Positions 1 through 64,000 of a stretch of DNA of 64,000 nt are shown in pieces. How positions within the stretch are numbered: position 1 is the first letter of the stretch; each line of letters begins with the position of its first letter. Source of the stretch: Catenulispora sp. EB89 (GTDB lineage Bacteria; Actinomycetota; Actinomycetes; Streptomycetales; Catenulisporaceae). The translations under genes and the position numbers were made by a program. The notes under the pieces are model-generated. The model did no database searches. It was not told the origin of the DNA and saw nothing but the letters and a program-made list of their open reading frames with translations. The stretch covers positions 62,001-126,000 of the forward strand of contig NZ_JBGCCU010000006.1 of the NCBI RefSeq assembly GCF_041261445.1, written 5' to 3'.

Positions 1-1003
1 CCAGGTAAACCGCCGACCCGACGACGAACAGGGCCAGCCCGGCGTTGTGGAAGCTGAGCGGGATCAGGAGGGTGAACGGCGCGGTGACGGCGACTGAAAT
101 CAGCAGCGCCCGGGCAGTGCCGAGCCGGCGGGAGAGCCGGGAGGTCCCCATCGCGCCGAGGATCCCGCCGATGTTCGTCACGGCGACGAGCACACCGGCG
201 GTGGCCGCGTTGACGCCCATGTCCCGGACGAGGAACACGATCGCGACGGCCATCATCATGGCGTCGCCGATGTTGCCCAGGCTTTCGTAGAGGGTCATCA
301 CTCGGAGATAAGGGTTCTTCGCCACGAAGACGATGCCTTCCTTGATCTCGGTGCGCAGCGACGTCTGCGGCTCCTCGGACGGCTCGCGAGCGGGCTCGTT
401 GGCGGGGATGCGGGCGAGGCAGAAAGCCGAGTAGGCGAAGGTCAGGCCGTTTATGAACATCCCCGTGACAGCGCCGAACAGCTGGGCGACGATGCCGCCG
501 ACCCCGGGCCCGGCGACCTGGCCGGCCGTCCCGCTCGCCTCCAGGACGGCGTTTCCCTCTTCGCGGTCCTGCTCTTCGAGCAGCGACTGCATGTAGGGCT
601 GGTAGGCGATCGTGAAGAAGACCTGCGCCCCGCCGCCGATCACGAGAGTGACCACGAGCTCGGCCATCGTGATGGTCCCGGTCCACGCCAGGATCGCGAT
701 ACTGGCGAACGCCAGGAAGGCGACGAGGTCGGAGACCAGCATGATGGGCCGCTTGGCGTGGCGGTCCACCCACGCGCCGACCGGCAGGCCGATGACGAAC
801 CAGGGCAGCCACAAGCAGGCCTGCAGCAGACCCACGGCGAACGTGCCGGTGTGAAGCACCTCGATGGCGATAAGGGGAACCACCACGACGACCATCTGCG
901 AGCCGAGCGTGCTGATGGTCTCGCCCAGCCAGAACAATCGGAAGTCGCGATGTCTGCGCAGGATGTTCTTTTGTTTCGGCTCCGCCTCGAGGGTTGGCGC
1001 CAT
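1..1003 (-). CDS. MFS exporter (partial, C-terminus outside the window)
   Basis: Major facilitator permease, probably the exporter of the cluster 1 product. The minus-strand reading from the ATG at 1003 begins MAPTLEAEPKQKNILRR and continues into hydrophobic helices (SQMVVVVVPLIAIEVL, WLPWFVIGLPVGAWVDR). The loop GAWVDRHAKRP is the MFS motif-A loop between helices 2 and 3. The cytosolic central loop after helix 6 (PANEPAREPSEEPQTS) is followed by further helices. This arrangement is typical of the MFS_3/EntS-like group. About 334 residues are visible and the gene runs off the left edge. It starts 29 bases after the stop of the large NRPS gene, with an SD-like AGGAGA just upstream, so it is very likely the last visible gene of the block A operon. 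Its substrate cannot be read from the sequence. Confidence 0.85.
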   Translation of the reverse strand, partial: MAPTLEAEPKQKNILRRHRDFRLFWLGETISTLGSQMVVVVVPLIAIEVLHTGTFAVGLLQACLWLPWFVIGLPVGAWVDRHAKRPIMLVSDLVAFLAFASIAILAWTGTITMAELVVTLVIGGGAQVFFTIAYQPYMQSLLEEQDREEGNAVLEASGTAGQVAGPGVGGIVAQLFGAVTGMFINGLTFAYSAFCLARIPANEPAREPSEEPQTSLRTEIKEGIVFVAKNPYLRVMTLYESLGNIGDAMMMAVAIVFLVRDMGVNAATAGVLVAVTNIGGILGAMGTSRLSRRLGTARALLISVAVTAPFTLLIPLSFHNAGLALFVVGSAVYL

Positions 1004-1032
1004 CTGTCTCTCCTGGGATCTGGTAGGTCCGG

Positions 1033-4000
1033 TCACTGGGGCTGGGACGATTTCTGTCGTTCGTCGAGACGTCTGGCGAGCTGGGCGGGTGTGGGCGCGG
1101 CGAAGATGTCGCGGACGTTCGCGCGAACGTCCAGGACGGTCCGGATGCGGTTGATCAGCCGGGTGGTCAGCAGCGAGTAGCCGCCGAGGGCGAAGAAGTT
1201 GTCGTTCACGGCGACCTCGGGGACCTCGAGGATCTCCATGAACAGATCGCAGATGATCTTCTCCTGCGGAGTGGGCGGAGTGTCACGCTCTGATTCGTCA
1301 GCGACGCCCTGGTCCGATTCCTGTTCGCGCGGCGCGTCCCGCTGCGCCAGCCGGCGGTCGCGCTCGGCCACAGGCACCAGATCGAGCTCGCCGATCCGTA
1401 CGTCGAGGTCACGCGTGACCAGATCCAGCAGCCGCAGCAGCCGCTCGGCCAACTCCGTCACGGTGCCCTCGTCGAACAGGTCGGTGGCGTACTCCAGCGC
1501 CAGCCGCAAGCCCGCCGGATCGCCGTTCTCGTCCCGGTGCTCCTCGAAGACGACCGAGAGGTCGAACTGCGTCGAATACAGGGGATCCGGCAGCATCCGC
1601 ACGTCGGCGTCGCCCAGGCGCAGGCGGTCGCTGTACGAGCCGTCGTCGAGCGCGAACATCACTTGGAACAGCGGGTGATAGGCAGCGGACCGCTCGGGGT
1701 TGAGCGCCTCGACGACACGCTCGAACGGGACGTCCTGATGCGAGTACGCCTCCAGGTCCACGGTGTGAACCCGGTCGAGCACCTCGCGGAACGCCGGATC
1801 CCCGGACAGATCGGTGCGCAGCACCAGCGTCTCCACGAAGAACCCCACCAGGTTCTCCTGCGCCTCATCAGTGCGTCCCGCAAAGGCCGTACCCAGCGGG
1901 ATGTCCTCCCCCGCCCCATACGCCGACAACAACACCGCCAACGCGGCATGCAGCACCATGAACAACGTGCATCCCTGCGCCCGGGCGACCTCCAGCAACT
2001 GCCCGTGCAGATCCGCCGACACCTGCGAACGCGCCACCGCACCCCGATACGACGCCACCGCCGGCCGCGGACGATCCACCGGCAGATTCAACAACGCCGG
2101 AGCACCCTCAAGCTTGCGCCGCCAAAACTCGACCTGACCAGCCAGCACGTCCTGACCCTCGCCAGCCAACACCTCTTGCTGCCACACCGCGAAGTCTGCG
2201 TACTGCACCGGCAACGGCGCCCAGCCCGGAGCACGGCCTGTCACCCGCGCCTCATACGCCTGCGACAAATCCCGCGCGAAGACCTCCGTCGACCAGCCGT
2301 CGGTGGCGATGTGGTGAGCCACCACCACCAGCACGCTCTCGCTCGGCTCCGTCGTGAACAGACACGCCCGCAACGGGATGTCCTCCCGCAGGTCGAACTC
2401 CCGCGTCGAGAACTCCTCCACCAGCGCGTCCAGATCGCCGGCATCCGCGCTCGCGGACACCAGCAAAGGCCCCACCTTCTCGGCCTCCACGACCCGCTGC
2501 TCCGGCACACCGTCCACATCCGCGTACACGGTCCGCAGAATCTCGTGGCGCACCACCACGTCACGCAGCGCAGCCTCCAACGCCTCCTCGGAAACCGCTC
2601 CCGTGAGCTGCCACGCCGCGGGCACATGGTAGGCCGCCCCCGCACCGCCCCGGTCCTGGAACCACAACCGGAACTGCGCGAACGACAACGGAACCCGCTC
2701 CGGCCGCACCATCGGCACCAAAGCCGGACGGACACCGCCGGTGATTGTGTCCAGTCGCTTCGCGAGCCGGCCGACGGTCGGGGCGTCGAAGAGGTCGCGG
2801 ACGGTCACGTCGATGTTCAGGACGGTCCTGATCCGGCCGAGCAGGCGGATCGCCAGAAGGGAATGGCCGCCGATGGCGAAGAAGCTGTCGTCGACACCGA
2901 TGTTCGGAATGCCGAGGACTTCTTCGAACAGGTCACGGAGGATCGCCTCTTGCGCGGTGCGCGGAGCACGGTCCGACATCGCCGCGTACTCGGGAGGGGG
3001 CAGTGCGTCGCTGTCGAGCTTTCCGTGGACGGTAAGCGGAAGCTCGTCCAGTACCACGATGGCCGCAGGCATCATGTACTCCGGCAGGAAGCTCTCGGCC
3101 GCCTGGCGTATCTCCGTGGTCGCCAAAGCCGCGCCGGCCGCGGGGACGAGATAGGCGACCAGGCGCTTGTCTCCCGGCAGGTCGTCTCGTACGAGGACGG
3201 CAGCCTGTCCCACCCCGGGCAGGGCGTGCAGGACGGTCTCGACTTCGCGCGGCTCGATCCGGTAGCCGCGGATCTTCACCTGCTCATCGGTGCGGCCGAG
3301 GAATTCGAGTTCTCCATCCCTGTTCCAGCGGGCCAGGTCGCCGGTGCGGTACATCCGCTCGCCCAGGGCCCCGTAAGGGTTGGCGGTGAAGCGGGCAGCG
3401 GTCAAATCCGCGCGGCCGATGTAGCCGCGGGCCAGGCCCGCTCCCGCGACGTACAGCTCGCCGGCCACGCCGACGGGCCGCAGGCGCAGGTGCGGATCGA
3501 GCACGAACACCTGCGTGTTCACCAGCGGCCGGCCGATCGACGCCCGGCCGGTCGGGCCGGCCGAAGGGGGCTCGATGGCCGCGATCGAGACGTCGTCGGA
3601 GCACTCGGCCGGCCCGTACACGTTCATCAGCGCGGTCCGCGGGAAGCGCGCGTACCACGACGTGACCAGGTCGGCCGGCAGCTCCTCGCCGTGCACCAGC
3701 ATCAGCCGAAGACTCGACAGCCATCCGGGCGGGGCGCTGCCGGCCTCCACCGCGTCGAGCACCGCCCGGAGCATGGCGGGCACGATCTGCAGGACGGTGA
3801 TCCGGTGGTCGTCCACGCACTTGAGCATGGTGATCGGGTCGCGTGCGGTGTCCTGGTCCATGACGTGCACCCGGCCGCCGACGGTCAGCATCGTCAGCGC
3901 CTGCCACACGGACACGTCGAACGTCAGCGGGGCGTTGAACGCCATGGCGTCCTGCGCGGTGAGGCCGTACAGCTCGGCGACGGCGCGCAGGTGATTGGAC

Positions 4001-6795
4001 AGGCCGCGCCGCGGGACCGCCGCCGCCTTCGGGCGGCCGGTCGATCCCGAGGTGAACACCAGATACGCCAGGCAGTCGCGGTTCAGGTCCGGCCCGGCAA
4101 CCGGCTCGCCACCGCCGTCGGGCGGGGTCGTCTCCAGATCCACGATCGTGACCTGGTGAGCGGCTTCAGCCGCCACGGCGGCGGCACGGTCCCGCAGTCC
4201 GGCCTCGGCGACCAGGAGCGTGACACCGCTGTCCTCCAGCATCCGCGCCGCCCGGGAGACCGGAGTGCCCGCGTCCAGTGACAGATAGGCCGCGCCGGCC
4301 CCCAGGATCCCGACGATCACCGCTTCGTACCACGCGCTGCGCTCGGACAGCACCGCGACCGTCACATCCGGTCCGGCCCCCATCCCGGCCAGCACCCGGG
4401 CGACACCGTCCGACTGCCGGGCCAGCTCCCGGTAACTGACCTCGCCGACGGCGCCGGAGACGGCCACCGCATCCGGGCTGCTCCCGGCGAACCGGCGCAC
4501 GCAGTCCAGGACCTCGAGCGGCTGCTCTTCGCGCGGCGACCCGTTCCACCGCACCAGCTGGCGGTCGCGCTCAGCCGGCGACAGCAGGTCCAGATCGCTG
4601 ATCCGCACGTCCAGATCGCGGGTGACCAGATCCAGCAGCCGCAACAGCCGGTCCGCCAGCTCCGTCACCGTGCTTTCGTCGAACAGATCGCTGGCGTACT
4701 CCAGCGCCAGCTCCATACCCTGCGGCGCGTCGTTCTCGTCCCGGTGCTCCTCGAAGTCCACCGCCAGGTCGAACTGCGCCGTCTGGGCAGGCCCCGGAAC
4801 CATCCGCACTCCGGCGTCGCCCAGGCGCAGCCGGCTGCTGTACGAGCCGTCGTCGAGCGCGAAGAACACTTGGAACAGCGGGTGATAGGCAGCCGACCGC
4901 TCGGGGTTGAGCGCTTCGACGACACGCTCGAACGGGACGTCCTGATGCGAGTACGCCTCCAGGTCCACAGTGTGAACCCGGTCGAGCACCTCGCGGAACG
5001 CCGGATCCCCGGACAGATCAGTGCGCAGCACCAGCGTCTCCACGAAGAACCCCACCAGGTTCTCCTGCGCCTCATCAGTACGTCCCGCGAAAGCCGTACC
5101 CAGCGGGATGTCCTCCCCCGCCCCATACGCCGACAACAACACCGCCAACGCGGCATGAAGCACCATGAACAAAGTGCATCCCTGCGCCCGGGCGACCTCC
5201 AGCAACTGCCCGTGCAGATCCGCCGACACCTGCGAACGCGCCACCGCACCCCGATACGACGCCACCGCCGGCCGCGGACGATCCACCGGCAGATTCAACA
5301 ACGCCGGAGCACCCTCAAGCTTGCGCCGCCAAAACTCGACCTGACCAGCCAGCACCTCATCGCGGCCCCCGCCGGTCAGCACCTCCCGCTGCCACACCGC
5401 GAAGTCCGCGTATTGCACCGGCAACGGCGCCCATCCCGGAGCATGGCCCGCCACCCGCGCCTCATACGCCTGCGACAAATCCCGCGCGAAGACCCCCATC
5501 GACCAACCGTCGGTGGCGATGTGGTGAGCCACCACCACCAGCACACTCTCGCCCAGCCCCGTCGTGAACAGACACGCCCGCACAGGAATATCCACGCGCA
5601 GATCGAACTCCCGCGCGGAAAACTCCTCCACCAGCGCGTCCACGTCACCGGCATCCGCACTCGCGGACACCAGCAAAGGCCCGACCTTCTCGGCCTCCAC
5701 GACCCGCTGCTCCGGCACGCCCCCGACATCCGCGTACACGGTCCGCAAGCTTTCATGACGCACCACGACGTCACGCAGCGCGGCCTGCAGCGCCTCCTGG
5801 GAGACCTCCCCGCGCAGCTGCCACACTGCGGGCACGTGATAGGCCGCCCCCGCACCACCCCGGTCCAAGAACCACAACCGGAACTGCGCGAACGACAACG
5901 GAACCCGCTCCGGCCGCACCACCGGCACCAAAGCCGGACGGACACCGCCGCGACCGGATGAGCCCTGATCGCCGACACGGTCCTGCGGCGAGATGGTCCC
6001 CGGAGCCTGGACGGCCAGCGCCACGAGCCGGTCGACCGCGGGTTCACGCATGATCTCGTTGCCGCCCGCTGCCAGAGAGGTGACGGACAGCTGCGGCCCG
6101 ATCAGCGCGCACCAGCGCTCCGCGCGATCCCAATGCCGCAGTTCTTCCTGGGCGCGGTCGTGTTCGTCAGCGGTCTCCGCCCGGCTGGCGTGAACGAGCA
6201 GTACCCGGTAGTCGGCCTGCGGATGCTGCGGCCTGTCTCCCTCCAGGTACCGCTTCCACGCTGCGGAGTTCGCGCTCCGGACCGCGCGGGCGGAGCCTTC
6301 CGTGTTCCTAGTTCGGGAAAGGTCGGGTGCCTCCGACTGGGCCGCGTCCAGCGCGTCGCGCACCATCTCGTCGACATCGTCGGGGGTTCCCGGCGACGGG
6401 CTGTCGACGAGGATCAGCCGGGCTATCTTCGCCCCGGCCTGACGCAACGCCTGCGCCGTCTCCCAGGCCAGCAGCCCGCCAAGGCCCCACCCCACCAGTA
6501 CCGGCGCCGCCGCCGGGCCGTCATCATCGGCGATGTCGTCCAGGATCGCGGCGGCGTAGCCCTGGGCCATCTCGGCCAGGCTCTCCTGCGCCGGGCGACC
6601 GTGAAGGCCCGCGGACTCGACCCCGATGAGTCGGGTGCCGGCAGGCCAAAGGCGTGCCAGGTCCCAGTAGCCGAGCGTGCCGCCGCCGACCGAATGCAGG
6701 CAGTACACACGGTTGTCCCCGGCAGCCTGCCGCAGCGGTACCAGGATCGAGTCCAGGGTCTGCGACGCGTCCGTGCACAACGAAGTAGTCATCAT
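1033..6795 (-). CDS. NRPS, inactive TE-like - C - A - T - C - T
   Basis: About 1,920 residues, starting at the ATG at 6795, four bases after the stop of the preceding gene; an open frame extends upstream to 6876 but without an SD. Domains in order: alpha/beta-hydrolase thioesterase-like domain (about 25-265); condensation domain (about 295-735) with HHIATDG at about 424-430; adenylation domain (about 750-1270) with [22 protein letters not shown] and a C-terminal HGKLD lysine; carrier ([14 protein letters not shown]); second condensation domain (HHIATDG); terminal carrier ([14 protein letters not shown]). In the TE-like domain the nucleophile elbow reads GWGLG (Gly104 instead of Ser), and the usual GDH/GGH near its end reads GGNE, so it should not hydrolyse. 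My by-eye specificity residues are D-V-W-Q-L-H-V-D-D-K, which I cannot assign. The last module has no A domain and would need loading in trans. No active TE ends the protein. Confidence 0.93.
1370..2745 (-). repeat. Duplicated condensation-domain DNA, copy 1 (pairs with 4560-5950)
   Basis: The DNA encoding the second C domain of the 1033-6795 NRPS is a long direct repeat of the DNA encoding its first C domain. The stretch of about 500 bases at 1641-2150 is nearly identical to 4850-5360, with scattered single-base differences; the flanks are also clearly alignable. The intervening A-T module is not repeated. Confidence 0.9.
4560..5950 (-). repeat. Duplicated condensation-domain DNA, copy 2 (pairs with 1370-2745)
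   Basis: This copy encodes the first C domain. Protein segments such as [19 protein letters not shown] and [20 protein letters not shown] are the same in both copies. Divergence rises towards the C-terminal lobe and in the acceptor-side region. Confidence 0.9.
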
Positions 6796-6799
6796 GCCC

Positions 6800-7861
6800 T
6801 CACGGACGCACGACGGCGGCGGGCCAGGACTTCGGCTCGTCGATCCGCGAGATGATCGGGATGTCGCGGATGTCATCGTGCCGGAGCACCCACATCAGGA
6901 AGCGGTCGACGCCCATGCCGAAGCCGGAGGTCTTCATCGGCGCCTCGTCCCGCATCCGGATGTACCACTCGTAATCCGACTGGACCACCCCGTGCATGTC
7001 CATCGACTTGCGCAACTCCCCGGAACTGCTGTGCCGCTCACCGGAGCCGACGATCTCGCCCAGGCCGAAGAACAAGTCGGCGTTGGCGGCGGTACGGCCC
7101 TCCGGATCCGCGAACGCGTGATAGAAGGGCACACTCATGGTGTCGAAGTTCCTCACCCAGACGATCTCGTCCACCTTTTCCATCACCACGTTCTCGCCCT
7201 TGCGGGTCAGGCCCGAGAAGTTCTCGCCTGTGGTGACCGCACCGTCGATGTCCGAGACCAGCCGCACGGCCTCCTCATAGGTGATCTGCTCGAAGCTCCC
7301 GACGCGGCCCGCCACGCGCTGGAGGTGCGAGATGTCGCCGCGCGCGACGGCCAGCCGGTCCCCCATGCCGTCGAGCACAGCCGCGGCCAGGGCCCGAACG
7401 TAGCCCTCGACGTATCTGACGAGGTCGTCCAGATCCCCGGGGATCTCTGCTTCGCTGTGCGTGAACTGACCCAGGTGCGTCGCGTCCGGGGAGTCGCTGC
7501 GGAACGACGGCATGATGGCGTAACACCCGCCGCGGGCAGTCCTGCACCCGTACTCCAAGGCGAACTGCATGGAGTCCACCAGGAACGAGTCCACCCCGCT
7601 GACCGACACGGGAACCGGCCCGGCGTCGCTGCCCGCCGCCGGCGCACAGGTGATCGTCCGCGTCGTCACGGGCAGATGCAGCCACTTCAGCCCGCATGAG
7701 GACGCGTAGGCCACCGTCGCTCGGGTGATGACGTCATGCAGATCGGAAATGAGCTGGTGCCAAGGCGAACCGAGAGCCTCGACGAAGGCTCCGGGAGTGT
7801 TGTAGTCCTTCACCGAAGGCGGCTCCACGAGCCCGCTGCCTTCCAAGAACGATTGAGCCAT
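6800..7861 (-). CDS. Class II aminoacyl-tRNA synthetase paralogue (AsnRS/AspRS-type catalytic core)
   Basis: 353 residues with the catalytic core of a class II synthetase of the Asp/Asn/Lys subclass. A motif-2-like segment [20 protein letters not shown] ends in the acidic E-x-E seen in this subclass. Motif 3 is [12 protein letters not shown] near the C-terminus, with the arginine that binds ATP. There is no room for the N-terminal OB-fold anticodon-binding domain, so the protein probably does not act as a normal tRNA synthetase. Known stand-alone cores of this kind include archaeal AsnA-type asparagine synthetases; paralogues in antibiotic clusters activate or transfer amino acids. The start ATG at 7861 shares one base with the stop of the flavoprotein gene (TGATG) and the NRPS start follows its stop by four bases, so all three are translationally coupled. 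The exact substrate is unknown. Confidence 0.8.
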
Positions 7862-9294
7862 CAGTCCTCCCCGTGTGTAGCAGCATCATTCAGAACCGGC
7901 TGAATATTCTTGTTGTGGCAGAAAACGTTCTTCGGGTCGTAGCGCCCCTTGACGATCCCGAGCTTGCGATAGCGCCCCGTTCCGTAGATACCGGACACGT
8001 CGCCGTCGGCCTCGTCCTGGACGTAGTTCACGTACGTTCCCCCGTAGTGGTGCGGCCGCAGCGAGTCGATGCTGTGCCTGGACCACTCCGCGTTTTCGCC
8101 GTCATCGGCGGGGTCGGTCCACTGGGCCGACGCAGTGTAGATATAGGGGGCGTCCCGGCAGGGGAAAGCAGAGCTCTCGGCCGGTACGTCCGCGATGGCC
8201 CCGCGAAGATATTCGAAGTCGATCGAAGACCGGGGGCTGCGGATGGCCCGGGCGGACGCCAGAGCAGTCTCGATCACCCCGGAGGACAATTCCGCCAGGT
8301 AACACGACTTCGTGAAGTACCGGTTGCCGAACGGCTCGCTGCTGTCCCCGAGAGCCTGGAGCTGCGCATAAGAGATCTGACGCGCCAAGACCGCTGCCGG
8401 CTTCGCGCCGGCCAGCAGCGGCGCGAGGGCCTCCGGTGCGCCGCCTTGCTCACCGAACCAGGCCGCGCTGAGGAACAAGGCCGGACGTCCGCGAAGCACG
8501 GCGGGAATCCATTCCTGCTCGCCGGCGTGTTTCAAGGTGCCGACGGTGTGCAGGTCGGCGGGCTGCCCGCCGGCGAAGGCCCGGTAGGACGCCAGCGCTT
8601 CGCCGGCTGCGTCGAGCGGATAGACGCTCGTCCAGTGGCCGACGTCCCGAACCGGCCGCAGCCGCAGGGTGAACCGGGTGACGACGCCGAAGTTGCCTCC
8701 ACCGCCGCGAAGCGCCCACAGCAGGTCCTCGTGCTGTCCGGGCGGGCCTTCGGCGGCCTCCACCACACGGCCGTCAGCGAGGACGACCTCGGCGGCGACG
8801 ATGTGGTCGCACGTGAGGCCCCACTTGGTCGCCAGCCAGCCGTAACCGCCTCCCAGGGCCAACCCGCCGAGTCCGGTGTGGGACACCACTCCGGCCGGAC
8901 AGGCCAGGCCGTGGGGCGCTGTGGCCGCATCGAGGTCGCGCAGCAGGCAGCCGCCCTGGGCCGATGCCAGGCGGGCCGCCGGATCGACCACGACCTCCCG
9001 CATCAGCGACAGGTCGATCATCACCGCGCCGTCGGCCACGGCCAACCCCGCCACGTTGTGCCCGCCGCCGCGGACCGTGACGGGCAGGCCCTCGGCGACC
9101 GCGCTTTGCAGGACCACACTCACATCCGCCGCGGTCAGGCAGCGGCAGACGGCCAGCGGACGCCGGTCGTGCATTCCGTTCCAGACGCCCCTGGAACTCT
9201 CGTATTCCGATGAGTCGGCAAGCAGCAAACGATCGCCCAGCTGCGCGCGTACTTTCGCGAAGAAGATGTTCTTGCCCACGGGCTGCTTTCTCAC
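7861..9294 (-). CDS. FAD-linked oxidase, BBE / 6-hydroxynicotine oxidase family
   Basis: 477 residues. The N-terminal half is a PCMH-type FAD-binding domain with TVRGGGHNVAGLAV, where the His is the usual 8-alpha-histidyl FAD attachment site. The segment HGLACPAGVVSHTGLGGLAL places a Cys where bicovalent family members such as gluco-oligosaccharide oxidase carry their cysteinyl-FAD link. The C-terminus has the BBE berberine-like domain, ending in YVNYVQDE and GRYRKLGIVKGRYDPKNVF with the conserved Asn-Val-Phe. Such enzymes oxidise alcohols or amines, or make C-C or C-N bonds in peptide antibiotics, with O2. It lies 37 bases after the C-A-T NRPS and overlaps the synthetase paralogue, so it belongs to the block A operon and probably tailors the peptide or a precursor. 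No signal peptide is evident. Confidence 0.88.
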   Translation of the reverse strand: MRKQPVGKNIFFAKVRAQLGDRLLLADSSEYESSRGVWNGMHDRRPLAVCRCLTAADVSVVLQSAVAEGLPVTVRGGGHNVAGLAVADGAVMIDLSLMREVVVDPAARLASAQGGCLLRDLDAATAPHGLACPAGVVSHTGLGGLALGGGYGWLATKWGLTCDHIVAAEVVLADGRVVEAAEGPPGQHEDLLWALRGGGGNFGVVTRFTLRLRPVRDVGHWTSVYPLDAAGEALASYRAFAGGQPADLHTVGTLKHAGEQEWIPAVLRGRPALFLSAAWFGEQGGAPEALAPLLAGAKPAAVLARQISYAQLQALGDSSEPFGNRYFTKSCYLAELSSGVIETALASARAIRSPRSSIDFEYLRGAIADVPAESSAFPCRDAPYIYTASAQWTDPADDGENAEWSRHSIDSLRPHHYGGTYVNYVQDEADGDVSGIYGTGRYRKLGIVKGRYDPKNVFCHNKNIQPVLNDAATHGED

Positions 9295-9331
9295 ACTTTC
9301 CGTAGCGGACGATTCGGGGGCTCGGCGCTGG

Positions 9332-12300
9332 TCAGGCGTCAGATCGAGCCCTGATCAACTCCTCGATCGCGGCGGCGAGTCCGGCCACGGTCTGATTGCC
9401 GAACAGCTCCTGGATGCCCACCTTGACGCCGAACGTCTTGCTGAGTCGGTCCACCATCCGCATCGCCTGCAGCGAGTTCCCGCCGCTGTCGAAGAAGCCG
9501 CCCCCGGGCTCGATCTGCCCGACGTCCAGAACCTCGGCGAAGCAGCGTGCGACCTGTTCCTCCATCGGCGTCGCCGGGGAGGACGGGGCGGCGCCGCCCT
9601 CGGCGGTGTCGGCGGGCGAGGGCAGCGCTTTGTGGTCGACTTTCCAGCCGTCCTCGTTCATGGGGAACTCGTCCAAGAACACCCATGCGCTCGGCACCAT
9701 GTAGTCCGGCAGCGAATCCCCCAAGTGCCGACGCAACTCCGCGGCCGCCGGCGGCTCGCCCACGGACGTGAGATAGGCGATCAGCCGGTTCTCGCCGTGG
9801 CTGTCCGGACGCATCAGGACAATGGCGCGCCGGACGCCGGGATGGGACTGCAGCGCGAGCTCGATCTCGCCGAGTTCGATACGCAGCCCGCGCAGCTTCA
9901 CCTGGTTGTCCATCCGGCCCAGGAAGTCGATCTGGCCGGCGGCGTTCCAGCGAACCAGGTCGCCGCTGCGGTAGACCTTGCCAGGGGGGTTGAATGGATC
10001 GGCGACGAACTTCTGCGCGGTCGCCTCAGGCTGGTTGAGATAGCCCCGGGCCAGTCCGCCCTGGTCCCCGCCGATGAGCAGTTCGCCGTTGACACCCTTG
10101 GGGACCAGGTTGTCCCACCGGTCGACGACGTACACCCGCCGGTTCGGATGCGGACGGCCGATCGGCGGCGACGTCCGCCACTCGACGTGGTCCACCTTGT
10201 ATTCCGTCTGCGCGACCGCGCATTCCGTCGGCCCGTACAAGTTGAGGAAGGTCCGCCCCGGCAGGTTCCACTTGTTGACCAGAGCCGGATCGAGCCCTTC
10301 GGCTCCGCCCACGATGTACTTCAGATCCGGGAGCGAGTCCGGATCGAGCAGCGACTGCATGGCCAGCGGCAGCGCCGCATAGGTGACCCGCTGCTCGCGC
10401 ATCAGGGTACTGAGCGCGCCTATGGAGTCCAGGTCATCGGCGTGCACCGCGACCACCGTCGCGCCGACCAGGAATGCCGTCCACATCTCGCCCTGCGACT
10501 GGTCGAAGGTGAGCGCGGGCAGCTGGAGCAGACGGTCAGAGGCCTGGAACCCGAACGAATCGCGGAACGCCTCGCGGAACAGCGACATCCCCCGGTGTTC
10601 GATCAGCACGCCCTTCGGCACGCCGGTCGAGCCCGATGTGTAGATGACGTAGGCAAGCGAATCCGGGGCCGCCTCCGGCAGCGGCGCGCCGTCGGCCTCG
10701 GCCTCGATCTTCTGCCAGTCGGCGTCCAGCAGGACGACGGCCCGGTCCGCCGGCTCGTCGAGGGAGTCCGCGAACGCCGAACTGGTGAGGACCACGGGAG
10801 CGGCCGCGTCGCGGATCATCAAGCCGACCCTGGCGGCCGGCAGCTTCGGGTCCATCACCGTGTAGGCGCAGCCGGCCTTCAGCACCCCGACCATCGCCAC
10901 GAACGCGTCGATCCGACGGTCCAGCACGATGGCCACGACCTGTCCGGGCTCGGCCCCGAGTGCCCGCAGGTACCGCGCCAGGTGGTCGCTGCGCCGGCTC
11001 AGTTCGCCGTAGCTCAGCTCGGCGCCACCGCAGACCACGGCGACCGCGTCCGGCCGGGCCTGCGCGACCCGGTCCACGCTCGCGTACAAGGGGTCGGCCG
11101 AGTATTCGGCGTGCCCGCCGTTGCCCAGGCCGAGCAGCTCGTCCTGCTCCCTGCGCGTCAGCAGGGGCATCTGGGAGACCCTCAGGGACGGCCGGTCCAC
11201 CGCCGCGGCCAGCACGACCTCGAGGTGATCGAGCAACGCGCTGATCCGCCACTCGTCGAACAGGTCGCGGGAGTATTCGACGCGGGCCGTCAGGTGATCG
11301 CCGTCCTCGATGAACTCGATCACCATGTCGAAGGCCAACCCCGTCGCGGGCATGGGGACCGGCGTACAGATCAGGCCCGGCAGATCGAGACCGGCGCCGG
11401 AATCCGCCGCCCGCAGCAGCTGGGCCTCTATCTGGAACAGCGGGTTCTTACCAGCCGCACGGACCGGCTGGAGCTTGTCCACGATAAGGCTCAGCGGGAC
11501 TTCCTGATGCTCGTACAGATCCATGTTGGCGTCCGCCACCCGCTCCAGCAAGGCGCTGAAGGCGGGGTCGCCGGACAGGTCGGTACGCAGGACGACCATG
11601 TTGACGAAGCAGCCGACGGCACGCTCAGCCTCCTCGTCCGTCCGGTTGGGCATGGGCACGCCCACCGGAAGGTCGTCCTGGCCCGTGTACCGGCTCAGCA
11701 CGACGTTCAGCGCGGACACCAAAACCATGTACAGCGAGGCGCCGTGCTCCTCGGCCAGGCGCCGCGCCCGCGAGAGCAACTCGTCCGGGAAGGGCTTGGC
11801 GACCGTGGCCTCACCGCGGCTCGGCCCCTCCCGCCAAGGCCGGTCCTCGGGGAACTCCAGCGCCGGCAGGCCGGTCAGCCGCTCCGTCCACCAGGTGAGT
11901 TCCTCGTCGAGCCGCTCGCCGCTCATCCGCGCCCGCTGCCGGGTCGCGTATTGGACGTAGGACGGCGCCGGCTTATCGAGGTCGGGCTCGCGCCCTTCCA
12001 GCAGCGCCGCGTACATCAGGCCGAGCTCGCGCGTCATCACCTCGTCCGACCAGCCGTCGGTCGCGATGTGGTGCACGATCTGCACGAAGACGTGGTCGTC
12101 GTCGGCCAGCTTGAGCAGCTGGTACCGGTACACGGGCCCGTGCTCCAGGTCGAACGGGACACCGGCCAGCCGGCGCACCTTCTCCTGGCACAGCCGCAGC
12201 TGCTCCTGCTCGGCGGACCCGCCGAGCGCGAGCACCTCGAGCTCGACCGGCGCCGGCGGCTGCGTCACCTGGAAGGGCACCCCGTCGATCGAGTGGAACG

Positions 12301-12499
12301 TCATCCGCAGCGCGTCGTGCCGGGCCACAAGTCGCGTCAGGCAGTCTTGCAGAACGTCGACACGAAGCGGTCCGCGGAGTCGGACAGCTGTAATGACGTG
12401 GTACGCCATCGCCCCGGGGTTGAGCTTCTCGAGGAACCAGATCTGTTCCTGGACGAAGGACAGAGGCACGCCCTTGTCAGGGTCTGGCGATGTGGTCAT
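9332..12499 (-). CDS. NRPS, C - A - T
   Basis: 1,055 residues from the ATG at 12499, chosen because GGAG lies eight bases upstream; the frame is open to 12574 without a good SD. Condensation domain (about 10-440) has HHIATDG at 143-149. Adenylation domain (about 465-970) has YTSGSTGVPKGV, an A4 region [32 protein letters not shown] and RSGDLVRW. The carrier has the Ser in GGGFFDSGGNSLQAM. By-eye specificity residues are D-Q-G-A-I-G-L-V-A plus the usual Lys, which match no code I recognise. A C domain at the N-terminus means it takes an upstream acyl or peptidyl donor, while the carrier probably passes to the C domain of the 1033-6795 protein. It is the first gene of the block A operon, whose promoter should lie in the 12,500-13,309 gap. 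Confidence 0.93.
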   Translation of the reverse strand: MTTSPDPDKGVPLSFVQEQIWFLEKLNPGAMAYHVITAVRLRGPLRVDVLQDCLTRLVARHDALRMTFHSIDGVPFQVTQPPAPVELEVLALGGSAEQEQLRLCQEKVRRLAGVPFDLEHGPVYRYQLLKLADDDHVFVQIVHHIATDGWSDEVMTRELGLMYAALLEGREPDLDKPAPSYVQYATRQRARMSGERLDEELTWWTERLTGLPALEFPEDRPWREGPSRGEATVAKPFPDELLSRARRLAEEHGASLYMVLVSALNVVLSRYTGQDDLPVGVPMPNRTDEEAERAVGCFVNMVVLRTDLSGDPAFSALLERVADANMDLYEHQEVPLSLIVDKLQPVRAAGKNPLFQIEAQLLRAADSGAGLDLPGLICTPVPMPATGLAFDMVIEFIEDGDHLTARVEYSRDLFDEWRISALLDHLEVVLAAAVDRPSLRVSQMPLLTRREQDELLGLGNGGHAEYSADPLYASVDRVAQARPDAVAVVCGGAELSYGELSRRSDHLARYLRALGAEPGQVVAIVLDRRIDAFVAMVGVLKAGCAYTVMDPKLPAARVGLMIRDAAAPVVLTSSAFADSLDEPADRAVVLLDADWQKIEAEADGAPLPEAAPDSLAYVIYTSGSTGVPKGVLIEHRGMSLFREAFRDSFGFQASDRLLQLPALTFDQSQGEMWTAFLVGATVVAVHADDLDSIGALSTLMREQRVTYAALPLAMQSLLDPDSLPDLKYIVGGAEGLDPALVNKWNLPGRTFLNLYGPTECAVAQTEYKVDHVEWRTSPPIGRPHPNRRVYVVDRWDNLVPKGVNGELLIGGDQGGLARGYLNQPEATAQKFVADPFNPPGKVYRSGDLVRWNAAGQIDFLGRMDNQVKLRGLRIELGEIELALQSHPGVRRAIVLMRPDSHGENRLIAYLTSVGEPPAAAELRRHLGDSLPDYMVPSAWVFLDEFPMNEDGWKVDHKALPSPADTAEGGAAPSSPATPMEEQVARCFAEVLDVGQIEPGGGFFDSGGNSLQAMRMVDRLSKTFGVKVGIQELFGNQTVAGLAAAIEELIRARSDA

Positions 12500-13309
12500 A
12501 CCTGCACTCCAGTTCGGTTCCTCGTATGTGGCCATGAAGCCGAGAGTCGCGATACTGCCGTGACCGCACTGCACTCAAAGGTTTTGGTTTCTCCGGCGGG
12601 TGAAGGCGCGCCGCGCCGACGCTCGCTGGTCGTCTCGACCGCGACGCGTACCGATCGTCAACGGCGAGGTGGGAATATCGGGTAGGTCAGGGACGGTACG
12701 CGTATGAGGTGTTCTACGCGGCCCCGAAGGGGGCTCTGCTTCTGGAAGCCCGGCAGGTCCCGGGCGTGTGATGGCTGCTGTACCGGCCCGGACAGCCGTG
12801 GCGGGTTTCCGTCACGCGCACGACGCGGAGGGTCGAGATCGACGGACGAATCGGACGTTCGGCTCGATCCACGAGCTTGCGCAAGCCACTGACGCGACCC
12901 TCAGCCATGTCGAGCACGCTGCGAAGTCCTCCTCGAGTTCCCCGTCCGGAACAGGCCTGGTGCGGGCCTGACCGGGCATCAAGCGGCCAGTCAGTGATCA
13001 GCACTTCACCCGGGGGCACGCCCCGCAGCGGCAACCACACATCGGCCCTGCCTCACCGTCGACGCCGAGGAGGCGGACCACGTCCTAGACGGGAGGTATG
13101 TATACGAACTTTGACATCACCCCCGTGTGTCTGAGTAGTACGCTATCTCACGCCCGACGAGCAGGGCAAGCATTAACGGGATGGTTTCACAGTTCTCTGA
13201 ATCGTGTATGAGGGGTTTGACACAGGATCCTGCGACACGACGTCGCCGGAGGTGACATCCGCCGCGCGACCGCCTGATACGGGGCGGCGGTTCTGGAGGG
13301 AGTCCGAGC
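12500..13309. promoter_or_regulatory. 810-bp divergent intergenic region between two NRPS operons
   Basis: No convincing gene is seen here; short frames on both strands lack SD sites and look random. The region must carry promoters for the minus-strand operon starting at 12499 and the plus-strand operon starting at 13310. On the plus strand a TTGACA at 13111-13116 is followed 19 bases later by TAGTAC, a weak candidate sigma-70 promoter. A second TTGACA lies at 13217-13222 without a clear -10. The hydroxylase gene has a good SD, GGAGGGAG, just before its ATG. No operator could be defined. Confidence 0.45.
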
Positions 13310-14323
13310 ATGGCCAATTCCTCAGAGATCGACTGTCAGGTGGTCGCCGGCAGACCCGCAACGCTTCAGGTACCGGGGATCACGGACATCGGCGGAGCCG
13401 GTGAGTGGGTACGAGCGGCCCTGCCGGGCATCAGGGCCGCGCTCCTGGAGCACGGTGCCCTGTATCTGCGCGGCCTGCCGATCCGGAGCCTCCAGGACTT
13501 CGCGGCCATGCGCGACGAGCTGATCCCGGAGCGCACGCCGTACCGGGAGAAGGCCACGCCGCGCACCGCCTTCGGCCACGACGTCTACTCCTCCACCGAC
13601 CTGCCGCCGTCGCAAGCCATCCGGATGCACAACGAGAACAGCTACACGCTGACCTTTCCCGGGCTGTTGCTCTTCGGCTGCCTGACGGCACCCGCCGAGG
13701 GCGGCGCGACCCCGGTGGCCGACTGCCGCCGGGTACTGCCCGCGGTGCCGTCGCCTCTGGCGGAGAGGATGCGGAAGTCCGGCTGGCGGCTGAACCGCAG
13801 CTTCTCCGAGTACGTCTCCACGAGCTGGCAGACCGCGTTCGCCACCGACGACCCGGCCGACGTGGCGGAGTATTGTGACAGGAACCTGATAGCGCACGGC
13901 TGGCGCGACGACGGCACGCTCCGCACCAGCCAGGTGCGGCCCGGCATCATCAGGCATCCGGTGAGCGGCGAACAGGTCTGGTTCAACCACCAGCTCTTCT
14001 GGAACGAGTGGGCGCTCGACGAAGAAGTGCGCGAGGCGCTGGTCGACGAGTTCGGCCGCGACGGGCTCCCGTTCAGCACCGAGTTCGGCGACGGCAGCCC
14101 TCTGACACGTGAGGACCTGATGGAAATCCAGGGCGCGTACGACGCCGCGACGGTTCGCCAGCCCTGGAATCCGGGCGACTTGCTGTTGGTCGACAACATC
14201 CTGACGGCGCACGGCCGGGATCCGTTCCATGGTGACCGCAGGATCGTGGTGGCCATGGGCGAGCCGGTCGAGCTGACCGCGTGCCGGCCGACCGTTCCGC
14301 CCGCGAAGGGTGCCTGGTCGTGA
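13310..14323 (+). CDS. TauD/SyrP-like Fe(II)/2-oxoglutarate hydroxylase
   Basis: 337 residues of the TauD/TfdA superfamily, closest in pattern to SyrP-type enzymes that beta-hydroxylate an amino acid held on a carrier protein. The metal ligands are visible as H107-N-E109 ([13 protein letters not shown]) and H301 in [13 protein letters not shown], where the arginine binds 2-oxoglutarate. The SyrP-like C-terminal block [10 protein letters not shown] is present. The Asp of the common HxD motif is Glu here, as in many SyrP-like and clavaminate-synthase-like members. The stop codon overlaps the GTG start of the A-T gene (GTGA). This suggests that the enzyme acts on the aminoacyl group loaded by that A-T protein. 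The ATG at 13310 has the SD GGAGGGAG. Confidence 0.88.
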
Positions 14324-16134
14324 CGGGCACCCCGAACGCGAGTGCCGCCGATCCGGTGGAGCGGTTCGCCCGCACGGCCGCGCAGGCGCCGGACCGGACA
14401 GCCGTCCGGGCCGGGGCGCGGACCCTGACCTTCGCAGAGCTCGATGACAGGACCGCGCGGCTGGCGAGCCGGCTGGCGGGGGTCGGCGTCGGCGTCGGAG
14501 ACCGGGTCGGAGTCAGCCTGGACCGCGGTCCCGGCCTGGTCGTCGCCCTGCTCGCGGTCTGGCGGGCCGGCGCCGCCTACGTGCCGCTGGATCCCGCGTA
14601 CCCGGCGCGGCGGCGGGAGCACATGGCTACACAGGCCGGTGTCAGAGTGCTGCTGGCCGAGGGCAACGGCAACAACGACAGGACGCGGCTCCCCGGGGTA
14701 GCGGTGGTCGATCCCAGCGAGCCGGACCCCAGCCCGCCGGCCGCGGCCGGCCGGGTGTCCGCGCTCGACGCGGCATACGTGATCTACACCTCCGGCTCCA
14801 CCGGCGATCCCAACGGGGTCGAGGTGACCCGCGGCGGTGTGGCAGGCCTGATCGCCTCGCTGGAGTCGGCCGGGCTGTACGCCGCCGAGCCGCGTGTCGT
14901 CGGCTGGAACGCCAGCGTGTCGTTCGACGCCTCGGTCCAGCAGTGGGCGCGAGTGTGCCGGGGCGACACGATCGTCGTCCTCAGCGAGGAGGAGCGCACC
15001 GATCCCGAGCGCCTGCGCGCCGCGATCGACGAGTACGGGATCGACGATCTCGACCTCACGCCCTCGCACTGGCAGCTGCTGAGGACCTGCCTGCTCGCAC
15101 CGGGCCGGCCCGTCCGGCTGTTCATGGGCGGCGAGCCCGTCCCGGAGCGGACGTGGCAGGAAGTCAGCACAGCGGTGGCGGACGGGCTGCTGGAAGCGGC
15201 CAATCTCTACGGTCCCACCGAGTGCACGGTCGACTCCACCGCCGCCTGGATCTCCGGCGGCTCCGCGCACATCGGCGATGCCCTGCCGGGCGCGCGCATC
15301 CATGTCCTGCGTCCTGATCTGACGCCCGTCACCGAACCGGGCGAGGCGGGAGAGCTCTACATCGGCGGGACCGGACTGGCCCGCGGCTACGTCGCCGGTC
15401 CGGCGCTGACCGCGGCGCGGTTCGTCGCCGACCCGTTCGCCGCCAACGGTGCCCGCCTGTACCGGACCGGCGACCAGGTCCGCCGGCGCCCGGACGGCAC
15501 GCTGGAGTTCCTGGGCCGCGCCGACGGCCAGGTGAAGGTCCGCGGCTACCGGATCGAGCTGGGCGAGGTCGAGGCGGCGATCGCCGCGTACCCGGGTGTG
15601 AGGGCCGCGGTGGTTGCGATCCGCGCCGATGTGGCCTCCGACGGGCAGCTGGCGGGGTACTACGTCGCGGCGGATCCGGTGCCGGCCGCCGCGTTGCGCG
15701 AGCACTGCCGAGCGCGACTGCCCGAGTTCATGGTGCCGGTGTTCTTCATGCCGCTGGAGGCCGTGCCGCTGACGGTCAACGGCAAGGTCGACCGTGCACG
15801 GCTGCCGGCGCCGACCGCGGACGGTGCCACGGACGGGGACGGGGCCGGGGACGGGGCCGGCGGGTCCGACGCCCCCACGGGGGTCTTCGAGGAACTGATC
15901 GCGAGCGTCTGGTCGGAGGTCCTGGGGCTGGACCGGATCAGCGCGGACGACGACTTCTTCGCCCTCGGCGGCCACTCGATGGTCGCACTGCGTGTGGTCG
16001 CCCGGCTGAAGAAGGACCTGGGCCTGTCAGTACGGACCAGAACGGTGTATCAGCACCCGAGACTGCGCGACCTGGCCGACTACCTCGAGGCCGCCCGCCG
16101 CGAGGACGGGACGACCGAGACCGCCGACCGCTGA
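14320..16134 (+). CDS. Stand-alone NRPS adenylation-carrier (A-T) protein
   Basis: 604 residues from a GTG at 14320 that overlaps the hydroxylase stop. Adenylation core motifs: [87 protein letters not shown] and the A10 lysine in [11 protein letters not shown]. The carrier has [12 protein letters not shown] with its phosphopantetheine Ser. By-eye specificity residues are D-A-Q-L-F-G-L-V-D-K, a polar-looking pocket that I cannot assign. The A3 loop has Asn where nearly all A domains have Lys (GDPNGV rather than PKGV); this Lys contacts the phosphates, so activity may be reduced. With the neighbouring hydroxylase and thioesterase this resembles a side-pathway cassette that makes a hydroxylated amino acid and releases or transfers it. 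Confidence 0.9.
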
Positions 16135-16158
16135 CCGCTGACGCGAAGGGAATCACTC

Positions 16159-16965
16159 ATGTCTTCTTCCCGCCAGGACACGACCGTCGTCAAGCAGCGC
16201 CGACTGCCGAACCCGGCGCGCACACTGGCCTGCCTGGGTTTCTGCGGCGGCGGCAGCGGCGCCTTCCACGCGTGGCTCGACGTACTGCCGCCGGGCGTCG
16301 AACTGGCCACCATCTGCTACCCCGGCCGGGAGGGCCGGCACTCCGAGGAATTCGCCACCGACTGGGACGCACTCGCGGACGACACGACACAGGCAGTGCT
16401 CGCCGTCGCGGCCGAGGGCCCCTACGTTCTCTTCGGCCACAGCATGGGCGCGTGGATGGCGTTCGATGTCACGGCGAGGGTCGAGCAGGCCGGGAGCAGA
16501 CCGCCAGAGTTTTTGCTCGTCTCGTCGGCGAACGCGCCGAGCGCCGGACTGAGGTCCCGGGACATGTTCCCCGCCCAACAGGAGACCGATCAGCAGCTCC
16601 TTGAATGGATGCGCACCTACGGACTCATCCCCGACTACGCCCTGGAGGACCCCGATCTAGTGGAAATGGCGGTCGAGCTCATGCGCGCCGACATCAAGGT
16701 CCGTGACACCTTCCACTACACCGCGGGCACCCGGATCCGGACCCCGCTGCACGTGCTGACGGGGTCGGAGGACACCACCATCGAGGCGGACGCGGGAAAG
16801 CGCTGGGAAGCCCTGGCACGAGGCGCGTTCAGGCACGATGTGCTTCCCGGCGGCCATTTCTACACGCCCGAGATCTGGCGTCGGCTGCCGGCTTTCGTCG
16901 CCACGCTCGCCGCCGACGACGCTACCGCCGCCAACGCCGCCAACGCCGCTGACGCCGACGGCTGA
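16159..16965 (+). CDS. Type II thioesterase (GrsT/TycF-like)
   Basis: 268 residues, alpha/beta-hydrolase fold. Nucleophile elbow FGHSMGAW with Ser95, catalytic His233 in GGHFYTPEIW, and the N-terminal hallmark LGFCGGGSGAFHAW. Type II thioesterases remove wrongly loaded groups from carrier proteins; here it may also release the hydroxylated amino acid from the preceding A-T protein. It starts 24 bases after that gene with an SD-like GAAGGGA. The C-terminus is a low-complexity Ala/Asn-rich tail (ATAANAANAADADG). It is convergent with the 17045-20953 NRPS, and a terminator hairpin lies between them. Confidence 0.92.
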   Translation: MSSSRQDTTVVKQRRLPNPARTLACLGFCGGGSGAFHAWLDVLPPGVELATICYPGREGRHSEEFATDWDALADDTTQAVLAVAAEGPYVLFGHSMGAWMAFDVTARVEQAGSRPPEFLLVSSANAPSAGLRSRDMFPAQQETDQQLLEWMRTYGLIPDYALEDPDLVEMAVELMRADIKVRDTFHYTAGTRIRTPLHVLTGSEDTTIEADAGKRWEALARGAFRHDVLPGGHFYTPEIWRRLPAFVATLAADDATAANAANAADADG

Positions 16966-17005
16966 CGTCGGCAGCAGGCGACGACCGGGTGCTTTCCATG
17001 CGCTA

Positions 17006-17040
17006 CGGAGGCGCAGAGCTGATGCCGCTCTGCGCCTCCG
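17006..17040. terminator. Bidirectional hairpin terminator
   Basis: A perfect 13-bp stem, CGGAGGCGCAGAG at 17006-17018 and CTCTGCGCCTCCG at 17028-17040, with a 9-base loop. It lies between two convergent genes. It has no U-tract, which is common for actinomycete terminators. Confidence 0.85.
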
Positions 17041-17044
17041 CCGT

Positions 17045-20000
17045 CTAGCCCACCGGCACGCTCAGCGGACGGACCGAATCATCACGGGCCACGGTCTCCA
17101 TCAGCAGCCGGAGCCGGTTCGCGATCGCCCGGGCCGCGGCCTCGTCGAAGATGTCGGCGCTGTACTCGATCACACCTGCCAGCCCACCCGGAGAGGGCGC
17201 AAAGGTCACGGACAGATCGAAGGGGGTCGAGCCGGTGTCGGCCGGCCGGGGCTGGACGGGCGGTCCGCCGAGCCGCAGCGAGCGCAGCGGGGCGTCGTCG
17301 AACCGGAACATCACCTGGATGCCGGGCACGGGTGTCGATCCCTTGGTCCGCCCGGTGTCCAGCTCGCCCATCAGCCGCCCGAAGGACAGGTTCTGATGAG
17401 CGGACGCCGCGTCGACCTCGTCGCGGACCCGGCCCATCAGTTCGTGGAAATCGGGGTCCGCGCTCAGGTCAAGCCGGATCGGGACCGTGTTGGAGAACAG
17501 GCCGGCGATGGGCTCGAGGCTCGGGTTGGTCCGCAGGGTGGCGGGCGTTCCGATGACGAGGTCTGTCAGTCCCGTCGACTGAGAGAGGAGAACCGACAGG
17601 CCCACCAACAGCGTCGTCGGCAGGGACGCGCTCCCCCGCTTCGCGATCTCGGAGAGGCGGTCGCGCAGCCTACGGTCCCAGGTGAAGGAGTACCGGCCGC
17701 TCTGATAGGTCCGCTTGCCCTCGCGCTCGCGCGCGGTGGCGAACTCCATGGTCGCGGGGGCGCCCGCCAGCCGCTCGCGCCAGTAGTCCGTGTCACAGTC
17801 CATTGACCCGTCATGGGCATGCGCGCGCTGCCAGAGGACGTAGTCCAGGTACCGCGAAGGCAGCTCCCGGACGTCGGCGCCGGCCTGCCCGTCCGGCTCG
17901 GTCTCGGCCTGGTAGAAGATCCCGAGTTCGCGCAGCAGGATGCTCAGTGTCCAGGTGTCACAGGCGATCTGATGGAAGACCAGGACCAGTGCCCCGCTGG
18001 CTTTCGCGGTGCGGCCGTTCCCAGGGCTGTGCGGATCGCTGACGAGGTGCACCCTGACCAGGCGGCCGCGCTCCACGTCGAGGGGTTCGGCCGACGCCCG
18101 CCGGACCGCGGCGTCCAGAGCCCGGCCCGAACCGGGAACGGCATCGCCCGCGTCATGGAATTCCAGGTCGATCTCCCAGGGTTCGCCGACCCGCTGCCAG
18201 GGACGCCCCGCCACCTCGGAGAAACTCGTCCGCAGCACCTCGTGCCGGGCGATCAGGCGGTTCAGGGCACGCCGCAACGCCTGCTGGTCGAGTTCCTCGT
18301 ACCAGGTCATCGACAGCGCGATGTTGCCGACAGCCGTGCCGGCGGCGGTCCGTTCCAGCGCCCAGGCGGGTTCCTGGGCGAACGAGAGCGGACCGAAGGC
18401 CTCCGTGGTGTGCGGCAGGAACGCGTCCTGACTCACGGCGCCTCGGGCCGAGGCCGCCTCGACCGCGGTCGCCAGTTCGGCCAGAGTGGCCCCGCCGAGC
18501 ACCGCGCTCGGCGCGATCTCGACGCCGAGCCGGGTCCGGATCCGGGAGGCGACCATCATGGCCCGCAGCGATCGGCCGCCCAGGTCGAAGAACTTGTCCT
18601 CGAGCACGACCCGGGGGACGCCGAGGACCTCGCACCACACCTCGGCCAGCTCCCGCTGCACCTTCGTGGCCGGCTCAGTACCCTGAGCCAGGGTGCGGGA
18701 CGGCGCCGACGGCAGGGCCGACAGGCGACCGCGGTCGACCTTTCCGTTCGGGTTGAGCGGAAGCTCGGCGAGCTGCACCAGGCGCGGCAGCATGTGGGCC
18801 GGCAGGGTGTGGGCGATCCGCGAAGTCAGCAGGTCCAGGTCGAGGTCCCCGCCGTCGTCCCCACCGTCGTCCTCGTCGGCGATGACGTAGCCGACCAGCT
18901 CGTCCTCGCCCCCGGCCCGCCGGGCCACGACCACGACGGCGTCCCGCACGCCCGGCTGCCGGCGCAGCGTCGCCTCGATCTCGCCGAGCTCGATCCGCAG
19001 TCCGCGGATCTTGACCTGGAAGTCCAGTCGGCCGAGCAGCTCCACCTGTCCGTCCGGCCGGAACCTGGCCAGGTCTCCGGTGCGGTACAGCCGTTCCGAG
19101 ACAGGCCCGTGCGACCAGGAGAAGAACCTGTCGGCCGTCTCTTCCGGACGCCCGATGTAGCCCTCGGCGAGCCCGACACCGGCCAGGTGCAGCTCTCCGG
19201 AGATCCCCATCGGAACCGGGGCACGCGAGCCGTCGAGGATGTAGACCCGCTGGTTGGCCATCGGACGCCCGTAGGGGATGCTGTTCCAGCCCGGCAGCGG
19301 TGAGCCCGCCTCGGTCAGCGTCGTGTGGATGGACGCCTCGGTGGCCCCGCCCATCACGATCACCCGCACGTCCGGAGCGAACTTGCGGAGCCGGTCGGGC
19401 GTCTCGGGGTTGACCCAGTCCCCGCCCAACAGGACCAGTCGCAGCGGACGCGTCGCGGTGACGCCCACTTCCAGGTGCGCGAGGTAGGCCTCCAGAAGCG
19501 CCGGTGCCGAGTTCCACACCGTGATCGAGTACTTGGTGATCAGCGCGTCCCATTGGCTGGGGTCCTGGGCCTGGGAGGTCGCCGGGGCGATGACGGTCCC
19601 GCCCGAGATCGTCATCCCGATGAACTCGAAGACGGACATGTCGAAGCTGATCGAGGACAGCGCGAGCAGCCGGTCCCCGTCTCCGATGCCGAAGCGGGTG
19701 CGCAGGTCCAGAAGGTTGTTGACGACGCCGCGATGCCGCAGGGCGATGCCCTTGGACTGACCGGTCGAGCCGGACGTGTAGATCACGTAGCACAGGTCGT
19801 CGGGCCGGCTGCCCACGTCCGGGCAGTCGGAGGAGGACTGCGCGATCTGGGCGGCGTCACGGTCCAGCAGGACGACGGGTATCTCCTGGTTCGGCACCGC
19901 CGAGCGGAACTCGGTCTCGCTGATCAGCACGCAGCATTCGGCGTTCTCGGCCATGTACTCAAGGCGGCCGGCCGGGTAGCGCGGATCGAACGGCACGTAG

Positions 20001-20953
20001 GCGGCGCCCGTCTTGAGGACGCCCATGATCGCGGTCAGGAAGCTGGGACCACAGTCCAGGCACACCGCGACGCGCTTGCCGCGCCCGACCCCCATCGCGC
20101 GCAGGTGGTTGGCGAGCCTGTTGGCGGCCTGGTCTATCTCTCCGTAGCTGTGCGGGCGGTCCTGGTAGATCACCGCAGGCTGGTCCGGGGAGGCCGCCGC
20201 GATCTGGGCGAACAGCTCGTGCAGGCACGCGTCGCCGTCCCACTCCACCGCGGTCTGGTTCCACTCGACGAGCATGCGCTGCTCTTCGGCGGCGGTCAGC
20301 AGGGGCAGCCGGCTCAGCCGGGTGCCGCCGTGGTCGGCCGCTGCCGCCGTCAGCACGGTGACGATGTGCCCGAGCAGTGCGGACACGGCGTCGGCGCTGA
20401 CCAGGTCCGCGCGGTACCGGACCCCGAGCTCGACGCCGCCGTCGTCACCGTCGTCACCGCCGTCGTCAGTCAGACAGAGGTCGTAAGCGAGTCCTTCAGC
20501 GAGCGCATAAGGCGGCTTCGCCTGTGCCGGGCCGGCCCCGAATCCCGTCGAGGAGGCTCCCGCGGCCGTCTCGCCGGAGGACAACGCCTCGTCCACGCCG
20601 TGTACGAGGTCCGCGAAGGACATGTCGGCATCCGGTCGCAGCGCTATGGTGCGCCGCCGGGACTCCTCGGCCCCGGCGTCCATCGCGACCGAGATCCGCA
20701 CCTCGGTGGAGCAGTCGCCGTAGCGCGCCGTGACGCAGGCGAGGGCGGCAAGCACCAGGCGCCGCACCGTGACCGGGCCCGCGCCGGCCCAGGCGCGCAG
20801 ACCGGCCACCAGGTCGGCGTCCAGTCTCGTGCCGACGGACTGCACGCCGTGGGCGTGGGCGGCAGTCGGCGGCGGCTCGTCGAGGGGGCCGAAGCCGGGC
20901 AGACTCGGGATCGTCATGGACGGCTCACTGGCTTCGTCACTCAGGTCGGGCAC
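17045..20953 (-). CDS. NRPS, half-C - A - T - C (last C domain with altered active site)
   Basis: 1,302 residues from a GTG at 20953 behind GAGGAAGGA. The first 235 residues look like the C-terminal lobe of a condensation domain only; no HHxxxDG is present. Adenylation domain (about 240-750) has YTSGSTGQSKGI, SFDMSVFEF, VWNSAPALLEAYL, and GGATEASIH in place of YGPTE, which marks the subfamily that includes Cys-activating domains. By-eye specificity residues are D-M-F-N-L-G-M-I-H-K. The carrier has FFDLGGRSLRAMM. In the C-terminal condensation domain the catalytic motif reads HQIACDT at 994-1000: the second His, the catalytic one, is Gln and the Gly is Thr. It is the last gene of the NO synthase operon and ends at a shared terminator. 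A half-C before an A domain is typical of initiating modules, so this may start a chain. Confidence 0.92.
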   Translation of the reverse strand: MPDLSDEASEPSMTIPSLPGFGPLDEPPPTAAHAHGVQSVGTRLDADLVAGLRAWAGAGPVTVRRLVLAALACVTARYGDCSTEVRISVAMDAGAEESRRRTIALRPDADMSFADLVHGVDEALSSGETAAGASSTGFGAGPAQAKPPYALAEGLAYDLCLTDDGGDDGDDGGVELGVRYRADLVSADAVSALLGHIVTVLTAAAADHGGTRLSRLPLLTAAEEQRMLVEWNQTAVEWDGDACLHELFAQIAAASPDQPAVIYQDRPHSYGEIDQAANRLANHLRAMGVGRGKRVAVCLDCGPSFLTAIMGVLKTGAAYVPFDPRYPAGRLEYMAENAECCVLISETEFRSAVPNQEIPVVLLDRDAAQIAQSSSDCPDVGSRPDDLCYVIYTSGSTGQSKGIALRHRGVVNNLLDLRTRFGIGDGDRLLALSSISFDMSVFEFIGMTISGGTVIAPATSQAQDPSQWDALITKYSITVWNSAPALLEAYLAHLEVGVTATRPLRLVLLGGDWVNPETPDRLRKFAPDVRVIVMGGATEASIHTTLTEAGSPLPGWNSIPYGRPMANQRVYILDGSRAPVPMGISGELHLAGVGLAEGYIGRPEETADRFFSWSHGPVSERLYRTGDLARFRPDGQVELLGRLDFQVKIRGLRIELGEIEATLRRQPGVRDAVVVVARRAGGEDELVGYVIADEDDGGDDGGDLDLDLLTSRIAHTLPAHMLPRLVQLAELPLNPNGKVDRGRLSALPSAPSRTLAQGTEPATKVQRELAEVWCEVLGVPRVVLEDKFFDLGGRSLRAMMVASRIRTRLGVEIAPSAVLGGATLAELATAVEAASARGAVSQDAFLPHTTEAFGPLSFAQEPAWALERTAAGTAVGNIALSMTWYEELDQQALRRALNRLIARHEVLRTSFSEVAGRPWQRVGEPWEIDLEFHDAGDAVPGSGRALDAAVRRASAEPLDVERGRLVRVHLVSDPHSPGNGRTAKASGALVLVFHQIACDTWTLSILLRELGIFYQAETEPDGQAGADVRELPSRYLDYVLWQRAHAHDGSMDCDTDYWRERLAGAPATMEFATAREREGKRTYQSGRYSFTWDRRLRDRLSEIAKRGSASLPTTLLVGLSVLLSQSTGLTDLVIGTPATLRTNPSLEPIAGLFSNTVPIRLDLSADPDFHELMGRVRDEVDAASAHQNLSFGRLMGELDTGRTKGSTPVPGIQVMFRFDDAPLRSLRLGGPPVQPRPADTGSTPFDLSVTFAPSPGGLAGVIEYSADIFDEAAARAIANRLRLLMETVARDDSVRPLSVPVG

Positions 20954-21012
20954 GGGTTCCGGGTCCTTCCTCGCCGTCGGTGGACGGGCGATTCCTGTGA
21001 TGGCGGATCGGG

Positions 21013-22128
21013 TCAGAAGGTGATGACGCCGCGCAGGATGCGGCCGGCCTCCATGTCGGCGTAGCCCTGGCTGACCTGATCGAGGGTGTACGTCTTGGTG
21101 ATCAGTTCATCCAGCTTGAGGATGCCGTCGCGATACATGTTCAGCAGCCGGGGAATCTGGGTGCGAGGGCTTTCCGACCCGTAGAGGCAGCCCTTGATCT
21201 CCTTGTTCTCCATGGCCAGCACGAACAGGTTGAGGTCGACCTGCTTCTGGGCGGGCGGGGCCACGGCGGTGACGACGCAGGTGCCGCCCTTGGCCGTCAG
21301 CGTGAGGGCCGGCTCGAGCAGCTCGCCCAGCATCACGCCGAAGGTGCAGATGACGGAGTCGCACATCTGACCCCAGGTCAGCGCGCCGACTCCGGTGATG
21401 GCCTCGTCGAGCGAGGCGAAGACATGCGTGGCGCCGAAGCGCAGCGCCTGCTCGCGCTTGAACTCCACCGGGTCCACGGCGATGATCCGGCGGGCCCCCG
21501 CCACCCGCGCGCCCTGGATCGCGCTGGCGCCGACCCCGCCGATGCCCAGGACGGCGACCGTGTCGCCGGGACGCACCCCGGCGCGGTTGACCGCCGAGCC
21601 GAACCCCGTGGCCACCCCGCAGGAGACCAGCGCCACCGCCGGCCACGGGATGTCGGAGTCCACCTTGACGACCGAGGACTCGGCCAGGACCTGCCGTTCG
21701 GCGAAGGCGCCGAGCTGCGAGAACCGCGCGACCGGCTGGTCCTTGACCCGGTGCGCCACCCGGCCGTCGGTGATCATCCCGATGTCGAAGAGCCTCGCGC
21801 CCTGGTCGCACAGGAACCCCATGCCGACCCGGCACGGCCCGCACGATCCGCAGGACGGGATGTACGACATCGCGACGTGGTCGCCGGGCGTCACCGACGT
21901 GACGCCCTCCCCCACCTCCACGACCTCGCCCGCGCCCTCGTGGCCGTTGATCACCGGGTAGTTCGGGAGCGGCAGGTTCCCGGTCCGCACGTGCTCGTCG
22001 GAGTGGCACAGCCCGCAGGCCCGCATCTCGATCAGCACCTCGCCGGGGCCCGGCTCGTCGAGCTCGATGGTGTCGATGACGTAGTCCTGACCGGGCCCGT
22101 AAAGCAGCGCTGCGCGAGCGGTGATCAT
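21013..22128 (-). CDS. Zinc-dependent alcohol dehydrogenase (NDMA-dependent/class III-like MDR)
   Basis: 371 residues from the ATG at 22128, which has GGAGG 11 bases upstream; the open frame to 22254 is ignored. Medium-chain dehydrogenase: catalytic zinc ligands Cys41 (CGLCHSDEH) and His63-Glu64 (NGHEGAGEV), structural zinc cysteines in SCGSCGPCRVGMGFLC, and the Rossmann motif GIGGVGASA. The end MEAGRILRGVITF is typical of the actinobacterial NDMA-dependent methanol/alcohol dehydrogenase family, which keep their nicotinamide cofactor tightly bound. In this operon it may oxidise a primary alcohol made downstream of the SHMT paralogue, or detoxify formaldehyde from it; both are inference. It sits 52 bases after the SHMT gene and 59 before the NRPS start. 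Confidence 0.9.
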   Translation of the reverse strand: MITARAALLYGPGQDYVIDTIELDEPGPGEVLIEMRACGLCHSDEHVRTGNLPLPNYPVINGHEGAGEVVEVGEGVTSVTPGDHVAMSYIPSCGSCGPCRVGMGFLCDQGARLFDIGMITDGRVAHRVKDQPVARFSQLGAFAERQVLAESSVVKVDSDIPWPAVALVSCGVATGFGSAVNRAGVRPGDTVAVLGIGGVGASAIQGARVAGARRIIAVDPVEFKREQALRFGATHVFASLDEAITGVGALTWGQMCDSVICTFGVMLGELLEPALTLTAKGGTCVVTAVAPPAQKQVDLNLFVLAMENKEIKGCLYGSESPRTQIPRLLNMYRDGILKLDELITKTYTLDQVSQGYADMEAGRILRGVITF

Positions 22129-22180
22129 CGGTGGCGAACCTCCAGACGAAGTGGCGTTGGGGGATGTGAGTCGGGGAGGA

Positions 22181-23659
22181 CTAGAGCGGGCTCTGGCCGT
22201 CGAACGCGTACGCCCGGAACGGAAAGGCCGCACAAAGCCGCGCGACCTCCGCACGCACGCTCTGCCGTACCGGCGACGGCAGGGAGTACGTGTCGGCCCC
22301 GTCCTGCTGCACGCAGGACAGGACCTGGCTGACCAGTCGCGCGCACTCCGACATCTGGTCGGCGGTCATGCCGCGCTGGGCCGGAATGTTGGTGCCGAAC
22401 CGCAGGCCGCTGGCGATGAGCGGCGGACGCGTGTCGCCGGGCGTGCGATTGCGGTTCGCCAGGATCCCGCACTCCTGCAGGGCCCGCTCGGCGACGACGC
22501 CGGTGAGACCGGACGCCGAGACGTCGACCAGGACCATGTGGGTGTCCGTGCCGCCGGTCAGGACCGTGAATCCGCGGTCGTCGAGGGCGCTCGCCAGCGC
22601 GGCCGCGTCCTCGGCTATCAGCCGGGCCGTGCGCTTGAAATCCTCGCGCCCCGCCAGTTCGAACGCCCGCGCCTTCGCGGCGATCGCGGCGGCATTCGGC
22701 GTCCCCTGCGACCGGGGGAAGACAGCACGGTCGAGGGCGTCGGGAAAGGGCGCCCCGTCGGCGGCCGGCACATCGCCGTCGGCGCCCATCAGGATCAGGC
22801 CGCCGCGTGGTCCGCCCAGCTGCTTGTAGGTGCTGGTCGTCGTCACGTGGGCGACGTCCACCGGGCTCGGCAGCACGCCGCCGGCGACGAGGCCGGCGAT
22901 GTGGGAGATGTCGGCGAGCAGGTAGGCGCCGAACTCGTCGGCGATCGCGCGCATCCGCTCGTAGTCGATGATCCGGGGATAGGCGCTGGCGCCGGCGATG
23001 ATGAGCTTCGGCCGGTGCTTCCGGGCCAGGTCCTCGACCTGGTCGTAGTCGATCAGGCCGGCCTTGTCCACGGAGTAGGGCACGGCGTTGAACAGGTTTC
23101 CGGTGACCGACGCCCGGGATCCGTGCGTCAGGTGGCCGCCGGAGTCCAGATCCAGGCCCAGCAACGTGTCCCCGGCCTTGAGCAGGGTGAACAGCACGGC
23201 GAGGTTCGCCGAGGTGCAGGAGTGCGGCTGGACGTTCGCGTACCGGGCGTGGAAGAGGGACTTCGCCCGGTCGACGGCGATCCTCTCGACCGCGTCGAAG
23301 TGCTCGGCACCCGGGTGGAAACGCCGTCCGGGATAGCCCTCCGCGGTCACGTTGGAGAACACCGACCCGGCGGCGGCCAGGACGCTCGGGTCGGCCAGGC
23401 TCGCGTAGGCCACCAGGGCCAGCGAATCAGTCTGTTGAGCGGTCTCCGCCGCGATCTGCCTGGCCAGCTCCGGATCGTCCTCGAAGAGCCTGGCCACGCC
23501 CTGTGTCGCGATGCCGAGGACCACCCGGCTGGACTCCTCGAGTGCGGCGGGCGCAGCCACGGGGCGGTCCGCGGCGGAGCGGCCACGCCAGGTCCGCACC
23601 GCGTACTGGGACAAGAAGGCCAGGGCCGCGCCGGCCACAAGAAGAAGAACCGGCATCAC
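22181..23659 (-). CDS. Serine hydroxymethyltransferase paralogue with N-terminal membrane segment
   Basis: 492 residues. From about residue 40 it is a PLP fold type I SHMT: AEGYPGRRFHPGAEH, HSCTSANLAV, GGHLTHGSRAS, DISHIAGLVAGG (Asp250 and His253) and the PLP-lysine block TSTYKQLGGPRGG with Lys279. Normal SHMT has T-H-K before LRGPRGG; here it is T-Y-K, so folate-dependent chemistry may have changed. Residues 3-21 (PVLLLVAGAALAFLSQYAV) form one hydrophobic helix followed by RTWRGR, a membrane anchor absent from housekeeping SHMT. The start is the GTG at 23659 overlapping the NO synthase stop, or the adjacent ATG at 23656. Clustered SHMT paralogues make alpha-hydroxymethyl or beta-hydroxy amino acids; the substrate here is unknown. 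Confidence 0.88.
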   Translation of the reverse strand: MMPVLLLVAGAALAFLSQYAVRTWRGRSAADRPVAAPAALEESSRVVLGIATQGVARLFEDDPELARQIAAETAQQTDSLALVAYASLADPSVLAAAGSVFSNVTAEGYPGRRFHPGAEHFDAVERIAVDRAKSLFHARYANVQPHSCTSANLAVLFTLLKAGDTLLGLDLDSGGHLTHGSRASVTGNLFNAVPYSVDKAGLIDYDQVEDLARKHRPKLIIAGASAYPRIIDYERMRAIADEFGAYLLADISHIAGLVAGGVLPSPVDVAHVTTTSTYKQLGGPRGGLILMGADGDVPAADGAPFPDALDRAVFPRSQGTPNAAAIAAKARAFELAGREDFKRTARLIAEDAAALASALDDRGFTVLTGGTDTHMVLVDVSASGLTGVVAERALQECGILANRNRTPGDTRPPLIASGLRFGTNIPAQRGMTADQMSECARLVSQVLSCVQQDGADTYSLPSPVRQSVRAEVARLCAAFPFRAYAFDGQSPL

Positions 23660-24783
23660 AGTCCCTGCGTGTCGGTCGACCAGGGCTCAGGCGGGTCCTG
23701 TTTCACGAAGTTGGGCCGAAGGTCGAAGTCCGGAGGATCGTACGTCCGGTGGAACGTCGGAGTCGTGCTCGGCGACATGGCCGGATTGATCCACGACCAC
23801 TCCGCGGGAACGGCGCGGCCCGCCGCGGTCTCTCGCTCGATGTGCGCCACGAACTGCGCGGCCGCCGTGTGGTGGTCCACGACGTAGACACCGGCCTCGG
23901 CGTAGCTGAACAGGACGGCCTCGTTCAACTCCAGCAGCGCCCGATCGCGCCAGAGCGAGGCGTTGCGCCGGGTGTCCAGCCCCATCTTCTCGGCGATCCG
24001 CGGGAGCACGTTGTACCGGCCCACGTCGCTGAGGTTGCGCGCGCCTATCTCCGAGCCGACGTACCAACCGCTGAACGGTGCGGCGGTGTACCGCAGGCCG
24101 CCGATCTCCAGGCACATGTTCGAGATGGCGGGATTGGCGTGCCAGCGCAGGTTGAGGTCCTTGAACCAGTCGAACCGCGGATGGATGATCGGCACTTCCA
24201 GAACGTGTTCAGGGGGGATCTCGAACAGGACCGGGGGTTTGCCGTCGACGAAGATCACCAGCGGCAGCACGTCGAACTCGGTCCCCGCTCCCCGCCAGCC
24301 CATGTCCATGACCCGCTGGGTGAACTCCACCTGGTCGGGGTCACCGGTCACCCGCCCGTCCGCAGACTTGTACCCCGCGTACCGGATGAGCTGCGCGTTC
24401 GCGATCCGGACCTGGTTGTCGGGCTCCAGGCGCGGCTTGAACACCGTGACCACCGGCCTGAGCCGGCCGTTGTTGGTGGAGACTCTGAGATGATCCCAGC
24501 ACGCCTCGGCCACCTCTTCGGGGCTCTCGCACGAGCGGGCGTCCAGGAGCTGTAGGCTGCGCCAGCTGTATCTGCCGGAGCAGCGGGCGTGGTTGCGCCA
24601 GGCGATCTTGGCCCCGGCCAGCAGCTCATCCGGGGTCGGCGTGTAGCAGCCCGCGGCCGCGATGTCGCGGGAGACGGCCTGAAGCCGATCAGCTGAGACC
24701 AGGGAGATCAGCTCAGGGAGTGAATAGAACTTTTCCGCTTCCTGACTGAGCCTCATCCGCGCACAAACCGCTTGAGGAGACAC
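23656..24783 (-). CDS. nos: Bacterial nitric oxide synthase oxygenase domain
   Basis: 375 residues, oxygenase domain only and no reductase, as in Bacillus NOS and TxtD. AWRNHARCSGR carries the heme thiolate Cys68. FSGWYVGSEIGARNL carries the arginine-binding Glu245, and the C-terminal pterin/dimer region reads WINPAMSPSTTPTFHRTYDPPD. It should convert arginine through N-hydroxyarginine to citrulline and NO, using an electron donor encoded elsewhere. In thaxtomin and rufomycin/ilamycin clusters a NOS feeds NO to a nitrating P450; the only P450 here lies in block D. It is the first gene of an operon with SHMT, alcohol dehydrogenase and NRPS. The start is the GTG at 24783 or the ATG at 24756; neither has a strong SD. 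Confidence 0.94.
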   Translation of the reverse strand: MSPQAVCARMRLSQEAEKFYSLPELISLVSADRLQAVSRDIAAAGCYTPTPDELLAGAKIAWRNHARCSGRYSWRSLQLLDARSCESPEEVAEACWDHLRVSTNNGRLRPVVTVFKPRLEPDNQVRIANAQLIRYAGYKSADGRVTGDPDQVEFTQRVMDMGWRGAGTEFDVLPLVIFVDGKPPVLFEIPPEHVLEVPIIHPRFDWFKDLNLRWHANPAISNMCLEIGGLRYTAAPFSGWYVGSEIGARNLSDVGRYNVLPRIAEKMGLDTRRNASLWRDRALLELNEAVLFSYAEAGVYVVDHHTAAAQFVAHIERETAAGRAVPAEWSWINPAMSPSTTPTFHRTYDPPDFDLRPNFVKQDPPEPWSTDTQGL

Positions 24784-25114
24784 TCATGCCGCACGTCATT
24801 GACCATGTGAAGATTCACTTCCCCGTGTGAGCCAGCGGTCGGCTCCGAACCGCCTGCCTGGAGCCCGCCGAAGAACGCTGCCAGCCCCCGTCGACCGAAT
24901 TGACGGGTCCCCGGGCAGAACAGCGCCTCAGATACAGCGCGGATACGAAGATTGCCGGACCGAGTTTGAGTTCTGATATTTGACAGCAGGCTGAGATCAG
25001 AGCCCGTAGGTACTGTAGTCTGACCATGGATCGGCTGGCAAGCAGTCCGGCATTGGCAAGCCGGGCCTCGCAGGCCGGCAGGACCTGTCCGCCGACGCGC
25101 CCAACGGGGAATGG
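24784..25114. promoter_or_regulatory. Divergent intergenic region, NO synthase operon versus PIG-L gene
   Basis: 331 bases without a gene. It should carry promoters in both directions. On the plus strand a TTGACA at 24980-24985 is followed 21 bases later by TAGGTACTGTAG, which is too far for a textbook promoter. I see no inverted repeat long enough to call an operator. Confidence 0.35.
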
Positions 25115-25828
25115 ATGAGCCTGATGAAGCCGATGCCGGAGGACTGGGACCGCGCCGTGGCGGTGGTCGCGCACCCCGACGATCTCGAATACGGCGTCGC
25201 CGCCGCCGTCGCCCGGTGGACCGGCCAGGGAAAGAAGATCGACTACCTGCTGGTCACCAAGGGCGAGGCCGGCATCGCCGGCCTGCACCCGGACCAGACC
25301 GGGCCGCTGCGGGTACAGGAGCAGACCCGCAGCGCGCGGCTGGTGGGCGTGGACACGGTGTCGTTCCTGGAGCATCCCGACGGCCTCGTGGAGTACGGGG
25401 TGCCGCTGCGGCGCGATCTGGCCGCCGCGTTGCGGCGGGCGCGCCCCGACGTGGTGATCACCACCAGCTTCGACCTGACCTGGGGCGAGCACGGTCCGGT
25501 CAACCACGCCGACCACCGCGCCGTCGGACTGGCCGTCCTGGACGCCTGCCGGGACGCGGCCAACGAGTGGATCTTCCCCGACGCCGGCCCGCCCTGGACC
25601 GGCATCAAGGACGCCTATGTGGCGGCGGTCGACGACCCGAACTACTTCGCCGACGTCACCGGCACCATCGAAGCCGGCATCGCCTCCCTGCGCGAGCATC
25701 GCGCCTACCTGGAGGGCCTGGGCGGCGACTTCGACGCCGACGGGTTCCTCCGGGACATGGCAGGCTACGTCGGCATGGGCGCCGGGTGCGACTACGCGGT
25801 CGGCTTCCGCCGCTATCCGATGGACTAG
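25115..25828 (+). CDS. PIG-L family deacetylase (LmbE-like)
   Basis: 237 residues. The zinc site of PIG-L/LmbE/MshB deacetylases is visible: AHPDDLEYG (His20, Asp22-Asp23) and NHADHR (His131, Asp133, His134). These enzymes remove acetyl groups from N-acetyl sugars or from lipid- or peptide-linked N-acyl groups, and several act in natural-product maturation; this one could also be a general metabolic gene. The ATG at 25115 has GGGGA upstream. It is divergent from the NO synthase operon and convergent with the next gene, with only 3 bases between the stop codons. No signal peptide, so it is cytoplasmic. Confidence 0.88.
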   Translation: MSLMKPMPEDWDRAVAVVAHPDDLEYGVAAAVARWTGQGKKIDYLLVTKGEAGIAGLHPDQTGPLRVQEQTRSARLVGVDTVSFLEHPDGLVEYGVPLRRDLAAALRRARPDVVITTSFDLTWGEHGPVNHADHRAVGLAVLDACRDAANEWIFPDAGPPWTGIKDAYVAAVDDPNYFADVTGTIEAGIASLREHRAYLEGLGGDFDADGFLRDMAGYVGMGAGCDYAVGFRRYPMD

Positions 25829-25831
25829 AAC

Positions 25832-26506
25832 TCAGGAAGCCGGCGAGTCCGGACGAGCCCAGAGGAAGCAGCCGCGCGCTGTCGCCCCGTCCTGCGACAG
25901 CCAGTGCGCCACGACACGTCCGTCGGCAGCCGGCCCCTCGCCGACCTCCAGCGCACGCGCCAGCCGGATCACCGCGTGCTGCGGCGCGTCCGCCGGCGCG
26001 CCGACGAAGCGGACGCTCACCTGCGTACCGTCGGGATCGTCGGAGGTGCTGAAGGAGTCGACCGCGCCCGACAGGCCGGGGCCGTCCCAGCTCACCCGGA
26101 CGTCGGAGTCGACCCGGTCGCTGTCTGACTGCATCTGGGCCTCGGTGCGGCCGGCCAGCAGGGCGACCAGCTCGGCCACGGCGACCGGGTCGCCGGCCGC
26201 GTCGTAGACCCAGCGCTTGCCGAGCACACCGTGCTCGGTCGTGCCGATGAGCGCGTGGTCCGCCCCCTCCAGGCGGTCGCCGCGGTAGGTCATGGGCGTC
26301 AGATAAGTGCGCTCGCGCCCCTCGGAGATCTCGGTGACGACCATGAACTCGATGCCGACCTCGCCCTGCGGGTCGTCCAGCCGGAACCCGCCGGTCTCGG
26401 CCAGCTCAGGCTCAGCCGGCCCGTCGTACCACGGCCGGCCCGGCAGCCATCCGGCCAGCAACTCGACCTTGGTAGGTGTGATCGTGGTGTGATAGATGAC
26501 GGCCAT
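25832..26506 (-). CDS. Maltokinase N-terminal-cap-like protein
   Basis: 224 residues. It begins MAVIYHTTITPTKVELLAGW and contains ETGGFRLDDPQGEVGIEFM and RGDRLEGADHALIGTTEHGVLGKRWVYD. This is the pattern of the conserved actinobacterial family related to the N-terminal cap of maltokinase. These proteins occur alone in many actinomycetes and their function is not established; there is no kinase domain. It is more likely a resident gene between biosynthetic blocks than part of the peptide pathway. Its ATG lies 231 bases from the start of the next NRPS gene, so that short divergent gap should hold both promoters. Confidence 0.7.
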   Translation of the reverse strand: MAVIYHTTITPTKVELLAGWLPGRPWYDGPAEPELAETGGFRLDDPQGEVGIEFMVVTEISEGRERTYLTPMTYRGDRLEGADHALIGTTEHGVLGKRWVYDAAGDPVAVAELVALLAGRTEAQMQSDSDRVDSDVRVSWDGPGLSGAVDSFSTSDDPDGTQVSVRFVGAPADAPQHAVIRLARALEVGEGPAADGRVVAHWLSQDGATARGCFLWARPDSPAS

Positions 26507-26737
26507 GGCGCACCCCTTCCATACGGTTGGAACGCACTATGCCACATCCCACCGGCCGCCTAAATAGCCTGATGTACGTGGCCTCATACGCTTCGCCCGG
26601 GCCGCGCGGGCGGGCGCCGCCGCAATCAGGACCCGTACTTGTTTAGAGATCGCGCCGTCAGTAGAGTCGCTCGGTATCCGGTCGTCTCGCGGTGGGATCT
26701 GAGCGTCCGGACAGGGGTACAGAACACTCATGGGGGC

Positions 26738-28516
26738 ATGATGTCGATTTCCGTATCCGACGACGTCCCGATTCCCAGGGATCTTGTCGACTCGGTCTGC
26801 CACTGGGCAGCCCACAGTCCCGACGCCGTCGCGATCGAGGACGGATCGACGTCGGTCAGCTACCGCGAACTGGCGCTGTCGATGGACCGCACGGCCGCCA
26901 CGCTGCGCGACCGCGGTGTCGGTCCGGACAGCCGCATCGCGATCGCGATCCCGCGCTCGGCCGGCTTCGTCGTCGCGGCCCTCGCCGTCCTGCGCTCCGG
27001 CGGCTGCTACGTACCCATCGATCCGGGGTATCCCGAGGCCCGGCGCAAGATGATGCTCGCGGACTCGCGAGCCGAACTCGTTCTGGTCGACGACGCGGGT
27101 CCGGAGACCGAGGCCGACGTCCCGACGCTGCGGTTGGCATCCGAGGCCGGTACGCCCTCCGAAGCGCCTGATGAGTTCCCTGCCGTACCCGACGCCGCGC
27201 TGGCCTACATCATCTACACGTCAGGGTCGACCGGAACGCCCAAGGGTGTGGGAATCCCCCGCGAGGCCGTCGTCAACCTCGTCCGGGACGCCGGAGAACT
27301 GGGCATGCAGCCGGGCGACCGAGTCGGCCACCTCGCACCGACGGCCTTCGACGCGGCCACGTTCGAAATCTGGGCCCCGCTGTGCCACGGCGGCACCGTC
27401 GTCATCGCGCGGGACACGCTGATGAGCACGACGGAACTCGGGACCTGGCTCGGGTCGGCGCGGCTGGACTGGCTGTTCCTGACCACCGGTCTGTTCCATC
27501 TGCTGGTGGAACAAGCGGCCGAGTCGTTGGCGGACATCGGAGTCCTGATCACCGGTGGCGACATCCTTTCGCCGCACCACGTGCAGACCGCATCCGCCCG
27601 GGCCCGTGGGCAGCTGTACGCCGCGTACGGGCCCACCGAGACGACGGTGTTCGCCTCCTTGCACCCCGTCACGCCGGCGAGTCCCATCGGCGAACGCGTG
27701 CCGCTGGGCACCGGCATAGCGGGCAAGCACCTGCTCATCCTCGATGAGGATCTGCGCCCGGCGCCGGACGGCGAGATCGCAGAGATCTACATCAGCGGCC
27801 CGGGCCTGGCCCGCGGGTACCACGACATGCCGGCGCTGACCGCTCAGCGCTTCCTCGCCGACCCGTTCTCGACGGAGTCCGGTGGGCGGATGTACCGGAC
27901 CGGAGACCTGGGCCGCCGGCAGCCGAACGGCGAGGTGGAGTTCCACGGGCGCGTCGACCGGCAGGTGAAGATCCGCGGCTTCCGGGTGGAGCTCGGTGAG
28001 ATCGAAGCCGAACTGCAGGCCCATGAGTCCGTCAGCGGCGTGGCCGCGGTGGTGGACGAGGACGCCTACGGAAAACGTGTCGTCGTGTACGCGGTCGGCG
28101 TCAAGGGCTCCGATCTCGACGGAACAGAACTGCGCAGCTGGATCGCCGACCGGATGCCGGAGTTCATGAGACCGCACAACTTCGTGGTCGTCGACCGGCT
28201 GCCCCTGGACCCGAACGGCAAAGTGCGGCGCCAGGACTTGCCGACCGTGCTGTCGCCGCGAGAGAAGTACAGCCAAATACTTCCTCCGTTCCGGGAGCCG
28301 GGCACCCAGACCGAGGCCGTGATCGTGCACGCGTTCATGGACGTGTTGCAGCTGGACCGGGTCGGCGCCGACGACAACTTCTTCGAGCTGGGCGGAGACT
28401 CGCTGCGCACCGTCCGAGTCCTGGAGCAACTCCGCAGCCGCGGAGTCCACGTCACCGCCCGCCAGTTCTTCGCCCATTCCACGCCGGCACAGCTCACCAG
28501 TGTGGCCGGGACCTGA
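26738..28516 (+). CDS. Stand-alone NRPS adenylation-carrier (A-T) protein
   Basis: 593 residues from the ATG at 26738 (a second ATG follows directly at 26741 and is better spaced from GGGGG). Adenylation motifs: [77 protein letters not shown]. The carrier has FFELGGDSLRTVR. By-eye specificity residues are D-A-F-F-I-G-A-V-F-K; the D-A-F start and late F-K resemble valine/isoleucine-type pockets, so a branched aliphatic amino acid is my guess. It heads an operon of P450, two thioesterases and MbtH. That order is like the NovH/NovI or NikP1/NikQ systems, where a P450 hydroxylates the beta carbon of an amino acid tethered to a private carrier protein. Confidence 0.92.
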   Translation: MMSISVSDDVPIPRDLVDSVCHWAAHSPDAVAIEDGSTSVSYRELALSMDRTAATLRDRGVGPDSRIAIAIPRSAGFVVAALAVLRSGGCYVPIDPGYPEARRKMMLADSRAELVLVDDAGPETEADVPTLRLASEAGTPSEAPDEFPAVPDAALAYIIYTSGSTGTPKGVGIPREAVVNLVRDAGELGMQPGDRVGHLAPTAFDAATFEIWAPLCHGGTVVIARDTLMSTTELGTWLGSARLDWLFLTTGLFHLLVEQAAESLADIGVLITGGDILSPHHVQTASARARGQLYAAYGPTETTVFASLHPVTPASPIGERVPLGTGIAGKHLLILDEDLRPAPDGEIAEIYISGPGLARGYHDMPALTAQRFLADPFSTESGGRMYRTGDLGRRQPNGEVEFHGRVDRQVKIRGFRVELGEIEAELQAHESVSGVAAVVDEDAYGKRVVVYAVGVKGSDLDGTELRSWIADRMPEFMRPHNFVVVDRLPLDPNGKVRRQDLPTVLSPREKYSQILPPFREPGTQTEAVIVHAFMDVLQLDRVGADDNFFELGGDSLRTVRVLEQLRSRGVHVTARQFFAHSTPAQLTSVAGT

Positions 28517-28555
28517 CACAGAGCATCGCAGCGAGCCCACCGGACGCCTGGTGGC

Positions 28556-29914
28556 GTGCGCCTGCCCGACAGGAAGACAGGACATGAGCCGATCCACCGC
28601 GCTCCCGACCACCCGGCCTCGATGCTGATCCCGGGCCACGCGCCCGGTTCGCCCCTCGCGCCGGAGAACATCGACCTCTTCGATCCGACCCGTTTCAGCA
28701 CGGGCTCCCAACACCCGTCCTGGCACACGCTGCGGGCGGGAGCGCCGCTGTGGCGTCAGAGGGCTGGCAACGACACCGAGTTCTGTTCCGTGACCCGCTA
28801 CGAGGACGTGCTGGCGGTGATCAAGAACCATCAGAGCTTCAGCTCCGAATACGGGACGATCCTCGCCGTACTCGGTGGGGACAGCGCGGCCGGCAGGACC
28901 ATCAACTTGATGGACCGACCTCGCCACAGTGCTCTGCGCGGTGCGACGATGCCGCAGTTGTCCACCGGAGCCGTCCTGCGCTTGGCCGAACGCACGAAGG
29001 CCCGGGTCCGCAAGACGTTCGAACCTCTCAGGGACGCGGAGACCGTCGACGTCGCCGAGCTCACCGCAGGTCTGGCCATGACCGTGGTCGGCGACATCAT
29101 CGGAGTCCCCGAAGAGCACTGGCGGGACGTGGCGTCCTGGAGCATGACGGGCGTCGCCCCCGAGGATCCCGTGTACGCCGACGGAACAGATCAGGCCACA
29201 CTGCGCAGCGCCCACTTCGAGCTGTTCGCGTTGTTTCACGACCTGGTCCGGGAACGGATGCGGCGCCCCGCCGAGGACCTGGTGTCGACACTCATCGCCA
29301 CGACCGTCGACGGGGTGCGGCTGAGCCTGGACGAGGTCATCCTCAACTGCTACAGCCTCGTCATGGGGGCGAACACGACGACACCGCATGTGGCCTCCCA
29401 CATGCTGCTGGCGTTGGCCGAGCGTCCGGACCAGTGGCGCAGGCTCCACGCGAATCCGGCGCTGACCTCGCGCGCCGTGGAGGAGGCGGCACGGTGGGCC
29501 ACTCCGACGAACCACCTGGTGCGGCGAGCCACGCGCACATTCCAGTTGAGCGGGGGGACCGTGGAGGAGGGCGAACTGGTCGCGGCCTGGATCGGCTCGG
29601 CCAATCGCGACGAGTCCGTGTTCGCCGACCCCTATCGGTTCGACGTCGGCCGTCGCCCCAATCCCCACCTGGCCTTCGGCTTCGGCATCCACTACTGCAA
29701 CGGGGCTCCCGGCGCCCGCCTGGTGCTCCGGCAAACGCTTGAGGAAGTGCTGGACATCGCCGAGGGCTTGGCAGTGGCGGGCCCGGTGACCCATCTGCAG
29801 TCGAACTTCATCAACGGCATCACGTCATTGCCGATCGCAGTGACCTCCCGTTCCAAGACGGAAGCCATGGCCGGCCGTACGGCTGACCACCCGTGCTCTG
29901 GAGGAGAAGCATGA
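28556..29914 (+). CDS. Cytochrome P450
   Basis: Up to 452 residues. The heme loop is FGFGIHYCNGAPGARL with the thiolate Cys at about residue 381 counted from the GTG at 28556. The I-helix reads LVMGANTTTPHVA (A/G-x-x-T region), and ExxR is seen in EEAAR followed by the RRATR segment. The best downstream ATG is at 28622 (MLIPGHAPGSPLAPENIDLF), which would start the protein nearer the usual P450 N-terminus. By context it hydroxylates the amino acid held on the preceding A-T protein. It could instead be the partner of the NO synthase and nitrate a substrate, but nothing in its sequence settles that. Its stop overlaps the next start (ATGA). Ferredoxin and reductase are not in the window. Confidence 0.9.
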   Translation: MRLPDRKTGHEPIHRAPDHPASMLIPGHAPGSPLAPENIDLFDPTRFSTGSQHPSWHTLRAGAPLWRQRAGNDTEFCSVTRYEDVLAVIKNHQSFSSEYGTILAVLGGDSAAGRTINLMDRPRHSALRGATMPQLSTGAVLRLAERTKARVRKTFEPLRDAETVDVAELTAGLAMTVVGDIIGVPEEHWRDVASWSMTGVAPEDPVYADGTDQATLRSAHFELFALFHDLVRERMRRPAEDLVSTLIATTVDGVRLSLDEVILNCYSLVMGANTTTPHVASHMLLALAERPDQWRRLHANPALTSRAVEEAARWATPTNHLVRRATRTFQLSGGTVEEGELVAAWIGSANRDESVFADPYRFDVGRRPNPHLAFGFGIHYCNGAPGARLVLRQTLEEVLDIAEGLAVAGPVTHLQSNFINGITSLPIAVTSRSKTEAMAGRTADHPCSGGEA

Positions 29915-30690
29915 GCGACAGCCGACGCCTGCCGAGCGAGGCGAACCCCTGGCTCCTCAACGGCACGCCCGGCAACAGCGATTTCCTGCTGTTCGGCTTC
30001 CCATACGCCGGGACAGGCGCGGTGGCGAGCTATCGCGAATGGCCTGAACGCATCGGTGAAGGACAGCTGTGCCCGCTCCAACCACCGGGCCGAGAAAGCA
30101 GGACCCTCGAGGAACCCGTGGGGGATTTCGGACAGTTCGTCAGCGAGCTGGCCGACGCCCTCAGTCCGCACACGGACCGTCCCTACGCGTTCGTCGGGCA
30201 CTGCGGCGCCATGCCCTACATGGCCGACACCGCGCTGGCGCTGGTGCGCGCTGGACGCCCGGCCCCGGTCCGGATCTTCGCCTCGTCCTGGGGCGCCCCG
30301 CACAAGGGACTGTACGGCCGGCTCAACTTCGCCGACCTGGACACCCTGGACATCGACGCCGAGATAGACACGGCCGCGCTCGCCCGGTACGGCTCCACTC
30401 TGCCGCCGGACCTGCGCGAGGTCGTCGCGGAGATCCTCATGATCGACCTCAGGCTCATCCGCGGCTACGAGTACAGCGGCGACCCCGCACTGCCCTGCCC
30501 CGTCGACGTCATCAGTTGGTCGGCGGACGACGTCGTACCCCCGGAGACAGTCTGGCCGAGCTCCTGGTCGGAATGTACCGAGGCCACCCACCACGCCCTC
30601 GCCGGCGACCACTGGGAGTTCCTCCGCGGCCGACCAGCCCTCACGGACCTCATCGCCGAGCGCATCGCCACCGCGGTGGTCCGGGAATGA
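29911..30690 (+). CDS. Thioesterase with cysteine nucleophile
   Basis: 259 residues, alpha/beta-hydrolase thioesterase. The elbow is VGHCGAMPYM, with Cys98 where type II thioesterases have Ser. The catalytic His is in AGDHWEFLRG. A Cys nucleophile is found in some NRPS thioesterases that catalyse acyl transfer or ring closure rather than hydrolysis, for example ObiF, which forms a beta-lactone from a beta-hydroxy amino acid. Given the P450 just upstream, it may transfer the hydroxylated aminoacyl group from the private carrier to the main assembly line. It starts with ATGA overlapping the P450 stop and has a strong SD GGAGGAGAAGC; its own stop overlaps the next gene in the same way. Confidence 0.88.
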   Translation: MSDSRRLPSEANPWLLNGTPGNSDFLLFGFPYAGTGAVASYREWPERIGEGQLCPLQPPGRESRTLEEPVGDFGQFVSELADALSPHTDRPYAFVGHCGAMPYMADTALALVRAGRPAPVRIFASSWGAPHKGLYGRLNFADLDTLDIDAEIDTAALARYGSTLPPDLREVVAEILMIDLRLIRGYEYSGDPALPCPVDVISWSADDVVPPETVWPSSWSECTEATHHALAGDHWEFLRGRPALTDLIAERIATAVVRE

Positions 30691-31466
30691 CGGACCACCG
30701 CACCGCCGCTTCGTGGACCCACCTCCTGGCAGGAGGACCGGACAGCAGTAAAACCCTGGTCTGCCTCCACCACGCGGGAGGCACCGCCGCCGCCTTCCGG
30801 TCCTGGGCCCGCTATCTGGCCCCGGACACCGAAATGCTCGCCGTCCAGTTGCCCGGCAGGTCCGAGCGATTCCAGGAACCCGCGCTCGACCGGATGCAGC
30901 CGGTGGTGGACGGCGTCATGGAGCACGTGGTTCCACTGCTGGACCGCCCGTTCGCGCTGTTCGGCATGAGCATGGGAGCGCGGGTCGGGCTCGCCGTAGC
31001 GCAGGCGCTTCACCAGGCCGGGCTGCACCGGCCCGAGATGTTGATCGTCGGCGCCAGCCCCGCGCCCGTACTGCGAACGGCGGTACCGGGCTGGAACCAG
31101 AATGACGCGGAACTGACGGCCTACCTCGTCGGAACCGGCGGAGTACCACCCGAAGTCGCCGCGGCGCCGGAGGTGATGGAACTGATGCTGCCCACGGTTC
31201 GCGCGGATCTCACCGCCGTCGCGACCTGGCCGCACCAAGGCGACCGGCTGCTGGACCGCCCGATCGCCGCGCTCGCCGGACGGCAGGATCCATACGCGGC
31301 GCCCTCATTGATGCAAGGGTGGGCGACCGAGACCTCCGCGGATTTCAGCCTCACCGAGTTCGACGGCGGCCACTTCTTCGTCGAGCCGAATCTGCCCGCC
31401 GTCGTCTCGACAATCAACACCCTGCTGTCAGCTGTCGATCGCCACCAGGAAGGATCCATCCCATGA
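30687..31466 (+). CDS. Type II thioesterase
   Basis: 259 residues from the ATG at 30687 overlapping the previous stop (ATGA). N-terminal LVCLHHAGGTAAAFRSW, nucleophile FGMSMGAR with Ser95, catalytic His in FDGGHFFVEPN. It is a proofreading hydrolase of the GrsT type. The elbow has Met instead of the usual His before Ser. It lies directly after the Cys-type paralogue; the pair probably divides work, one transferring or releasing product and one clearing misloaded carriers. It overlaps the MbtH gene by ATGA. Confidence 0.9.
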   Translation: MTDHRTAASWTHLLAGGPDSSKTLVCLHHAGGTAAAFRSWARYLAPDTEMLAVQLPGRSERFQEPALDRMQPVVDGVMEHVVPLLDRPFALFGMSMGARVGLAVAQALHQAGLHRPEMLIVGASPAPVLRTAVPGWNQNDAELTAYLVGTGGVPPEVAAAPEVMELMLPTVRADLTAVATWPHQGDRLLDRPIAALAGRQDPYAAPSLMQGWATETSADFSLTEFDGGHFFVEPNLPAVVSTINTLLSAVDRHQEGSIP

Positions 31467-31678
31467 CCAACCCGTTCGACGATCCCGACGGCCGATTCCT
31501 CGTCCTGATCAACGACGAGGGCCAGCATTCCCTGTGGCCGGATCACATCCAGGTCCCCGCAGGCTGGACGACAGCGCACGGCCCAGCGGACCGGCCCTCC
31601 TGCGTGGAGTATGTGGACGCGAACTGGACGGACATGCGGCCCCGCAGCCTCGCCGCCCAGTTGGACGGCGGATCCTGA
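31463..31678 (+). CDS. MbtH-like protein
   Basis: 71 residues with the full MbtH signature: NDEGQHSLWP, PAGW, and NWTDMRPRSL. MbtH-like proteins bind A domains and are needed for solubility or adenylation by many actinobacterial NRPSs. It is the last gene of the block D operon, overlaps the thioesterase stop, and may serve A domains of the whole cluster 1. Confidence 0.96.
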   Translation: MTNPFDDPDGRFLVLINDEGQHSLWPDHIQVPAGWTTAHGPADRPSCVEYVDANWTDMRPRSLAAQLDGGS

Positions 31679-31937
31679 CCGGGCGTCCGCCCGGTCGCGG
31701 CATCACCCGGCCACGTCGTGCCGCGCGCCCTCGTGGGTGGGCGGCCACGACTGCAGCAGGCTCCACCCGCTGCAGCAGCCCGGATCGATCGGAAGTATGC
31801 GTGGCTTCGGACTCGCTGATCCGGGATTCGATCACAGCGTGTTGTCGCGGTGCCGGGATCAATTGATCGGCAGCGGCTTGAAAGCGGGTTCTGAATCGGC
31901 TGCTGGACGCCGACGCCGAGCCAAAGCTGTTGCAGGT

Positions 31938-32100
31938 CTGGAGCAGGGCCAAACCCGCGCCTTGCTCCCAGCGAGAACCCGTCGACGGTCAAGCCTGCTC
32001 AACCGATGGCAGCGCCTCGTTCATGAGCCGAAGCATCTCGTAGAAGACCTACGAGCGACTTGTGTATATCAAAAATCCTATAACGACAACGCAAGCAACA
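31938..32100 (+). ncRNA. Structured repeat element, copy A (two hairpins)
   Basis: First hairpin: arms GGAGCAGGGC (31940-31949) and GCCTTGCTCC (31959-31968), loop CAAACCCGC. Next comes a conserved GAGAACCCGTCGACGG, then a second hairpin CTCGTAG/CTACGAG (32037-32055), then TATCAAAAATCCTATAACG. Every block is found in the same order in copy B. It could be an RNA, a transposon end or a protein-binding DNA element. Strand is assigned arbitrarily. Confidence 0.5.
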
Positions 32101-32542
32101 CCACGGTGCTGGCGCAGGGGCCAACGCAACCATTGCGGAAGGCCATCCGGTTCAGCCGTGTCGGGAGATGCATTCAACGACCCGACTTGTCGTTCCGCTC
32201 AACGAGCCCGTCAACGCATCGTCAGAAAAGCGGCTGGCCGGCGTTCACAGGGCAGCGCGGCGAGCCCGTCGGCGCTGATTTGCTCGTTGCGGTCTTCGCC
32301 TTGCAGCCATGAGCAGTACACCGAACCGTCGGACGCCACCTTCGCCAAGGTGGGCCAAGCGATGGAGGCGTTCAACCGAGCACTGGAGGCAGGCGACAAG
32401 ACCGACGCCGAAGCCCAGAAGGTCATGTTCGAAGCCAACCCTGCGCTGATCGCCACCACGCTGTACTTCCTGCGCTACGTTGGCGCGAACGAGGACCGCG
32501 AGCTTCCACCTCCGGGCATGCCGACCTACCTGTGGATTATCT

Positions 32543-32728
32543 ATGGCAGCCCGACCCACCCCCGAGGACATGGCGGGGGCCCGCCGCAACCTGGACAGGA
32601 TCGAAGCGGCCCAGCAGAAGGCCCGCCAGGACCGCGCCGAGGGGAAACAGCCGGCGACCAAGACCTCGCGATCCCGGCGCAAGCCCACCGGCAACGAACC
32701 GGGCGGCGGTCAAGCCGGAACGTCGTGA
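32543..32728 (+). CDS. Possible small hydrophilic protein (uncertain)
   Basis: 61 residues, starting MAARPTPEDMAGARRNLDRI, then Lys/Arg/Gln-rich with TKTSRSRRKPTGNE. The composition (charged helix, then basic tail) looks more protein-like than the other frames here, but there is no good SD and I do not recognise a family. It may be a remnant of a mobile element gene. Confidence 0.3.
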   Translation: MAARPTPEDMAGARRNLDRIEAAQQKARQDRAEGKQPATKTSRSRRKPTGNEPGGGQAGTS

Positions 32729-33017
32729 ACTGGCAGGATCTGGGCCACGGGGCTGCTTCCTGCCTTCGGCCCAGCAGCCCGCCCAGCCCACCGCCCCAGC
32801 ATGCACCGGACGACCAGGTCTCGGCAACGGCTCACGCTTCGAGACGACTGGCACCTTCCTCGTGAACGCCAACGGTTGTCCGGCCACAGCGGATCACGGG
32901 ATGGCGGTCCGACACGCACTCGTGGGCTCCGCCCACACCCGGCCCTCTCTCCGAGAGCAGGCGACAAGTTCGCGGCGTTGCCGCCGGTCGTGCATCCGAA
33001 GGACTACGACGGAACCT

Positions 33018-33180
33018 CGCCGGGGGGCAAGGCCAAACCCACGCCTTGCCCCCCGGTGAGAACCCGTCGACGGGCACAGCCTGCCCGACCCACGACAGCA
33101 CCGCTTCCCGAGCCGCGGCGTGTTGTAGGACATCCACAAGCAAATATCAGGACCCTACGACGGCAACGCTGCCGGCAACG
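33018..33180 (+). ncRNA. Structured repeat element, copy B (two hairpins)
   Basis: First hairpin: 14-bp perfect arms CCGGGGGGCAAGGC (33020-33033) and GCCTTGCCCCCCGG (33043-33056), loop CAAACCCAC. Next is GAGAACCCGTCGACGGG, then a weaker second hairpin TTGTAGG/CCACAA (33123-33139), then ATATCAGGACCCTACGACGG. The loop of hairpin 1 matches copy A at eight of nine positions, while its stem has changed with base pairing kept. Confidence 0.5.
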
Positions 33181-33308
33181 GAGGTGAACGACGACGCATT
33201 GCACGGCGCCCCTGCGCCATCGGTTGTCGACAGCAAAGAGATCCCGCAGCTAACAGGATTTCCGACACGCTCAACGCCGGAAGCGGGTCGGAGTTCGACA
33301 AGTTGATT

Positions 33309-33725
33309 TCACTCAATATTACGAGCGACAACGCCAAACTCCCGAAAAAGAGTGTCAACAAAATCGATCCCGCCAAATCCTGGCACACGTCTCCACCACC
33401 AGCCGAGGCGATCCACGCGTGAAGGTGGAAGTACTTCCGATACGAGTGCGCGAAACCGTTCGTCAATATCATCTATAGTTTGCGCAAACTCGGCATATCC
33501 GTCTTCATTTATCAGCCCTCTGTCGCAGAGGGCAAGTTCGATGAAGTCGCGGACTCTTAGCTCATCAAGGTAGTCATAAACTGTGTTGTCATAGCCCGAC
33601 TCGCAGGATCGCACGAAACCCTGCCAGGCTTCAATATCAGCCGTATGTGATCGAAAGCGGGAACGGCCGACATCGAGCTGGAGCTGCCGATACCTATCAA
33701 TGAACTGTCGTGAAGCCACGTTCAT
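33309..33725 (-). CDS. Putative immunity protein for the RHS toxin
   Basis: 138 residues from the ATG at 33725 (GTG at 33728 also possible; GGAAGGG lies just upstream). It is acidic and Trp-rich, with YDNTVYDYLDELRVRDF, DDIDERFRALVSEVLPP and GWWWRRVPGFGGIDFVDTLF. I recognise no named domain. It lies 39 bases downstream of the RHS toxin stop on the same strand, exactly where immunity genes of polymorphic toxins sit, and it has the usual small, acidic, cytoplasmic character. Function is inferred from position only. Local GC is lower than in the NRPS genes, as is common for toxin-tip and immunity cassettes. Confidence 0.6.
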   Translation of the reverse strand: MNVASRQFIDRYRQLQLDVGRSRFRSHTADIEAWQGFVRSCESGYDNTVYDYLDELRVRDFIELALCDRGLINEDGYAEFAQTIDDIDERFRALVSEVLPPSRVDRLGWWWRRVPGFGGIDFVDTLFREFGVVARNIE

Positions 33726-33764
33726 CACCCTTCCGCTGCTTGCTGGTAATCCACATCGCAGCAG

Positions 33765-36700
33765 TTACGGAACAATGCTACCTCTATACAGTCGCTGCTG
33801 CTCCGCAAAGTAAGCGGTCAGGTCGCCGTCGGGTCGGAAGAAGGTCTGAATAACTCCTCGGTTATCCAGCACTCCGAAATAGCCAGTCTGCGCGTCGATC
33901 CGAATTATCGAACCAGCATCAGTAACCAGATCACCCCTCTTGGGACCACCTGAAAGAAAGTCGCTGGCAGCCTGCTTGTACTCAGCAAACCCATTGGCCC
34001 CGTTGAACTCTGGCAAATCCGGAACCTGCCACGCCTTCATGCCCGTATAGTTACCCTTCGCATTGAAGGGTACCCCGAAGACATGGTCCATGTAGTGGCG
34101 CCAAGCAGACATATCTGAGTTGAAGGATGGGCCACAACTGGTGTTGTGAACCAGCACCGGAGTGTCCCCAGCAACCACATAGTACGTGTGCAAGCCATCG
34201 ATGGTGAGGTCATACGTGATCATCGACGACCGGTAGTTACGAACCGCGAGCACGGTTGCAACGTCGTTACCTGTTGTCTGGAGGCGGTCGCCAGGCCTCA
34301 GCTGGGACGCGTCGGTGAACTTGCCGTCAGTAGCGTCCCAATACGGGTGATTCTGCGTACCGGTTACGGTGTGGGGACCCGTCGGTGTGGCGATGGTGAG
34401 GTCGGTGAAGTCCTGATCCGTGCGGGTGACGTGCACCTGATCAACACGGTGCTTCTCGTCGCGTCCGTCTGGCTGGGCGTTTTCAACCTCGTCGCCGACC
34501 TTGACGTCCGCAATCGGCTCCGTGGTCCCGTCTGCCATCAGGACCTTGGTTTCACCGCTGAAGCTGTGGCAGCCTGCGTCCGCAACCATTCTTGTTCCAA
34601 CGCTGGCGTCGCTGCCTGCAGTGTCCTCCGCGGCGGCCGCCAATGCGGCGCCACCGCCAAACGCTCCCGTGGCTGCCATCGCGCCGCCGGAGAAGAATCC
34701 GTCTGCCAGTCCGGCAGCTGCGGTGGCGACGCGTGCGGCGCACAGTGACGCAGCCGCTGCGCAGGCTTCCCCAGCGTCGGCCGCTACAGCACAGCCTCCA
34801 AGAAGACACAGCCCGACCGCGGCGGGTGCGCCAACGGCCACGCCCCACGCGATGAAACTGTCTTTTGTCGATGGCTCGCCGATGTTGTCACCCGTAAACG
34901 GGTCGTAGCTGCAGGCCCCTGGGCTGCCGCCAATGACCATCGAGCACACATAGTCCCAGTCGTTCTCGCTCTGTGCTGCAAACTGGTAGGCGTCATCCCA
35001 TGTGAAATCGTCTGAGCCGCTGTAGTTGTAGTTGTGGTTACTCCGCATGCTGTTGAGCCACGTCTTCGACGGCTTGTGCCCCTTCGCGGGTTGCGAGCCG
35101 ACTTGCGAGCTGTGCTGCACGGATATCGGAGCGTCGGTGCCAGTGTCATCACCAGTGGGGCCGTAATGCTGAAATTCGTTGGCCAAACCAGTGGGATCGG
35201 CACCGTTTACAGGATCGTCGTCCGCGTAGACGTATCCACCGATCGACTGGGGATTGCCGGCCTGGAACAGCGGGTCCGCGGAGATGAAGCGGCCGGTGGT
35301 GGGGTCGTACTTGCGCGCACCGACATCGACCAGTCCTGTTGCGGTGTCGGTGGTCTTACCGAGGAAGGTGTGGTCGTCAGGAAATGTTCCGAATGTAATG
35401 GTCGTGCCCGTTGTGCGCTGGTCGCCATAGGGCTTGAAGTAGCGCCGGGCCGCGATTTGACCGGTGCCTGCATTGATCGTGGTAGCACCGCTGCCTTGGC
35501 TGTTGCTGATTTCGTAGGTGATGGCACCTGTGGCGTCAGCGACGATGCTGGGCGCGGCGGGATAGTCGTAGTAGCGATTGGCAGTGACGGTGCCGGTGCC
35601 GGTGAGATGGACCTCGGTGGCGCCCAGGAACAGGGTGACGCCGGCGTTGCCCGCTCCAGTATCGCGGCGGATCAGTTGGTTACCGTCGGCGTCGTAGAGG
35701 TAGTTGGCTGTTTTGGTAGTGCCGCCGGAAGTGTCGGTGACAGTGTCGAGGCGGCCTTCGGGGTTCCAGGTGAGGGTTTGGTGGGGGCCGGCGGCCAGGG
35801 TGCGGGTGGTGGTGTTACCGGCGCCGTCGTAGTTGTAGGTGTCGGTGGCGGTGGTGCCGCCTGTCGTGGCGACCTGGCCGAGCAGGTGGGGCCCGGTTCC
35901 TGTGGTGGCGTTCGAACCAGCGGTGTTGGCGGTGCCCGCAGCCGGGTAGGCGGAGGTGCGAGTGGTGTCCTTGGCAGTGTTGCCAGCCGGGTCGTGGTCG
36001 ACGACGGTGGAGCGGTTGCCGGTCAGGGCGCCGTTGCCCAGTCCTGCGGCTCCGGTGGTGTCGAAGCCGTAACTTTGCCAGTACGGTGCTGGGCCGCCGA
36101 TCTGGGTCGCGGCGCTGGTCGCGGTCGGCGCATTATTCGTGGTCGAGGATGCGCAGGAGCCGAGGGCGCCGGTGGCGGTGGTCGGGCTGCTCGGGTTGGT
36201 GGTGGCCGGGGGTGTCTGGTCGCCGGCGTCGGTCCAGGCGTTGGTGAGACGGTTGGCGTAGTCGTAGGTGTAGCACTGCAGGTCGCGTTGGGATGGCCCG
36301 GGATTGTAGGACCCGGAGACGCTCCAGTTCTGCAAGTCTGCGGCGCTGGTCAGTCGCCCGGCCGCGTCGTAGGTGTAAGACACGCCGTCAACGGTGTAGG
36401 AGTTGACTTGGGACGGGTCGACCGTGGACATCCCGGCGGTGGCGTCGAGGAATGTGTTGCTGACCCTGTTGGTTGCCGCGTCGTACAGGTTTTGCTGAAC
36501 GACTTGGAATGGGTAGTCACCGACGGTGCGTGACAGGATTTTGCCGTCGTGGTCGTATTGGGTGGCGGCGAGGTAGTCGGCGTTTCCGCCGGTGGAGAGC
36601 AGCAGCCCGTACTGGTTGTAGGAGTTGTATATGGTTTCGGCACCGAGGCCAGCGTTGGGCACCGCTGGGGTGTCGTAGTGGTCTACCAGACCGGTCATCG

Positions 36701-37472
36701 CCGTGTAGTAGTTGTTGGTTTGGTAGGTGCCGGCCAACGCCCCTTCCGCGGGCGGGATGATCGTCTTGGAGCCGAGGGGACGGTAGTCGACGTCGTAGCC
36801 GGTGACCTGTTGGGTGTACGGAGTACCAGCGGCGCCGCCGACATACCGGATTGAGACGTCAGGCTGGCCGTTGTTTCCGGCGGGGTCGTACGTCCATTTC
36901 GCCAATTGGTTGGCGCTGTTTGCGACCGCGCCTGCGTAAGCGTTTGGCAGAGTGCCGCGGTCGGCGATGGTGCCGCCGTCGAATTCGGCGGTTTTGCGGC
37001 CCAGCGCGTCGTAGGTGTAGGCCAACAAATGTCCGCGGCCGTCCGCGGTGTCCATCAGCAGCCCTGCGTCGTCGGAGAAGCTGGTGCTGACTCCTGTGTC
37101 CGGGTCGGTCGTGGCGACCGAGTGCCCGGCGAGGTCGCTGATCGTGGTGGTCCAGGTGTTTTTGCCGGTGGCGTCGGTGACGGTGCTGGTGGAGCCCGGG
37201 CTGCCGTGGGGGTTGTAGGTGAACCCGTAGGTGGTGACGTCGGCGTCGGCGCGGTTGCCGGTCGGGCTCAGCGGGCTGTTGTGATAGGTCCACAGTGCGG
37301 TGGTGCGGCCGCGGACGTCGGTGAAGGTCGAGGTGGCCGATACCGGTCCGGTCCCATTACCTGCCGGGCCGGTGACGTCGGTGCGGTCCACACCGGGGTA
37401 GGCGGTGGTGGTGACGGCACCGGGCACGGTCACGCCGTTGTGTTTCTGGGTGACGGTGAGAGGCCGGGACAT
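33765..37472 (-). CDS. RHS/YD-repeat polymorphic toxin with HINT pretoxin domain (N-terminus missing)
   Basis: 1,235 residues from the first ATG at 37472; homologous reading ([12 protein letters not shown]) continues upstream to about 37544 with no start codon, so the 5' part, including any secretion signal, is lost. YD repeats run over most of the length (YTYDALGRKTAEFDG, YTYDYANRLTNAW, YNYDGAGNTTTRTL). The RHS core ends near GARKYDPTTGRFISADPLF. After it come hydrophobic Ala/Gly-rich segments, then a HINT self-cleaving domain from CHSFSGETKVLMADGT to HTYYVVAGDTPVLVHN. The last 120 or so residues after VHN are the variable toxin tip (KAWQVPDLPEFNGANGF, GYFGVLDNRGVIQTFFRPDG), which I cannot assign to a named nuclease family. 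An immunity candidate follows. In intact systems the RHS shell encloses the toxin and delivers it to competitors. Confidence 0.85.
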   Translation of the reverse strand: MSRPLTVTQKHNGVTVPGAVTTTAYPGVDRTDVTGPAGNGTGPVSATSTFTDVRGRTTALWTYHNSPLSPTGNRADADVTTYGFTYNPHGSPGSTSTVTDATGKNTWTTTISDLAGHSVATTDPDTGVSTSFSDDAGLLMDTADGRGHLLAYTYDALGRKTAEFDGGTIADRGTLPNAYAGAVANSANQLAKWTYDPAGNNGQPDVSIRYVGGAAGTPYTQQVTGYDVDYRPLGSKTIIPPAEGALAGTYQTNNYYTAMTGLVDHYDTPAVPNAGLGAETIYNSYNQYGLLLSTGGNADYLAATQYDHDGKILSRTVGDYPFQVVQQNLYDAATNRVSNTFLDATAGMSTVDPSQVNSYTVDGVSYTYDAAGRLTSAADLQNWSVSGSYNPGPSQRDLQCYTYDYANRLTNAWTDAGDQTPPATTNPSSPTTATGALGSCASSTTNNAPTATSAATQIGGPAPYWQSYGFDTTGAAGLGNGALTGNRSTVVDHDPAGNTAKDTTRTSAYPAAGTANTAGSNATTGTGPHLLGQVATTGGTTATDTYNYDGAGNTTTRTLAAGPHQTLTWNPEGRLDTVTDTSGGTTKTANYLYDADGNQLIRRDTGAGNAGVTLFLGATEVHLTGTGTVTANRYYDYPAAPSIVADATGAITYEISNSQGSGATTINAGTGQIAARRYFKPYGDQRTTGTTITFGTFPDDHTFLGKTTDTATGLVDVGARKYDPTTGRFISADPLFQAGNPQSIGGYVYADDDPVNGADPTGLANEFQHYGPTGDDTGTDAPISVQHSSQVGSQPAKGHKPSKTWLNSMRSNHNYNYSGSDDFTWDDAYQFAAQSENDWDYVCSMVIGGSPGACSYDPFTGDNIGEPSTKDSFIAWGVAVGAPAAVGLCLLGGCAVAADAGEACAAAASLCAARVATAAAGLADGFFSGGAMAATGAFGGGAALAAAAEDTAGSDASVGTRMVADAGCHSFSGETKVLMADGTTEPIADVKVGDEVENAQPDGRDEKHRVDQVHVTRTDQDFTDLTIATPTGPHTVTGTQNHPYWDATDGKFTDASQLRPGDRLQTTGNDVATVLAVRNYRSSMITYDLTIDGLHTYYVVAGDTPVLVHNTSCGPSFNSDMSAWRHYMDHVFGVPFNAKGNYTGMKAWQVPDLPEFNGANGFAEYKQAASDFLSGGPKRGDLVTDAGSIIRIDAQTGYFGVLDNRGVIQTFFRPDGDLTAYFAEQQRLYRGSIVP

Positions 37473-37552
37473 CCCGTCGTAGGTGGTGACGGTTTGGGCT
37501 GGAAGGTTGTCGGCCCAGGAGGCCCAGCTTCCGGGTGGGGTGGAGTTGTTAA

Positions 37553-38997
37553 GGCAGCAAGAACATCTGGACTGGTGGCACCGCAGGTCCCATCCCAGGT
37601 GGAAACCTGACTTGCCCCACCTCCAACGCGGGGCAACAGTTCACCTTCAGCGACCTGGCTCAAGCTCGCAACGCCGCTTCCAACAACTGGCCCACCATCA
37701 CCATCGGCCTGCAGGCCACGAACGAGGCCAACCACTCCGCCTCGAACTACATGGCCTACTTCGCCTCAGGCACCAATTACTGGGGCAGCTACGAACCCAC
37801 CCTCACCGCGCACTGGTGGGCTTCACCCACGGTGGCCAGCTTCAGCGTCGACACCGCACCGGTCAGCAACCACGGTGCCCGAACCCAAATCTGCGGGTCC
37901 AACAGCTGGGCCGACGCCGGCTACCTGCTATTACATCGACCCCGGTCACTCTTCACATGGGCGTCACCGACCAGGACGCTGGACACAGCCTGGTCCTCGG
38001 CTACGCGCTGAACGCCGGCATCGGAAACGACGCCACACCCACAACCGGCTGGTCTGAAACCCAGCAGTATACCGTCGCCAACTCGGTGAAAACCTTCGAC
38101 CTTCCATTGTCCTACAACTTCGTCGATGGCAGGCAATACGCCGTCATCCCCTACGCCGGTGATCCACTAACCGGCGTCACCTATTATCCCCTGCCAGCCG
38201 GGCCCAAGGGGGCCACCGGCGGAATCGCCTGCATGTTCACCGCTGCCCTTACGCCCCCGCGCCAACCACACGAAATATCCACCACATACCAGCCAACAGG
38301 CCAACACCTGGCCTCCTACCCCACCGTCGGCAACGGCGGAAACATCACCATCGAATCCAAAGCACCCACCACCCCGATCGTCCGCTTCGACTGGGCCTTG
38401 AATACCGCCTCGACCAACGAAGGCACGGGAAACTGCACCCTGGCCGGCAACAACTACGGCTCCGTGTCCGTCAGCAGCAGCCTTGACGCCACTGGCACTA
38501 TCACCATTCCAGCCGGTCCCGGAAACGGCGAGCACTGGGGCAACAACTACATCTACTACACCGCCATCGACGCCGCCGGCAACGTCTCTCAATACGGTCG
38601 CTTCGACTTCTTCGAATCCCAGGCCTTCCAGCCGGTTTCCTTCGGCAACGTCACCGGCGACGGCACCCCCAACCTGATGGGCGTCAGCAGCGCCGGAAAC
38701 CTTATCGTCTATCCGGCCAACCAAGACATGACCGCATCCGCCAACGCGATCCAAGTCGCCCCGGCCACTGCCGCTCCCAACGGCGTGTCCTGGTCGACCG
38801 CGCTGTACACCCACCGCGGTGCCGAACGTGTACAACCAACTGACGACCTTTTCGCCTGGGACAAAACCGGCGACGGCACCGGGCACCTTTACTACTACAA
38901 CACCCAAACCGCATCAGCGTCCACACAACCGGGTTACGTCCCCCCAGGTACCATCAACGTCTACTCCCAAACCCAACAGGCACTGATCACCAGACCA
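37553..38997 (+). pseudogene. 5' remnant of a large secreted DNRLRE/FG-GAP-type protein (truncated and frameshifted)
   Basis: The frame opens after a TAA at 37550-37552 with no start codon and no signal peptide. It encodes DNRLRE-like sequence ([35 protein letters not shown]). Near 37924-37931 the homologous reading jumps to another frame ([20 protein letters not shown]), so one base is missing or extra. It then continues with [19 protein letters not shown] and [18 protein letters not shown], which are FG-GAP-type repeats. The reading is cut at 38997 by an IS element. Its continuation is 40323-43421, and removing the IS and one target copy restores one frame. The 5' edge directly abuts the truncated RHS gene, facing the other way. 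Confidence 0.75.
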
Positions 38998-39025
38998 TGA
39001 ACTGCTCCGGATTTGATCCAGACTC
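38998..39025 (+). repeat. IS left inverted repeat
   Basis: 28 bases matching the right end (40295-40322) at about 21 positions: shared TGAAC, CCGG and TCCAGACTC blocks. Confidence 0.9.
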
Positions 39026-39051
39026 GATCAGTTTGTAAGGATCAAGTCGTT

Positions 39052-39378
39052 ATGCCTCATGTCAAGCCATACCCCGCCGACCTGCGGGACCGGGCAGTCC
39101 GCCTGGTTTTGCAGACGACCGACCAGTACCCGTCCCGGGATGCCGCGATCAAGTCGATCGCGGCGAAGTTGGGGATCGGGACCGCGCAGACGCTGCGCAA
39201 CTGGGTCCGCCAAGCCGAGATCGACGCCGGCGCCCGCCCCGGTGTGACCACCGAGGAAGCCGCCCGGATCAAGGCGCTGGAGCGGGAGAACGCCGAGCTA
39301 CGGCGGGCCAACGAGATCCTCAAAGCCGCGGCGTCTTTCTTCGCGGCCGAGCTCGACCGGCCACTAAGACGCTCGTAG
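39052..39378 (+). CDS. IS3-family transposase OrfA
   Basis: 108 residues from the ATG at 39052. Helix-turn-helix of the IS3 OrfA type (VRLVLQTTDQYPSRDAAIKS, AQTLRNWVRQAEIDAG), followed by the leucine-zipper-like ALERENAELRRANEILKAA. The end FFAAELDRPLRRS overlaps orfB, which is reached by a -1 frameshift. It binds the IS ends and is the N-terminal part of the OrfAB transposase. Confidence 0.93.
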   Translation: MPHVKPYPADLRDRAVRLVLQTTDQYPSRDAAIKSIAAKLGIGTAQTLRNWVRQAEIDAGARPGVTTEEAARIKALERENAELRRANEILKAAASFFAAELDRPLRRS

Positions 39379-40295
39379 CCTTCATCGACGAGCACCGGGA
39401 CCGCTTCGGCGGCGTCGAGCCGATCTGCACCACCCTCACCCAGCACGGCTGCAGCATCGACCCCTCCACCTACTACCACTTCAAGAAACGCCCGCCCTCG
39501 GCCCGGACCATCCGCGATACCGAGCTGAAGAAACTCATCGCCGATATCCACGCCGACAACTACAGCGTCTACGGCGCCCGCAAGATCTGGGCCGCACTGA
39601 ACCGGCAAGGAGAGCAGGTCGCCCGCTGCACCGTGGAGCGGTTGATGCGCGAGTTGGGCCTGGCCGGAGCGACCCGCGGCCGCCGCAAAATCCGCACCAC
39701 CGTGCCGGATCCGGCCGCCGACCGGGCACCGGACCTGCTCAATCGCGCCTTCGTCGCCCCGGCACCCAACCGTGTGTGGGTTGCCGACTTCACCTATGTG
39801 CCGACGCACGCCGGCACCGTCTACGTGGCCTTCGTCCTGGACACCTTCTCCCGGCGGATCGTCGGCTGGTCCGCTGTCACCAGCAAGACCACACCCCTGG
39901 TGCTCGCCGCGCTGGAGATGGGCCTGTGGCAACGCGACCGCACCGGCGAGCCGCGCCACGGACTGATCCACCACTCCGATGCCGGATCGCAATACACGAG
40001 CTTCCGGCTCGCCGCGCACCTGGCCGTCGAAGGCATCGCCGCCTCCATCGGATCAGTCGGCGACGCCTATGACAACGCGCTCATGGAATCAGCCATCGGC
40101 CTGTTCAAGACCGAACTGATCAACCGACACGGCCTCTGGCGCACCCTGACCGACATCGAACTCGCCACCGCCGAATGGACCGACTGGTACAACAACCGCC
40201 GACTCCACGGTGAGATAGGACACAAACCACCCGCAGAATACGAAACAGAGTTCTACCAAAACCAGCCAACAACCCAGCTCACAACCCAACACTAG
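39336..40295 (+). CDS. IS3-family transposase OrfB (integrase catalytic domain, frameshift product)
   Basis: The frame is open from about 39321 with no start of its own; it joins orfA by -1 frameshifting in the TCTTTCTTC area, so the start given is approximate. It contains the HTH_21-like segment DNYSVYGARKIWAALNRQG and the DDE catalytic core: Asp in WVADFTYVPT, Asp in HHSDAGSQYTS, Glu in DNALMESAIGLFKTE. The end ATAEWTDWYNNRRLHGEIG is the usual IS3 C-terminal block. The stop TAG at 40293-40295 touches the right inverted repeat. Confidence 0.93.
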   Translation, partial: FLRGRARPATKTLVAFIDEHRDRFGGVEPICTTLTQHGCSIDPSTYYHFKKRPPSARTIRDTELKKLIADIHADNYSVYGARKIWAALNRQGEQVARCTVERLMRELGLAGATRGRRKIRTTVPDPAADRAPDLLNRAFVAPAPNRVWVADFTYVPTHAGTVYVAFVLDTFSRRIVGWSAVTSKTTPLVLAALEMGLWQRDRTGEPRHGLIHHSDAGSQYTSFRLAAHLAVEGIAASIGSVGDAYDNALMESAIGLFKTELINRHGLWRTLTDIELATAEWTDWYNNRRLHGEIGHKPPAEYETEFYQNQPTTQLTTQH

Positions 40296-40322
40296 AGTCT
40301 GGACCTCTCCCGGGGCGGTTCA
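40295..40322 (-). repeat. IS right inverted repeat
   Basis: 28 bases, inverted relative to 38998-39025; ends in TTCA next to the target copy CCA. Confidence 0.9.
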
Positions 40323-43300
40323 CCAACCTGCACACCATCGGCCACAAACGGCTGGTGTATCGGCTACAACCAGACATCCTGGAACGACGTCAAACAAATC
40401 CTGGCCCTCGGCCCCGTACTCGGCGGCTGCAAAATCAAGACGCCGACCATCGCGTGCAAGACAAACCTGATCACCGTGGAGACCGACGGCAACAGCCCGG
40501 CACGAGTGTGGATGTTCAGCCCCGCCGGCATCGGACAGCTCCGCAACCCGGTACTCCTGTCCACCTCCACGCCCGACTGGGATTGGACGACCACCAAGCT
40601 GATCGCGCCCGGCAACGCCGCCAACCACCCCGGAACCGCCGGCGGTATGCCCGATCTGTGGGCACTGGACAACAGCGGCAGTCTCTGGCAGTTCACGAAC
40701 CGCTCCGACACCGGTCTGCCCGGAACTGGACTGGGCGACCTGAGCGCGAAGACCATGCTCGGCAGTCCCGGCGAGTTCAAGACCTACGACTGGGTCAACT
40801 CGGCGGGCGACCTCGACGGCGACGGCAACCCCGACCTCTGGACCATGAAGAACGGCCGCATGGACGTCTTGTTCGGGCCGCTGTCTTCCACCATCGACCT
40901 GAACGCCCAGAGTCAAAGCACCGCCACAACACCAACCTGGTCCACCGGAGCCTCCGTCACCAACTTGCAAGGAGCCACCATCACGGCGAGGAACACCGGA
41001 CAAATCATCTCCGACGTCACGGGCGGGCCCAGCGGACAGAAGTGCCTCGACGACCTCAACGGCTCCCAGTCCAACGGGGCAGTGGTCGACATCTTCGACT
41101 GCAACGGCACGTGGCCCCAGGCGTGGACCTTCGAAGGCGACAACACTATTCGCACCTTGGGACCGAACCCGCCCGGCCCGTCGAGCATGTGCCTGGACAC
41201 CGGCGGCGCAGTCATCCAGGGCGCGCCCATCATGCTGAACACTTGCAACAGCACCCAGAGCATCAACTCCTCACAGCAGTGGCGCACCATCCCAGCCCCC
41301 GGAGCGGCCGGCCGGTTCTGGATCTACAGCCCTTCCGCCGGCATGTGCCTCGACGACACCAACTACGCCACCACCAACGGCAGTCAGTTCCAGCTGTGGC
41401 CGTGTAGCGATAAGGCCAATCAACCCGACGCGGCGCAACGATTCACGCTGCCAACCGAACAAGGCGTACAACAGCAGATGGAGGCGGAGAACCTCCACGC
41501 GCCATGGGGCAGCAACAGCGGTGGAACCATGTCCATACAGACCAACTGCTGCGGAGGCGCCTGGTCGAACGGCGCACAGCAGCAACTGGCCAACTCCGCT
41601 GCCGGATCCACGATGACTCTGCCCTTTTACGTCGCCTACCCAGGGCTCTATGAGGTGACGCCTATCATGACCAAGGCCGCCGACTACGGCCAGGTCACGC
41701 TCACTGTGGACTCCAGTCCCTCCGCCCTGCCGGCCGCCTTCGACGGCTGGCAAGCCTCCGGGGTCTCCACTACGCCGTTCCACTTCGGCACGGTCAACCT
41801 CACAGCCGGAATGCACAGCTTCGTCTTCACCGCGAGCGGCACTAACTCCGCGTCCACTGGCAACCGCTACAACATCGGCGTCGACACCATCGACCTGATA
41901 CCGGCGACGACGACCGGCCCTAACATCGGTCTGAACGCCCCGGCCACAGGGATCATCAACGTGCCGATGACCGCGGATGCCTCGGCATCGTTCCCCGGCA
42001 CGGCGGGGATCACCGGCTACACCTTCGATTTCGGCGACGGCACCGTGGTCGGACCACAAGCCAACCCCACCGCGCAGCACACCTACGCCGCTGCCGGCAC
42101 CTACCCGGTGAAGATCACTGTCACCGACGCCAACAGCACCAGCGCCACCACTAACACCAAGGTGACCGTCCTCAGCGGCCCGGCCGTCGCCAACGGCGAC
42201 TTCGAAGCGGGATCCCTGGCCGGCTGGACCGCCGCCTACAACGCCGGAGTCACCACCACCAACCCCCACTCGGGAACGTACGCCGGACAGATCAACGCAC
42301 CGGCCGGCGGCACCGGATCCATCGAACAGGTGGTAAACGGCCTGACACCCAACACCACCTACACCCTCACCGGATGGATCCTCACCGACGGCGGCGTCAC
42401 CAACCTGGGCACCAAAAAATACAGCGACCCCACCGGGGCTGACGACACCAGCGTCACCACCACCGCCACCACCTGGACCCAACTCACCACCCAATTCACC
42501 ACCGGAGCGACCAACACCAGCGTCGACATCTACTGCTACCGATCCACAGCAGGCACCTCCGCCTGCGACGACATCACGCTGCTGGCCACTCCGCCGGCGG
42601 GAGGCGTGGCCAACCCCGACTTCGAAACCGGGAACCTGGCGGGCTGGAACGCCGCTTACAACGCCGCAGTCACCACCACCAACCCCCACTCGGGAACGTA
42701 CGCCGGACAGATCAACGCTCCCACCGGCGGCAACGGGTCCATCGAGCAGGTCGTCAGCGGACTGATACCCAACACCTCCTACACGCTGACCGGCTGGGTC
42801 CGCACTGACGGCGGCAGCACCATCCTCGGCGCCAAGCAGTACGACCCCGCCGGCGACAACCAGGACGCCACCACAACGGCGACCGGCTGGACCCAGCTCA
42901 CCGACCAGTTCACCACCGGCGCAAACAACACCAGCGCCGACATCTACTGCTACCTATCCACAGCAGGCACCTCCGCCTGCGACGACATCAGCCTCACGCA
43001 GACCGCGGCAACCATCGCCAACCCCGACTTCGAAGCGGGATCCCTGGCCGGCTGGACCGCCGCCTACAACGCCGGAGTCACCACCACCAACCCCCACTCG
43101 GGAACGTACGCCGGACAGATCAACGCACCGGCCGGCGGCACCGGATCCATCGAACAGGTGGTAAACGGCCTCACACCCAACACCACCTACACCCTCACCG
43201 GATGGATCCTCACCGACGGCGGCGTCACCAACCTGGGCACCAAAAAATACAGCGACCCCACCGGGGCTGACGACACCGGCACCACCACCACCGCCACAAC

Positions 43301-43421
43301 CTGGACCCAACTCACCACCCAATTCACCACCGGAGCGACCAACACCAGCGTCGACATCTACTGCTACCGATCCACACCAGGCACCTCCGCCTGCGACGAC
43401 ATCACACTGACCAAGAACTAA
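40323..43421 (+). pseudogene. 3' part of the IS-split secreted lectin-like protein (FG-GAP, ricin-B, CBM, PKD, triple CBM4/9-like repeats)
   Basis: Continuation of 37553-38997 in the same frame once the IS is removed (ITRP then TCTPSATNGWCIGYNQ). Domains in order: FG-GAP-type repeat with DLDGDGNPDLW; ricin-B-like beta-trefoil with KCLDDLNGSQSNGAVVDIFD, CLDTGGAVIQGAP and QQW repeats; a CBM6/35-like module from QMEAENLHAPWGSNSGG; a PKD domain (YTFDFGDGT, HTYAAAGTYPVKITVTD); then three jelly-roll modules each starting near NxDFExGxLAGW and ending CDDI. Together these imply binding of polysaccharide or peptidoglycan outside the cell; no catalytic domain is seen. From the GTG at 40476 a shortened protein could be translated, but it lacks a signal peptide. 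The stop at 43421 is followed by a terminator hairpin. Confidence 0.8.
42185..43421 (+). repeat. Three tandem carbohydrate-binding-module repeats of about 410 bp
   Basis: Units near 42185-42590, 42605-43008 and 43015-43421. Units 1 and 3 are nearly identical at the DNA level over about 390 bases, while unit 2 is more diverged. The shared protein core is HSGTYAGQINAP followed by SIEQVV. Confidence 0.92.
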
Positions 43422-43469
43422 CCGAGGGCTGAGCAGGCAGCCGTAGAAAGCTGCCGGCGCAACCGAAGA

Positions 43470-43491
43470 GCGCTGCCGATCCGGGCAGCGC
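43470..43491 (+). terminator. Hairpin terminator after the lectin-like gene
   Basis: Stem GCGCTGCC (43470-43477) and GGCAGCGC (43484-43491), 6-base loop, 49 bases after the stop of the large gene. No T-tract. Confidence 0.6.
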
Positions 43492-43562
43492 CCTTCATCC
43501 GCCGCAACTGGCGTCCGTGGACCTGTTCGCCGGGACCCGCCGTCATCAGCGCAGCCCCAGCC

Positions 43563-44513
43563 GTGTCGGTGCCGAGAAATGTCGTCCATGCTGGTCGGGA
43601 TGGCTTCGCCTGTCTCTGCGAACCGGCGTGTGATCAGACGGTATTCGGTGCGGCTCCTGACCCGGGCGGCGATGATGGTTGGCGCCTCATTCACCACTAC
43701 AGCAACGCGATCTATGTACTGCCGGCAGCCGACGCGATCGTTCGCATCACCGTCGGGTCGGCGGATCTGGAGCAGGTCAGGCTCACCCAGACCGTGACCC
43801 GCTGGCTCGCACGGTCCTGCGGCTACCCCGCAACGGCACCGCTCGGAGCCGTAGAACCCGTGCCGTTGGCATCCGGATCCGTAGCCAGCTTCTGGGAATT
43901 CCACCAGCAGCCTGCCAAGCTGACCTACTCCTCCATCGATCTGGCCTCGCTACTGCGCCGACTGCACAAGATCGACGGTGACACCATCCCGGTTCCCCTT
44001 CCGCCCTGGGTCCCCCTGACCTCGTTGGAAGGAGCGCTCACCGAGTACATCCCCGAGACCGTGCTGACCGGCGATGAGATCGAGTGGCTCAAGCAGGAGA
44101 TCATCGAGGTGCGCGAACAACTCGCCAGCGTCGAGTGGCACCCGTCCCCGGGCCTTGTTCACGGAGACGCATGGGCAGGAAATCTGCTCGCGGACAGCCG
44201 CACCGGCGGCCTGCTGCTCGGCGACTGGGACTGGGTCAGCAACGGCCCCCGAGAGATAGATCTCGTGCCAACCTGGCACGCCGCACGAAGATATGGCCGC
44301 GACGATGCCTGGACGAGCGCGTTCGCACACGAATACGGGTACAACGTGGCCGACTCCCCCGGCTACGAAGCACTCATGCACATGCGCGACATGATGCAAC
44401 TCACTGGGCCGCTTCGCCGGGCCCGCACCGACCAGCGGTACTACACGTTCCTGCGACAGCGGGTCTCATCGATTCGCGCCGGCGACCGGGCTTCCCAGTG
44501 GTCCACACTCTGA
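43563..44513 (+). CDS. Aminoglycoside phosphotransferase (APH)-family kinase
   Basis: About 316 residues from the GTG at 43563; the first 30 or so residues are not protein-like, and the true start is unclear because no ATG lies in the early frame. Kinase motifs: the catalytic loop LVHGDAWAGNLLAD (HGDxxxxN) and the metal-binding LLGDWDWVSNGPREIDLVP (DxD). Family members phosphorylate small molecules such as aminoglycosides, choline or homoserine, and some act as self-resistance enzymes. Nothing here identifies a substrate. It stands alone between the lectin-like gene and a tRNA fragment. Confidence 0.78.
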   Translation: MSVPRNVVHAGRDGFACLCEPACDQTVFGAAPDPGGDDGWRLIHHYSNAIYVLPAADAIVRITVGSADLEQVRLTQTVTRWLARSCGYPATAPLGAVEPVPLASGSVASFWEFHQQPAKLTYSSIDLASLLRRLHKIDGDTIPVPLPPWVPLTSLEGALTEYIPETVLTGDEIEWLKQEIIEVREQLASVEWHPSPGLVHGDAWAGNLLADSRTGGLLLGDWDWVSNGPREIDLVPTWHAARRYGRDDAWTSAFAHEYGYNVADSPGYEALMHMRDMMQLTGPLRRARTDQRYYTFLRQRVSSIRAGDRASQWSTL

Positions 44514-44726
44514 ACAAATGGACCTGGGCACTCGGCGGGGACTTCGGGCTGGGAAAAGTCAGATTGCCTGCGTTCGGGAACCCGAACGGGTGACGTGACC
44601 CTGCCCGCCCGGAGCGCGAGCAATACGGCGGCACGGCGAAAAACAGGCCGCCACCATACGGAGTCGCTACGGCCGTCATCACACCGTCATCACACGGGGC
44701 CGTTTCGACGACTTTACGGGTCGAGT

Positions 44727-44746
44727 CGACTCGAGTACTCGAGTCG
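44727..44746. promoter_or_regulatory. 20-bp perfect palindrome
   Basis: Half-sites CGACTCGAGT and ACTCGAGTCG. It is flanked by TTTACG on the left and CGTAAA on the right, which extends the symmetry over about 45 bases. This is the shape of a dimeric regulator or recombinase site. It lies just beyond the tRNA fragment and its terminator. Confidence 0.4.
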
Positions 44747-44755
44747 GAGAAACGT

Positions 44756-44785
44756 AAAACCCCAGGTCAGCAGGGCTTCCTGGGG
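44756..44785 (-). terminator. Rho-independent terminator downstream of the tRNA fragment
   Basis: Read on the minus strand: CCCCAGG, 12-base loop, CCTGGGG, then TTTTACG. It lies 12-40 bases after the 3' end of the tRNA fragment, the usual place for a tRNA terminator. Confidence 0.75.
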
Positions 44786-44796
44786 TTCGACTTCGG

Positions 44797-44846
44797 TGCC
44801 CCCGGCAGGATTCGAACCTGCGACCATCGGATTAGAAGCGCCGATG
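44797..44846 (-). tRNA. 3' fragment of a tRNA-Arg (TCT)-like gene (not a complete tRNA)
   Basis: The minus strand shows an anticodon-loop region CTTCTAA (TCT), then a perfect T-arm with stem GCAGG/CCTGC and loop TTCGAAT, then acceptor strand CGGGGGC. No matching 5' acceptor strand GCCCCCG or D-arm is found upstream, so only the 3' part is present. Such pieces are left when an integrative element inserts into the 3' end of a tRNA gene. The fragment keeps a terminator downstream. Confidence 0.7.
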
Positions 44847-45148
44847 TTGTCAACCACGGTTCTGTCAAGCTAGGCCAATCCGGGATAGCCCATACCATTC
44901 TGTCCATGTTCGTCGAGCAGCCGATGTCATCGCGTGCCAGTTGAGGGTGATCTGGTTCGGAGCCAACCCTGGACCAACCCTGGACCACACCGTCTACCCG
45001 AAGCCGAATGTGTCACGGGTTTCGATCTTGAACCGCTCCGCCTTTGCTCCACGGACCACCGTTTGGGCAGCAGGTCACAACAGGCGTCTGACCTACTGCT
45101 CAAACGAGAAAGCATGGATTGACGTCGGAACGGTACACTCGAGGGCCC

Positions 45149-46165
45149 CTATCTGCTCCCCAGCTGCTTGGCGACAGCGGCTATCTCGGCCTCGAGCTCA
45201 GCCGTGGTCGCCGTCGTCGTAAAGCCAAGAGCGTGGTTGATGCGGATCATGTGGGCGTTATCGTGGGCCGTTTGAGTGAGAATGGCCGTGATCGCAGGGC
45301 GTTCGGCGCTCAACCAGCGCAGCATGGCGCCCTTGATGGCGAGACCAAGGCCATGACCTCGAAAGTCAACCGCGACGGCGGTATCCCCCTGGTAGGCCCA
45401 GTCGGGCTGGAGGGCGAACAGCTGGAGTTCGGTGATGCCGACTACCCGACCGCTCGATTCATGCACGGCCACGACGACGCGATTCTCGATATTCCGAGCC
45501 TCCAAGTCCGCTTCGTGCGCGCGGACCCGCTCGGGTGTCCATTTCGCGAACTCCATCGCCGAATCCCCGATCGGCGCGTCTAGAATGGCGGTACGGCCGC
45601 GCGCGTACTGCTCCAGTAGCTCTTCAGGGGCTCCACCAGTCCAGCGCTGGAGTCGGAATCCATCGGGTACAGGGCGTTGCCATAGACCCGGAGCGACTTC
45701 GGGGAGGGTGAGGATCTGGCGGACCCACGCGTGGGTCCGGGCGAAGGCCAATTTCCTTGCCCACAGGTCACCTGAGGCGTCGGCTTTGACGCCCTCCCCC
45801 ACCACGACGGTCCGGCCGTGGTCACGTAGGGCCGGGAGTATCGCGCGCAGCATCGCGGTGCCAATACCCTGACGCCGCCGTGTCGGCGTCACGATGACCC
45901 GCACAGTAGCAAGATGGCGATTTTCGAGTTCCGGGTAGACCGCGTAGGCACTGCCGATGATGTGGCCGTCCTCCCGCGCTACCCAACGGTCTCTTGGTTT
46001 CGACGCCGACTCATGTCGGCGCATCTGCGTGACGTACGCCTCGAGCGTCGGCAGGGATTGCTCGGGATAGTCCAGCCCCATGACGGCCTTCATCACCTCA
46101 TAATGCTCGGCGAAATCAGCCTCAGAAGCAGACAACGGATCAAACAGACTGACTTCCATCGACAT
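45149..46165 (-). CDS. Tandem GNAT acetyltransferase
   Basis: 338 residues with two GNAT folds. The N-terminal half has VIVTPTRRRQGIGTAMLRA (acetyl-CoA loop RRRQGIG); the C-terminal half has VAVDFRGHGLGLAIKGAML and ends with NHALGFTTTATTAELEAEI. It resembles the double-GNAT proteins of actinomycetes, whose substrates are mostly unknown. It overlaps the end of the SdpB-like gene by 26 bases (start MSMEVSLF at 46165), so it is the last gene of the Sdp-like operon. There it could acetylate the peptide, or give immunity to it; this is inference from position. Confidence 0.82.
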   Translation of the reverse strand: MSMEVSLFDPLSASEADFAEHYEVMKAVMGLDYPEQSLPTLEAYVTQMRRHESASKPRDRWVAREDGHIIGSAYAVYPELENRHLATVRVIVTPTRRRQGIGTAMLRAILPALRDHGRTVVVGEGVKADASGDLWARKLAFARTHAWVRQILTLPEVAPGLWQRPVPDGFRLQRWTGGAPEELLEQYARGRTAILDAPIGDSAMEFAKWTPERVRAHEADLEARNIENRVVVAVHESSGRVVGITELQLFALQPDWAYQGDTAVAVDFRGHGLGLAIKGAMLRWLSAERPAITAILTQTAHDNAHMIRINHALGFTTTATTAELEAEIAAVAKQLGSR

Positions 46166-47033
46166 GATGATCTTCCTTTCCTAAAGAGGTTTCGAGCGAC
46201 GCCAAGGTGACTACCGCGATCATGATGAGGGCGAAGCTGAACAATCCAATGAAAATCATGATAGCGAGATGAAAGGCTATAGCGACCACCAGCGCGTAGC
46301 GCCGATAGACGGTGGCGCAGAACATCGAAACACTGATGCCTAATTCGATGATCATCACCGACCAGGTGAGCACCTGCCCCACATAGCCGTGCTTCAAGAT
46401 CCAGACAATCGGAGAACGAACGAGATCTGGTGCGCCGTACTGAGGGTCTTGCATGATGATGCGCAACGCCCGCCCATTGCGCCACGCTGGATGCCGTGCT
46501 TTCGATAACGCGGCGTCCAGGTAAATAATGGCAACTTGCGCTCGAAGCACCAAGTGCGCGGCGTATGAGCTACCACGCCAGGTCGGCGCAAGTGGCTGGT
46601 CTGTGCGCCTCCAGTGGTTCGACCTGGAATCACCCATAGACTGCGGGATGATAAGGCCGCAAGCTATCACGGCGATAGCGGAGCCGCCATCAGTGGTCGC
46701 CAGGCGCGCAATCACGCTGAAGGCGATATACCAGTGAGGTATGCATAGCCACCGAGGCCTCAGCCCCAGGACCACCGCGGTGAGGATTGCCACCGCGACT
46801 ACCCTGGCCACGAGGTTCGCGCTCGGCTGCCCGCCACCTACACACCACAGGGAGATCCGGTCAACTCCCCCGCAGGGCCCAGGATCCCCAGGATGCGGCA
46901 CGGCGAAAAGCAGGTCACGATCCGGCGCGAACAGAATGAAACTGAGCTGAGCCATTGCAAGCAGCGAGCGGGCGACCGCAAGCGATTCACCTCGCGGGTC
47001 AAAGAAGGCGGCAGATTCAAGAAACCGCTTCAT
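46140..47033 (-). CDS. SdpB-like / HTTM-domain membrane protein
   Basis: 297 residues from the ATG at 47033, which overlaps the SdpA-like stop (ATGA). It has several hydrophobic helices (SLLAMAQLSFILFA, LVARVVAVAILTAVVLGL, ALVVAIAFHLAIMIFIGLF). It also has the family block QVAIIYLDAALSKARHPAWRNG, matching the SdpB/HTTM pattern in which a helix with Lys precedes W-x-x-G. In Bacillus subtilis SdpA and SdpB are both needed to mature the secreted SDP toxin from SdpC. An older frame reading upstream to 47219 is rejected because it runs back through sdpA. GC is lower than in the NRPS genes. Confidence 0.82.
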   Translation of the reverse strand: MKRFLESAAFFDPRGESLAVARSLLAMAQLSFILFAPDRDLLFAVPHPGDPGPCGGVDRISLWCVGGGQPSANLVARVVAVAILTAVVLGLRPRWLCIPHWYIAFSVIARLATTDGGSAIAVIACGLIIPQSMGDSRSNHWRRTDQPLAPTWRGSSYAAHLVLRAQVAIIYLDAALSKARHPAWRNGRALRIIMQDPQYGAPDLVRSPIVWILKHGYVGQVLTWSVMIIELGISVSMFCATVYRRYALVVAIAFHLAIMIFIGLFSFALIMIAVVTLASLETSLGKEDHHVDGSQSV

Positions 47034-47590
47034 GGCGAGCATATCAGATTGATCATCGCAACCTCCGAGGGACGCCTCGCCCCCGAATTCGTCTCCGGCC
47101 AGGTCAGCACAAACGCCACTAGCCCACACAAAGATGCCGGCTTTGTCTGGTTGACCAGCGACAGCGGCGCGGTAGACGAAAAACAACGAGCCGTTTCCGG
47201 ATCGGCACAAAGATACCACGATCCGGCTGGGATAATACTTTTGACATAATTAGCTTCGGCTGCGCGCGTCTGGGAACTGTCCGCCAGACCCCAAAGGTTG
47301 CGCGACGACATCTGTCGGGGAATTAACGGCGATGGTTCCTTCATGTCCGATCCGATCCCGAACACAGACAGGGTGGCGGAATCGGCATAGTTGTCAAAGA
47401 ATGACCAACCTTGTGGCCAGATTGCCCGATACGCCTGGCCAGTGCTACCTGTCCATGAAGGCTGAAGCTTAGTGACCAACTGAAGCCCCAGAGTTGAAGC
47501 AAGGGCAGTCACGAGGATAGCGAAGGTCACAGCAAACCCGAACGAACTGGCGGACTTTGAAGGCTCGCCAGCCGTTGGCGATGCTGCCAT
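47030..47590 (-). CDS. SdpA-like protein of an antimicrobial-peptide maturation system
   Basis: 186 residues from the ATG at 47590, eight bases after the stop of a 44-residue peptide gene. An N-terminal transmembrane helix (FGFAVTFAILVTALASTLGL) is followed by an extracytoplasmic domain with the SdpA hallmarks PQGWSFFDN, RNLWGLADSSQTRAAE and WYLCADPETARC (two Cys). SdpA family proteins act with SdpB to process and activate SdpC-type peptides outside the membrane. The frame is open upstream to 47791, but that part has no SD and covers the peptide gene in another frame, so the shorter start is preferred. Confidence 0.8.
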   Translation of the reverse strand: MAASPTAGEPSKSASSFGFAVTFAILVTALASTLGLQLVTKLQPSWTGSTGQAYRAIWPQGWSFFDNYADSATLSVFGIGSDMKEPSPLIPRQMSSRNLWGLADSSQTRAAEANYVKSIIPAGSWYLCADPETARCFSSTAPLSLVNQTKPASLCGLVAFVLTWPETNSGARRPSEVAMINLICSP

Positions 47591-47598
47591 GTCCGAAA

Positions 47599-47733
47599 TC
47601 AACCCCAGCTGATGGGACTCGCATCCATGCCATCTGGATGGACAACGAGCGCCTGCGGACCTGTCCCCATCGCAGCGACTGCTGACAGCGCGACAACTGT
47701 AGCGATCACCGCAAAAATGATCTTGCGTCTCAA
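47599..47733 (-). CDS. 44-residue secreted peptide, candidate SdpC-like toxin precursor
   Basis: TTG start at 47733 with SD AGAGGGA seven bases upstream; stop at 47599. N-terminus (M)RRKIIFAVIATVVALSAV is a positive charge cluster plus hydrophobic core, with AAMGTG a plausible signal-peptidase region. The remainder is short and acidic: GPQALVVHPDGMDASPISWG. It has no Cys, so it differs from Bacillus SDP, which has a disulfide. It is the first gene of the operon and lies eight bases before sdpA, so it is the best candidate substrate of SdpA/SdpB. It could instead be a leader that controls sdpA translation. No family is recognised. Confidence 0.55.
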   Translation of the reverse strand: MRRKIIFAVIATVVALSAVAAMGTGPQALVVHPDGMDASPISWG

Positions 47734-47903
47734 AACTCAATCCCTCTCGCGCGGTCGTTCGACTACCATTGGTGCCCACTTCGGTGGACACAGTGAGCTT
47801 GGGGGGCGGCGCTACCTTACGGCTACCGAGTTGCTACTCGTCTCGCGTGGCCGCGAACACTGTAACGGACGCCGGGCCGGACACAAGGATTGGATCATCG
47901 GTT

Positions 47904-50900
47904 GTGACAGGGGACGACCACGACGCAGGGCAGCACGGCTTGCGTCCCCACGGACCAGTTAGCCTCGCGATACGGGTACTCGGCCCATTGCTAGTCGAAA
48001 TCGACGGCCAACCCGCCGCGGTCGGCGGGGGCCGGTCCGCAAGAGCGCTGGCGTTGTTGACCATCAACGCGAACAGGGTTGTACCGGTAGAGCAAGTGGT
48101 CGACGTGCTGTGGGAAGTTCCGCCCGAGTCGGCGCGTCAGCAGGTGCACAATGTCGTCGCAGGCCTCCGAAGGACGTTGAGGCCAGCGGCTGGAACAGCA
48201 GACATCTTGACGGTCGATGCCGGCTACAAACTGAGCCTACCGAAGGATACTGTTGACGTTCTCCAGTTCGAGGCACTGCTGCTTGCCGCCGAGAGTGCGG
48301 TCGCATCAGGGGACCCCACTGGAGCATGTCAGCATCTCTGGCAAGCGCTCGCTTTCTGGCGCGGGCAAGCGCTGAGCGGGTTCGACGCTCCGAGTCTCCT
48401 AAGTACAGCCACCCTGCTGGCTGAGAAACGAGCAAGCGCTGTCGAGCAGCTGTCGACGATCAGTATTGAACTGGACGAAGCTGCTTCGGTCGTCGGAGTT
48501 TTGACCGAGTTGGTAGCCGAATTCCCTCTCCGGGAGTCACTTCGGGCCATCCTTGTGCGAGCGTTGTACCGCAGCGGTAGGCAAGCGGACGCACTCGCCG
48601 TCTACGAAGATGGCCGGCGCCGGTTGGCAGACGAGCTCGGATTGGACCCTGGGCCTCAGTTGCGGGAGGCGCATAGGCAGGTCCTTGCGAGCGGCAGTGT
48701 GGCAGATCCGTCAGCTGGTTCCACATCGCTGCCCGTGAAAGCCGAAGCCGCCAGGACGCCCGAGCCACTGGGAGGAAATTTCCTTCCGCGAGACCTTGCG
48801 GAGTTCACCGGGCGTGAGGCGGAGATCCATCACCTAATTGCCAAGGCCGCCAACTCGGATACCGCGGCGCTCGTGATCTCAGCCATCGATGGTATGGGCG
48901 GCGTTGGCAAGACGACGCTGGCGGTCCATCTCGCGCATCGGCTGGCTGATCAGTATCCGGACGGCCAGTTCTTCGTGGACTTGCAAGGTTTCACCGTCGG
49001 AAGTGAACCGCTGTCTCCGATGCACGCCCTAAACACGCTACTCCGGTGCAGCGGCGTTCCTCCCGAGGCAATCCCTCAGGATCTCGCGGCGCGTAGCGCT
49101 ATATGGCGCAGCGCCTTAACAGGGCGGCGAGTGCTTGTATTGTTGGACAACGCCTCTGATGTGACGCAGGTGCGCCCCCTGCTCCCTGCCGAACCCGGCA
49201 CTCTTGTGCTGATAGCCAGTCGACGTCGAATGACGGCTTTGGAGGGTGCGGTACCGCTTTCTCTCGATGTGATGCCTGAAAGCGATGCTTATGATCTCTT
49301 CAGCCACATCGCTGGTGCTGATCGTGCTGCTGCTGAGCCGGAAGAAGTCAAGCTCGTTCTGGACCTGTGCGGGAGGTTGCCACTAGCCATCCAGATTGCC
49401 GCTGCACGGCTACGCGATCGCCCGAGCTGGTCTGTGGCAGATCTGGTTGGCCAACTGCAACGACGAGATGGCCGGGCCAGGACGCTCGTTGCCGGCGACC
49501 GAAACGTGATGGCCATTATCGGTTGGTCGTACCAGCACCTTTCCGAGTCGCAGAAGGTTCTCTTCCGTCGACTGAGCGCACATCCCGGATACGACTTCGA
49601 CGCGTACACCGCCGCGGCCCTCTCGGGGCTTTCGTTGGAACAGGCCGAGGATGGTCTAGAAGACCTCATCGATGTCAATCTCCTGCAACAACGGCGCTCC
49701 GGACGCTACAGCTTCCACGACCTAGTCCGAGACTGCGCGCAAGACTTGCACACCCGCGATGATGGGGATGACGAGCGGCAGTCCACGCTTCGCAGGCTCC
49801 TTGACTACTACCTCGTATCGACTGACGATTGGTGCCGGACCGTGGGAGCCGGGAATCCATATAACACGTTCGAACCTCACGAGGAGCCAAACCACCCACG
49901 AAGGGCCCCGAACCGCGATGCGGCACTTTCGCTGCTCGAGGACGAGTACCGCAACATCGCAGCTACCGTCAGAGATGCCGCAGTACGTGGGTTCGATTCT
50001 CATGTGTGGCAGCTTGTCTGCATAATGCAGCCCTACTTCTTTCGGCTCAACCAATGGAGTGAAGCGGAAGAGCTCTTCACAATGGCCTTGACTTCGGCGC
50101 GACATTTGAGCCTTGACAAAGCGGAATCGGCATGCCTCGTAGGCCTGGCCTCTATGAGGCGTGCTCGCGGTGCCGCCTCCGAGGCGCGTGAGCTCACATC
50201 CCGTGCGATCGAGATCAGCCGGGCAAGTGGAAACCTACTGGCGGAAGCGTACCAGCTGACAAACCTTGGCGGCATACTTTTGGACGAGAGTAACTTCAAT
50301 GAAAGCCGAGCATGTTTCCTCAGCGCCCTGGATCTCGCGACCCAGGCCGGTGATCTTCACCTCCAAGCAAGCCTCACCAATAACCTCGGCGTAACGAGCC
50401 GCGGCCTTGGTCGATTCGCAGAGGCTCTCGATTACTTCAACCATGCATACGAGCTCAAGATCGATGACGACACCGTGCGCCGGCACATCGTCTGCAATAT
50501 CGCCGAAATACTCAACCTCCAAGGTCAAACGAGTGCTGCTCACAGGCGGTACAGAGAGGCACTGGAACTTAGCGGTCTTATTAACTCGCCCCGGGGGAGA
50601 GCGGAGGCTCTGGTTGGACTGTCCGCCGTGTATCGGGCCTCAAACGACCAGGACCGGGCTCTCGAAGCTGGCCGCGAAGCAGTCGACCTGGCTCGCTCAG
50701 TCGGCTGGCTTCAGCTTGAGAGTGAGGCGCTAAACGTCATCGGTGACACACACCTCAGCCTCGGCGACGTAGAATCGGCTGAACGTTCGTTTGTCCAGGT
50801 CGAGTCCATAGGTTTGTCTTTCGGATCCGAGCGATACGTGGCGCAGGCTCATGAGGGTATGGCACATGCAGCACTCGCCCGCCTCGAAATCGCCCAAGCC

Positions 50901-51044
50901 AAAGACCATTGGCGCGAAGCGCTGGCCATTCACCCTGGCGGAGTCATCGATGCTGCAGCTGCGCGGCGCCACCTAGAAGCAGAAGACCCGAGTTCCGAGC
51001 CTTGTTGGCGATGCAGGCTGGACCAGAATACTGGTCAAGAGTAA
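47904..51044 (+). CDS. AfsR/SARP-type transcriptional regulator (SARP - NB-ARC - TPR)
   Basis: About 1,046 residues from the GTG at 47904; the frame is open to a TTG at 47769, but the first 60 residues there match nothing. An OmpR-like winged-helix (IRVLGPLLVEIDGQPAAVGGGRS...) is followed by the BTAD domain (DVLQFEALLLAAESAVASGD to DELGLDPGPQLREAHRQVL), which together make a SARP. Then comes an NB-ARC ATPase with Walker A GMGGVGKTTLA, RVLVLLDNASDV and GRLPLAIQIAA. The last 350 residues are TPR helices (QLTNLGGILLDESNFNES, LQASLTNNLGVTSRGLG). AfsR-like proteins activate secondary-metabolite operons through heptameric repeats near -35. It is divergent from the Sdp-like operon and convergent with the amidinotransferase operon, so either, or cluster 1, may be its target. 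Confidence 0.9.
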   Translation: MTGDDHDAGQHGLRPHGPVSLAIRVLGPLLVEIDGQPAAVGGGRSARALALLTINANRVVPVEQVVDVLWEVPPESARQQVHNVVAGLRRTLRPAAGTADILTVDAGYKLSLPKDTVDVLQFEALLLAAESAVASGDPTGACQHLWQALAFWRGQALSGFDAPSLLSTATLLAEKRASAVEQLSTISIELDEAASVVGVLTELVAEFPLRESLRAILVRALYRSGRQADALAVYEDGRRRLADELGLDPGPQLREAHRQVLASGSVADPSAGSTSLPVKAEAARTPEPLGGNFLPRDLAEFTGREAEIHHLIAKAANSDTAALVISAIDGMGGVGKTTLAVHLAHRLADQYPDGQFFVDLQGFTVGSEPLSPMHALNTLLRCSGVPPEAIPQDLAARSAIWRSALTGRRVLVLLDNASDVTQVRPLLPAEPGTLVLIASRRRMTALEGAVPLSLDVMPESDAYDLFSHIAGADRAAAEPEEVKLVLDLCGRLPLAIQIAAARLRDRPSWSVADLVGQLQRRDGRARTLVAGDRNVMAIIGWSYQHLSESQKVLFRRLSAHPGYDFDAYTAAALSGLSLEQAEDGLEDLIDVNLLQQRRSGRYSFHDLVRDCAQDLHTRDDGDDERQSTLRRLLDYYLVSTDDWCRTVGAGNPYNTFEPHEEPNHPRRAPNRDAALSLLEDEYRNIAATVRDAAVRGFDSHVWQLVCIMQPYFFRLNQWSEAEELFTMALTSARHLSLDKAESACLVGLASMRRARGAASEARELTSRAIEISRASGNLLAEAYQLTNLGGILLDESNFNESRACFLSALDLATQAGDLHLQASLTNNLGVTSRGLGRFAEALDYFNHAYELKIDDDTVRRHIVCNIAEILNLQGQTSAAHRRYREALELSGLINSPRGRAEALVGLSAVYRASNDQDRALEAGREAVDLARSVGWLQLESEALNVIGDTHLSLGDVESAERSFVQVESIGLSFGSERYVAQAHEGMAHAALARLEIAQAKDHWREALAIHPGGVIDAAAARRHLEAEDPSSEPCWRCRLDQNTGQE

Positions 51045-51163
51045 AAGGTGACGCTTCAGGTCATCCGTGCCGCAAGCTCCATTTCCATGTCTCGAATCGA
51101 CAGCATTGCAGTTCGATGACACGGGTTTATCAGAAAACACCTCCACGGTTACTCGCCTCGACT

Positions 51164-52351
51164 TCACCTCCCATCAACGATACCGACAGATCCGTCGAAG
51201 TAGTCTTCGCATCCTCCGGTACGGCGCACGTCCCACGTCGCGCAGTGTAGAGAACCTCCAAATTCGTAGACGCTGCGGAAAGGGATCACTAGTACGTTGA
51301 ATCCGAGCGCTTCGAGCAGCCTCTGCAGATTCTTCTCAGATTCCTCACAGATGACAGTCTCCGGTGCCACACTCAGTACGTTCATAGAAAGCCATCGAGA
51401 AGACTGACAGTATTTCGGCATCTGGTCGTTCGTGCTACTGGCCTCGGGGGCGTCGACGAATTGCCAACCATGATCCGAAAAGTACTCCGCCTCGTTCTCC
51501 TTAATGGGCCTATCCGGATTTGTCAGGACCAAGCCAGGACGCAGGGGTACGAACGTGCAATCTATATGCGACGGAAAGAGGTCCAAGGGAAAGTGAACAG
51601 CATGCACCCGAAAACCTCGCGGCTCGAGCTCGCGCCGAAGCCAGCGGATACCAGCCCGATTAGTCGTCATCGACTCCTGGACGAAAATGTCGCGACCCAT
51701 TCTTGTGATGTCGGCCGCATCGAACACCACTTCGTCTTGCGTCACGCAGAACTCGAAATCGTGCATGCGGGCGTAACGCTCGTCCACATCCAGCTCCCAG
51801 AACTCCTTCCGATACATATGGTCGGCCATGGAGGGCTTGGGAGCCGCCGTCCAGATCATCTCGGAATCCCGGTCCCAGTATTCTCGGACGATAGAGCGGT
51901 ACGGAAGATATTCGAAGAAACGCGCACGCCGGGACATCGTGGCCTCGATCACCTGGTTTCCAACGGTGATCAAAACGTCTCGCGGACACACGGAACAGTA
52001 TTGACTGTCGACGGTGAATTCCGGAGAGGACAAGGACCGGTCGAATTCGATCGGGTCGGGGCGCCGCACGACCACACCCTGCGACTCCAGCAGTGCCGTC
52101 AAACCATCGAGCTCCTCATTCGCGCGCTTGATCACATCGGCCGGCTTCGGTCCCGTTGGAAAGACCTCGCCCGGTTGTGTAAGGCCGCGCAGAATAGGCC
52201 GATACCCGGGTTCGGCCGGGTCGTAGCATGCACCATCTGCTCGCCCTACCACGATTTCTTCCAGCGGATCCCATTCGTTCCAGGCATTCACTACGCTGGA
52301 GGACACGGCGGCGGCGGACTCGTCGATACTGGCCGAAGTGGGAAAAATCAT
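51164..52351 (-). CDS. Amidinotransferase (arginine:glycine amidinotransferase / StrB-like)
   Basis: 395 residues from the ATG at 52351, which has GAGGAG seven to nine bases upstream. Family motifs: VVNAWNEWDPLEEIVVGRADG at the N-terminus, FDAADITRMGRDIFVQ (Asp), FPSHIDCTFVPL (catalytic His) and GGSLHCATWDVRR with the nucleophile Cys370. The enzyme moves the amidino group of arginine to a primary amine via an amidino-Cys intermediate, giving a guanidine. Known acceptors include glycine (GATM, CyrA) and inosamine phosphate (StrB). It is the last gene of the cluster 2 operon, so the product probably carries a guanidine. The acceptor cannot be read from the sequence. Confidence 0.92.
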   Translation of the reverse strand: MIFPTSASIDESAAAVSSSVVNAWNEWDPLEEIVVGRADGACYDPAEPGYRPILRGLTQPGEVFPTGPKPADVIKRANEELDGLTALLESQGVVVRRPDPIEFDRSLSSPEFTVDSQYCSVCPRDVLITVGNQVIEATMSRRARFFEYLPYRSIVREYWDRDSEMIWTAAPKPSMADHMYRKEFWELDVDERYARMHDFEFCVTQDEVVFDAADITRMGRDIFVQESMTTNRAGIRWLRRELEPRGFRVHAVHFPLDLFPSHIDCTFVPLRPGLVLTNPDRPIKENEAEYFSDHGWQFVDAPEASSTNDQMPKYCQSSRWLSMNVLSVAPETVICEESEKNLQRLLEALGFNVLVIPFRSVYEFGGSLHCATWDVRRTGGCEDYFDGSVGIVDGR

Positions 52352-52482
52352 TGCGGAACTCCTCATCGTAACGATGTTACTTTGCGGTAGTCGAAGAACC
52401 ATCCGCCCGCCTCGATCCACTCGCTCAGAATGGCAGGTGGATCACGTACTGCACGTTCTGCACTTTATTCGCTGGTTGCCAC

Positions 52483-53823
52483 TTACGGCGACTTGATCAG
52501 AGCCTTGGCCTCCGTAAGAAATCCGACGAGACTACCATCGTGAGGCAAGCCGGGATGGACAGCCCATGGGTCTGCGGGCCCAATCACCACGCGACGGATT
52601 GTCGGCTCCCTCACGACTTCCTCCGCGAGATCCGGAGCACCGATGACAGTCAAGGCGAGTGAGTTCCTCAACTGAGCCGCGCCAAGCGCCCGGTCCCAGG
52701 ACGCGACGAGAGCGAACGGAAACGGGAGTTCGGTTCCGATAGCCGGATGATGCGGATCATCAGTCGCCAAGACGATAGGCCGCACCACCACAGATCCATC
52801 GTCCAGTTCGACAATGTCATCCGTAACGCCACCAATTCTGCGGAGACTGCTCGATGTCATCGCATTAACGACACGGATCAGAGCTTCAGCCTGGCCACGC
52901 TTGAAGGTGGGAAGTACACACCGGGTATCAGTCGCCGTGTACAGCGGAGCCTTATCGAACTCCATCGCAATCAGCGAAGCGATTTCAAACGGATCATCGA
53001 TGGTCAAGACTGCAGACGTATTGGTGCAAAGAACTCCACCATCGTGGGCAATGGCACGACAGGTAAAATCAAGGGCTTGTTGGTCAATCGTTTGAGCCAG
53101 CAGCGTCTTACTTCGTCCCGGTCCGCGCAGAGCCACCGAGGGCGCAGCCGACCAGCGAGCCATACTGTCCGGACCGCCGTACGCAAGCGCAAGATCTGCG
53201 TGGCTGATCAGAAAATCCGCACTCGCGTAACTTCCTGGAAGGACTGAGAGCCGGCCGGCCGGAAGGCCCGCTTCGAAGAGGGCACTGGCCAGACGAAAAG
53301 GAGTGAACGGATCGCGTGACCCCGGACGTATGACCACGCTGTAGCCGAGGGCTAATGCATGCAGCCAAGCCAGATGCGGGCCTGGGTGGTTGCTCGGCGC
53401 CACAACACCGAACGTCCTGCCCCGCGGCATGTGCCTGACCTCGAAGTCACCCGACAGGGGAGCCGGCAACTCGGCGAGCACCGCCGACGGTACTTCCGCC
53501 ACCCCGGTACCAAGCGTTTGAAGCGCTCGAGCGTAGGCCGAGTACGGTACCCCCGTAGCCAGTGCAGCAGCCTGACAGTAGTCACGGGGCGACAGACCGG
53601 CCACCGTCCCAACGGCGTACAACTCGGCAGCTCGGCCGAATAGCGCCGATTCCGGAGGCGTTCCCGCCTCCTCCGCGGCCCTCCGTAGGGCGACATTGAC
53701 CAAAAGGGGCGGAGCGATGCCGACCAGAGCCAGAACGGACCCGTCGACCCCGGTCAGTTCCACGCGATCGGCGGATCGCCACGTGTCGCCGCAGACGATC
53801 GGCTGAAATTCATACGCGACCAT
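52483..53823 (-). CDS. LuxC-like acyl reductase (aldehyde-forming, ALDH fold)
   Basis: 446 residues of the aldehyde-dehydrogenase/LuxC superfamily. The region RTFGVVAPSNHPGPHLAWLHALALGYSV is the LuxC-type nucleotide-binding entry (novel N-P-G-P block), and the probable nucleophile Cys lies in AHDGGVLCTNTSAVL. LuxC-type enzymes take an activated acyl group onto the Cys and reduce it with NADPH to an aldehyde. The start ATG at 53823 follows the stop of the LuxE-like gene by one base, so the two proteins are made together and probably form a carboxylic-acid reductase, like the bacterial luminescence pair or GriC/GriD, which reduces an aminohydroxybenzoate in grixazone biosynthesis. The likely acid is the anthranilate-type product of the neighbouring TrpE/TrpG genes. 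Confidence 0.8.
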   Translation of the reverse strand: MVAYEFQPIVCGDTWRSADRVELTGVDGSVLALVGIAPPLLVNVALRRAAEEAGTPPESALFGRAAELYAVGTVAGLSPRDYCQAAALATGVPYSAYARALQTLGTGVAEVPSAVLAELPAPLSGDFEVRHMPRGRTFGVVAPSNHPGPHLAWLHALALGYSVVIRPGSRDPFTPFRLASALFEAGLPAGRLSVLPGSYASADFLISHADLALAYGGPDSMARWSAAPSVALRGPGRSKTLLAQTIDQQALDFTCRAIAHDGGVLCTNTSAVLTIDDPFEIASLIAMEFDKAPLYTATDTRCVLPTFKRGQAEALIRVVNAMTSSSLRRIGGVTDDIVELDDGSVVVRPIVLATDDPHHPAIGTELPFPFALVASWDRALGAAQLRNSLALTVIGAPDLAEEVVREPTIRRVVIGPADPWAVHPGLPHDGSLVGFLTEAKALIKSP

Positions 53824-53824
53824 C

Positions 53825-54904
53825 TCAGTACACGCCTTCGACGACTTGTTGCCCGTCCGTCAAAAGCGGCTGGACGTCGGCCACATCGTCCCCGAACCCG
53901 CCATCAGGCGTGCCGACCCTGATTGCGGAGTCCCGTTCAAGCACGTTGGGCAAGAACATATCCCTCGTCAACAAGTGGACCAGAACTCTGCCCCTTTCAC
54001 CGACCGCCGAGCGCTCTCCAGTGTCGGGATTCACCACCTCGACCAATGCTTGGGGCTGCGGCGTGCGGAACACGCAAGGAAACCGGTCTCGCTCAGTCCT
54101 CGGAACCTGGGGCGCGATACCCATCATGCTGTTCCCATACAGGCCGACCACTGGAATATCTGGAAAGTATTCCTCCTCCAGCAGCTGACGTGTCATGGGG
54201 CTGATACTCGTGCCACTCCAAATGACGCCGCCGAGGCCCGATGCGAGGCGGTCGTACAGCGAAGCCCTGGCGCACAGCGCCTCCAACATCGGAGGAGTCG
54301 CGAAGATCACACCGATGCGCTGGCTGGTCACGATGAGGTCGGCCTGGTCAAGGACATGTTGGACGTACTCGTCAGCCAGAGCTCTGCGCCCGTCGGCGAT
54401 CAGCCGCTTGACCCACCGGGGATCGAAATCCACGGTGAAGCATGTCCCGCCGCGGACTTCGGCCAGACGCCGCATCGATCTGCCGACGATGTGAGGCCCC
54501 GTGGGGCCGATGTGCAACCAATGTCCGCCCACGGGGACACCGTGGTCCGTGAGCACGGAATCCACCCAGCCGAGCGCGTCGAAGCGGGAGCTGTGCTCGA
54601 CGATGCGTTTGGGCGCGCCCGACGTACCACCGGACTCATAGACCGAGAAGGGTTCGCCGACGATTCCTGCCGGGATCAGATCGTCCACCGCGATGTTCCT
54701 GAGCTCGTCACTCAAGTCGGGAAAGCGGCGCAGATCGTCGGGCTCGCGGATATCCGTCAGCGGGTCGAAGTCCCATCGGGTCGCCGCACGGAGCCAGAAC
54801 GGCGACCCCGTATCGGCACCGAAATGCCACTGCAAGATATCGCGAAGGTGGGCTGTGGGATCGCCACCCGCGGCGACGGACGCGTCCATGCCATCGCTGC
54901 TCAC
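53825..54904 (-). CDS. LuxE / phenylacetate-CoA-ligase-like adenylating enzyme
   Basis: 359 residues from a GTG at 54904 that overlaps the TrpG-like stop (GTGA). The ATP-binding loop is YESGGTSGAPKRI (SGGTSGxPK), followed by WLHIGPTGPHIVGRSM, GVIFATPPMLEAL, GVIWSGTSIS and VVGLYGNSMMG. This is the short LuxE/coenzyme-F390-synthetase-type of adenylating enzyme, which activates an aryl or acyl carboxylate as the adenylate for transfer. It probably passes the acyl group to the LuxC-like protein encoded next. An aromatic acid such as anthranilate is a reasonable substrate given the operon, but this is inference. Confidence 0.8.
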   Translation of the reverse strand: MSSDGMDASVAAGGDPTAHLRDILQWHFGADTGSPFWLRAATRWDFDPLTDIREPDDLRRFPDLSDELRNIAVDDLIPAGIVGEPFSVYESGGTSGAPKRIVEHSSRFDALGWVDSVLTDHGVPVGGHWLHIGPTGPHIVGRSMRRLAEVRGGTCFTVDFDPRWVKRLIADGRRALADEYVQHVLDQADLIVTSQRIGVIFATPPMLEALCARASLYDRLASGLGGVIWSGTSISPMTRQLLEEEYFPDIPVVGLYGNSMMGIAPQVPRTERDRFPCVFRTPQPQALVEVVNPDTGERSAVGERGRVLVHLLTRDMFLPNVLERDSAIRVGTPDGGFGDDVADVQPLLTDGQQVVEGVY

Positions 54905-55506
54905 AGCTCGACCAACTCCTCCGAAAGTGGTGAGAAACAACCCGCTACGCTTAGCACGTTCTTCATCATCTGTTGGCCGTGGTCGGTGAAATGCGATTCG
55001 GGATGGAACTGCACGCTCTCCACCGGCATCTCTCGATGGCGCAATCCCATGACCTCTCCCTCGGGAGACCAGGCCGTCACCTCCAACGCGTCAGGTAACG
55101 TGTCGGGATCGACGACAAGCGAGTGGTAGCGCGTGACGGTGAGCCTCGACGGCAGTCCTTCGAAGACTCCGCGTCCGTCGTGTTCGATGACAGAGCACTT
55201 CCCGTGCATGGGCACTGCGGCGTGACGTACCTTGGCGCCGAAGGCCTGGCCTATGGTCTGGTGGCCTAGACAGACCCCAAATATCGGGATCAGGCCGGAC
55301 AGGTCATGGACCGCGTTGAGCGACGCCCCTGCGGTATCCGGGTTTCCAGGCCCCGGCGAAATCAGCAGCAGAGCCGGCTTCAGACGCTCCAACTCCCGAG
55401 TTGTTACGGCGTCGTTCCGGAAGACAAGGCACTCGACGCCAAGAGCTCGGACGTACTGGACCAGGTTGTAGACGAACGAGTCATAGTTGTCGATGACGCA
55501 TATCAC
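54901..55506 (-). CDS. TrpG/PabA-like glutamine amidotransferase subunit
   Basis: 201 residues from a GTG at 55506 overlapping the TrpE-like stop; this start gives the normal N-terminus ICVIDNYDSFVYNLVQYV, whereas the open frame to 55569 lies inside trpE. Class I glutamine amidotransferase triad: Cys in GVCLGHQTIGQAFG, His and Glu in VQFHPESHF. PGPGNPDTAGAS is the family oxyanion region. It hydrolyses glutamine and channels ammonia to the TrpE-like partner. A second TrpEG pair in a secondary-metabolite operon normally supplies anthranilate or an amino-chorismate intermediate independently of tryptophan feedback. Confidence 0.92.
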   Translation of the reverse strand: MICVIDNYDSFVYNLVQYVRALGVECLVFRNDAVTTRELERLKPALLLISPGPGNPDTAGASLNAVHDLSGLIPIFGVCLGHQTIGQAFGAKVRHAAVPMHGKCSVIEHDGRGVFEGLPSRLTVTRYHSLVVDPDTLPDALEVTAWSPEGEVMGLRHREMPVESVQFHPESHFTDHGQQMMKNVLSVAGCFSPLSEELVEL

Positions 55507-56918
55507 CGAAGTTTGCCTCCAAGGTCGAGCCGGACCGCACGGGCCGGTGCGGCCAGCTTGGCGAAACACTCGTCTCGCTCATGCTTCGCGTCGGAGTCGT
55601 AGACGATGCCCCCGCCCGCCTGGATCCTTATACGCCCGCCGGTCAACACAACGCTCCGTATCACGAGAACGAGATCGACGCCCTCCGGGCCAAAGCTGCC
55701 GACTGCTCCGGAGTAGAGGCCACGTCCTCGTGGTTCGAGCTCGTCGATGACCTCGATGGCACGCAGTTTCGGGGCCCCTGTCATCGTCCCCGCCGGAAAC
55801 GTCGCCTGGATCAGGTCCGCGACTGTGCGGTCGGCGGCCAGCCGACCGGTGACCTCCGAGGTCAGATGCATGACGTGGGAGAACCGCTCCACCCCGAGCA
55901 GCCGAGGCACGGTCACCGTGCCCGGGTCACATACGCGGCCCAGATCATTGCGGGCCAGATCGACCAACATCCGATGCTCGGCGAGTTCCTTGTGCGAACC
56001 GAGAAGATCCCGTTCAGCGCGCAGATCGTCTTGTCGCCGCGCCCCACGAGGCCGGGTGCCAGCAAGGGGCCGGACCAGTGCAAGACCGTCGGCGAGTTCC
56101 ACGCATGGCTCGGGTGAGCAGCCCGCCACCTCGAATGCTCCGGCGCTGTACCAGAACTGATACGGCGACGGGTTGAATCGGCTCAGCTCCCGATACACGG
56201 CCAGACCGTCCGCGTCCGATTCCGCGGTGACCCCGACGGACAAGACCACTTGGAAGACGTCCCCGTCGACGATGTGCTGCTTTGCGGCAGTGACCGCGTC
56301 GGCGTAATCAGCAGCCCCGAAGGTGAACACACCGGGAGAAGTACTGGGCTCGGCGAAGACAGCCGGCCTGGATCCGACAATCGCCTCGACGACGTGATCG
56401 CACACTCGCGCGGCAGTCGGTGGGGTGGTACCACGCCCCACCACCCGCACACTCTCCGGTTCGAAGCTGACGATGGCTTCAGGAAGGAAGAAGTCGTAGA
56501 CGGGCAGATCCTGATCCTTCTCCGGTCCGAGCCGTTCGAAGTCGCGGATCGCGTCGAACCCGAGTACGCCGAACCAGCGGCGCTCTTCAGGAAGCACAGC
56601 GTCCCGCAGCTGGAGGTCGTCCAGGAAGGCGATAGCTTGCTGCAGGATTGTCGGTGTGGCGATCCCGCCCGCGGAATCGGCGCGCACACCGGTACTGACG
56701 ACAGCCAGCTCGCCCACGGCCAGTACGACACGCGCTACCGGGTCCCGTTCGGCCCTGAGCAGCATAGTTCTTCGTCCGCCGCGCAGCGCCGCCGCGACCG
56801 ACACCGGGTCCAAGGCACCGGGCAGCACGATCTCATGGCGCCATACAGGCTCGCCGGAGACGGCTACCACCGCCTCGACAGACGCGAGCCGGTCTCCGAT
56901 ATCGGCGAGCGTGCTCAC
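55503..56918 (-). CDS. TrpE/PabB-like chorismate-utilising synthase subunit
   Basis: 471 residues from a GTG at 56918 overlapping the previous stop (GTGA). Chorismate-binding fold motifs: YFQVVLS-like DGDVFQVVLSVGV, NPSPYQFWYSAG, CSPEPCVELADG, RPLAGTRPRG, HRMLVDLARNDLGRV, FPAGTMTGAPKLRAIEVIDELE and GGGIVYDSDAKHERDE. The block TGAPKLRAIEVIDELEPRGRG is closer to anthranilate synthase than to PabB. The N-terminal part is short compared with housekeeping TrpE, and I could not find the LLES feedback motif, as expected for a pathway-dedicated enzyme. With TrpG it should give anthranilate or 2-amino-2-deoxyisochorismate from chorismate. Confidence 0.9.
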   Translation of the reverse strand: MSTLADIGDRLASVEAVVAVSGEPVWRHEIVLPGALDPVSVAAALRGGRRTMLLRAERDPVARVVLAVGELAVVSTGVRADSAGGIATPTILQQAIAFLDDLQLRDAVLPEERRWFGVLGFDAIRDFERLGPEKDQDLPVYDFFLPEAIVSFEPESVRVVGRGTTPPTAARVCDHVVEAIVGSRPAVFAEPSTSPGVFTFGAADYADAVTAAKQHIVDGDVFQVVLSVGVTAESDADGLAVYRELSRFNPSPYQFWYSAGAFEVAGCSPEPCVELADGLALVRPLAGTRPRGARRQDDLRAERDLLGSHKELAEHRMLVDLARNDLGRVCDPGTVTVPRLLGVERFSHVMHLTSEVTGRLAADRTVADLIQATFPAGTMTGAPKLRAIEVIDELEPRGRGLYSGAVGSFGPEGVDLVLVIRSVVLTGGRIRIQAGGGIVYDSDAKHERDECFAKLAAPARAVRLDLGGKLR

Positions 56919-57592
56919 CGGGCCTCGTCGGTCTCGATGGCCACCACCCGGGCCGGCGCCGCCTCGACACCCGCGACCTTGATCGGCAGCGCGATCAGCT
57001 CGACGACGTCGCGACTCAACTCATGCATGTTCGTGAGGTATTCGAGAAGTGGAATGCCCGCAGAGAGCAGCATGTGGTGCACGGGTGACTGCCGGTCACC
57101 CGGAAGCTCGGTGAGGCAGTCGAAACCGACAAGCACCGCTTGGTTATCGACCGCCCACTTCGCAGCGGACGGCGTCAGATACGGTGGCACATCCCAGTAG
57201 TCACTGCGCCCCCAGGCCCTGCGAACGTAGTCAGTGCGGATCAGGAGCCGATCTCCGGGATGCCAAATGTCGGCGAGTACGGCATCGAGGTCCTCGCCGG
57301 TGACCGGTTCCAGATCCTTCTTGTATGAGAGGTCTGCGACGCACGCCCGCCCGACGAGAGTCTCCAGTGGAACCGCGTCGATTCCCTCAGCTCCCGGAAA
57401 GAAATGCAGGCGATACTCCATGTGGGTCGCGTTGTGCGGAAAGAGATGAAGAACGCTGAAGGTGCGCTGCGTCCCATTCGGATCGGACGTCGGGGTCATA
57501 GTGGACTCCGTCGCAAAAGCAGGGAACCAGTCTGCGGGATATGCAGGCATCCCGTCGTAGAATCCGTGTGTGAGATCGACGATACGTGTCAT
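56915..57592 (-). CDS. Kynurenine-formamidase / cyclase family protein
   Basis: 225 residues. It begins MTRIVDLTHGFYDGMPAYPADW, the classic start of the cyclase/arylformamidase family (PF04199 type). The metal motif is HNATHMEYRLHFF where bacterial KynB has HxGTHxDxPxH; the His residues are kept but Asp is Glu. GFDCLTELPG and HHMLLSAGIPLLEYLTN are further family blocks. Members hydrolyse N-formylkynurenine or close rings by dehydration. Next to a formyltransferase and TrpEG, two roles are possible: removing a formyl group late in the pathway, or a cyclisation on an anthranilate-like ring. It lies 18 bases after the NRPS and overlaps trpE. Confidence 0.8.
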   Translation of the reverse strand: MTRIVDLTHGFYDGMPAYPADWFPAFATESTMTPTSDPNGTQRTFSVLHLFPHNATHMEYRLHFFPGAEGIDAVPLETLVGRACVADLSYKKDLEPVTGEDLDAVLADIWHPGDRLLIRTDYVRRAWGRSDYWDVPPYLTPSAAKWAVDNQAVLVGFDCLTELPGDRQSPVHHMLLSAGIPLLEYLTNMHELSRDVVELIALPIKVAGVEAAPARVVAIETDEAR

Positions 57593-57610
57593 GTCGTTTG
57601 CACCCTTTGT

Positions 57611-60600
57611 CTAGTGAGATAAGCAGAGCCGGGCGACAGCCGCCACGAACTCGTCAACCACGGCCTGGGCCACCCCCGGCGGTACCGCGGTCGGCTGGAA
57701 TGCGAGCTCCCCGTGGACGTCTGTCGCGCCGACGTCGAGCCTGAATGTCATTTCGAACTTCGGGCTGCGCTGCGTGATATACCGCGGACGGCCTTCGATG
57801 GAGCCGAGATCTAGAGTCGCGGCCTGATCCATGGTGAAGTAGAGCTGAGGAACATTTGACGGCCGGGGCTTGATTCCCCTGAGCAGCTCTCGCATGACAG
57901 CCGAAAACGGGATGTCGACGTCCGCCAAGGCAGTCTTGACCGCCGTCCCGACACTGCGGACGTAATTCGCCGTGGAGAGGTCGGGATCAGCGGCCGGCAC
58001 CAGAACGGTGTTGACCAGACAGCCTGCGACATCCCCCGCACCCCACACATCACGCTCGGACACGGCGATGGCGACGTTGAAGTCGCGCAGACCCGTGACC
58101 CGCTGTACCGAATCTTGGAACGCGCTGAGGTAGATCGTGTGGATCGTGACGTCGAATTGGCGCGCGCGTGCGAGAAGTGCCTCGTTTTCCAAGCCGGTGA
58201 GATGGAAGAGAATGCACAGTCCCCGGTCTGGCTCCACCTCGGCGGAAACAGATCCGGGCCAGGCGAATCGGATCGGACCCGAGCCGCGAATCCGGTCGGC
58301 CCGAGCGCTGACTCGGGCAGCGAAGCCCGGATCCGCTTGGGCGGCTGCGGACAACGCCGCGAGATCGCATACCGTTCTCGGTTCGCTGGCCGGCTCGTAC
58401 GTGTCATCGCGGTAGCACCGGCCGACCTCCGCAAGGAACCTCCGAAGCGACCAACCGTCAATGACAAGGTGGTGCCAGGAGAACACCACCGTGCCGGAAT
58501 CGGGACCGCACCGAATGACCTCCGCACGCATCAGCGGCCCCGTCGACAGGTCGAACGCGCCGAACGCCTCGGCGATCCGAACGGCGTGCTCCGCCGATCC
58601 CGCGATCACTGCCCGTTCTGGGCACCCGACAGCAACCATGCGCTCACCCAACGACCAATGCGGGCCGCTGCTCTCCTCGACGATCCGTGCCCCGAACGCC
58701 AGATGTCTCGCAGCGGCCGTACGTATCGCGCCAACCAGCCGGAGGGTGTCGAGCCCTGTCGGAAAATCGAACGCGACCACCTCGACATAGCGGAGGTCAT
58801 CTTGAGTCACTTGTTCGTGGAGCCACATCGCAAGCTGCGCCGGGGTAAGAGGACCGCGCATCGTGCCCGTTAACGGGCCTGCACTAGTCGCTTCCGTCGC
58901 GTCAGCCAGCAGCCGGGCCAGAGCATGCGCTGACGGTGCGCGCAGGATGTCCGCCGCACTGACTCTCTTACCGAGCCGTCTGCGGAGATCTGCCGCTGCC
59001 TGTATCGCGCCCAATGAGGTCCCGCCGACTTCGATGAACCCGCTATCGGGGGAACCGCCCGTACCCTGGGCGTACTCGAAGAAGCAGTCGAGGACCGCTT
59101 GAAGCAGCGGATCCGCTACCGGGTTCGGTTCTCTGTCACCCTTATCCACCGCCAACGCCGCCAGGGCCGCGTAGTCGGTCTTCCCGTTCCGGGTCTGAGG
59201 CACCGCGCCGATCCGGACGATCATCGAGGGCACGGCGTACGCGGGCAACAGCTTGCGGACGTTCAGAATGGTGTCGTCGGGGTCGACATCCGTCCCTGGT
59301 CGCGGCACCACATAGGCGACTAGGTCTCGATTGCCGTTGCGGCTCGCGACGACCACCTCATGAAACCGGCCCACCCGGTGCAGCGCCGCCTCGACCTCGC
59401 CCGGTTCCACACGGTGGCCGCGCACTTTGAGCTGGTTGTCGACACGGCTTTCGAACAACAGATTCCCGTCCGGCAGTCGGCGCACCAGATCTCCAGTACG
59501 GTACGCGGGCTCGCCGGTGCCTCCGGGCTCGGTGGTGAACCCACCCGCTTGGCCGTTCAGATAGCCGCGGGCGACATTGATCCCCGCGACCAAAAGCTCG
59601 CCCACCTCGTTGGTCGTCGGGGCTCCGGAGGAATCCACCAGATGGATACGGTTGCCGGCGACGGCCAGGCCGATGGGCGTGCGGCCGTTACGGTCGCCGC
59701 CAACGGCGGGCACCCGGTAAAGAGAGCTGGCTATGGTCGTCTCTGCGGGGCCGTAGCCGTTGAGGACGACCAGCTCGGGCCGCGCCGCCAAGATGTCCTG
59801 GCAAACGCCGAGCCGGACAGGTTCCCCACCAGTCAGCAAGCACCGAAAACCTTTACCAAGGTCCGTATTCACCAGGGCATCCCGGACCGAGGGCAACAGC
59901 CCAGGCATGATGAGCATGCTCGCGGCGCCCTGTGCGTCCAGGAAGCCCACGAGTTCTTCCGCGTCGAGCCTGGCGTGGTCCGGTACCACGACGACGGCTC
60001 CTCCACGCTGAAGCGGAGCCCACGCTTCCCAAATCGAGACGTCGAAACTGGGACTCGCCCACCAACTTCCGTTCGCGTATTTCGGACTCGGGGCGATTCG
60101 ATCTATTTCCGCGATCACATTGAGTGCGCTCCGATGAGAGACCGCGATCCCTTTAGGAACGCCCGTGGAGCCCGATGTGTGTATAACGTAAGCGACGTCC
60201 CTGTTCAGAGCCGGAAACACGTCGCGGACACCCGCCCCGAACAAGGGTTCGACCTCGTCGGCGGTGATGGTCGGCAGGCCGAGCGATGCCCTGCCGGGAG
60301 CAGACACTGCGATCGACGCGGAGGAAGCTTGTAACAGACTCTGAATGAAAGCGTCGGGATGCGCGGGATCGACCGGGACGAACGCCGCCCCGCACATCAT
60401 CGCAGCCATCGCGGCAGCGATGGCGGTGCGACCCGGCGCCACCGCGACGCCGACCCGGTCACGCGGGCCGACTCCTTCCGCCACGAAACGCGCTGCGAGC
60501 GCATACGCGCATCCGAGCAGTTCACCGTAGGTGGCCTCGCCATCTGGAGCCAGAACCGCCAACCGTTCCGGGTACAGTTCCGCTGTCGCCATCGCAGCAG

Positions 60601-60628
60601 CCCACAGGCTCACAGTGCCGTCATCCAT
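57611..60628 (-). CDS. NRPS, A - T - C
   Basis: 1,005 residues from the ATG at 60628. Adenylation domain (about 1-495): FVPVDPAHPDA, YVIHTSGSTGVPKGI, SPSFDVSIWEAW, NGYGPAETTIASSL, YRTGDLVRRLPDG, RNGKTDYAAL. The carrier has GFIEVGGTSLGAIQ. Condensation domain (about 580-1005) with intact HHLVIDG (WHHLVIDGWS), GCLVNTVLVP and FTMDQAATLD. By-eye specificity residues D-V-W-I-L-G-G-I-A-K do not match a code I know. It begins with A and ends with C, so the carrier is an initiating one. The preceding gene, 13 bases upstream, encodes a formyltransferase plus half C domain, as if a formylating loading module had been split into two proteins. The C domain would join the formylated aminoacyl group to an acceptor on another protein. 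Confidence 0.92.
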   Translation of the reverse strand: MDDGTVSLWAAAMATAELYPERLAVLAPDGEATYGELLGCAYALAARFVAEGVGPRDRVGVAVAPGRTAIAAAMAAMMCGAAFVPVDPAHPDAFIQSLLQASSASIAVSAPGRASLGLPTITADEVEPLFGAGVRDVFPALNRDVAYVIHTSGSTGVPKGIAVSHRSALNVIAEIDRIAPSPKYANGSWWASPSFDVSIWEAWAPLQRGGAVVVVPDHARLDAEELVGFLDAQGAASMLIMPGLLPSVRDALVNTDLGKGFRCLLTGGEPVRLGVCQDILAARPELVVLNGYGPAETTIASSLYRVPAVGGDRNGRTPIGLAVAGNRIHLVDSSGAPTTNEVGELLVAGINVARGYLNGQAGGFTTEPGGTGEPAYRTGDLVRRLPDGNLLFESRVDNQLKVRGHRVEPGEVEAALHRVGRFHEVVVASRNGNRDLVAYVVPRPGTDVDPDDTILNVRKLLPAYAVPSMIVRIGAVPQTRNGKTDYAALAALAVDKGDREPNPVADPLLQAVLDCFFEYAQGTGGSPDSGFIEVGGTSLGAIQAAADLRRRLGKRVSAADILRAPSAHALARLLADATEATSAGPLTGTMRGPLTPAQLAMWLHEQVTQDDLRYVEVVAFDFPTGLDTLRLVGAIRTAAARHLAFGARIVEESSGPHWSLGERMVAVGCPERAVIAGSAEHAVRIAEAFGAFDLSTGPLMRAEVIRCGPDSGTVVFSWHHLVIDGWSLRRFLAEVGRCYRDDTYEPASEPRTVCDLAALSAAAQADPGFAARVSARADRIRGSGPIRFAWPGSVSAEVEPDRGLCILFHLTGLENEALLARARQFDVTIHTIYLSAFQDSVQRVTGLRDFNVAIAVSERDVWGAGDVAGCLVNTVLVPAADPDLSTANYVRSVGTAVKTALADVDIPFSAVMRELLRGIKPRPSNVPQLYFTMDQAATLDLGSIEGRPRYITQRSPKFEMTFRLDVGATDVHGELAFQPTAVPPGVAQAVVDEFVAAVARLCLSH

Positions 60629-60641
60629 CCTTCCCCCAGAC

Positions 60642-62294
60642 TCAGGCCATGTCGCACAGCTGCGCGAGCGTCAGTGTCGGCGATTCGGCGGCCGCGCAAA
60701 TGATGGTCTGGACCCGCCTGGCAACGACGGATGCGGCCCACCACACCTCGGAAGCCAGATCCGGGGCTGTATTGGCACAGACCGCCCAGGATGCCCGCGG
60801 CCCCAGAAAGACGGTCACCAAGGAATCCGCCGACGGAGCGTCCTGGCGGTCTGCCTCCTCGCTGAACGCGATCTGAAGCGGGGGCCGCGGCGACGCACGA
60901 GGTATTCGGGCTTCAAGGTCGCGCAGAAACGTCCCCCTCCGCTCGGCGGCCGCGCGCTGATCCGCCGTAAGGGCCACGAACTCGGCGAACGTCGCGTCAC
61001 GTGGCACCGCCACACTGATCGGAACGGCGTCAGCGAACAGCATCCCCACGCCATCTGTCACAGAGCGCAGCGTGGGTGTGCTCCAGAGGACGCTGGCGCC
61101 CTCTTGCCCCCGCGGGGTGATCGCCGCCAGCCAGCCGCTGAGAGCGACATCGATCTCGGCAGAAGCCGCCCAGGTGTCCGACAGAACCCGCTTCGTACGC
61201 CGGTCCACGGAAATCGGCTGCCGCTCCTGTACGTCCGCAGCCGTAAGGTCCGGGATCCCAGGCAGCGCAACGGGCTGGAGGCCGTCCAGCACGTCGACCC
61301 ATTCATCTTCGTGCCGGGCACTCCGTCTGGCCACGTCGGCCGCTTGCTCCAGGATCTGCGCGGGCAGGTAGGAGAGCGGGCTGGCGGCGATTCCGGCCCG
61401 CTCCAAGGATGCGACGATGGCCGATCGCGGTGGCACCGCGGTGCCATCCAACGTGGTCAACTCGTCGATCCGCACGCCGCGGTCGGTGGCGGCGACCACC
61501 ACCGACCCGTTCCCGTCGACTTCGACAGTGCCTATCGCGCCTTTCGGTCGATCCACGACGGCGGCTCGGCGCAAGACGAAAACATGCTCGCCGACAACGA
61601 TCTTCGGTACGCCCAGCCGATTCACGAACGGGCCGTGGTCGGCCGCGCGGCACGCGCGCTCGATCTGGGCGGCCTCAGAGTCCCACGAAACGATTCCGCC
61701 ATGTGGCAGCGTGTCCTTGCGTGCGAAGTAGCTCCGCTGGGACAGATCCTGCTTTCGAGGTGTGATGTCGCCGGATTCCAAACCGGTCACCAGGCGAGCG
61801 AAACTGACGACACCGGCGCTGTGACATTTGAGGTTGAGGCTCAACGCCGTCTCGTCGCGGTCGAGACCGAACCACTGTTGGAGGAGGATGTCGCCGGTGT
61901 CGATGTCCGGATCGATGACATGCCACGAGACCGCGTAGTCCGCCTCACCGTGGTAGATCGCCCAGCAGGTCTGGTTGACGCCGGCATACCGTGGCAGGGG
62001 AGAGCTGTGGAAGTTGATCGCGGACACCCGCGGCACCTGGATCTGGCCGGGAGTCAGAATCACTCCATTGGCGATGCTGAACAGGAAATCCGGGCGTCCG
62101 CCCGAGGCGGCGGCTGCAGCGTCAAGATTCTCCCGCCAAGGGATCCGGTGCTCCCGTGCCCACTCTCGGATCTCCTGGTCGTCGGTGATCACCGCTCCGA
62201 TGCGGTGGCCTCGCCGCAGTAGCGTCTGCCCACACTCAGCGACCAAGATGCCGCCCCCGATTAGCCAGCAGTCGAACGATTCCGGTTCGCTCAC
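60642..62294 (-). CDS. Formyltransferase fused to a C-terminal half condensation domain
   Basis: 550 residues from the ATG at 62294. Residues 1 to about 310 are a methionyl-tRNA-formyltransferase-type fold: the catalytic N-x-H in INFHSSPLPRYAG and the later Asp in SWHVIDPDIDTGDIL, followed by a C-terminal OB-like part (KGAIGTVEVDGNGSVVVAATDRG). Formyl transfer from N10-formyl-tetrahydrofolate is expected. Residues about 320-550 (LPAQILEQAADVARRS, PISVAVPRDATFAEFVALTADQ, SPRPPLQIAFSEE, TAPDLASEVWW) look like the C-terminal lobe of a condensation domain, without HHxxxDG. Together with the A-T-C protein encoded next, this makes a formylating initiation module like the F-A-T start of linear gramicidin, but split. 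First gene of the operon. Confidence 0.82.
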   Translation of the reverse strand: MSEPESFDCWLIGGGILVAECGQTLLRRGHRIGAVITDDQEIREWAREHRIPWRENLDAAAAASGGRPDFLFSIANGVILTPGQIQVPRVSAINFHSSPLPRYAGVNQTCWAIYHGEADYAVSWHVIDPDIDTGDILLQQWFGLDRDETALSLNLKCHSAGVVSFARLVTGLESGDITPRKQDLSQRSYFARKDTLPHGGIVSWDSEAAQIERACRAADHGPFVNRLGVPKIVVGEHVFVLRRAAVVDRPKGAIGTVEVDGNGSVVVAATDRGVRIDELTTLDGTAVPPRSAIVASLERAGIAASPLSYLPAQILEQAADVARRSARHEDEWVDVLDGLQPVALPGIPDLTAADVQERQPISVDRRTKRVLSDTWAASAEIDVALSGWLAAITPRGQEGASVLWSTPTLRSVTDGVGMLFADAVPISVAVPRDATFAEFVALTADQRAAAERRGTFLRDLEARIPRASPRPPLQIAFSEEADRQDAPSADSLVTVFLGPRASWAVCANTAPDLASEVWWAASVVARRVQTIICAAAESPTLTLAQLCDMA

Positions 62295-62371
62295 ACTGAA
62301 GAGTCTACGGGAACTAGAGTATTTATAGAAGCCTCTTTTGGCGACAGTCGAGACAGTCTACAGTTGGTCCA
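62295..62371. promoter_or_regulatory. Divergent promoter region of cluster 2 with a 9-bp-spaced direct repeat
   Basis: 77 bases between the formyltransferase and dehydrogenase starts, locally AT-rich (GTATTTATAG near 62320). GACAGTC occurs twice, at 62343-62349 and 62352-62358, with 9-base periodicity, which would suit a direct-repeat-binding activator. Too short to call more. Confidence 0.35.
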
Positions 62372-63286
62372 ATGTTGGAGAGTCATCACCATGGACCGGA
62401 CGACGGTCGGGAGCAGACGGATCTGGCCGCGGCGAGGATCCGGTCAGTCGGCGTCGTCGGCGCCGGCACGATGGGCCGCGGCGTCTCCCAGATGTTCGCC
62501 GAAGCCGGCATCGACGTGGTCTGCGTCGATGTATCAGAACAGGCCTTGCGCGCAGCCCGCGCCGAGATCGACCGGAACCTCCGGCTGGCGCCGCTGACCC
62601 GGGGCTTCCGACCGGACCACGCGGCGGTGGCGGCCCGGATCGAGTTCACCTCTGACTACCAGGCTCTGTCACAGGTCGGATACGTCGTCGAGAACGTGAC
62701 CGAGAACTGGACCGTCAAGGCCCAGGTCTACCCGCTACTCGACGCGATCTGCGGGGAAGAATGCGTGCTCGGGGTGAATACGTCGGCGATCCCGATCACG
62801 AGGGTGGCCGGTCTCACGGGCCGTGCCGACCGGGTGGTCGGCACGCACATCATGAACCCGGCACCGATGATGCCCACCGTGGAGGTGATCCGCGGCCACC
62901 TGACCTCCGCCGAATCCGTCACGTTGACCAGCTCGCTGTTCGCCCGGACGGGAAGACGGTCGGTGGTCGTCAACGACATGCCCGGGTTCGTTACCAACAG
63001 GGTCATGATGCTCACGGTCAACGAGGCCGCCTTCCTGATCCAGGACGGGGTCGCCACGCCTTCCGACGTCGATCGCCTGTTCCGGGAATGCTTCAACCAC
63101 AAGATGGGCCCGCTGGCGACGGCGGACCTGATCGGCCTGGACACCGTGCTCTTTTCCCTTGAAGTCCTCTATGAAGACTTCAAGGACCCGAAATATCGGC
63201 CGTGCCCCTACCTGCGTCGTCTCGTCGACGCCGGTCTGCACGGACGCAAGACCGGCGCGGGCTTCTTCGACTACGAAACGATCTGA
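62372..63286 (+). CDS. 3-hydroxyacyl-CoA dehydrogenase family protein (FkbK/ZmaG-like)
   Basis: 304 residues from the ATG at 62372. The Rossmann motif is VGVVGAGTMGRGVSQMFAEAG and the family active-site region is VGTHIMNPAPMMPTVEVI with the catalytic His; NDMPGFVTNRVMM and HGRKTGAGFFDYE complete the 3-hydroxyacyl-CoA dehydrogenase fold. It is directly followed by an ACP with the VNSL motif of FkbJ-type carriers. That pairing is the hallmark of hydroxymalonyl-ACP or aminomalonyl-ACP synthesis, in which a glyceryl- or seryl-ACP is oxidised. The matching FkbH or A-domain loader and the acyl-ACP dehydrogenase are not in the window but may lie to the right. Divergent from the formyltransferase operon. 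Confidence 0.88.
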   Translation: MLESHHHGPDDGREQTDLAAARIRSVGVVGAGTMGRGVSQMFAEAGIDVVCVDVSEQALRAARAEIDRNLRLAPLTRGFRPDHAAVAARIEFTSDYQALSQVGYVVENVTENWTVKAQVYPLLDAICGEECVLGVNTSAIPITRVAGLTGRADRVVGTHIMNPAPMMPTVEVIRGHLTSAESVTLTSSLFARTGRRSVVVNDMPGFVTNRVMMLTVNEAAFLIQDGVATPSDVDRLFRECFNHKMGPLATADLIGLDTVLFSLEVLYEDFKDPKYRPCPYLRRLVDAGLHGRKTGAGFFDYETI

Positions 63287-63312
63287 CCACATCGGAAACG
63301 CGGGAGGAAACG

Positions 63313-63591
63313 ATGGATGCGACCGTGGCGGAAGGCGAAACCCCACTGGACTCCGTGCGGACGTTCGTCGGCAGACACGTCGGCGAGGAGCCGGTCGCGG
63401 ACGACGACGACATCTTCGCCACCGGCAGGGTCAACTCGCTTTTCGCCGTCCAGCTGGTGATGTGGGTGGAGCGGACCTATGACATCGCAGTCGGCCCGGA
63501 GGAGTTGAACGTCGGCAATTTCAACTCCATAAGCGCGGTCGCGGACTTCATCAGTCACAAGACCGCCGCGCGCAGCGATCAGACCAGTTGA
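63313..63591 (+). CDS. Acyl carrier protein, FkbJ/ZmaD-type
   Basis: 92 residues from the ATG at 63313 with SD GGAGGAAACG. The 4'-phosphopantetheine site is the Ser in [17 protein letters not shown]; the VNSLFA form, instead of the usual DSL, is typical of carriers for methoxymalonyl or aminomalonyl extender units. It is acidic, as carriers are. It follows the dehydrogenase by 26 bases and precedes MbtH by 38, so the three genes form one operon. Confidence 0.9.
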
Positions 63592-63629
63592 CTCAGCACG
63601 ACACCCCTTTCCAGCAGAAAGAGACTCTC

Positions 63630-63851
63630 ATGTTCGAGGACGAAGACGGTAGGACCTACAAGGTGGTCATCAACCACGAGGAGCAGTACTCCATCTGGCC
63701 GGCCGAGCGAGAATGTCCCGTGGGATGGCGCGAGTGCGGGCCGACCGGCCCCAAAGCGGACTGCCTGGCCCACATCGAAGAGGTCTGGACGGACATGCGC
63801 CCGCTGAGCCTGCGGAAGTTCATGGAAGCGGCCGCCGACAGCCAGGCGTGA
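63630..63851 (+). CDS. MbtH-like protein (second copy)
   Basis: 73 residues from the ATG at 63630 (frame open to 63588). MbtH signature [21 protein letters not shown] and [10 protein letters not shown], with Cys in KADCLAHIE. It differs clearly from the copy at 31463-31678, so each NRPS cluster seems to bring its own A-domain partner. Confidence 0.96.
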
Positions 63852-63855
63852 CGAT

Positions 63856-63888
63856 GGGCCGGCAACGGGCGATGCCCGTTGCCGGCCC
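63856..63888. terminator. Strong bidirectional hairpin terminator
   Basis: Perfect 15-bp stem, GGGCCGGCAACGGGC (63856-63870) and GCCCGTTGCCGGCCC (63874-63888), with a 3-base loop GAT. It lies between the convergent MbtH gene and the gene entering from the right. Confidence 0.92.
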
Positions 63889-63900
63889 ACTCGGGGACAG

Positions 63901-64000
63901 TCATCTCATCCGACTCACCAGATCCGAGACCTCACTGAGCGATCCTGCCTCAAGCAGATCTGCGAGCGTGACCTCTATCCCGAGCAGCGAGCGGATTTTG
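63901..64000 (-). CDS. C-terminal end of an NRPS/PKS protein (carrier domain; partial)
   Basis: Minus-strand reading ends IRSLLGIEVTLADLLEAG and SLSEVSDLVSRMR with a stop at 63901-63903. This is the helix 3-4 region of a carrier domain (L-G-x-E-V-x-x-x-x-L-x-x-A...L), so a carrier lies at the very end of a gene coming from beyond the window, without a thioesterase after it. About 32 residues are visible. It is probably another assembly-line protein of cluster 2. Confidence 0.65.
   Translation of the reverse strand, partial: KIRSLLGIEVTLADLLEAGSLSEVSDLVSRMR

Follow-up and report, generated by a model that had tools for sequence, protein, structure and literature searches.

In the actinobacterium Catenulispora sp. 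EB89, a small, unannotated gene encoding a peptide of 44 residues lies directly in front of sdpA and sdpB, and this short secreted-type peptide, rather than SdpC, is likely from sequence to be the client of the SdpAB pair beside it. We read the locus as a secreted-peptide operon under SARP control, in which SdpA and SdpB act on a client that is not related to SdpC, with a probability of about 0.7. The locus was found in a window of 64,000 nucleotides (the whole stretch of DNA that was analysed). The genes follow the order short peptide, sdpA, sdpB and tandem GNAT, and an AfsR/SARP regulator is transcribed divergently (Table 1). The peptide frame begins with a TTG at 47733 preceded by GAGAGGG, and 8 bases separate its stop from the ATG of sdpA at 47590; sdpA and sdpB are joined by a shared ATGA, and the GNAT frame, taken at its first start, shares 26 bases with the end of sdpB. 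All of the sequence features claimed in the earlier sequence-only reading (frame, SD, TTG, ATGA and GNAT overlap) can be read off the letters. An Rfam scan of positions 44500-51500 and tRNA scans gave nothing useful.

Table 1. Features of the peptide-sdpAB locus (window coordinates; the regulator is given from its first possible start, and its true start may be nearer 47900)
Feature	Position	Strand	Description and basis
Short peptide gene	47599..47733	-	44-aa precursor, TTG start; ORF list, start/SD/stop context
sdpA	47030..47590	-	PF17418; alignments
sdpB	46140..47033	-	TIGR04033, PF05090 HTTM, carboxylase profile match, column counts
Tandem GNAT acetyltransferase (two domains)	45149..46165	-	PF00583, two stretches; optional cassette member
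Divergent AfsR-type SARP regulator (BTAD, NB-ARC, TPR)	47769..51044	+	PF03704, NB-ARC, TPR
Three direct repeats GTAGC, probable SARP operator	47809..47837	-	pitch excess; same triple in relatives
-10-like hexamer CAAGCT	47796..47801	-	read off sequence; identical letters in the G012 relative

The short gene and its place in front of sdpA

That the small frame is a genuine gene is very probable. The predicted peptide has a positively charged N-terminus followed by a hydrophobic stretch and a short tail. Under a frame test for 40-70 residues, a charged start, a hydrophobic stretch and an SD, a comparable frame was present in 21 of 22 peptide regions (those in which a peptide had already been seen beforehand) versus 0.14% of 2200 dinucleotide shuffles, the single miss being L077, which has no SD by this test. 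For the EB89 region alone, the proportion was 0.25% of 2000 shuffles, and only 6 comparable frames occur in 448 strand-kb of these loci when the peptides themselves are excluded. In addition, dN is lower than dS in all nine related peptide pairs (pairwise values of 0.02/0.075 to 0.47/1.12). A chance frame is ruled out by these pairs together with the low background rate. The G012 relative carries an ATG at the position aligned to the TTG start. Among the 22 of 32 peptides that were scanned against NCBIfam and Pfam, none had a convincing match, and a known peptide family was rejected for them; their best matches (E ~0.01, to TAT-signal and DUF2613 models) were judged to reflect composition.

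Of the 34 distinct short-type loci (EB89 included), 32 have a peptide of 43-68 residues before sdpA, and the peptide-bearing loci are spread over four actinobacterial families. The two short-type loci without such a frame are L084 (Kutzneria buriramensis; taken as one locus with L124, which denotes this place again, at base 200730 of contig 17) and L089 (Kitasatospora). A fixed-rule scan recovered the small gene in 10/10 new short-type loci (1 and 9 from two scans) and in 0/23 sdpC-type loci, comprising 0/19 (15 with a long frame, 6 in genomes already sampled earlier) and 0/4 whose class was assigned without an SdpC test. The scan of genome contigs is biased towards the short-type branch because its two short patterns were built from short-type SdpBs; 5 of the 35 places in one genome scan gave no locus and were left out. 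In sdpC-type loci, the place before sdpA is occupied by SdpC in 10/10 tested (TIGR04032, every E-value 4.3e-11 or lower and 3 matches above the cut-off). Thus, the expectation that short frames precede related actinobacterial sdpAB pairs holds for the short-type loci but not for sdpAB in general, where SdpC can hold that place.

The short-type SdpBs form one clade, on one side of one branch with support 100/99 (24 of 62 tree rows). In this tree the label "short" denotes a SARP neighbour and the place, and 2 of the 24 such rows (L084 and L089) have no peptide; the label "sdpC" denotes the remaining 38 rows, of which 10 have SdpC by HMM, 27 have a long frame in the SdpC place by rule only and 1 (L057) has neither. 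Three loci are left out of the tree: L041, where the contig ends within SdpB, and L069 and L070, which are duplicates. Stop codons lie inside sdpB at L082 and L125, and these two loci may be decayed. In a plasmid collection, eight SdpB records were found, all annotated as SdpB family and all below 60% identity.

The two refutations named in the sequence-only reading that could be computed, lack of conservation before related sdpAB pairs and a long SdpC gene elsewhere in the genome, both failed. As to the latter, no SdpC was found: the best match in the EB89 genome reaches 14.6 bits (E 0.15) against a cut-off of 99.2 and was rejected, and SdpC was found in 0/3 named relatives. With the short gene kept before short-type sdpAB and no SdpC found in the genome, the earlier proposal of a short secreted-type peptide as likely SdpAB client is sustained. 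In Bacillus subtilis, SdpABC and YitPOM also place SdpA and SdpB homologues beside a secreted precursor. SdpC of Bacillus is described as a protein of 203 residues with an internal hydrophobic toxin of 42 residues (PMC6818787), whereas the client here has 43-68 residues with a mostly polar tail, its gene precedes sdpA, a SARP regulator adjoins and SdpC is missing. The actinobacterial sdpC-sdpA-sdpB loci (TIGR04032-TIGR04034), for instance in Streptomyces, likewise begin with the client gene, followed by sdpA and sdpB, and share the invariant residues of SdpA and SdpB described below (four cysteines; Lys178 and His255), but their client is SdpC and their SdpB lies outside the short-type clade.

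The SARP regulator and its candidate operator

The divergent SARP is the most constant partner of the cassette: in 22 of the 24 named loci a homologue lies close to it on the upstream side. The BTAD domain of the EB89 regulator matches PF03704 with 139 bits. This regulator was absent from the earlier account of the locus. SARPs are not exclusive to the short-type branch: upstream of L093, an sdpC-type locus of Streptomyces somaliensis, there are two SARP-like matches (E 1.8e-32 and 6.6e-25), and a partial match lies near L057. Since the other sdpC-type flanks were fetched mostly over only 1.5 kb, SARPs beyond sdpC would be missed there.

SARP operators are described as direct repeats with a pitch of 11 bp, in which 8 bp separate the final repeat from the -10 element (PMC10936776). 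The EB89 promoter has this layout, which is clear in only 6/24 loci: the repeats read GTAGCAA-4-GTAGCCG-4-GTAGCGC at 11-bp pitch, and CAAGCT lies 7 nt past the last heptamer. Across 22 loci, triple repeats at 11-bp pitch reach 72 versus 53-59 at nine other pitches, a value above all 60 shuffles (maximum 62). The GTAGC form scores 15 or higher in 6/24 loci versus 0/1440 background windows, rising to 8/24 with two weaker ones, and the same triple recurs in relatives. On these results, the GTAGC repeats are probably the operator through which the SARP acts on the peptide operon.

If the peptide is a client of SdpAB, it might be a pheromone that, once matured, signals cell density and in turn influences the SARP. 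The regulator is the only near-constant neighbour besides sdpAB, with no further neighbour family in more than 7 of the 24 named loci (GNAT 7, next 6), and it carries TPR repeats, a fold that can bind peptides. Conversely, neither an importer nor a sensor was identified among the neighbours, whose recurring families besides GNAT were left unnamed, and we regard a pheromone role as possible but doubtful.

SdpA, SdpB and the composition of the tails

SdpA passes PF17418 (46.8 bits, cut-off 25) but fails the stricter TIGR04034 (30.8 versus 53.1). It has a hydrophobic N-terminal stretch, judged by eye to be an anchor, and a domain with four cysteines that are invariant in 58/58 aligned SdpAs; comparison with solved structures gave one match at E 3.7. 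SdpB passes TIGR04033 (187.8 bits, cut-off 178.4) and PF05090 HTTM (33.1 bits, cut-off 27.7), and Lys178 and His255 are invariant in 62/62 aligned SdpBs. All 24 short-type rows have Cys97 and Trp101, whereas among the 38 others just 4 and 12 rows, respectively, have them.

A profile match (E 6.4e-5), covering only SdpB 159-276, links SdpB to vitamin K-dependent carboxylase chains of solved structure. By alignment only, with positions counted along it, Lys178 corresponds to Lys218 of GGCX, also a member of the HTTM superfamily, and Trp184 to Trp223. In GGCX, Lys218 is reported as catalytic, its change to alanine abolishing catalysis, and Trp223 as belonging to the quinone pocket (PMC12589487). 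At 297 residues against ~758 in GGCX, SdpB is too small to accommodate the luminal propeptide-binding domain. The EB89 peptide contains no glutamate; gamma-carboxylation of glutamate is therefore excluded for this client, and the reaction must differ from that of GGCX. A small precursor together with an HTTM protein, described as of unclear mechanism, also occurs in linaridin clusters such as that with corynaridin crdG (PMC9927463), but here no linaridin gene was recognised, SdpA is present and the precursor N-terminus is signal-like. We tentatively suggest, as a possibility with the odds against it, that SdpB proteins are quinone-dependent peptide-modifying enzymes, bacterial cousins of the vitamin K-dependent carboxylase, and that the SARP-controlled branch makes small ribosomal peptides of a new class. 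This class would have two tail families, one with a cysteine pair at or near the C-terminus and without GNAT, the other NxVV-like and usually with GNAT.

Leader and tail were divided where the 15-residue window of highest hydrophobicity ends, a border that does not stand for a predicted cleavage site. On this division, the tails are mostly polar (for the 32 peptides, mean Kyte-Doolittle -0.21, range -1.38 to 0.67) and net negative in 24/32. The EB89 tail has a mean of 0.18 and a best 15-residue window of 0.45, and no strongly hydrophobic toxin segment follows its signal-like stretch. The best 15-residue tail window is at most 1.03 in 30/32 peptides, whereas the best 25-residue window of SdpC toxin regions is 1.3-2.25 in 9/9, the window lengths differing; the exceptions L085 (1.43) and L075 (1.33) overlap the lowest SdpC under these unequal windows. 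A cysteine pair is found in the tails of 16/32 peptides, never with a GNAT (0 of 16), and 13 of the 16 peptides with fewer cysteines have a GNAT. This split (Fisher p 3e-6) was not accepted as proof of function because the tree holds only 3 to 4 changes, too few for the split to reach significance once relatedness is counted. The absence of cysteines noted in the sequence-only reading is thus true of the EB89 peptide and not of the half of the family with a cysteine pair.

The GNAT had been proposed to modify the peptide or to confer immunity, and it is not a general part of the system, being present in 13/32 peptide loci and absent from 19/32. Its best NCBIfam match, mycothiol synthase MshD, is far below cut-off (43.8 versus 163.1). 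Because the EB89 peptide lacks lysine beyond residue 4, lysine acetylation of its tail is impossible. A toxin similar to SDP that kills neighbours by membrane damage, with the GNAT or an unseen gene as immunity, is a further form of the client reading. SdpA and SdpB are reported to be needed for the Bacillus SDP toxin, and YitPOM is reported to show that an entirely different toxin part is possible (PMC6818787). The peptide composition (mostly polar, usually net negative tails against hydrophobic SdpC toxin regions) argues against a membrane toxin, as do the 19 loci without a GNAT, and we hold it to be unlikely. Of the earlier label "Sdp-like toxin", the homology of SdpA and SdpB survives, whereas "toxin" is unproven and the tail is unlike SDP.

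Proposed action and significance

In the SARP-controlled client reading, the AfsR-type SARP would bind the three GTAGC repeats and switch on transcription from the peptide gene through sdpA and sdpB to the GNAT. The 44-residue precursor would insert in the membrane via its signal-like N-terminus. SdpA, anchored and with its four conserved cysteines probably outside the membrane, would present or cleave it, and SdpB, an HTTM protein akin to vitamin K-dependent carboxylase with the catalytic lysine kept, would carry out the membrane step, either a modification or a coupled cleavage. The released peptide would have ~20-25 residues and may be antibacterial or act as a signal.

The frame could instead encode an uncleaved membrane peptide that serves SdpAB and is not processed by it, that is, a microprotein acting as subunit, chaperone or regulator of SdpAB while the true client is encoded elsewhere in the genome. 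This would agree with the uniformity of the hydrophobic stretch (in 22 peptides, the best 15-residue window averages 2.15-3.03 on the Kyte-Doolittle scale) and with the peptide alignment, which has no sharp cleavage motif because no column is invariant or nearly so. However, the small gene occupies the sdpC place of sister loci and is missing there from the 23 sdpC-type loci scanned, SdpC was not found in the EB89 genome or the three relatives, and the tails have split into motif types behind a leader whose character is kept, as in clients; we therefore consider a microprotein improbable. A translational leader or attenuator of sdpA whose product has no function is very improbable, for although the 8-base spacing makes translational coupling likely, dN is below dS in every pair, the signal-like sequence is retained across families and the tails have residues in common.

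To our knowledge, the chemistry of the SdpAB step in the making of SDP toxin is still open. With a natural client of ~44 residues, the question comes down to two proteins and one small precursor, and a concrete chemical hypothesis for SdpB comes from the lysine aligned with the catalytic base of the carboxylase. The cassette also reveals a peptide family without a model in the libraries searched (22 of the 32 peptides scanned), which occurs in antibiotic-producing actinobacteria beside a SARP-type regulator, a type that usually controls antibiotic production. Probably, then, a small gene conserved over several families of soil actinobacteria, at the place of sdpC, encodes a different secreted peptide for the same two maturation proteins.

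A short frame in front of sdpA and sdpB

The four genes of the Catenulispora sp. EB89 cassette run divergently from a SARP of the AfsR type. The coordinates proposed for them in the sequence-only reading, as well as the TTG start and Shine-Dalgarno sequence of the peptide frame, the 8-base gap before sdpA and the ATGA overlap, all proved correct when the sequence was read again. The genome (11.9 Mb, 70 contigs) contains one SdpA match and no convincing SdpC match.

Genes of the cassette and the adjoining regulator
Feature	Position in the window	Strand	Remarks
Peptide frame	47733..47599	minus	44 aa
sdpA	47590..47030	minus	
sdpB	47033..46140	minus	
Tandem GNAT	46165..45149	minus	
AfsR-type regulator frame	47769..51044	plus	1091 aa; begins just upstream of the four-gene run

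A full-length SdpB relative was found in five of 14 own-family genomes (at least 171 bits; four over the cut-off), and a short signal-bearing frame precedes sdpA in all five. A scan of 84,980 species, each represented by one genome, used two patterns taken from the same SdpB branch (short-type) and yielded 24 named loci, including three already in the own-family set. In 22 of these loci the opposite strand carries a SARP homologue close upstream, and the small frame is present in 20 of the 22. Related peptides have dN < dS in 9/9 pairs, and comparable frames seldom occur elsewhere, with 6 found in 448 strand-kb and 0.14% of shuffles giving one. Two short-type loci, L084 and L089, have SARP and sdpAB and no recognisable peptide frame. 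In L082 (Lentzea fradiae) and L125 (same family), peptide and SARP are kept and stop codons interrupt sdpB; these are possibly decaying copies or sequence errors.

New loci were judged by a fixed rule: 40–70 aa, a charged start and a hydrophobic stretch, upstream of sdpA. In the family of genome G724, 297 genomes gave 21 SdpB places; the peptide is present in both short-type places (the known Planobispora locus and a new one whose SARP is downstream, not divergent) and absent by this rule from the remaining 19. In the Lentzea jiangxiensis family, 390 genomes gave 35 SdpB places, 30 of which were examined. Twenty-six are short-type (≥256 bits): 16 with already-known peptides, one repeat of the peptide-less L084, and nine new loci that all have a peptide and a SARP match; the four other-type places have neither. 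Conservation of the small frame before related sdpAB pairs is borne out by a peptide in 32 of 34 distinct short-type loci overall.

SdpC and the SdpB tree

In the other (sdpC-type) loci, the gene before sdpA encodes SdpC, the Bacillus-type SDP toxin precursor, in all ten cases tested (TIGR04032, E 4.3e-11 or better; three exceed the cut-off). In the 62-row SdpB tree, the 24 short-type rows form one side of a single branch (support 100/99) and the 38 others fall outside it. The label sdpC-type has limits, with SdpC recognized by HMM in 10 and a long frame before sdpA in 27 more of the 38. This topology fits a single switch of client between the two types, whose direction on the unrooted tree is inferred. 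No report of short SdpAB clients was found in the mainly open literature on actinobacterial SdpA/SdpB, SdpAB-like systems, the SdpA and SdpB families and HTTM; weak sdpABC homologues have been reported in Brevibacterium (PMC5719810).

Machinery and peptide tails

A hydrophobic stretch lies at the N-terminus of SdpA, and four SdpA cysteines are invariant in 58/58 sequences. SdpB belongs to the HTTM family, and against solved chains its profile matches vitamin K-dependent carboxylase (E 6.4e-5, residues 159–276). Counted along the alignment, SdpB Lys178, Trp184 and His255, invariant in 62/62 SdpBs of both types, correspond to carboxylase Lys218, Trp223 and His287. Lys218 serves as the base in hydroquinone deprotonation, and Trp223 belongs to the hydroquinone pocket; the accessible text of the same source does not mention His287 (PMC12589487). 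Since the EB89 peptide has no glutamate, the reaction of SdpB would have to differ from that of the carboxylase. Linaridin clusters that include an HTTM protein, described as of unclear mechanism, offer a precedent for such a protein beside a small precursor (PMC9927463).

The leaders of the short peptides have a charged part and then a hydrophobic part. Tails, taken as the residues after the most hydrophobic 15-residue window and not from a predicted cleavage site, are 22–44 residues long in the 32 peptides. The SDP toxin comes from SdpC as a hydrophobic segment of 42 residues and collapses the proton motive force (PMC6818787). In contrast, the tails have a mean Kyte-Doolittle value of −0.21 (EB89, 0.18) and a negative net charge in 24/32, although two overlap SdpC in hydrophobicity. 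In 16 tails a pair of cysteines lies at the C-terminus or close to it (e.g., ...GPCTTGC, ...GPICEPHC), and none of their loci has the GNAT; the other 16 have fewer than two, and the GNAT is present in 13 of these loci, a split for which the tree allows no claim of significance. Eleven of the 16 tails with fewer than two cysteines contain a stretch resembling N-x-V-V (a loose pattern), and some a late G/S-M-x-A; the EB89 tail reads ...QALVVHPDGMDASPISWG. In L083 (Actinosynnema, ~4760–4881), the tail NTVVRTAFYDSMKA has a near-copy, NTVVRTAFYDSVKA, after it in a different frame, as if the tail had been duplicated in tandem. One neighbour family (7447–9612, minus strand, in the sdpAB locus L076, and relatives) recurs in 6/24 named loci, often convergent and directly after sdpB or GNAT.

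Probable SARP control and surroundings

The peptide promoter contains three GTAGC repeats at 11-bp pitch with a −10-like hexamer 7 nt further, an arrangement that matches the layout described for SARPs (PMC10936776; PMC5930380). Across 22 loci, repeats are in excess at 11-bp pitch only (72 vs 53–59 at nine other pitches, and vs an average of 54 and at most 62 over 60 shuffles). The GTAGC form, a consensus picked after the EB89 copy had been seen, scores at least 15 in 6/24 loci vs 0/1440 background windows. The SARP is not unique to the short-type branch: two SARP-like matches lie upstream of the sdpC-type locus in Streptomyces somaliensis.

Window 44796–44838 repeats 43 bases from the 3' portion of tRNA-Arg(TCT) at 100% identity. 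The intact gene lies on the same contig, ~80 kb off and equally oriented (C6:186772–186845), and beside it are two frames that by eye resemble tyrosine recombinases. One possibility is an integrated element of 80 kb, with the cassette placed just within one of its ends. Adjoining the SARP, window 51164–60628 (minus strand) has the appearance of a secondary-metabolite cluster, with frames judged from their translations to be amidinotransferase-like, LuxC/LuxE-like, anthranilate-synthase-like and NRPS-like. Here the SARP could act on both sides, on the peptide cassette and on this putative cluster.
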